This document shows, piece after piece, positions 1 to 24,194 of a DNA stretch of 24,194 bases (positions are counted from its first letter, which is position 1; each line of letters begins with the position of its first letter). Source of the DNA: an uncultured Oxalobacteraceae bacterium (lineage in GTDB: Bacteria; Pseudomonadota; Gammaproteobacteria; Burkholderiales; Burkholderiaceae); NCBI GenBank assembly GCA_946480015.1, contig CAMLIL010000089.1, positions 1-24,194 of the forward strand, read 5' to 3'. Below the pieces are notes generated by a model. That model saw only the letters and a list, made by a program, of their open reading frames with translations. It did not search any database and was not told the origin of the DNA. A program made the translations under genes and the position numbers.

Positions 1-487
1 CGACCAGGGGCCGCATCAGCGCCTCGCAACTCCCGCTCCAGCGCGCCATCGTCGAATGGCCAAGTTCGACGCCATCACGTGCGTGCATGACGCTCTGGCG
101 ATAGAACGGCTGATGGTCGGCGAACTTCTCGACGAGCATGTGTGCAAGCAAGCCAGGTCCGGCAATACCGCGCTCGATAGGACGGCTCGGCGCCGGCGCC
201 TGCACGATATGGTCGCAGCAGGCACAAGCCTTCTTGCGCCTGATGTGGCGAATCACTTTGAAGGCCGAATCGATGATTTCCAGCTGCTCGGACACATCCT
301 CACCCAAGGGCTTGAGCTTGCCGCCGCACTCGGTGCAGGCCTGGTCGGGCGGCTCGATGATATTGTCTTCACGCGGCAAGTGCGCCGGCAGCGGCTGGCG
401 CGCCACCTTGCGCGCGCCGGCTACTGGCGGTGCAGCCGTCGTCTGGACGTTCGCGCTGTCGTCCGCAATGAGATCCGGACCATCTAA
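1..487 (-). mobile_element. tnpC: IS66-family TnpC transposase fragment, cut by the window edge
   Basis: Read on the minus strand, this stretch encodes the middle of an IS66 TnpC transposase. It has a proline-rich linker (RQPLPAHLPRED), then a zinc-finger-like segment with CTECGG and CACCDH, and then the IS66 sequence RPIERGIAGPGLLAHMLVEKF and HQPFYRQ, shown here only in part. No start codon or typical TnpC N-terminal coiled coil is found; the recognisable similarity begins near position 440-487, and what lies upstream on the minus strand does not look like TnpC. The C-terminal DDE catalytic part would lie to the left of base 1. I read it as a 5'-truncated, probably dead transposase gene marking the island edge, but cannot see whether the rest of the element is intact. 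Confidence 0.8.
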
Positions 488-552
488 ATTTACGATAAGA
501 CCTTCCGCAGTGCCCCGGCCGGCGGTGCTAGAAAAATAGGCAATCTGAACAA

Positions 553-731
553 TCTCAACTTATGTGAGAATTTTCTGAATAATCTCATCTTTTGTGAGAT
601 TTGATCTCAACTTATGCGAGATTTCTTCCGCTAAGTCATTGATTTCGACAAATTCCAATCTCAACTTATGTGAGACCCAACGCGACCGTTGAGTCTCGCA
701 TAAGTTGAGATTTTTCTCGCATAAGTTGGGA
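553..731. repeat. Cluster of six 17-bp palindromic repeats with a 52-bp inverted repeat
   Basis: Six copies of an imperfect palindrome lie in 180 bases: TCTCAACTTATGTGAGA at 553-569 and 659-675, TCTCATCTTTTGTGAGA at 583-599, TCTCAACTTATGCGAGA at 605-621, and the opposite orientation TCTCGCATAAGTTGAGA at 694-710 and TCTCGCATAAGTTGGGA at 715-731. Copies four and five form a larger inverted repeat: arms 659-682 and 687-710 match at 22 of 24 positions around a CGAC loop. Such arrays occur at transposon or recombinase ends, at iteron origins and as regulator binding sites. The sequence alone does not tell which; the nearby IS66 remnant favours a mobile element end. Confidence 0.85.
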
Positions 732-769
732 CTGGAATTTCTTATTCGAAACTTTTTCTGATTTATTCA

Positions 770-1395
770 ACTATCCGGTGTAAAGATGATCCGCGCCACT
801 AACCACGCCTGAAGCGTATAGTTGGGAAAGGTGTCGATCGTTGATGCCATTCGTTGCTCCAGCCCACCACGTGGCGGTGCCCACTGCGGCGGCCGCGCGG
901 TGCGCGCCGGCGGGGGTCTTACGACCGGGTCGCGGCATTCGCCAGGGTATGGCGGGCGGGTCAAACTGACAGGGTCAATTCAGCTAGCAAACGAACAGGG
1001 GTAGCCCAGACTCATCGAAATAGCTGGCTGAGTCCCAGTTCAATGGATCCGGCATGTGAAGAACACATCGCCCGTTGGCCCATCCGATGGTTTAGTACGG
1101 CTTGGCGCGAGGCATGAAGCGGCTTGTCTTGGCGGGGGTATGCCGCGTGCGCGGCCATTCTTGCCCCGTTCATCCTTACGCAGCGGCACATCAAACTTCC
1201 ACGACACTTGGATCGCGCCGTTGCGCAGATGGGGACGTTGATCCCCGAACCCGTCGCTATTCTTCCCGACACTTCGTCGTCGTCGCCCTCGTGACATCTC
1301 CTGGCGTACCGCGCTCAGCCAATTCCTCGCCTGCAGACGCGCCCCCGGAGGCCCGTTCAAGAAAGCCGTTGAAACACGGTTACCGATTGAACGAA
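770..1395. other. Gene-free stretch, no supported feature
   Basis: This stretch of about 620 bases has short open frames on both strands, but none shows a recognisable domain, a convincing ribosome binding site or a protein-like composition. They overlap one another in several frames. It probably consists of old, degraded mobile-element or intergenic sequence between the repeat cluster and the first cluster promoter. I cannot assign a family to it. Confidence 0.5.
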
Positions 1396-1400
1396 TAGTA

Positions 1401-1431
1401 ACTTGCATGGTGATAGCGTCTTGTGTAGAAT
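1401..1431 (+). promoter_or_regulatory. Promoter with overlapping operator in front of the left operon
   Basis: A sigma70-type promoter is visible: TTGCAT (1403-1408), a 17-base spacer and TAGAAT (1426-1431). The -35 box lies inside the element ACTTGCATGGTGATAG (1401-1416). The same ACT-N7-TGATAG spacing recurs at 15892 and, on the minus strand, at 15335-15350 before the HxlR gene. The operator overlaps the -35 and spacer, a position suited to repression. The first recognisable coding sequence downstream is the ketosynthase relic at 1587, then the FAD oxidoreductase at 1876, so the leader is now long. Regulation by the HxlR protein is inferred. Confidence 0.6.
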
Positions 1432-1586
1432 GCCATCTGAACAAAAAATCTACGTTTCCAAATTGATATTGTTACTGAGTCAATATCGCTTGTTTTGTTC
1501 TGTCATGTTCGATGCGGCAATGCCGATCTAATCGAATCTTTTGATGGCGAACAGCGGCTCCCAGTCCGTGATGGTGGCCTGGAGTG

Positions 1587-1802
1587 ATGCACCGAGTGCT
1601 TGTGACGGGCATCGGCATTGTTTCTCACGGATTCGGGTTCGGCGGAGTCAAGGCATCGGTTCTCTTTCAGCGGTATCCCGGTGATGCAAGAACGCAGTGT
1701 GTTCATCGATGCGCTCATCGACATCGCCTGCGCGGGATCCCTGACACGTATTACCGCCCGACGGGACTTGGTAAAGCCTTTTTTTTGCGGATTAAATGCT
1801 GA
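1587..1802 (+). pseudogene. Ketosynthase relic with internal deletion
   Basis: The frame starting at ATG 1587 reads HRVLVTGIGIVS, the typical first residues of a FabF-type beta-ketoacyl synthase. It then runs directly, at about 1626, into HGFGFGGVKASVLFQR, the typical last residues of the same family. Roughly 380 residues with the catalytic Cys, His and Lys are missing and the join is in frame. The intact ketosynthase at 17352-18620 begins RRIVVTGMGMVT and ends NGFGFGGVNASLVFRR, so the two are related but not identical copies. After residue 30 the frame loses KS similarity and continues to a stop at 1800-1802. No activity can remain. It sits just behind the cluster promoter, which suggests the operon once began with a ketosynthase gene. 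Confidence 0.75.
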
Positions 1803-1830
1803 TGAAGTACACCACACCAAGTTTTTATAG
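1684..1830 (+). CDS. Short open frame of unknown meaning after the ketosynthase relic
   Basis: A 48-codon frame starts at ATG 1684, shortly after the ketosynthase similarity ends, and stops at 1830, about 45 bases before the FAD oxidoreductase. It overlaps the tail of the relic frame. No family is recognised and no strong ribosome binding site precedes it. It may be a remnant of another deleted gene or mere chance; I list it only because it fills the space between relic and operon. Confidence 0.15.
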   Translation: MQERSVFIDALIDIACAGSLTRITARRDLVKPFFCGLNADEVHHTKFL

Positions 1831-1875
1831 TTGCTGGTAAGTCCTGTTACCCATTTTCGGAAAATACATCTCTCT

Positions 1876-3261
1876 ATGTTAGACACCCTCATTGTTGGTG
1901 CCCGCTGCGCGGGTGCTACGCTTGCAATCCACCTGGCACGCGCCGGCAAGCGCGTCTTGGCGATCGATGCGAACAATCTGCCGAGCGACCAGCCGCTGTC
2001 CACGCACTTTGTTTCGCCTCGTGGCATGGCGCTGCTGGATGAGTTGGGGCTTGGTAATAAGGTGCGCAGCTTCGCCCCGCCGGTGCCGAGCATGATGTTC
2101 GGTGCTGATAATGCGCTCGGCCGAATTGTGTATCCAGCCGGCGGGAGCTGTTCCAGCCCGCGTCGTATCGATCTCGACGCAGTCTTGTTGGACGAGGCGC
2201 GCTCTTGCGGGGCGGAGGTGCGTATTCGTACCAAACTGGTGGCGCTGCTGCGCGAAGGCGAGCGCGTAACCGGCGCTGTGGTCGAACACGCAGGGGTGCG
2301 CGAGGAAATCCGGGCGCAGATCGTCGTTGGCGCCGATGGTCCTCACTCGAGCACGGCGCAACTGGTCGCCGCCGAGGAATACCACGGCTACGACTGCCCA
2401 CGCGCGCTCTACTGGGCGTACTGGCCAAAACCGGCCTGGTTCGACGACGATCCGCGCTATATGGGCGGTGCGATGAATTGCAACTTCGGCGACGACATTG
2501 TCATCATCTTTCCAACAAACCGCGATCTCTTGCTCATCGGCGTGGCATTCCCGAAAACGCAGCTGCCGGAGTGGAAAGGGAAAACGTTGCAAAAGCTTCA
2601 GGAGACGCTCCAGCGCAATCCGTTCACGGCGCCGCTGAGCGCTGGAGAGCCTGCCAGCAAGGTGCTCGGCGCACTGAATCTGCGCTTTTTTTTCCGCCAG
2701 GCGGCCGGGCCAGGTTGGGCCCTGGTCGGCGACGCTGGCCTGTTCATGGATCCGTCCCCCGGCTTCGGAATCACCGATGCCTTGCGCGACGCCGCGGCAC
2801 TGGGCCAGGCCATCATCGAGGGCGGGGACCAGGCGCTGGTGCGCTACTGGCGTCATCGAGACGCCACCTCGATCGACCTGTTCGAGTACTCCCGCAGCCG
2901 CGGCGCGCTCAACCACAACAATCCGCTTTCCCGAATTCTGTACAGCAAACTGGCTGCCGACCCGGTGCTGCAGGCACGTCTGTTCGCCGTCCAGAATCGC
3001 GAGCGGTCGCCGTTTGCCATATTCGATTTCCCCGACATCATGAACTGGGCCGACGAGGCCGTTCAGCGGGGCGAACCGGGGGTAGGTGAAGCCTTGGAGG
3101 CCATGGCCCAGCGTGGCAGGGAGGTGCGGGCCGAGATGACCTTGCGCCAGCGCCTGGCCGAGCAGGCCGATGCCATCCCGAACCAGGCATACGGGTTTGA
3201 GAACGCCGAGCCGCGCGCGTCCGCCGTTCATTTCGCTCCTGGCGTAAGGGATGCCGCATGA
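1876..3261 (+). CDS. FAD-dependent oxidoreductase / monooxygenase
   Basis: This 461-residue protein has the three signatures of group A flavoprotein monooxygenases and the related geranylgeranyl-reductase-like enzymes. An N-terminal FAD-binding fold has LIVGARCAGA (residues 5-14) and an acidic residue at the end of the second strand (D31). A DG motif, GADGPHS, lies at 152-158. A GD motif, LVGDAGLFMDPSPGFG, starts at 283. No membrane segment is evident. Such enzymes hydroxylate, epoxidise or reduce lipophilic substrates with NAD(P)H and FAD; the substrate here is unknown. I chose ATG 1876 because the protein begins there with a normal fold; its ribosome binding site is weak, and a TTG at 1831 is possible but less likely. 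Its stop overlaps the ATG of an alternative start of the next gene (ATGA), so the two are co-transcribed. Product tailoring in the polyyne-like pathway is inferred. Confidence 0.8.
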   Translation: MLDTLIVGARCAGATLAIHLARAGKRVLAIDANNLPSDQPLSTHFVSPRGMALLDELGLGNKVRSFAPPVPSMMFGADNALGRIVYPAGGSCSSPRRIDLDAVLLDEARSCGAEVRIRTKLVALLREGERVTGAVVEHAGVREEIRAQIVVGADGPHSSTAQLVAAEEYHGYDCPRALYWAYWPKPAWFDDDPRYMGGAMNCNFGDDIVIIFPTNRDLLLIGVAFPKTQLPEWKGKTLQKLQETLQRNPFTAPLSAGEPASKVLGALNLRFFFRQAAGPGWALVGDAGLFMDPSPGFGITDALRDAAALGQAIIEGGDQALVRYWRHRDATSIDLFEYSRSRGALNHNNPLSRILYSKLAADPVLQARLFAVQNRERSPFAIFDFPDIMNWADEAVQRGEPGVGEALEAMAQRGREVRAEMTLRQRLAEQADAIPNQAYGFENAEPRASAVHFAPGVRDAA

Positions 3262-3346
3262 GCACAAAGCGCGTCGCAGGGAAGCGGCGACATGTCCAAT
3301 CTGGTGATGCCCGCCCGGCATCCACAGGCCATACGTTGAGTTACCC

Positions 3347-3353
3347 AAGGAGG
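3347..3353 (+). promoter_or_regulatory. Ribosome binding site fixing the start of the fourth desaturase
   Basis: AAGGAGG lies six bases before ATG 3360. An upstream in-frame ATG at 3258 overlaps the preceding stop, but the residues it would add (34, basic and not desaturase-like) and this near-ideal site make 3360 the better start. Confidence 0.75.
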
Positions 3354-3359
3354 CAGGCT

Positions 3360-4442
3360 ATGACTATCGGCGCACCGTTAGGGGGCGAGGCCGCGTTTGC
3401 GCGGCTCAAGCTCCCTGAAAAATTTCATCGCATCAGTTCTTTCGGCACGGTACTTGTGCTCGCGCATGCCCTCGCATTCTTCCTGGTTCCGGCCATGGTG
3501 GCTTTCACCATCGTTGATCTCCCCATGTCCACGCCGGTACGCCTAGGTATGGCAGTCGTCCTGGGAATCATCGGCGGCCACGGCATGCACCTCTTGACCT
3601 TTGTAGGGCATGAGGGAATGCACATGAATCTGCACCGGAACAAGTATCTGAGTGCTGCGCTGGCGGTCCTCTTTACTTCATTGGTGCCGTTCTTCTTCAT
3701 TGTGGGCTTTAGCATGACCCACTGGAAGCATCACCGTTTTACGGGCCAGAACATTGACCCCGATGTGCAGATTTATTCGCAGTATAGGAATTTTGTGTCG
3801 CGCTTCTTTCTCGCGCGCTCTGGAACCGTTCGGATTTACCTGAAGAACGCGGCGCGCATGGCGCTGGGTCTGCCGTGGCCGGAGAACACGAAGTTGCCGT
3901 TTACGCAGAGGGAAATGCGCTGGATTACCAGGATCAACATTGCCTTAGGTTTGTGCGCCGTGACGGTGTACGCGTTCATCTGGCATCGCTCGCTGTGGCT
4001 CGGCTTCACGGTAATGCTGGCCCCGTATTTCGGCTTGTACGTGTTTAGCGCCATGCGCGCCTACATCGAGCACACGGGCACCGTACCCGGCCGATACCGC
4101 GACAGCCGCAGCTTTACATCACCCATTTACACCGCTCTTTTCTTCGGAAATAACTTCCATCTCGAGCACCACCTGTATCCGGCTGTCCCCTGTTACCGGC
4201 TGCCCGCGCTGCACGCCTACCTCGCCTCGCAGGGGCTCCACGAAGCGACGGGCGCACAGGTCGAGCGGTCGTTTTTTGGCGCGCTGCTCTATACGACCGG
4301 GCGTTTCCAGTACCCCTGCGTCGATCTGCCGTCCGCGAGCGACGACTTCCTTGAGCGCATTGCCGACGGTCGCTTCGATCGCGATGCGCCCTTGAAGGGG
4401 GCGCGCGCCAGCGACTCGATGATCGCAGGCGCGAGCGAATAG
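3360..4442 (+). CDS. Membrane di-iron fatty acid desaturase / hydroxylase (upstream block)
   Basis: A 360-residue membrane protein of the FADS superfamily with all three histidine boxes: HEGMH at residues 84-88, HWKHH at 121-125 and HLEHH at 267-271. Hydrophobic pairs before the first box (about 30-80), after it (about 96-118) and in the middle (about 190-235) fit the usual four-helix topology with the boxes on the cytosolic side. The HxxxH, HxxHH, HxxHH spacing is that of delta-12-type desaturases and related hydroxylases, acetylenases and conjugases, not of the delta-9 type. It lies outside the core set of three desaturases and is followed 79 bases later by the Rieske oxygenase gene. It could add a further double or triple bond or a hydroxyl group; the sequence does not decide. 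A longer form starting at 3258 cannot be excluded. Confidence 0.85.
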   Translation: MTIGAPLGGEAAFARLKLPEKFHRISSFGTVLVLAHALAFFLVPAMVAFTIVDLPMSTPVRLGMAVVLGIIGGHGMHLLTFVGHEGMHMNLHRNKYLSAALAVLFTSLVPFFFIVGFSMTHWKHHRFTGQNIDPDVQIYSQYRNFVSRFFLARSGTVRIYLKNAARMALGLPWPENTKLPFTQREMRWITRINIALGLCAVTVYAFIWHRSLWLGFTVMLAPYFGLYVFSAMRAYIEHTGTVPGRYRDSRSFTSPIYTALFFGNNFHLEHHLYPAVPCYRLPALHAYLASQGLHEATGAQVERSFFGALLYTTGRFQYPCVDLPSASDDFLERIADGRFDRDAPLKGARASDSMIAGASE

Positions 4443-4521
4443 ACCTATCCATCGAGCGATCCCGACCTCGTGTCGCTTGTTCCAGAACGCCGTTTGTGCA
4501 GCAAAGTGAGGAGTGAGAATC

Positions 4522-5556
4522 ATGTTTATCCAAAATGCCTGGTACGCAGCAGCCCTTTCCAAAGAAATAAAACGGGAGCCATTTGCCCGGACCATCCTCA
4601 ACGAGAAGATCGTCATGTATCGCACCTCAGCCGATCAGGTGGTCGCGCTTGAGGACCGGTGCGCCCACCGACAAGTGCCGTTGTCCCGGGGACGACTGAT
4701 CGGCGACGAGCTTGAGTGCTGGTACCATGGGCTGCGCTACGACTGCTCGGGGGAGTGTGTCAGTATTCCCAGTCAGAGCACGATCCCGAAAGGTGCGCGC
4801 GTGCGCAGCTTCCCTGCCGTCGAGAAGTACGGTTTGATCTGGGTGTGGCCGGGCGACGCGAGCAAGGCAGACGAGGGGGCAATTCCTGACCACTGGGTTT
4901 GTACTGCGCCCGAGCTCGCGGGGGCGATGAGCTACTGCACCATCGCCTGCAACTATACTTTCGGCATCGACAACATTCTCGACATCTCGCATGCCGCCTT
5001 CGTTCACGCGAAGACACTGGGCTCGCTCGACATCGTCGAAACGGCGCCCGAGATCGTGATCAACGACAACGAAATCCGCGTGTGCCGCACCATGCGCCGC
5101 GAAAAGACGCCGCCGCTCTACAGCCGTATTTTGCAGCTCGAGTACATTGATCGCTCCCAGGAAGTCCGCTACTGGCCCGTCGGCAATACGCGGGTCGAGA
5201 CGAGAGCCCATGCGTGCGACGATTCCAGCGGCAAGGTCTATCACGTCTACACGACCACGATCTTCACACCCGCGACCGAGAACACGAGCCACGTATTCGT
5301 GGGCATGCATCGCGATTTCGACGTCGACAACCAGATGTTTACCGAGTTCACCGCAAAAGAGGTGTTCTCGACCGTCATGGAGGACAAAGACGTCGCCGAG
5401 AGTCTACAGGCGAACTGGAGCCCGACGGCGCCCATGATCGACATCCACCTCGATAAACCGGCCTTCGCCGCGCGGCTGATACTGGAGCGACTGGGCGCGA
5501 GCGCCTCGATTCGGGCGGGCGGCGCGGTCATCCCTATCCAACTTAAAAAAGCATAA
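4522..5556 (+). CDS. Rieske non-heme iron oxygenase, vanillate demethylase-like
   Basis: This 344-residue protein has an N-terminal Rieske [2Fe-2S] domain with CAHR (C47, H49) and CWYH (C66, H69), and a C-terminal catalytic domain with the mononuclear iron motif NILDISHAAFVH (N151, D154, H157, H162). Length and opening (NAWYAA) match the VanA / toluenesulfonate monooxygenase branch. Such enzymes perform hydroxylations, O- or N-demethylations and desaturations, and normally need a ferredoxin-reductase partner; none is encoded in the window. A good ribosome binding site (GAGGAG) precedes ATG 4522; a GTG at 4513 lies in frame but is less likely. Four bases separate its stop from the next gene, so both are translated from one message. 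A tailoring oxidation of the cluster product is the likely role. Confidence 0.88.
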   Translation: MFIQNAWYAAALSKEIKREPFARTILNEKIVMYRTSADQVVALEDRCAHRQVPLSRGRLIGDELECWYHGLRYDCSGECVSIPSQSTIPKGARVRSFPAVEKYGLIWVWPGDASKADEGAIPDHWVCTAPELAGAMSYCTIACNYTFGIDNILDISHAAFVHAKTLGSLDIVETAPEIVINDNEIRVCRTMRREKTPPLYSRILQLEYIDRSQEVRYWPVGNTRVETRAHACDDSSGKVYHVYTTTIFTPATENTSHVFVGMHRDFDVDNQMFTEFTAKEVFSTVMEDKDVAESLQANWSPTAPMIDIHLDKPAFAARLILERLGASASIRAGGAVIPIQLKKA

Positions 5557-5560
5557 CGAT

Positions 5561-6415
5561 ATGAATGCTCTCATTGCAGAGAAAGAAACGACGGTAAACG
5601 CCCAAGGATGCGGCAAACTCTACGTCGATGAGTTGCTGTGCGAACTGGAAACGTCGGCGGACGATGAAGTCAGTGTGCGTCACCCGATGACGTTTGGGGA
5701 GGTCGTCGGCCGCGGCAGCGCGGAAGAGCTCGCCACCGCCGCGGCGGGTGTTTTTTCCAAAGTCGAGTCAAATCACAGCTGGAGCGGCATGGATATCGGC
5801 GCGCGCGAGTGGCATGGGCATTTCCAGGATCGCCGCATCCATGGGGTCACCGTGGCGCGGCGCTTCGGCAAGCGGGTACAGGTCGACATCTTCCTCGCCT
5901 CCTTCCCTGCGCCGGTTCGGCAGGCCATGCACGAGGCGTGCCGGGACCTCATCGACGTTGACGCCTGGTTGCTCCCCGCCGGGATCGACACCGCCTTGCC
6001 CCCCATCCCCGTCGACGAAGTGCTGGACCCCAAATTGCAGTTCGGCCTTGCCGATGATGTATTCCTCAGCAGCCCCGTGGCCTGCAAGCCGGTTCGCGGC
6101 GTTGCCGACGTCGAACGATTGTGCGGCCACTCCGTGATCGTCTACGAGGAGCGCGCATACGGACCGCGCCTGACGGCCGGTGGGACCACGCTCAGTATCT
6201 GGACGGGGTCGGTCGCCGGCTTGCCGCTGGAAGTGGCGAACGTCATCCATTGGAAGGATGCGCAACACGCGAAAGGCATGGCAATGGCGATGCGCCCTTG
6301 GCCCGTCGTCGAACTGTTTCAGGCACGCATGAAAGCGCGGACACTCCCGTTTCTCGATGCATCCTACTTCGAATCCGACGACCCTGCCTCTACGCACCGG
6401 ATTGGAGAGGGTTAA
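5561..6415 (+). CDS. Conserved-looking protein of unknown family
   Basis: A 284-residue soluble protein that I do not recognise. It has no signal peptide, membrane helix, obvious nucleotide-binding loop or metal-binding cysteine cluster. The middle (about residues 75-125) contains many His, Arg and Asp residues around GAREWHGHFQDRRIHG. The C-terminal part (about 195-265) has alternating hydrophobic residues as in a small alpha/beta fold. It is placed four bases after the Rieske gene and four bases before the transporter gene, so it belongs to the same message and probably to the same process. It could be an enzyme, a partner of the Rieske oxygenase or a binding protein; I cannot choose. Confidence 0.75.
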   Translation: MNALIAEKETTVNAQGCGKLYVDELLCELETSADDEVSVRHPMTFGEVVGRGSAEELATAAAGVFSKVESNHSWSGMDIGAREWHGHFQDRRIHGVTVARRFGKRVQVDIFLASFPAPVRQAMHEACRDLIDVDAWLLPAGIDTALPPIPVDEVLDPKLQFGLADDVFLSSPVACKPVRGVADVERLCGHSVIVYEERAYGPRLTAGGTTLSIWTGSVAGLPLEVANVIHWKDAQHAKGMAMAMRPWPVVELFQARMKARTLPFLDASYFESDDPASTHRIGEG

Positions 6416-6419
6416 GCAG

Positions 6420-7829
6420 ATGAACGCTCCCGTAGCTCCGGCTTTGCAGGCACAGACGCAGTCGAAGGCGACTTCGCCGTGGCCGGTTTTTTGGATCGCC
6501 AGCGTGGCCGTTTTCCTGGTGTCGATCGATGTCACTGTGCTTTACGCGGCGTTTCCGGCGTTGCGGCGGGCGTTTCCCGACGCTGGCTCGGTGAGCCTGT
6601 CGTGGATACTCAACGCGTATACGCTGCTCTTTGCTGCCTTGCTCGTACCAGCGGGCCGCTTCGCCGACCTGCGCGGACGCAAAACCACGTTTTTGCTTGG
6701 ACTTGCCGTGTTCCTGGCCGGCTCCCTTGGCTGCGGTTTGGCTGGAAACGTCGCGACGCTGATCGCGACGCGCGGTGCGCAGGGGACCGGTGCGGCGCTC
6801 TTGCTTCCGGCATCGCTGTCGATTTTGCTGGCGGCGTTCCCGGCCAATAAACGCGCGATTGCGGTGAGCTTGTGGGGGGCGGTGAGCGGGATCGCGGGTG
6901 CCTTGGGGCCCAGCGTCGGTTCTTTCCTGGTTGATCGTTTCGGCTGGCCGTGGGCGTTCTTTCTTAACTTGCCGATGGGAGCGATTGCGCTGTGGTATGG
7001 CTGGCGGATTCTCGACGAGTCGCGCGATCTTGAACGCGGCGCGCCCATCGACGTCATTGGCGTCCTGCTGCTCATCGTCGGCGTTGGTTCGATCACCTTC
7101 GGCCTGGTTCATTCCGAGGCAGCGGGGTGGAGCTCGCCGATGGTGACCCTGGCGATCGCAGGTGGGCTGGTGACGCTGGCCGCCTTCGTTCTCTGGGCGC
7201 GCAGGGTACGCGCGCCGGCGATTGATCTGTCATTGTTCCAGGACCGGACATACTGCTTCATCAATGTGGCGACGCTGTGCTTCGCGATCGGCTTCGCCAT
7301 GATGTTCTTCCAAATGTTCCTGTTCCTCACCGGTGTCTGGGCGTATTCGTTGCCGCGCGCCGGTCTGGCCGGCAGCCCTGGGCCGCTGCTCGTCATCCCC
7401 ACGGCGATTGTGTGCGGACGGATCGCCGCGCGTGCCGGCCATAAGCTGTTATTGGTCACAGGGAGCTTGATCTTCGTGGCGGGGAGCACGTGGCTCGCGC
7501 TGGTACCAGGTGTCAATCCCGATTATATGCGTGCCTGGCTGCCTGGTGCGCTACTCATAGGACTGGGTGTCGGCATGGTCATGCCTTCGCTCTCGGCTGC
7601 GGCAGTCGCGCATCTGCCGCCAGCGAAGTTCGGCGTGGGCTCGGCCGTCAACCAGGCGGTACGCCAGATGGGATCGGTGTTCGGGGTGGCGCTCACGGTG
7701 GCCGTCGCCGGCCACGGGGTGCTGGGCCTCTCCGCATTTCATACCCTGTGCTACCTGCAGATCGGCTTTGTTTTGGCCACCGCAATCCTGTGCACACCAG
7801 TCGACACGCGGCCACGGGTGAAAATTTAA
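6420..7829 (+). CDS. MFS drug/metabolite exporter, DHA2 (14-helix) type
   Basis: This 469-residue protein is hydrophobic throughout, with about 14 predicted membrane helices. The loop after helix 2 has GRFADLRGRKT (MFS motif A) and helix 5 has the antiporter motif region GALGPSVGSFLVDRFG followed by WPWAFFLNLP, as in EmrB/QacA relatives. Such proteins export lipophilic toxic compounds using the proton gradient. A ribosome binding site (GGAGAGG) precedes ATG 6420; the stop of the previous gene is four bases upstream. Its place between tailoring genes and the polyyne-type core makes export of, and self-protection from, the cluster product the natural role, though the substrate is inferred. The next gene follows after about 90 bases without an evident promoter. 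Confidence 0.88.
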   Translation: MNAPVAPALQAQTQSKATSPWPVFWIASVAVFLVSIDVTVLYAAFPALRRAFPDAGSVSLSWILNAYTLLFAALLVPAGRFADLRGRKTTFLLGLAVFLAGSLGCGLAGNVATLIATRGAQGTGAALLLPASLSILLAAFPANKRAIAVSLWGAVSGIAGALGPSVGSFLVDRFGWPWAFFLNLPMGAIALWYGWRILDESRDLERGAPIDVIGVLLLIVGVGSITFGLVHSEAAGWSSPMVTLAIAGGLVTLAAFVLWARRVRAPAIDLSLFQDRTYCFINVATLCFAIGFAMMFFQMFLFLTGVWAYSLPRAGLAGSPGPLLVIPTAIVCGRIAARAGHKLLLVTGSLIFVAGSTWLALVPGVNPDYMRAWLPGALLIGLGVGMVMPSLSAAAVAHLPPAKFGVGSAVNQAVRQMGSVFGVALTVAVAGHGVLGLSAFHTLCYLQIGFVLATAILCTPVDTRPRVKI

Positions 7830-7917
7830 TCAATTTCTGGAGCGGTGCAAACAGCGCAACGCCGGCCTGGTCTTGGCGCTGTGGTGTTTTTCCTGCAATC
7901 AGATGATGGAGTATCGA

Positions 7918-9783
7918 ATGAGGTCTGGTTTGAGCATGAGCGAAGAGACAATCCTGGTCACGGAACCGGGCGCGCAGAATATCGACATGGACGCGATTTT
8001 GCGCCGGCGCGCGGCGGCAACGCCGGACGAGCTTGCTCTGCGCTTCCTGAAAGACGGTGAAGACGACATCGTCGAATTGAGCTATCGTCAGCTCGACTTG
8101 CGTGCGGCCCGCCTGGCCCGCCGGCTGAAACGCCAGTTGAGGCCTGGAGCCCGGGTGTTGCTGGTGCTGGAACCGGGCCTGAATTACGTCACGGCACTGT
8201 TCGCCATTTTCAAGGCCGGTGCTACGGCGGTGCCCTCGTTTCCGCCGGTCGGCACGCGCGCCGTCTCACGCTTCGCCGGCATCTGCAATGATTGCAATGC
8301 GCAGTTGGTCATTGCTGAAGGCAACTTGGAAGCCCATGTCGACCGGCTCAATGCCTCACTCTCGGTGGAAGGAGATGTTCCTCAGTGGTTGTTTGTCGGC
8401 AGCGATTTTTTCGAAGCACAAGATGCTAAGCAATTAGCCGAACAGATAGATGACGAATACGACGATGAGCGGCAGGGCGAACGGTTTCCGGCGCTGCTGC
8501 AATACACGTCCGGTTCCACCGGCAATCCCAAGGGCGTGATGCTGTCTGCCGCCAACCTGATCAGCAACAGCCGCGTGCTCGACATCCGGCTTGGGGACGC
8601 GGAAAAACAGATAGGTTTTACCTGGCTGCCGCCTTACCATGACATGGGCCTGATGGGGGCGCTGTTGCTGTCTGTGTACAGTGGCTTTACCCTGGTAGTG
8701 ATGACGCCGGCTCACTTCGTGCAACGGCCGCTGCGCTGGCTGAAGGGTATGTCGACGCACCAGGTCACCACATCGGTGGCCCCCAATTTTGCGCTCGACC
8801 TTTGCGTCGATACGATTACCGATGAGGAAGTCGCGGAGCTCGACTTAAGCAGGCTCAAGATGCTGTTTTGCGGCGCCGAGCCAGTGCGGCAAGCGACGCT
8901 TGACCGATTCTCGGAAAAATTCAAACCGGCCGGATTTTCCAGCGGGGCGTTTGTGCCGTGTTATGGCCTGGCCGAAGCGACGCTGTTCATATCAGGCAAA
9001 TCTACCCACGCCGCCGCGCCCAAGACACTGCTGCTGGACCCGGAATCACTGGCCGGCGGCGTGGCCCGTCCGGCCGGCGCTGATGCGACAGCCGCAGCGA
9101 TCATCAGCTGCGGCACGGTGGCCAGCGACCACATTGTGGCGGTGGTCGATCCCGATACACAGCAACCGTTGCCGCCGGGCTCAGTTGGCGAAATCTGGTT
9201 CAAGGGTGCCAGCGTGGCGCAGGGATATCTGAATCAAGCCAAGGCCAGTGCCGAAGTATTCAATGCCTTTCTTGCTGGCGAACCCCAGGATGGCCCCTAC
9301 CTGCGTACTGGCGATCTCGGCTTCTTGCTCGACGACGAGCTGTATATCACTGGCCGCATCAAGGATGTCATCATTTTCGCCGGCCGTAACCTCTATCCGC
9401 AAGATATCGAGGCCGCAGCCCAGGCTAGCCATCGAGCCATCCGCACCAATGGCGTGGCGGCGTTTTCCGTGACGCGAGACGACGCGGAACAGCTGGTCGT
9501 GGTGGCAGAGATCTTGCGTTCAGCCAAACTCACCGGTGAAGGATTGGAAAATGTCGAAGATGCGATTGCCGCCGCCATCACCCGCAGCCACGGTCTGGCT
9601 CCCCACACTGTGCACCTGGCGCCGGTGTCGACTATTCCGTTGACTACCAGTGGCAAGGTGCGCCGCAGCGCCTGCCGCGATGCCTTCAACGCTGGCGCGC
9701 TGGCCTACGCCAAGGCCTGTCCCACGCCATCGGCGCCGGCGATGGCCGAAACCGACAGTGCCACCTGTTTCGAACAGGGGTGA
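7918..9783 (+). CDS. Fatty acyl-AMP ligase (FAAL), polyyne pathway entry enzyme
   Basis: A 621-residue member of the ANL adenylating superfamily. It shows YTSGSTGNPKG (residues 196-206, phosphate-binding loop), WLPPYHDMG (236-244), YGLAEATLFISG (349-360), the TGDLGFL segment, GRIKDVIIFAGRNLYPQDIE near residue 480, and a late SGKVRR lysine region. The HDMG and GRNLYPQDIE forms are typical of FAALs, which activate a fatty acid to acyl-AMP and pass it to an acyl carrier protein rather than to CoA. A matching carrier protein is encoded four genes downstream. In caryoynencin-type clusters the same enzyme opens the same gene order. ATG 7918 is chosen because GGAG stands six bases before it; ATGs at 7903 and 7936 are alternatives. 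Confidence 0.9.
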   Translation: MRSGLSMSEETILVTEPGAQNIDMDAILRRRAAATPDELALRFLKDGEDDIVELSYRQLDLRAARLARRLKRQLRPGARVLLVLEPGLNYVTALFAIFKAGATAVPSFPPVGTRAVSRFAGICNDCNAQLVIAEGNLEAHVDRLNASLSVEGDVPQWLFVGSDFFEAQDAKQLAEQIDDEYDDERQGERFPALLQYTSGSTGNPKGVMLSAANLISNSRVLDIRLGDAEKQIGFTWLPPYHDMGLMGALLLSVYSGFTLVVMTPAHFVQRPLRWLKGMSTHQVTTSVAPNFALDLCVDTITDEEVAELDLSRLKMLFCGAEPVRQATLDRFSEKFKPAGFSSGAFVPCYGLAEATLFISGKSTHAAAPKTLLLDPESLAGGVARPAGADATAAAIISCGTVASDHIVAVVDPDTQQPLPPGSVGEIWFKGASVAQGYLNQAKASAEVFNAFLAGEPQDGPYLRTGDLGFLLDDELYITGRIKDVIIFAGRNLYPQDIEAAAQASHRAIRTNGVAAFSVTRDDAEQLVVVAEILRSAKLTGEGLENVEDAIAAAITRSHGLAPHTVHLAPVSTIPLTTSGKVRRSACRDAFNAGALAYAKACPTPSAPAMAETDSATCFEQG

Positions 9784-9786
9784 GCA

Positions 9787-10734
9787 ATGGCCGATACTAA
9801 CCTCGCGTCAGCGGCAGCGCCTGGCGAGAACGTGCAAGCGCTCAGGGACGGCGACACTAAGGCCCGCAGGCTGGCCTACCTCACGGTACTCACGCCAGCC
9901 ATCGGTTTTGTCGTCGCGCTCTGGTATTCGATCCAGTTCGGCGTCAAGCGGCAAGACATGGTGCTGCTCGGTGTCATGTATTTCCTCACTTCGTTTGGGG
10001 TCGAGGGTGGATTGCACCGATTCTTTTCGCATCGCGCATTCAAGGCCGGAACGGTGGTGACCGTAGTCATCGGCATCATCGGCTGCATGGCGGCGCAAGG
10101 CCCGATCTTGTTCTGGGCGGCGACCCACCGCATGCACCATGTATTCACGGACCAGGACGGGGACCCGCATTCGCCCCGGGTGCTATCGCCCGGCCTGCGC
10201 GGACGCCTCAAGGCCTTGTGGCATGGACATGTAGGCTGGTTGTTTACAGTTAAACGCAGCAACTGGAGTACCTACGTACCAGACCTGTTCGGCAGCAGGG
10301 CGGTGCTATTTGTCAACCAATACTACCTGGTCTGGGTTTTCCTTGGCCTGGCGATACCGACCGCGATCGGCGCAGCGCTCAGCGGCACCGAAGGCGCAGC
10401 CGGTGGCCTGCTGTGGGGTGGCCTGGGCCGGATATTCCTGCTCGATCAGGTCACTTGGGCGGTCAATTCGATCGGCCATACCTTCGGCAAGCGGCCTCAC
10501 CAGACCAGAGACACCAGCGGCAACATCGGCTGGCTGGCGCTGGTGTCCGCCGGTGGCGGCTGGCACAACAACCACCACGCCAATCCGGCGCTGGCGCACA
10601 ACGATTTCCATTTCTGGCAAATCGACACCACCGCATGGGTCATCCGCTGTCTGGGCCTGGTCGGCTTGGCGCGGGATATCCGGCAACGCCAGAGCGCCGA
10701 TCCGCTGCACCAGAAACTTTTCAATAACGATTAG
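9787..10734 (+). CDS. Delta-9-type acyl desaturase, first of the core set
   Basis: A 315-residue membrane di-iron desaturase of the stearoyl-CoA / cyanobacterial DesC type, with HRFFSH at 77-82, HRMHH at 114-118 and HNNHH at 260-264. The conserved Asn that completes the di-iron site in this family appears in the segment NSIGH (227-231). Two hydrophobic pairs, at about 33-70 and 90-112 and again at 172-225, give the usual topology. The start lies three bases after the FAAL stop. In polyyne clusters two such enzymes follow the ligase and act on carrier-bound acyl chains to make the double and triple bonds. The position acted upon cannot be read from the sequence. The 15-base gap to the next desaturase gene implies coupled expression. 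Confidence 0.9.
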   Translation: MADTNLASAAAPGENVQALRDGDTKARRLAYLTVLTPAIGFVVALWYSIQFGVKRQDMVLLGVMYFLTSFGVEGGLHRFFSHRAFKAGTVVTVVIGIIGCMAAQGPILFWAATHRMHHVFTDQDGDPHSPRVLSPGLRGRLKALWHGHVGWLFTVKRSNWSTYVPDLFGSRAVLFVNQYYLVWVFLGLAIPTAIGAALSGTEGAAGGLLWGGLGRIFLLDQVTWAVNSIGHTFGKRPHQTRDTSGNIGWLALVSAGGGWHNNHHANPALAHNDFHFWQIDTTAWVIRCLGLVGLARDIRQRQSADPLHQKLFNND

Positions 10735-10749
10735 CGTCGGGAAAATGTC

Positions 10750-11724
10750 ATGACTACGCAAACCAATATCTCACCTCGCCAACCGGCGCGCGAGGCCGCG
10801 CCCGCACTGAGGCCCGGCGTCGCGCCGCTGACCGGCACCAGCGCCACCATCAAACAGGTCACCGCCTTGTTGGTCATGCTGGTGCCGCTGGCCGGATTCG
10901 CCGTGGCGCTGCAGCGCATGCTGGAAGGGCGCCTGTCAAGCACCGATGTGGTGCTGTTCGGCGTCTTCTATTTCCTGCATATGGGAGGCATCACGATGGG
11001 CTTCCATCGCTATCTGGCCCACAAGACATTTAGCACCTCGGCCTTGTTCGAGGGACTGCTGCTCATTTGCGGCTCCATGGCGGCCCAGGGACCGATCATG
11101 TTCTGGGTCACCACCCATCGCCGCCACCACACCTACAGCGACCAGCACGGCGATCCGCATTCCCCCAACCTGCACGGTTCCGGGCTGCTCGGCCGGCTGC
11201 GCGGCATCTGGCATGCGCACATGCCCTGGATGTTGGCCAGGGATGTCTCGGGATGGAATTTCTTTGCGCCGGATATTCTCGCAAGCCGCAAACTGTTCTT
11301 TTATCACCGCACTTACGGGCTCTGGATCGTGCTCGGCCTGGTGCTTCCAGCGGCCATCGGCGGGGCGATTGGGGGCAGCTGGGATGCCGCCTTCAGCGGA
11401 TTCCTGTTTGGTGGCTTGGCGCGGATTTTCCTGGCCAACCAGGCAGCCTGGTGCGTCGGCTCGGTGTGCCACATGATCGGCGGCAGGCCATTCAAGACCG
11501 ATGACAACAGCGCCAACAACTGGACAGTCGCCATCCTTACCTTCGGCGAAGGCTTGCAGAACAACCACCACGCATTCCCTGGATCGTACCGCCACGGTGT
11601 GAAATGGTGGGAGCCAGACCTGAGCGGCTGGCTGCTGGCCGGGCTGGGGAAAATCGGCGTGGTCTGGAACCTGCGATCGCCTGAGGAAAAAGCGATCGAA
11701 AAGATGCGCATGCGCGCGCGTTGA
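10750..11724 (+). CDS. Delta-9-type acyl desaturase with altered third histidine box
   Basis: A 324-residue relative of the preceding desaturase. The first two boxes are intact (HRYLAH 86-91, HRRHH 123-127). The third reads QNNHH (270-274) where the neighbour has HNNHH, and the segment that normally carries the metal-site Asn reads GSVCH (237-241) instead of NS..H. In the mouse SCD1 structure the equivalent His and Asn take part in iron coordination, so two positions of the di-iron site differ here. The rest of the fold, including GDPHSPN and the membrane pairs, is complete, so this does not look like decay. The changes may belong to the acetylenase or terminal-alkyne specialisation of this family; that is inference. 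The gene is followed by a 55-base gap with a strong ribosome binding site for the carrier protein. Confidence 0.9.
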   Translation: MTTQTNISPRQPAREAAPALRPGVAPLTGTSATIKQVTALLVMLVPLAGFAVALQRMLEGRLSSTDVVLFGVFYFLHMGGITMGFHRYLAHKTFSTSALFEGLLLICGSMAAQGPIMFWVTTHRRHHTYSDQHGDPHSPNLHGSGLLGRLRGIWHAHMPWMLARDVSGWNFFAPDILASRKLFFYHRTYGLWIVLGLVLPAAIGGAIGGSWDAAFSGFLFGGLARIFLANQAAWCVGSVCHMIGGRPFKTDDNSANNWTVAILTFGEGLQNNHHAFPGSYRHGVKWWEPDLSGWLLAGLGKIGVVWNLRSPEEKAIEKMRMRAR

Positions 11725-11779
11725 ACGCTGCAAAGATTTCACACACATATATTGATTCGCATTTACCCAAGGAGAAATT

Positions 11780-12112
11780 ATGTCCCAAGAAAACAAGTCG
11801 GGCGGCCTGTTCGGCTTCTTCCGCAAAGGCGCCGAAGAAGTTGAAAGCAATGGTCCGTTAAGCGAAGAAGTGATCCGCCAGTGGCTGGTCCAGCGCTTGG
11901 CCAGGCAGCTGAAAGTCGATCCGGGCATGATCGACACCGCCAGGAAATTCGAGCAGTACGGCCTCGATTCGATTGTCGCAGTACGCGTTTCCGGCGACCT
12001 GGAAAAACTGGTCGAGCAGCGACTGTCACCGGCGTTGCTGTTTGAATACCCTAGCATCGACGAGCTGGGCGCTCACCTGGCCACGGAACTCAAGCTCAAC
12101 GCCATCGCATAA
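11780..12112 (+). CDS. Dedicated acyl carrier protein
   Basis: A 110-residue phosphopantetheine carrier protein. The attachment motif is YGLDSI with Ser64; the four-helix PP-binding domain covers about residues 30-105. The first 28 residues are an extension (hydrophobic FGFF then Lys/Glu-rich) not found in primary-metabolism AcpP, and the protein is longer than the usual 75-80 residues. The start has a strong site, AAGGAG, seven bases upstream of ATG 11780. It lies between the desaturase genes, as in caryoynencin-type clusters, where the acyl chain stays bound to the carrier while it is desaturated. It must be activated by a phosphopantetheinyl transferase; the only candidate gene in the window (18955-19506) is broken. 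Confidence 0.92.
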   Translation: MSQENKSGGLFGFFRKGAEEVESNGPLSEEVIRQWLVQRLARQLKVDPGMIDTARKFEQYGLDSIVAVRVSGDLEKLVEQRLSPALLFEYPSIDELGAHLATELKLNAIA

Positions 12113-12126
12113 TCTTGGAGAAGTCA

Positions 12127-13209
12127 ATGTCGTCCGCAAAAAGTTACCCTTCATCGCCCGGGCCGGAATTCAAAGCGTTCCTGGACAAGAGCAGAGCGTT
12201 GGAAGGCGCCCGTCTGGCTGAATCGATTCCTAAATCCTATTTCGAACCGCAAGCCTGGCGTGGCCTGGCCGGGTTCTTCATCAGCTATGCGCTGTATATC
12301 GGCGCCATTGTCGGCGTCGCCTATGCGCCGCACTGGGGATTTCTTATTCCCTTGTTCATCGTTGCCGGACTGGGCGGATGGGGCTTGCATTGCATCGCGC
12401 ACGACTGTGGACACAATTCGTTCTCGCGCAACAAAAAGCTCAACATTGTGATCGGCCACCTGTCGCTCCTGCCGCTGCTGTATCCGTTCTATGCCTGGAA
12501 GCACGTGCATAACTTGCATCACTTCCATACCAACAACCTTGAAACTGATACCGACTGGCGGCCCATACCGCGCGACATGTACCAGCGTATGTCGTTCGGC
12601 CAGCGCTTTGTCTACATGGGCACCAGGACGTGGCTGTTCTGGGCCGGCACCATCAATTACTGGCTCGTGTCGGGATTCCGCCCCGGATTTTTTCCCAAGA
12701 AGGACATGCGCAGCGATGTCAGACGCTCGATCGCGTTCGTCGTGCTCGCTTCGATCGTGTATTTTTCCGCGCTCATCTACTTTACCGGCATCGCAGGCTT
12801 CTTCTTGCTGTTCTTTGCGCCGTGGATCGCGATCCACACGTGGTTCAGCGTGACCACGCTGATGCACCACACCGCGGCCGACATTCCGTTCCTGACCTCG
12901 GAACACTGGACGCCGAATGCCAGCCGCATGCTCGTCACCACCGACTATCGCTATCCGAAATGGCTGCTGTTTCTGACTCACAATATCTCTATTCATACCG
13001 CCCACCATGTTGCGCCTGTGGTGCCCTTCTATAACCTGCAAAAAGCGCAGACGGCGTTGAAGCAGGCTTATCCGGGCATGATCAGAGAAAAAGACTTCAG
13101 CTTCGGCGACCTGCTGTGGGTCATCAAGAACTGCCATTTCTATGATCTCGATTCCGGCTATTACAAGGATTCGGCGGAACAGCGAGCCGAGCTCAAGCGC
13201 GTGACGTGA
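12127..13209 (+). CDS. Delta-12-type desaturase / acetylenase of the core set
   Basis: A 360-residue membrane di-iron enzyme with HDCGH at 92-96, HNLHH at 128-132 and HTAHH at 290-294. The spacing is that of delta-12 oleate desaturases, acetylenases and the bacterial alkyne-forming enzymes. Hydrophobic segments at about 45-90, 108-122 and 200-245 complete the topology. ATG 12127 is preceded by GGAG; a TTG at 12115 directly after the carrier-protein stop is a possible but weaker start. In polyyne clusters the third desaturase follows the carrier protein exactly as here. It has the same length as the desaturase at 3360 but different box residues, so the two are not recent duplicates. The next gene begins four bases after its stop. 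Confidence 0.9.
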   Translation: MSSAKSYPSSPGPEFKAFLDKSRALEGARLAESIPKSYFEPQAWRGLAGFFISYALYIGAIVGVAYAPHWGFLIPLFIVAGLGGWGLHCIAHDCGHNSFSRNKKLNIVIGHLSLLPLLYPFYAWKHVHNLHHFHTNNLETDTDWRPIPRDMYQRMSFGQRFVYMGTRTWLFWAGTINYWLVSGFRPGFFPKKDMRSDVRRSIAFVVLASIVYFSALIYFTGIAGFFLLFFAPWIAIHTWFSVTTLMHHTAADIPFLTSEHWTPNASRMLVTTDYRYPKWLLFLTHNISIHTAHHVAPVVPFYNLQKAQTALKQAYPGMIREKDFSFGDLLWVIKNCHFYDLDSGYYKDSAEQRAELKRVT

Positions 13210-13213
13210 CGAT

Positions 13214-14155
13214 ATGACTGACTTCACTTCACCCTCGCCGCCGCTGTCGCAAATGCGGGCGGCAGCGCCGGCTCTGAGCATCGGCGCTAACTTGGCAAAG
13301 GCCGCTTACCGCTTAGGCGCGCTGCTGGCGCCAGGCCTGGCTGGCCGGCTTGCGGCCGACGCCTTCGGACGCTCACGCCGGAAAGGCGGTCGTACCTTGT
13401 TCAGGATGCCGCTGGGCGCGCAAACCTTCGAGATCATTGGCAATGAAGACGTGCGCCACGGCTATCTCTGGAAAAATCAGGGGCCTACCGTGCTTTTGGT
13501 GCACGGATGGGGTTCCGACAGCAGCAGCATGATTGGCTTGGTCAAGCCGCTGTTAGCGCTCGGTTACCAGGTAGCGTCGTTCGATGCGCCGGCGCATGGC
13601 GAATCGCCCGGTAACAAGACCACCATGACGCGCTTTGTGAAAGCGGTCGGCGCGGCCCTCAAGTCGCTCGACAATGTGCAGATAGTTATCGGACATTCGC
13701 TCGGTTCAATTGCCGCGGTGGCCGCCATCGCCCACGCTTGCCCAAGGCATGCAGAAGCCATCAAGCGCCTGGTACTGATCGCCGCCCCGGTCTCTCTTGC
13801 CACCGTGTTGGAACGCTGGTCGAACGACCAGCACCAGAAGTTTCCGCCAGCGGTGGTGAGCAAAATCTACGACCGCCTGCACGTGCAAAACGGGGTTCCG
13901 GTGAGCCACTGGGATATCAGCGTGCTGGGCGCAGCCATGGATGTGCCAGTGCTTGTGGTCCACGACGAACATGATCCGGTGGTGCCGCTGACCGAGGCCA
14001 AAAGAGTAATGAGTAGCCTGAAAAACGTGCGCCTCGAGCAGACCTCCGGTCTCGGACACAGCCGGATACTGTCGGCCGCCCCGGTCAAAGAACTGATCAC
14101 CCGCTTCATCAGCGAATCGTGTTTGACCCCAACTTTCCTGGAGCCCTTGCAATGA
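13214..14155 (+). CDS. Alpha/beta hydrolase, probable product-releasing thioesterase
   Basis: A 313-residue alpha/beta hydrolase with the nucleophile elbow GHSLG (Ser162), an acid in VVHDEHDPVVPL (Asp254) and the catalytic His in TSGLGHSRIL (His282). VLLVHGWG (93-100) supplies the oxyanion region. No signal peptide is evident; the first 50 residues are Ala-rich and may be an amphipathic lead. In caryoynencin-type clusters a hydrolase at this position releases the finished acyl chain from the carrier protein. A second hydrolase in the window (15967-16920) shares the same local motifs (PVSL after the fifth strand, VVHD, TSGLGH), so they are paralogues. Its stop overlaps the start of the rubredoxin gene, which means translational coupling. 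Confidence 0.88.
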   Translation: MTDFTSPSPPLSQMRAAAPALSIGANLAKAAYRLGALLAPGLAGRLAADAFGRSRRKGGRTLFRMPLGAQTFEIIGNEDVRHGYLWKNQGPTVLLVHGWGSDSSSMIGLVKPLLALGYQVASFDAPAHGESPGNKTTMTRFVKAVGAALKSLDNVQIVIGHSLGSIAAVAAIAHACPRHAEAIKRLVLIAAPVSLATVLERWSNDQHQKFPPAVVSKIYDRLHVQNGVPVSHWDISVLGAAMDVPVLVVHDEHDPVVPLTEAKRVMSSLKNVRLEQTSGLGHSRILSAAPVKELITRFISESCLTPTFLEPLQ

Positions 14156-14337
14156 TTGAACAAGAAACTGAATTCAAAACACTGATGTGCCTCGTGTGCG
14201 GCTGGATTTATTCGGAAAAGGATGGCGCCCCCAGCGAAGGCCTGCTGCCGGGCACCCGCTGGGAGGATATCCCGGACACCTGGACCTGCCCCGAATGCGA
14301 CGTCAAGAAAGAAGACTTCACCATGGTGGAGTTTTGA
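14152..14337 (+). CDS. Rubredoxin, electron carrier for the desaturases
   Basis: A 61-residue rubredoxin with the two iron-binding pairs CLVCG (C13, C16) and CPECD (C46, C49), and the typical acidic middle with PGTRWEDIPDTW. The ATG overlaps the hydrolase stop (ATGA). A longer reading from 14119 lies inside the hydrolase gene and is not needed. Rubredoxins hand single electrons to membrane di-iron enzymes such as alkane hydroxylases, and are present in several polyyne clusters, so supplying the four desaturases of this cluster is the likely job. The reductase that would recharge it is not encoded here and is probably the housekeeping one. It is the last gene of the plus-strand run; no clear terminator follows. 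Confidence 0.93.
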   Translation: MIEQETEFKTLMCLVCGWIYSEKDGAPSEGLLPGTRWEDIPDTWTCPECDVKKEDFTMVEF

Positions 14338-14799
14338 GCTACCGTCGTTGCGTGATCCCTGGCCGCTGCGCCGCTAATTTGCAGCAAGTGGCGGATCAGG
14401 CGAATCGAGCGGCACGAATTGTCGCGCTTGGAATCAAGCATGGCTTTCCTGCAGGGCGGGCGTGATTGTCGAGCCGGTGCAGTCAACGCGTGTCTTCTGC
14501 ACCATGTTGTCGAGTCCTTCGCGCCTGTGTGTTGGAATGGGCGCACGACGCGTTGCGCTGGCTACACGGTGAGGGTCAAAAACGCGAGCTGTTCGAAAAA
14601 ATAGCCGGATGAAGCGAAGCCATCGGCGGGCGGGTGGCGCGCTTTGTCGGCGGAGGGGGAAAACGCCGTGCAGCGGGCCTGATAAGCTGAAAAGCAATAA
14701 AAAAGTCGAGCAATGATCACGAAGCGGATCGTACAGAATCCGGAACCCCGTGCTGAAAAGCCGCGTTCTGGCGACAAAATCCGAAGGCGTGCACTCTTT
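14338..14799. other. Gap between the convergent operon end and the regulator gene
   Basis: The 460 bases between the rubredoxin stop and the stop of the HxlR gene hold no frame with a recognisable domain. I looked for a bidirectional terminator hairpin with a T-run, as expected between convergent genes, and found none that is convincing. Confidence 0.5.
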
Positions 14800-15306
14800 T
14801 CAAGCCAATCTGCGTTCACGATTCTCAGCCGCGATTTCCAGGCGGCGAATCGTGTCCTCGCCGGCAGAAGGGCCGGCCCCCAAGACATGCGTCAATTCGC
14901 TGATTTTCTTGGCGCTCTTACCGTCGATCATTACTGGGTCTACCGTTTCACCTGTCTCGGTATCGAGCAGCACTACACTCAATCCGTCGGGAGCGAAATG
15001 TTTGTTGCCCCAGGCGAGCATGGCGAGTAACACAGGCCGAAAGTCCCGACCACGGTCAGTCAGGCAATATTCATAGCGCGGCGGTTTGTCACTGTAAAGG
15101 CGGCGTTCCAGCAGTTGTTCGTCAACAAGGGCATTAAGCCGCCGGGAAAGCATATTTGGGGCAATGTCCAAACTGTTTTGAAATTCATCAAATCGTGTCA
15201 ATCCGTAAAAGGCATCGCGCAGAATCAGAATGCTCCACCATTCGCCGACGCGCTCCAAACTCCGCGCAATGGGGCATTGCATATAACTGAAACTTTTCCG
15301 TTTCAT
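14800..15306 (-). CDS. HxlR-family winged-helix regulator
   Basis: A 168-residue transcription factor of the HxlR family. The diagnostic start CPIARSLERVGEWWSILILR is followed by the FDEFQNSLDIAPNMLSRRLN helix-turn-helix segment (these cover about residues 11-60), and then the wing with YEYCLTDRGRDF. Cys11 is the conserved N-terminal cysteine that acts as redox or electrophile switch in some relatives such as YodB and HypR of Bacillus. A C-terminal tail of about 60 residues extends beyond the usual 110-120 residue length. The gene is convergent with the biosynthetic operon and divergent from the second hydrolase gene. Its own leader carries the ACT-N7-TGATAG element also found at the two other cluster promoters. 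Autoregulation and control of the cluster are inferred from this. Confidence 0.9.
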   Translation of the reverse strand: MKRKSFSYMQCPIARSLERVGEWWSILILRDAFYGLTRFDEFQNSLDIAPNMLSRRLNALVDEQLLERRLYSDKPPRYEYCLTDRGRDFRPVLLAMLAWGNKHFAPDGLSVVLLDTETGETVDPVMIDGKSAKKISELTHVLGAGPSAGEDTIRRLEIAAENRERRLA

Positions 15307-15334
15307 TAATAAAACCTTTCATTGATGTTGTTAA

Positions 15335-15350
15335 CTATCAATATAATAGT
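15335..15350 (-). promoter_or_regulatory. Predicted HxlR operator before the regulator gene
   Basis: On the minus strand this reads ACTATTATATTGATAG, matching the ACT-N7-TGATAG pattern of the sites at 1401 and 15892. It is part of an imperfect dyad, TTACT-N11-AGTTA. It lies about 30-45 bases before the start codon of the HxlR gene, inside an AT-rich promoter-like stretch, so it probably mediates autoregulation. Confidence 0.5.
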
Positions 15351-15359
15351 AAATTATAA

Positions 15360-15888
15360 GTAGCTGAGTGATGAAGTCAAGGGGCAATCGTGATATAGCG
15401 TTTTCACCACGGTAATTTCGTGGATCGTTTCCGAAAAAACATGGGCGGTCGGCAGCGGCCCGCGAGTGCACTGCATCGGCCGTGAGTGAAGAGCCGGCCA
15501 CCGAAAGTCCGAATATTAGTTAAGTGAAAACCTTGCTTCAAGCGGGTGGCCAAAAAGGCCGAATTGAAAGAGCGGGATGATCAGCTTGACGAGAGGAATG
15601 ACGCATCGGCCTACATGGTCAATTTGATATAGGTCATATCGCTCTACACAAGCCGGTTTAATGTGAGTTTGAAATGATTGCTTTTAATGCTAATAAAGTG
15701 TCTAGGATCTGCGGTTAAACTTTGAAAAAGATAGGTCGTACTAATTAAGTCTATCACGATCATAAATGTTTTTTCGCGGAAGTTTTCCAAAAACTTCCAG
15801 TAAACGGGCGCCAGTGCTCATCCATACAAGGCTCTCCTCCAGATTTCAGATCCCCAGCTGCACAATTAATACCCCATCGCTCCAGATT
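15360..15888. other. AT-rich gene-free stretch between regulator and second hydrolase
   Basis: About 530 bases without a plausible gene. AT content rises in the second half. A perfect hairpin with nine-base arms, GGAAGTTTT (15778-15786) and AAAACTTCC (15790-15798), is present, but the T-run stands before it and not after it on the plus strand, so it is not a standard terminator. A small RNA or further regulatory sites are possible; I see nothing decisive. Confidence 0.45.
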
Positions 15889-15891
15889 ATC

Positions 15892-15922
15892 ACTTGCATG
15901 ATGATAGTGACTGACGTACACT
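15892..15922 (+). promoter_or_regulatory. Promoter with overlapping operator before the second hydrolase
   Basis: TTGCAT (15894-15899), a 17-base spacer and TACACT (15917-15922) form a promoter with the same geometry as the one at 1403-1431. The overlapping element ACTTGCATGATGATAG (15892-15907) differs from the left copy at one of 16 positions. It is also a true dyad: TCACT (15890-15894), 11 bases, AGTGA (15906-15910). Sharing of element, spacing and position with the left operon promoter indicates co-regulation. Confidence 0.6.
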
Positions 15923-15966
15923 GGCTTCCATAATGCAATTCATCTGGCCTGCCGTGATTGTGGACA

Positions 15967-16920
15967 ATGCATATGCCGAATCAAGCCTCTGAAAACCCCG
16001 CCTCATCCAGCCTGGCCTGCAGAGGTGATGCGCGTCCTGTCGTAAATCGCGCTCGCCTTCCAGCGAAGAAGCCGTCCGGCAAGTGGATACTCATGATGCT
16101 GCAAGCTTTCATGGGCATCACACAACGGCTTGCCCCCAATCTTGCGGTGAAAATTGCCGCATTGCTCTTTCGCACTCCGCTTCCGACGAAACGCGCGACC
16201 CGTGGCGTCAAGGTGCCGGCGGGCGTGCGCGTTGAAACGGTTCCCTTCGAGAACTCTTCGTTTACGCTTTATCACTACCCGGCGCCGGATGGTGCACCGC
16301 AGGTGCTGATGACGCATGGCTGGGCCGGATACGGCTTGCAGCTGGCAAACGTGGCCGAAGCGCTTAGCGCGACTGGCTGGGCGGTCGTGTTGATTGACCA
16401 ACCAGGGCACGGCCGGAGTTCGGGTTGGACCGGCAATTTGCAACAGTTCTCCCGTGCGCTGCGCTTCGCGGGCGCACATCTAGGCCGGCTCGAAGCCATG
16501 GTGGGCCATTCGATGGGTGCGGCAGCTTCGACCCATGCGGTGGTGCATGGCGTGGTGGTGAAAAAGCTGGCCTTGATTTCTTCGCCCGTGTCCCTGATCC
16601 TGGAGACTCGACGAATGGCGAGCACCTTGGGATTGTCGGATCGCATGCTGGCGCAAACCATTTCATACATAGAGGCGCGCGAACGCGTGCCATTTGAAAC
16701 CGTGGAAGCGACGTACTTGGCGCCGCGTATCGACGCACCTACACTGGTCGTGCACGACCAGGACGACACAACGGTTCCGCATGCCGCTGCGCATACGCTT
16801 GTCGAATGTTTGAACGATCCACAACTTCTTAGTACCAGCGGCTTAGGTCACCGTCGATTGCTCAAGGACCCTGACGTGATCAGCATTGTCGCGAAATTTT
16901 TCGGGCCGGCGCGTTGCTAA
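15967..16920 (+). CDS. Alpha/beta hydrolase, paralogue of the core hydrolase
   Basis: A 317-residue alpha/beta hydrolase with GHSMG (Ser182), an acid in VVHDQDD (Asp267) and the catalytic His in TSGLGHRRLL (His295). MTHGWAGYG (115-123) provides the oxyanion hole. Its layout and local motifs match those of the hydrolase at 13214, so the two descend from a duplication or from the same cluster family. The start is uncertain: ATG 15967 and ATG 15973 and a TTG at 15958 are all in frame, with no strong ribosome binding site. It is transcribed from a promoter carrying the shared operator. It could be a second releasing or proofreading thioesterase, or an enzyme that acts on the product. A ketosynthase gene follows after 430 bases. 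Confidence 0.85.
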   Translation: MHMPNQASENPASSSLACRGDARPVVNRARLPAKKPSGKWILMMLQAFMGITQRLAPNLAVKIAALLFRTPLPTKRATRGVKVPAGVRVETVPFENSSFTLYHYPAPDGAPQVLMTHGWAGYGLQLANVAEALSATGWAVVLIDQPGHGRSSGWTGNLQQFSRALRFAGAHLGRLEAMVGHSMGAAASTHAVVHGVVVKKLALISSPVSLILETRRMASTLGLSDRMLAQTISYIEARERVPFETVEATYLAPRIDAPTLVVHDQDDTTVPHAAAHTLVECLNDPQLLSTSGLGHRRLLKDPDVISIVAKFFGPARC

Positions 16921-17351
16921 AAGCCTCGCCGTATTCAACTTGCCATCACCATTCGCAAAACTAAGACTGTGTTTTTAATCCTTGATACCTGCACGCCATC
17001 TCCAGAAAAAAGCTGGGAGCGCGCTCGGTTGCTTCCTATATGCGTAGCACCATTGCGGTGCTGTACGACGCCATCCCGGCATCGTGTGACCGCTGATTCC
17101 GGTGAGAGCCAGAATCAGTCACGACAGACCGGAATGGGTGGTCACGATGGACCGGATACCCAGATAGCTTTCTGGTTCGTGCTGATGGGGTACTTTGCAT
17201 ATTCCGTGGCGCGGGGCGTCAACATTTTCTTCATCACTTCTTTATACTGAGGCCTGATCTCTACAACCCCTGATGTGTGCGATCACCGCCACATGGCGTA
17301 TTTTGCCAATCGCTATCTGCATATTTTCATTAAAAAAAAGAGGAGCATGAT
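16921..17351. other. Gene-free stretch before the ketosynthase
   Basis: The 430 bases between hydrolase and ketosynthase contain one open frame (16969-17250) without a recognisable domain or ribosome binding site. A six-base inverted repeat, TGATTC (17093-17098) and GAATCA (17111-17116), is present. The stretch may be an old mobile-element remnant. I cannot assign it. Confidence 0.4.
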
Positions 17352-18620
17352 TTGAACGCAAGACGAATTGTCGTGACTGGGATGGGTATGGTCACGCCGC
17401 TGGGCTCCGGGGTCGAGACTGTATGGCGCCGCCTCCTCGATGGTCATTCAGGATTGGCTGTGCTGCCTGAGGAGATCACAGAAGCGATTGCGTCCAAGGT
17501 TGCCGGCGTGGTGCCGAGCTTGACGCCAGAGTGCCCATGGGGATTCGACCCGACCCTCGCTGTGGAGCCCAAGGAGCACAAGAAAATGGACCGGTTCAGC
17601 CTGTTTGCTCTGGCGGCAGCAAAGGAGGCCTTGGACCAGGCCCGATGGCAGCCCGACACCGACAGCGCGCGCGAAATGACGGCAACCATTGTCGGCTCAG
17701 GCGTGGGTGGCTTCGGTGCAATCGTGGAAGCTGTGAGAACCACCGACGGGCGTGGACCAAGACGGCTGTCCCCTTTTACTGTGCCCTCTTTTCTGGCCAA
17801 TATGGCTGCTGGACACATTTCTATTCGCCACGGCTTTCGTGGTCCGCTCGGCGCGCCCGTCACCGCTTGCGCCGCCAGCGCACAGGCCATTGGCGACGCG
17901 GCGCGCCTGATCCGTGCCGGCGAAGCCGATATTGCTGTGTGCGGTGGAGCCGAGGCGTGCATCGATCGGGTCAGCTTTGGCGCATTCGCCGCAGCAAGAA
18001 CAATGTCCACCGGCTTCAATGCCCATCCCACCCAGGCATCGCGTCCCTTCGACGTCGAACGAGACGGCTTTGTCATGGGGGAAGGAGCGGGCATGCTGGT
18101 CATCGAAGAACTGGAGCACGCATTGCGCCGTGGCGCCACGCCGCTTGCGGAATTGCTAGGGTATGGTACGAGCGCCGACGCGTATCACATGACGTCTCCG
18201 CCCGACGACGGCGCAGGCGGACGGCGCGCCATGGACCTGGCGATCCGGCAGGCGAATCTTGCACCCGGACAGATCGGCCACTTGAACGCGCATGCGACGT
18301 CCACACCGGTCGGCGACACCAGCGAACTGGCTGCCATCAGGGCAATATTCGGAACCGGTCGCGGCCCCGCCGTGTCCGCCACCAAGTCCTCGACAGGACA
18401 TTTGCTCGGGGCCGCTGGCGCCGTGGAAGCGATCTTCACCGTGCTTGCCCTGCGCGACCAGATGGCGCCTGCGACACTGAACCTGACACAGCCTGATCCT
18501 GCAGCGGAGGGCATCGACATTGTCACCGGATCGGCCCGGAAAATAGCGACGGACTATGCCATCTCCAATGGCTTCGGTTTTGGCGGCGTCAACGCCAGCC
18601 TCGTATTCCGTAGACTCTGA
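17352..18620 (+). CDS. FabF-like beta-ketoacyl-ACP synthase
   Basis: A complete 422-residue ketosynthase of the KAS I/II family. It begins RRIVVTGMGMVTPLG and has the active-site Cys173 in TACAASAQAIGDA, His314 in HATSTPVGD, Lys345 in KSSTGH and His350, so the Cys-His-His catalytic set is intact. It closes with SNGFGFGGVNASLVFRRL. The start is a TTG at 17352, six bases after AGGAG; an ATG at 17347 opens only a two-codon frame (ATG ATT TGA) that overlaps the TTG. It condenses malonyl-ACP with acyl-ACP to elongate fatty chains. It is not beside acpP or fabG as the housekeeping gene usually is, which suggests a cluster-specific copy: to make the acyl precursor, or as a product-insensitive target. 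A deleted relative lies at 1587. Confidence 0.9.
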   Translation: MNARRIVVTGMGMVTPLGSGVETVWRRLLDGHSGLAVLPEEITEAIASKVAGVVPSLTPECPWGFDPTLAVEPKEHKKMDRFSLFALAAAKEALDQARWQPDTDSAREMTATIVGSGVGGFGAIVEAVRTTDGRGPRRLSPFTVPSFLANMAAGHISIRHGFRGPLGAPVTACAASAQAIGDAARLIRAGEADIAVCGGAEACIDRVSFGAFAAARTMSTGFNAHPTQASRPFDVERDGFVMGEGAGMLVIEELEHALRRGATPLAELLGYGTSADAYHMTSPPDDGAGGRRAMDLAIRQANLAPGQIGHLNAHATSTPVGDTSELAAIRAIFGTGRGPAVSATKSSTGHLLGAAGAVEAIFTVLALRDQMAPATLNLTQPDPAAEGIDIVTGSARKIATDYAISNGFGFGGVNASLVFRRL

Positions 18621-18954
18621 TCTTTCGTTGCGGGCTGAAGGAAAAGCCCGAATGCAGGCCGAAGCGCCATTGACTATGTCAGTGAAAGGCACTACGGCCT
18701 GTCAGCATCGCATGTTTCCCTCCACCTTGGCCAAAGGGAATCGAGGCATACAATGCCCGCCAATAGATATCTTTATGTCTCGCATCTTTGTTGGCCGCGC
18801 AGATCATTTTTAACAACCGTGTGAATGTTCGCTGGCATCGCCGGCGACCGGTCCCCATTCCGTCCCCCGAAGGGGACGGTAGGAACTGAGCGGATCTCCC
18901 AAAAAAAGGGGCAATCTGAAAAATCCTACTTTCCTCTGTTTTCCGTTGCTCAGA
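18621..18954. other. Gap after the ketosynthase with a small hairpin
   Basis: No gene is supported here. A perfect hairpin with eight-base arms, CCGTCCCC (18860-18867) and GGGGACGG (18872-18879), and a CGAA loop is present about 240 bases after the ketosynthase stop. It lacks a T-run, so terminator function is uncertain. A weaker stem, CGGGCT / AGCCCG at 18631-18650, lies just after the stop. Confidence 0.4.
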
Positions 18955-19506
18955 TCAAACCTCGTCGTGAGGCGAGGTCTTCAGCCACTCGGTTATGACC
19001 GCGTTTTCGCTAAAAGTGGGAACTATCTCACGCACAGTAACGATTGGTAGTGCGTCGTTGCTTTCTGCACAGAGCCAGCAAATACTCGGGGCGTGGCTGG
19101 CATTGCCAGAAACGCCAGCGGTTGGCGCAATCTCCCAGTGGACGCATCAATGGCGATATTTACTGAACGTTCGTCTGGGAAGTTGAAGCTGATTTGATCA
19201 AGCGGGAGGGATAGGCCCATACCGCGTGCCTTGGCGTATGATTCTTTAAGCGTCCAATATTCATAAAAACGGTCTCATTACATCTGGCAAACTGACCAAA
19301 TCGGCAATCTCTGTTGTCGAAAAAAATGCTTGGCGATATCAGGCGATGTATGTCGCGCCCAAGGTTTTCAGTATCGACACCGAGTCCCCGGCCGTTAGAT
19401 ACGGCCAGTGCGATCAGACCCCGCGCATGTGAAAGATTGAAACAAAGTGCGCCTGTAGTGTGAATCGGTGCGATCGGGTAATTCCCCCACCAAATCATAG
19501 CGTTTG
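18955..19506 (-). pseudogene. Broken Sfp-type phosphopantetheinyl transferase
   Basis: On the minus strand the gene reads CFNLSHARGLIALAVS and GLGVDTENLGRD, the first signature of Sfp-type phosphopantetheinyl transferases. It then changes frame near 19265-19269 (one T short) to YEYWTLKESYAKARGMGLSL, the second signature. It shifts again near 19120 to RWRFWQ and PEYLLALC, and once more near 19065-19070 to VREIVPTFSENAV, ending at a TGA at 18955-18957. The N-terminal third is missing: similarity stops near 19506, where IS3-type sequence begins. So at least three indels plus an IS-associated truncation disable it. The family activates carrier proteins by attaching phosphopantetheine; this one may once have served the carrier protein at 11780, which must now use a transferase encoded elsewhere. 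Confidence 0.8.
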
Positions 19507-19870
19507 AAAGTAGAATTTTCTCAATTGGTTTTTTGAAAGTTCTGCAATGAAGACTTCCCGTTTTACCGACAGCCAAATCATCGCTATTCTGAAGTAAGCT
19601 GAAGCCGGCTCCCCGATCCCCGAACTTTGCCGTGGACACGGCATGAGCACAGCGACGTTCTACAAGTGGCGCGCCAAGTTTGGCGGTATGGATGCCTCCC
19701 TGATGGCGCGCATGAAAGAGCTTGAAGAGAAAATCGCCGGCTGAAGAAGATGTATGCGGACGAGCGCATCAAGGCCGAAATCGTCGCCGAGGCATTGGCA
19801 AAAAAGTGGAAGCGCCATCTCTCCGACGTGAGATGGCGCGCTGGTACGTCGAGAATGGCCGGGGCCGCCC
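19507..19870 (+). mobile_element. Degenerate IS3-family insertion element (orfA and start of orfB)
   Basis: From ATG 19547 the plus strand reads KTSRFTDSQIIAILK, then a TAA stop where a Gln codon is expected, then AEAGSPIPELCRGHGMSTA and FYKWRAKFGGMDASLMARMK. This is the helix-turn-helix OrfA of IS407/IS51-group IS3 elements. A one-base loss near 19733 breaks the leucine-zipper region; the next frame continues as RLKKMYADERIKAEIVAEAL up to AKKW. A short overlapping OrfB start (RREMARWYVENGR) follows and similarity then fades near 19860. No DDE catalytic core or right inverted repeat is visible. The left end, around 19507, coincides with the broken 5' side of the phosphopantetheinyl transferase gene, so its insertion probably truncated that gene. 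Confidence 0.8.
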
Positions 19871-20145
19871 GGGTTGCGGCCGCCTTACCGTTAAGCAGGA
19901 TGCGGCTGAGCATCGCCTTGCCTTCCGTGGGCGGGACCACGTCTTTTCATGATGCCTGTCGCCCCGCCAAGCCGCCTCGAAACCGACAGGAAGCCGCAAT
20001 CGTCGCGCGAGCGGCAGGCAACACTCATTGAGGACCATGCCACGGTGAACGTGGCGCGTTGCCAAGCCGAAGGCCAGTGCCCACGGCAAGCTGCCCATCG
20101 ACTATGATGAGCAGAGGCATGCCAGCGTCTGAGCCCCGCCTCCGA

Positions 20146-21690
20146 TCACGGCTCGATGCTTTGCTCGTAATGGAAGCAGTTTTCAGGATCCCACTCGCGC
20201 TTGACCTGCTGCAGCCGCGCATAGTTCTCGCCGAAGTAGCCGTGCTGCCAGTCCTTGTATTCCGAGTTGACGTAGTTCTGGTAGTAGTGGTTCGACCAGA
20301 TGTCCCGCATCGGCGCCGACTCGTAATAATCCTTGAGCCATCGGAAGGCTTCCGGCTTGTCGCTATCCTTCTGCCAGAACGAGTCCGTGAAGATGTCGAA
20401 GTAGGCATTGCGGTGGACGAAGGCGGTCGCGTCCGGCGCCACCTTGTTGATGGCGCCGCCATAGGGTTCCATCGATACGATGTTGTATGGACTCGGCGTG
20501 GTCTTGAAGTAGTCGACCATCTTCTGGAATTCGGCCTCGCTCAGCGCTCGTTCAACGTAGGCGCAGCGCTTGGTCTCTTTGACGTCGTCCGGAATGATGC
20601 CTTCAACATTGTCGAGCAGGTGCTCGTTGGCGTCGGCGTAGGGAATCTGTTGTTGCCAGAGCGGGCCGGCTGGATAGCTGGGCGTGCCGATTTCGAGCAG
20701 CGGCTGCAGCGCGGCCTGGCCGGCCTGTTTGCTGGCGCCGGAATAGATCCCGCGGATGCAGAAGTAGGGCTGGTTGATGGTGCAGCTGTCGCCGTCGGGC
20801 GTCGTGCCGGCCACTTCCTCAATGGCGAGGAAGCCAAGCAGGCCGAGGTCGAGGTCCTCCAAGGTCTTGGTCATCTTGTCCTGCCACACCTTCAGCACCC
20901 GCGCCGCGTCGTCGATGGGCCAGTTGACCTGGATGGGCCAAACGTCCTTGAGATGCTGGAGACGGTATTTCATGCCGACGACGATGCCGAAGTTGCCGCC
21001 GGTGCCACCCCGGTGCGCCCACAGCAGTTCGGGATGGGATTCGGCGTTAGCGGTCACGATCTCGCCGGTAGCCGTGACCATGCGTACCTCGATCAGGCTG
21101 TCGCAGGCGATGCCCCAGCGCATGCTGGTGTAGCCGTAGCCGCCGCCCATCGTGTAGCCGGCCATGCCGACCGAATCGCAACTGCCGCCGGGATTGTGCA
21201 GGCCGTAGGCATTCAGTTCCTGGTTGTACTCGCCCCAGGTGACCCCGGCGCCCACGGTGGAAGTCATCGTGTCCGGATCGACGAAGATCCCCTTGATGCA
21301 GGATACGTCGATCAGCACGCGGCCATCGAGCACCGAGTAGCCGGCCGTACTGTGGCCGCCGGCGCGCATGCAGACCGCTATCTTCTGCTGCCTGCAGAAC
21401 TTGATGCTGTCGACGACGTCGGCGCTGCCGGTGCAGTAGATGATGAATAGCGGGAATTTGTTGAACGCCAGGTCGCTTTCCATGCGGCCGGTCCCGTATT
21501 GCGCATCGAATGGGGTGACGATCTCGCCGGTCAGCTGCTTTTTCAGCGCCTCGAACGCGGCGGGATCGATGCCGTGTTCCTCGAGGTAGGCGGTCAGCGG
21601 CGGCGTGGAGCGAATGCCGCCTCTGCGGGGACTGTTGGGGTTGCCGCCGACAGCCAATTTACGCAGCGGGTGATATGCCGTCTTTTTCAT
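20146..21690 (-). CDS. FAD-linked oxidase with berberine-bridge (BBE) domain
   Basis: A 514-residue oxidase of the VAO/PCMH flavoprotein family. The FAD domain spans about residues 75-250. RAGGHSTAGYS holds His113 and GGSCDSVGMAGYTMGGGYG holds Cys171, the two residues to which flavin is bound bicovalently in BBE-like enzymes. The C-terminus YFGENYARLQQVKREWDPEN is the typical BBE domain that completes the flavin site. Bicovalent members oxidise carbohydrates, alkaloids or alcohols and pass electrons to oxygen. No signal peptide is visible at the N-terminus, which is basic and not hydrophobic. It is divergent from the GH30 gene, and the two may share a carbohydrate theme, for example oxidation of released oligosaccharides; that is inference. 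The ATG at 21690 follows an AAAGG-type site. Confidence 0.9.
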   Translation of the reverse strand: MKKTAYHPLRKLAVGGNPNSPRRGGIRSTPPLTAYLEEHGIDPAAFEALKKQLTGEIVTPFDAQYGTGRMESDLAFNKFPLFIIYCTGSADVVDSIKFCRQQKIAVCMRAGGHSTAGYSVLDGRVLIDVSCIKGIFVDPDTMTSTVGAGVTWGEYNQELNAYGLHNPGGSCDSVGMAGYTMGGGYGYTSMRWGIACDSLIEVRMVTATGEIVTANAESHPELLWAHRGGTGGNFGIVVGMKYRLQHLKDVWPIQVNWPIDDAARVLKVWQDKMTKTLEDLDLGLLGFLAIEEVAGTTPDGDSCTINQPYFCIRGIYSGASKQAGQAALQPLLEIGTPSYPAGPLWQQQIPYADANEHLLDNVEGIIPDDVKETKRCAYVERALSEAEFQKMVDYFKTTPSPYNIVSMEPYGGAINKVAPDATAFVHRNAYFDIFTDSFWQKDSDKPEAFRWLKDYYESAPMRDIWSNHYYQNYVNSEYKDWQHGYFGENYARLQQVKREWDPENCFHYEQSIEP

Positions 21691-22063
21691 GTTTCTGCCT
21701 TTATCGATGGAGAGTGATGGAGCGGATGACCGTGGGCTGGCAGCCGGCCGAAACCAGCCGCAGCGCGCCGTGTTGCAACAGGGCAGGGGAGACTATAGAT
21801 GAAATTATTTTGCAAAAATGCGCGCTTTCTCACATCGCCAGTTGTACCTCGACGATCTCCGGCGGCGGTGATTGCGCTATCTCTCCCGTCCCAAAAGCCG
21901 TATTTATGCAGCAACAACTACTGTTGATCACGATTGACGTCCCGTGTGAAAGTGGTCACCATCGGAAATGGTAGCGCTTTCATGGGCCTGCCATGGAGCA
22001 ACAACAGCCCGACAATCCGATGCAATAAAGAGGTAACACCACTAATACCAAAGGAGATTCTTC
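21691..22063. other. Divergent promoter region between oxidase and GH30 genes
   Basis: The 373 bases separate two divergent genes and must hold the start signals of both. Apart from the LacI-type site at 21969-21982 and an AAAGGAG ribosome binding site about 10 bases before ATG 22064, I see no certain -10/-35 pair. TTGACG at 21934 is a possible -35 without a good partner. Confidence 0.5.
21969..21982 (+). promoter_or_regulatory. LacI-family operator before the GH30 gene
   Basis: TGGTAGCGCTTTCA is a near-palindrome around the AGCGCT centre that is typical of LacI-family operators. It closely resembles the TGGTAGCGCTAACA box of the xylan regulator in Xanthomonas, as I recall it. It stands about 80 bases before the start of a probable xylanase gene, which fits sugar-dependent control. 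No LacI-family regulator is encoded in the window. Confidence 0.55.
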
Positions 22064-23293
22064 ATGAATGAATGTTCGTTTTTCAAAAAATACTGTTTCG
22101 CACTTGCCGCAGCACTGTCCTTGAGTTTTCCTGGCACCCAGGCGTCCGCGCAGGCTGTCAGCATCAATCCGAACACCTCCTACCAGACCATCCGCGGTTT
22201 TGGCGGCCACAACGGCGCTGGATGGATTGCCGACCTCACCGCCGCCCAGGTCGATAGCGCGTTCGGCACCGGTGCGGGCCAGATCGGCCTGTCCATCATG
22301 CGCATGCGGATCGACCCGTCCAGCAGCAACTGGCCAACGCAGGTGCCGGCGGCACAATTGGCAAAGGCAAAGGGCGTCACCCTGTTCGCCACGCCCTGGT
22401 CGCCGCCTGCCTACATGAAGACGAACAACAACACGATCTCCGGCAGGCTCTCGCCCACCTATTATTCCGACTACGCCACCCACCTGCTCAACTTTGCCGC
22501 GCACATGCAATCCAGTGGCGCGGCCTTGTACGCCATTTCCGTTCAAAATGAACCGGATTGGGACCCCGATTACGAAGGGTGCCAATGGAATTCCACGGAG
22601 TTCATCAACTTTTTGAAATCGCAAGGTTCGCGCTTCGGCACGCTCAAGGTGATGGCGCCCGAGTCCTTAAACTTCAGCAAGACGCTGGCCGACCCGATTC
22701 TCAATGACGCTAACGCCGCCCCGCAATTCGACATCGTCGCGGGCCACCTGTATGGCGTGAGCCCCAGCGACTATCCACTGGCCCGCAGCAAAGGCAAGGA
22801 GTTGTGGATGACCGAACACTTCACCGACAATTCCGACGCGAACGACTGGGCCAAGGCGATGCCGGCCGCGCTGGAACTCCATAACAGCATGGTTTCCAAC
22901 TACAGCGCCTACGTGTGGTGGTATATCCGGCGTTCCTACGGCCTGCTCACAGAGGACGGCAAGGTGAGCAAGCGCGGCTACATCATGTCCCAATACGCCA
23001 AATATATCCGTCCGGGTTACACGCGCATTGCAGCGACGGAAAAGCCCTATGCCGATGTGTTCGTCACAGCGTACAAAAACAGCAGTGGAAAGATGGTCGT
23101 GGTAGCGATCAATAACGGCACGTCGCAACGGCAAGTCCAGCTGCAACTGGCCGCGGGCAGCGCCAGCGCGTTCGTGAAATACCGGACCTCGGCCACCATC
23201 AACAACGAATATGCGGGCCAATACACGGTGTCCAATGGCTCGGCCACCGCCTACATCGATCCCGGCAGCGTGAACACCTTCGTCAGCCAGTAG
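22064..23293 (+). CDS. Secreted glycoside hydrolase family 30, glucuronoxylanase-like
   Basis: A 409-residue exported enzyme. Residues 1-30 form a signal peptide (FFKKY, a hydrophobic stretch, cleavage near QASAQA). A (beta/alpha)8 barrel follows with GFGGHNGAGW near 45-54, the acid/base Glu163 in SVQNEPDWDPDY and the nucleophile Glu251 in LWMTEHFTD. A side beta-domain formed by the C-terminal 90 residues (VVVAINNGTSQRQVQLQLA and following) completes the GH30 architecture. The QNEPD and LWMTE forms and the length match GH30 subfamily 8-type xylanases, which cleave xylan next to glucuronic acid side chains; a glucosylceramidase-like activity is the alternative. A LacI-type operator lies upstream. 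ATG 22064 has a good ribosome binding site. Confidence 0.9.
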   Translation: MNECSFFKKYCFALAAALSLSFPGTQASAQAVSINPNTSYQTIRGFGGHNGAGWIADLTAAQVDSAFGTGAGQIGLSIMRMRIDPSSSNWPTQVPAAQLAKAKGVTLFATPWSPPAYMKTNNNTISGRLSPTYYSDYATHLLNFAAHMQSSGAALYAISVQNEPDWDPDYEGCQWNSTEFINFLKSQGSRFGTLKVMAPESLNFSKTLADPILNDANAAPQFDIVAGHLYGVSPSDYPLARSKGKELWMTEHFTDNSDANDWAKAMPAALELHNSMVSNYSAYVWWYIRRSYGLLTEDGKVSKRGYIMSQYAKYIRPGYTRIAATEKPYADVFVTAYKNSSGKMVVVAINNGTSQRQVQLQLAAGSASAFVKYRTSATINNEYAGQYTVSNGSATAYIDPGSVNTFVSQ

Positions 23294-23425
23294 GTCTGTC
23301 GCACTGCGCGGCCCGGCTCCGGCACGGAGCGCGGGCCGGTTTCTTCGCATCTATCCCTACCCATCTTGCCGCTATTGCCGATAAGATCGCCATCGTTATC
23401 ACTTTCCCATCCCTAAACTCTTTTG

Positions 23426-23439
23426 TGAAAGCGCTTCGA
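23426..23439 (+). promoter_or_regulatory. Second LacI-type operator, before the MAPEG gene
   Basis: TGAAAGCGCTTCGA is a near-palindrome with the same AGCGCT centre as the site before the GH30 gene. It lies 27 bases before the first GTG codon of the MAPEG-like frame. A shared sugar-responsive regulator is possible; the site could also be chance given the GC-rich context. Confidence 0.35.
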
Positions 23440-23465
23440 TCCAACCCCTGGCCATCCTGTATCCC

Positions 23466-23861
23466 GTGTTCGCCCTGGCGCTCCTGACCTTCCTGGTATT
23501 GAACCTGATCCCGATCACACGCTTTCGGGCCGCTGCAAAGAGCGAGGTAACGATCGACGACTTCTGCTACGGCGAATCGCCCGGCGTGCCGCCCGCCGTG
23601 TGCCTGCCCAACCGCAATTACATGAATCTGCTGGAACAGCCGGCGCTGTTCTACGTCGTATGCGTGCTGATCTACGCCACCCATATCGCCACACCAGCCA
23701 TGCTGACCCTGGCCTGGGCCTATGTCGGCCTGCGCTGCGTGCACACGCTGATCCACCCGGCTTACAACAACGTCATGCACCGCCTGGTCGCGTTCGGCAT
23801 CAGCCATCTCGTGCTGCTGGTGTTGTGGATCGACACCTTCATCAGCCTGCCAGGCAGCTGA
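23466..23861 (+). CDS. MAPEG-family small integral membrane protein
   Basis: A 131-residue protein with about four hydrophobic segments (around 1-16, 57-74, 76-92 and 105-125), and the sequence NRNYMNLLEQPALFYVV followed later by RCVHTLIHPAYNNVMHR. This pattern is typical of the bacterial MAPEG-like proteins related to microsomal glutathione transferase and leukotriene synthase. Its biochemical role in bacteria is mostly unknown. The start is uncertain: no ATG lies near, the first in-frame GTG is at 23466, and residues encoded before it (LAILYP) look like part of the family N-terminus, so an unusual upstream CTG at 23448 or 23457 is possible. It is separate from the biosynthetic cluster. Confidence 0.75.
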   Translation: MFALALLTFLVLNLIPITRFRAAAKSEVTIDDFCYGESPGVPPAVCLPNRNYMNLLEQPALFYVVCVLIYATHIATPAMLTLAWAYVGLRCVHTLIHPAYNNVMHRLVAFGISHLVLLVLWIDTFISLPGS

Positions 23862-24194
23862 AACTTCGCCAGCCACTCATCGGCCATGGCGCCCGCTCGC
23901 CCCACCTGAATCGCTGCCGTTTCCTCGGGCTCAACATCGTTGATGGTGCCGCCCTCCCGTGCCTTGGATCGCGCCACATCGCCCATCTCAAGCCAGCGTC
24001 CGCCGCTGAATGTTCGAAACTGCGCGGCAGGGCGCAACGCCCTGCCGCGCTTGGCGGCACTCGGCGTGAATACTCCCGCAGAAGGTTTCAAGGCCCGCAG
24101 GTCTCCCTCTCCCTGTCCGACGGCATCGCCGATAGCGCCGGTTTTTCCGACACGTTTTGAACTGTCAGCATAAAGACATTTTGCCGGATTGAGG
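23862..24194. other. Window end with a strong hairpin, no certain gene
   Basis: The last 330 bases hold overlapping open frames on both strands. A minus-strand frame from about 24091 to 23870 has a protein-like acidic/basic composition (for example GRWLEMGDVARSKAREGG), but it runs antisense into the MAPEG gene and I recognise no family. A perfect hairpin with 13-base arms, GCGCGGCAGGGCG (24022-24034) and its complement (24038-24050), lies inside it. It has no T-run behind it on either strand. Confidence 0.4.

Follow-up and report, generated by a model that had tools for sequence, protein, structure and literature searches.

A stretch of 24,194 nucleotides from an uncultured Oxalobacteraceae bacterium (hereafter the window) carries twelve genes that, taken as a whole, are best explained as a complete collimonin-type polyyne cluster (C16, palmitate-derived) in an Oxalobacteraceae-like host. 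We consider this reading, with the biosynthetic steps proposed below, probable, because the 12-gene order matches that of Collimonas, the MFS exporter is kept, and an acetyltransferase and LuxRI are absent. Clusters of this kind are already known from Collimonas and Burkholderia, and the window adds one member. New here are the predicted tandem NTF2-like fold of a nameless protein encoded at 5561-6415, and the observation that the genes extending the core on its upstream side have a patchy distribution and do not keep pace with the core.

Gene content of the cluster

All 12 predicted genes were intact and lay on the + strand in the order FAD oxidoreductase, desaturase 4, Rieske oxygenase, 5561-6415, MFS, FAAL, desaturases 1 and 2, ACP, desaturase 3, hydrolase and rubredoxin (Pfam scan and motif check). 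Pfam gave FAD_binding_3, FA_desaturase, Rieske with VanA_C, no match for 5561-6415, and MFS_1 for the first half, and AMP-binding, two FA_desaturase, PP-binding, FA_desaturase, alpha/beta hydrolase and rubredoxin for the second. The conserved motifs were present as well, namely the desaturase His boxes, Rieske CxH..CxxH, the 2-His-1-Asp site, the ACP Ser, two rubredoxin CxxC and GxSxG. This confirmed the gene order and gene identities of the initial annotation. Its gaps of "a few bases" apply to most of the 11 intergenic spaces but not to three of them (-4, 79, 4, 4, 106, 3, 15, 55, 14, 4 and -4 bases with the likely start codons; -4 to 15 apart from 79, 106 and 55), and the first gene begins near 1876, not at 1401.

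The second part of the operon is the bacterial polyyne cassette that had been recognised there. PMC8406139 describes this cassette as seven genes (FAAL, ACP, three desaturases, thioesterase and rubredoxin), and by its description the caryoynencin (cay) and protegencin (pgn) clusters have a seven-gene core like that of the window. All seven genes were found with intact Pfam domains and motifs: the fatty acyl-AMP ligase (FAAL, 7936-9783; AMP-binding), whose nearest NCBIfam families were fatty-acid--AMP ligases, every one below its cut-off; core desaturases 1 (9787-10734) and 2 (10750-11724), both FA_desaturase with His boxes, one of those in the latter being QNNHH; the acyl carrier protein (11780-12112; PP-binding, DSI serine); core desaturase 3 of the MasH/CcnN/PgnH type (12127-13209; FA_desaturase), 94-96% identical to Collimonas clusters; an alpha/beta hydrolase or thioesterase (13214-14155; Abhydrolase_1, GHSLG); and rubredoxin (14152-14337; Rubredoxin E 8.5e-21, two CxxC).

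Two more likely cluster genes lie beyond 1401-14337 on the + strand. A MasK-like alpha/beta hydrolase (15967-16920), 1629 bases downstream, is 68-71% identical to the hydrolase that follows rubredoxin in three massilin-type clusters, and in the remaining 13 stretches its top matches were at 27-31%. A FabF-type ketosynthase (KS, 17352-18620; TIGR03150 522.7 bits, cut-off 493.75) is a possible cluster gene. A KS heads the operon in two Collimonas and six cepacin-type clusters, at 60-62% identity to the window KS, which belongs to another lineage than the KS of the compared clusters. A promoter and terminator scan of 1300-2000 found nothing, and promoter matches in 14250-15990 were near chance level. 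A plasmid search returned three records, all from Cupriavidus, with short matches confined to 15004-15306.

The window resembles collimonin clusters most closely

The same 12 genes occurred in the same order in two Collimonas genomes at 76-96% identity, and by inference these loci are the collimonin cluster. One of them (G405) appears from its inferred strain to be Collimonas fungivorans Ter331 with gene cluster K, collimonin (col); it has 12/12 genes in the same order at 76-94% identity, keeps the MFS gene and has no acetyltransferase in the stretch examined, as in the window. PMC9098870 gives this very pattern for col, with the MFS exporter kept and acetyltransferase absent, and the window combines a C16-group extension and a retained MFS gene with no acetyltransferase match. 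The two loci differ in that the KS heads the col operon but lies downstream in the window, at only 62% identity, and in the MasK-like hydrolase, which has a best match of 29% in col. In the trees, the nearest rows to the core genes by path were Collimonas-genus genomes, in agreement with a collimonin-type grouping, and a branch supported 100/100 joined the window core to the collimonin and massilin types.

Six cepacin-type (ccn) loci from Burkholderia and Caballeronia also showed the 12-gene order (L001-L004, L037 and L038), one of them from a species named as a cepacin carrier in PMC8406139. Their extension is 65-84% identical to that of the window, whereas FAAL is 49-53% identical (84% for Collimonas clusters) and the thioesterase 47-51%. 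LuxR and LuxI are present in 6/6 and a thiolase in 5/6 of these loci, and the window has neither; LuxR/LuxI gave no match in the window, which covers only 1.9 kb upstream of the operon. The three massilin-type (mas) stretches (G1076, G1100 and G1146) share desaturase 4, the Rieske gene, the NTF2 gene, the seven-gene core and the MasK-like hydrolase with the window, but have a thiolase and lack the FAD gene, MFS and KS; no FAD relative was found genome-wide in massilin-type genomes at E <= 1e-20. The massilin pattern, with MFS lost and the masL acetyltransferase present, is not that of the window, which has an MFS gene and no thiolase match.

These comparisons also bear on the initial expectation that a new combination of Rieske oxygenase, flavoprotein, desaturase and nameless protein makes a differently oxidised, undescribed polyyne. 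The window KS of another lineage and the massilin-like MasK-like hydrolase mean that the product could differ in detail. However, the 12-gene order and identities match Collimonas and cepacin-type clusters, from which the same gene set is known, so that the extension is not new and an undescribed polyyne is very unlikely.

The upstream genes belong with the core

Recurrence of the identical gene order in other genomes excludes a chance arrangement. Strong full-length relatives of 5561-6415 (E < 1e-140) stood beside the core in 6/6 genomes in one search, four of these six being the sources of loci already chosen for comparison, and in 5/5 genomes in another. Both surveys scored up to six candidates per genome, at which depth weak relatives can escape; in 15 Collimonas-genus genomes every candidate was scored. 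The core-side position of the strong relatives across genomes shows that the upstream genes belong with the core, as first annotated, and rules out that they are merely adjacent. A close core desaturase (E <= 1e-90) was present in 8/392 genomes from the Collimonas family. The core search with a tally of the Rieske and 5561-6415 pair, run in part, placed the pair in five of these eight genomes and found it absent from three.

The Rieske oxygenase takes the place of a P450

In caryoynencin, late oxidation is carried out by a P450. The initial annotation had a Rieske oxygenase in this role, and our comparison bears this out. The Rieske gene (4522-5556) occupies the masB position and is 82-84% identical to massilin-type, 81-84% to cepacin-type and 87-90% to Collimonas homologs. 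The dioxygenase gene masB hydroxylates polyyne when co-expressed in E. coli (PMC9098870), and because the window gene lies at the same position with 82-84% identity, we conclude that it takes the place of the P450. The protein has the features of DdmC/VanA-type Rieske oxygenases (cluster motif, 2-His-1-carboxylate site, VanA_C domain), and DdmC was its nearest solved structure.

The neighbouring fourth desaturase (3258-4442; FA_desaturase E 2.6e-29, three His boxes) lies at the masA position and is 68-86% identical to its col, mas and ccn homologs. The predicted MFS exporter (6420-7829; DHA2/EmrB-like, MFS_1 E 4e-42) is 76-82% identical to Collimonas and cepacin-type homologs and has no match in the massilin-type stretches.

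The first gene of the operon (1876-3261; FAD_binding_3 E 3e-26) encodes an FAD-dependent oxidoreductase resembling PHBH and geranylgeranyl reductase, a candidate epoxidase. It might instead be a double-bond reductase, which is possible though doubtful: its best NCBIfam match was the geranylgeranyl reductase superfamily, below cut-off, and source names include menaquinone-9 beta-reductase, but its nearest PDB chains were mostly FAD halogenases and monooxygenases/hydroxylases, and the distribution of the gene, in 8/16 cluster genomes that are all collimonin- or cepacin-type, follows oxygenated-polyyne clusters.

Protein 5561-6415 is a predicted tandem NTF2-like protein

The structure model of 5561-6415, which lies at the masC position, had a pLDDT of 89.8 and a pTM of 0.86, and each half matched NTF2-like folds. 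The protein is predicted to be built of two NTF2-like domains in tandem, a fold class to which epoxide-opening enzymes such as Lsd19 belong. Because of this fold class and the neighbouring Rieske and flavoprotein genes, we propose that it may open an epoxide, a proposal that is as yet unproven. Both halves share the NTF2-like (SnoaL-type) fold class with Lsd19, MonBI/MonBII and MupZ, and the genes are likewise paired with one for a flavin or Rieske oxygenase. According to PMC8827043, MupZ follows MupW, a Rieske enzyme, and Lsd19 follows Lsd18, a flavin epoxidase, and the catalytic acid/base pair of Lsd19 is Asp and Tyr. Residues E83, D109, Y195 and E224 of 5561-6415 are shared by 90% or more of the aligned rows. 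Foldseek aligned Lsd19 and MonBI-MonBII over 262-282 columns, but with TM 0.25-0.26 and rmsd of about 18, and the halves are packed differently from those of Lsd19 (TM 0.26). MupZ was not among the structural matches listed, no significant sequence match to the Lsd19, MonB or MupZ epoxide hydrolases was found, and hhalign of one half against the other was negative (Prob 2.5). DUF3445, the name that a source gives to P0030, was rejected: a Pfam scan of 47 members with a threshold of E <= 10 did not return it, and each of the four families listed hit a single member (best E 0.026). Among the papers listed from a literature search that covered few subscription journals, the only one naming polyynes concerns lagriamide, and none was found to link polyynes with an NTF2-like protein.

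Alternatively, 5561-6415 could carry or stabilise the polyyne, or serve the Rieske oxygenase as an accessory or beta-like subunit, which is quite possible although it is not the reading we prefer. A gene of this type adjoins a Rieske gene in 11/11 strong cases. An RHO beta subunit fits the fold class, though none was among the 50 structural matches listed, and DdmC, the nearest solved relative of the Rieske protein, is presumably a homotrimer without a beta subunit. Moreover, two genomes (G270 and G354) keep the Rieske gene while the adjoining NTF2-type gene is broken, although that Rieske is only 40-41% identical; the sequence between Rieske and FAAL there, which at first resembled an NTF2 gene of half the size, proved to be a broken remnant that lacks a usable start. 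Collimonin C/D formed without a 5561-6415 homolog (PMC9098870), which favours a role other than epoxide opening.

Proposed pathway

In PMC9098870, core-gene mutants trace an ene-triyne acid to homologs of FAAL, ACP, the three desaturases, thioesterase and rubredoxin, and co-expressing masB in E. coli shows that MasB converts this acid to collimonin C/D, which bear C6-OH and C7-OH; the polyyne mass moves from 241.1234 to 273.1132, a gain of two oxygens. The change from C16H18O2 to C16H18O4 is compatible with desaturation, epoxidation and water addition, and equally with two hydroxylations. By analogy, the seven-gene core of the window would yield the ene-triyne acid, which the Rieske protein 4522-5556 would convert to collimonin C/D as MasB does. 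Desaturase 4 and the FAD protein might introduce further unsaturation or an epoxide, which 5561-6415 might open to a diol or lactone, like MupZ after MupW or Lsd19 after Lsd18, and the MFS protein would export the product.

Extension and core diverge unequally

Mean identity of the seven core genes was 79-92% between collimonin and massilin types vs 49-75% between collimonin and cepacin types, whereas that of desaturase 4, the Rieske gene and the NTF2 gene was 70-85% vs 72-86%. Given this mismatch with the core and their patchy occurrence, the extension genes seem to have been exchanged or lost separately from it. The trees compared 12 clusters with the extension and five without, and omit the distant core-like loci L060 and L061 (G670 and G429), a second copy that is broken (L059) and the remote relatives L039-L043. 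A rather unlikely alternative is that extension and core were always co-inherited, with faster core evolution between the cepacin-type and collimonin-type lineages and several independent losses of the extension. Evolutionary rates do differ between genes, the NTF2-type remnant in G270 and G354 is itself a loss, and the number of compared clusters is limited, but the contrasting identities of core and extension speak against it. Also unlikely is the stronger proposal that the Rieske, NTF2-like, FAD and desaturase-4 genes form an epoxidation and opening cassette, with 5561-6415 as the opening enzyme, exchanged as a unit between polyyne core lineages.

Taken together, these results sharpen the question of which genes give collimonins and cepacin their oxygen functions. 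The NTF2-like prediction and the finding that, of the clusters compared, only those of collimonin and cepacin type have the FAD gene bring this question within reach of a few gene deletions. If true, epoxide opening by 5561-6415 would account for the vicinal diol of collimonin C/D.

The window cluster is a collimonin-type polyyne cluster by gene content

Twelve intact genes lie on the plus strand of the window from ~1876 to 14337, which confirmed the gene set seen in the initial annotation, and its gene labels were upheld by Pfam matches. With likely starts, the intergenic gaps are only -4 to 106 bases, so that transcription as one or a few transcripts is plausible. A promoter scan of window positions 1300-2000 gave nothing sigma-70-like, and a tRNA search of the window was negative. 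A partial IS66-type transposase (2-406, minus strand) stands at the start, adjoined by short repeats of the kind ATCTCAACTTATGTGAGA at 540-740, which were seen by eye. An HxlR-type regulator (14800-15306, minus strand), with which short plasmid matches in Cupriavidus coincide, separates the rubredoxin (Rd) gene from that of a MasK-like hydrolase. Downstream of the cluster, a berberine-bridge-type FAD oxidase (20146-21690, minus strand), a GH30 glycosidase (22064-23293) and a MAPEG protein (23466-23861) were left unlinked to it.

The window was compared with 16 gene stretches by tblastn. Two Collimonas genomes, G405 and G981, have the order KS-FAD-Des4-Rieske-unknown-MFS-FAAL-Des-Des-ACP-Des-TE-Rd (KS, ketosynthase; Des, desaturase; TE, hydrolase/thioesterase), and, KS aside, their twelve genes share 76-96% identity with those of the window. 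We infer that G405 is strain Ter331, because PMC4690342 reports cluster K, among six Collimonas genomes, as complete in Ter331 only, with part of it in Ter6 and none of it in the other four. The window FAAL shares 85% identity with a protein filed as Collimonas fungivorans, and the window core groups with Collimonas-genus genomes on the core tree; both would point to an Oxalobacteraceae-like host. Judged from its sequence, the cluster is of the collimonin type, because its MFS gene is kept and no acetyltransferase was found in the window, the pattern given for col in PMC9098870. LuxR and LuxI were looked for in the window DNA and not found.

Two features set the window apart from the Collimonas clusters. 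Its downstream hydrolase is massilin-like, with 68-71% identity to the three massilin-type clusters and a best match of 27-31% in the other 13 stretches. Its KS (17352-18620) belongs to another lineage: it is a FabF with 60-62% identity to the eight KSs heading the Collimonas and cepacin-type operons, which are 83-100% identical to one another, and it could be a substitute for the operon KS or a spare FabF. G405 also holds a second core copy (locus L059, 8518-9885) that is broken and partial (FAAL end, split desaturase, desaturase fragment) and lies a long way from the complete one. Xenorhabdus sp. IM139775, a gammaproteobacterium, has a FAAL filed under its name (P0063) with 80% identity to that of the window, which suggests transfer or contamination.

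Among steps outside the core, Rieske hydroxylation has the best support

The twelve genes of the window recur in unchanged order in six cepacin-type loci, all of which carry LuxR and LuxI. One of them is from Burkholderia (Caballeronia) peredens LMG 29314, a species listed among carriers of the cepacin cluster in PMC8406139. With KS, the genes number 13, equal to the published count for the cepacin cluster, which PMC9518984 describes as one operon of 13 genes with luxRI upstream. The three massilin-type clusters read Des4-Rieske-unknown-FAAL...Rd-hydrolase with a thiolase further down, and tblastn of these stretches found no FAD gene, MFS or KS. Counted by letter, this order, thiolase included, is consistent with masA to masL. 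PMC9098870 names masB (dioxygenase), masD (FAAL), masH (desaturase), masJ (rubredoxin) and masL (acetyltransferase); the remaining letters are our own assignment.

According to the same paper, insertions in masD, masE, masF, masH and masI abolished polyynes, mutation of masJ lowered them, and biosynthesis was unaffected in masK and masL mutants. E. coli carrying masD to masJ, with masH replaced by a Burkholderia homolog, produced massilin C, and addition of masB yielded collimonin C/D, in which C6-OH and C7-OH are present (PMC9098870). Of the steps outside the core, hydroxylation by the window Rieske protein (4522-5556) thus has the best support, because this protein is 82-84% identical to the masB-position protein. 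Its closest solved structure is the dicamba O-demethylase DdmC. The initial annotation had proposed oxidation by a Rieske-containing set and a possibly undescribed polyyne: Rieske oxidation was supported, and an undescribed polyyne was not, as the 12-gene order recurs in Collimonas and cepacin-type loci.

Eight of the 16 cluster genomes have the FAD gene, and each of these eight is of collimonin or cepacin type; the other eight gave no match at E <= 1e-20. In a search of a large protein set with the FAD protein (best 120 of 426 matches from a capped candidate set, short fragments left out), the nearest 31 relatives besides the window were 71-86% identical, and those named included Collimonas, Burkholderia, Trinickia and a Saccharimonadales MAG. 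Beyond them, among the same 120, came single rows at 62-63% and then a broad family at <= 57%. The protein may be an epoxidase; its profile also resembles geranylgeranyl reductases. An NTF2-type protein (P0025) and an FAD protein (P0189) are both filed under the Candidatus Saccharimonadales MAG, probably from a misbinned contig.

Close relatives of the nameless protein adjoin the core

Strong full-length relatives of the nameless protein (E < 1e-140) were found in 6/398 genomes of the cepacin loci's family, four of them genomes of loci already compared, and in 5/392 genomes of the Collimonas family (centred on G405). All 11 adjoin the core. A close core desaturase occurred in 8/392 genomes, three of which, all of G405's genus, lack the nameless gene and have other Rieske genes (47-52%). 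These three Collimonas-genus genomes (loci L073, L075, L077) have the core without the upstream extension, and their Rieske genes stand after rubredoxin (47-49%), with one more before FAAL in L073 (52%); a different hydroxylation pattern is possible there. In the G270 and G354 clusters, the Rieske gene is 40-41% identical and the nameless gene survives as a decayed remnant. In polyyne clusters of this kind at L035 and L036 (9900-13730), the Rieske gene is a distant one, with thiolase and acyl-CoA thioesterase genes upstream of it, and a decayed NTF2-type remnant precedes FAAL; the Pfam matches come from L035, and the thiolase was seen at both loci.

Distant full-length relatives (29-32%), some 5-7 kb from FAAL-ACP-KS genes (five genomes; L039-L043), mark loci that are possibly alkyne-type, and three of these matches contain an in-frame stop. 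At L042, the neighbouring ORFs tested gave aconitase only. In further genomes, proteins matched the C-terminal half only (E 3.5e-12 to 9.7e-4), which is what one NTF2-like domain on its own should give.

The extension and the core differ in their pattern of identity

The core tree comprised 17 clusters, 12 with the extension and five without, and required four changes in extension presence, at least three by starred branches. Forcing the 12 into one clade was rejected (AU p 2.5e-38), as expected for a set that occurs on both deep branches. In 177/500 shuffles of the labels the result was as good, so the tree shows no clustering of extension presence. Mean identity of the seven core genes was 79-92% between collimonin and massilin clusters versus 49-75% between collimonin and cepacin clusters, whereas Des4, Rieske and the nameless gene gave 70-85% versus 72-86%. 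On the extension-only tree, the three groups still separate. Unequal rates are a possible source of this contrast between extension and core; our reading is that the extension would have been exchanged between core lineages after their split, with losses. PMC9098870 proposes that horizontal transfer was followed by a deletion event and that ccn was the first to branch off.

Taken together, the window cluster is complete and belongs to a known kind of polyyne cluster. What is new is a predicted fold, tandem NTF2-like, and a testable candidate role for its nameless protein (5561-6415).
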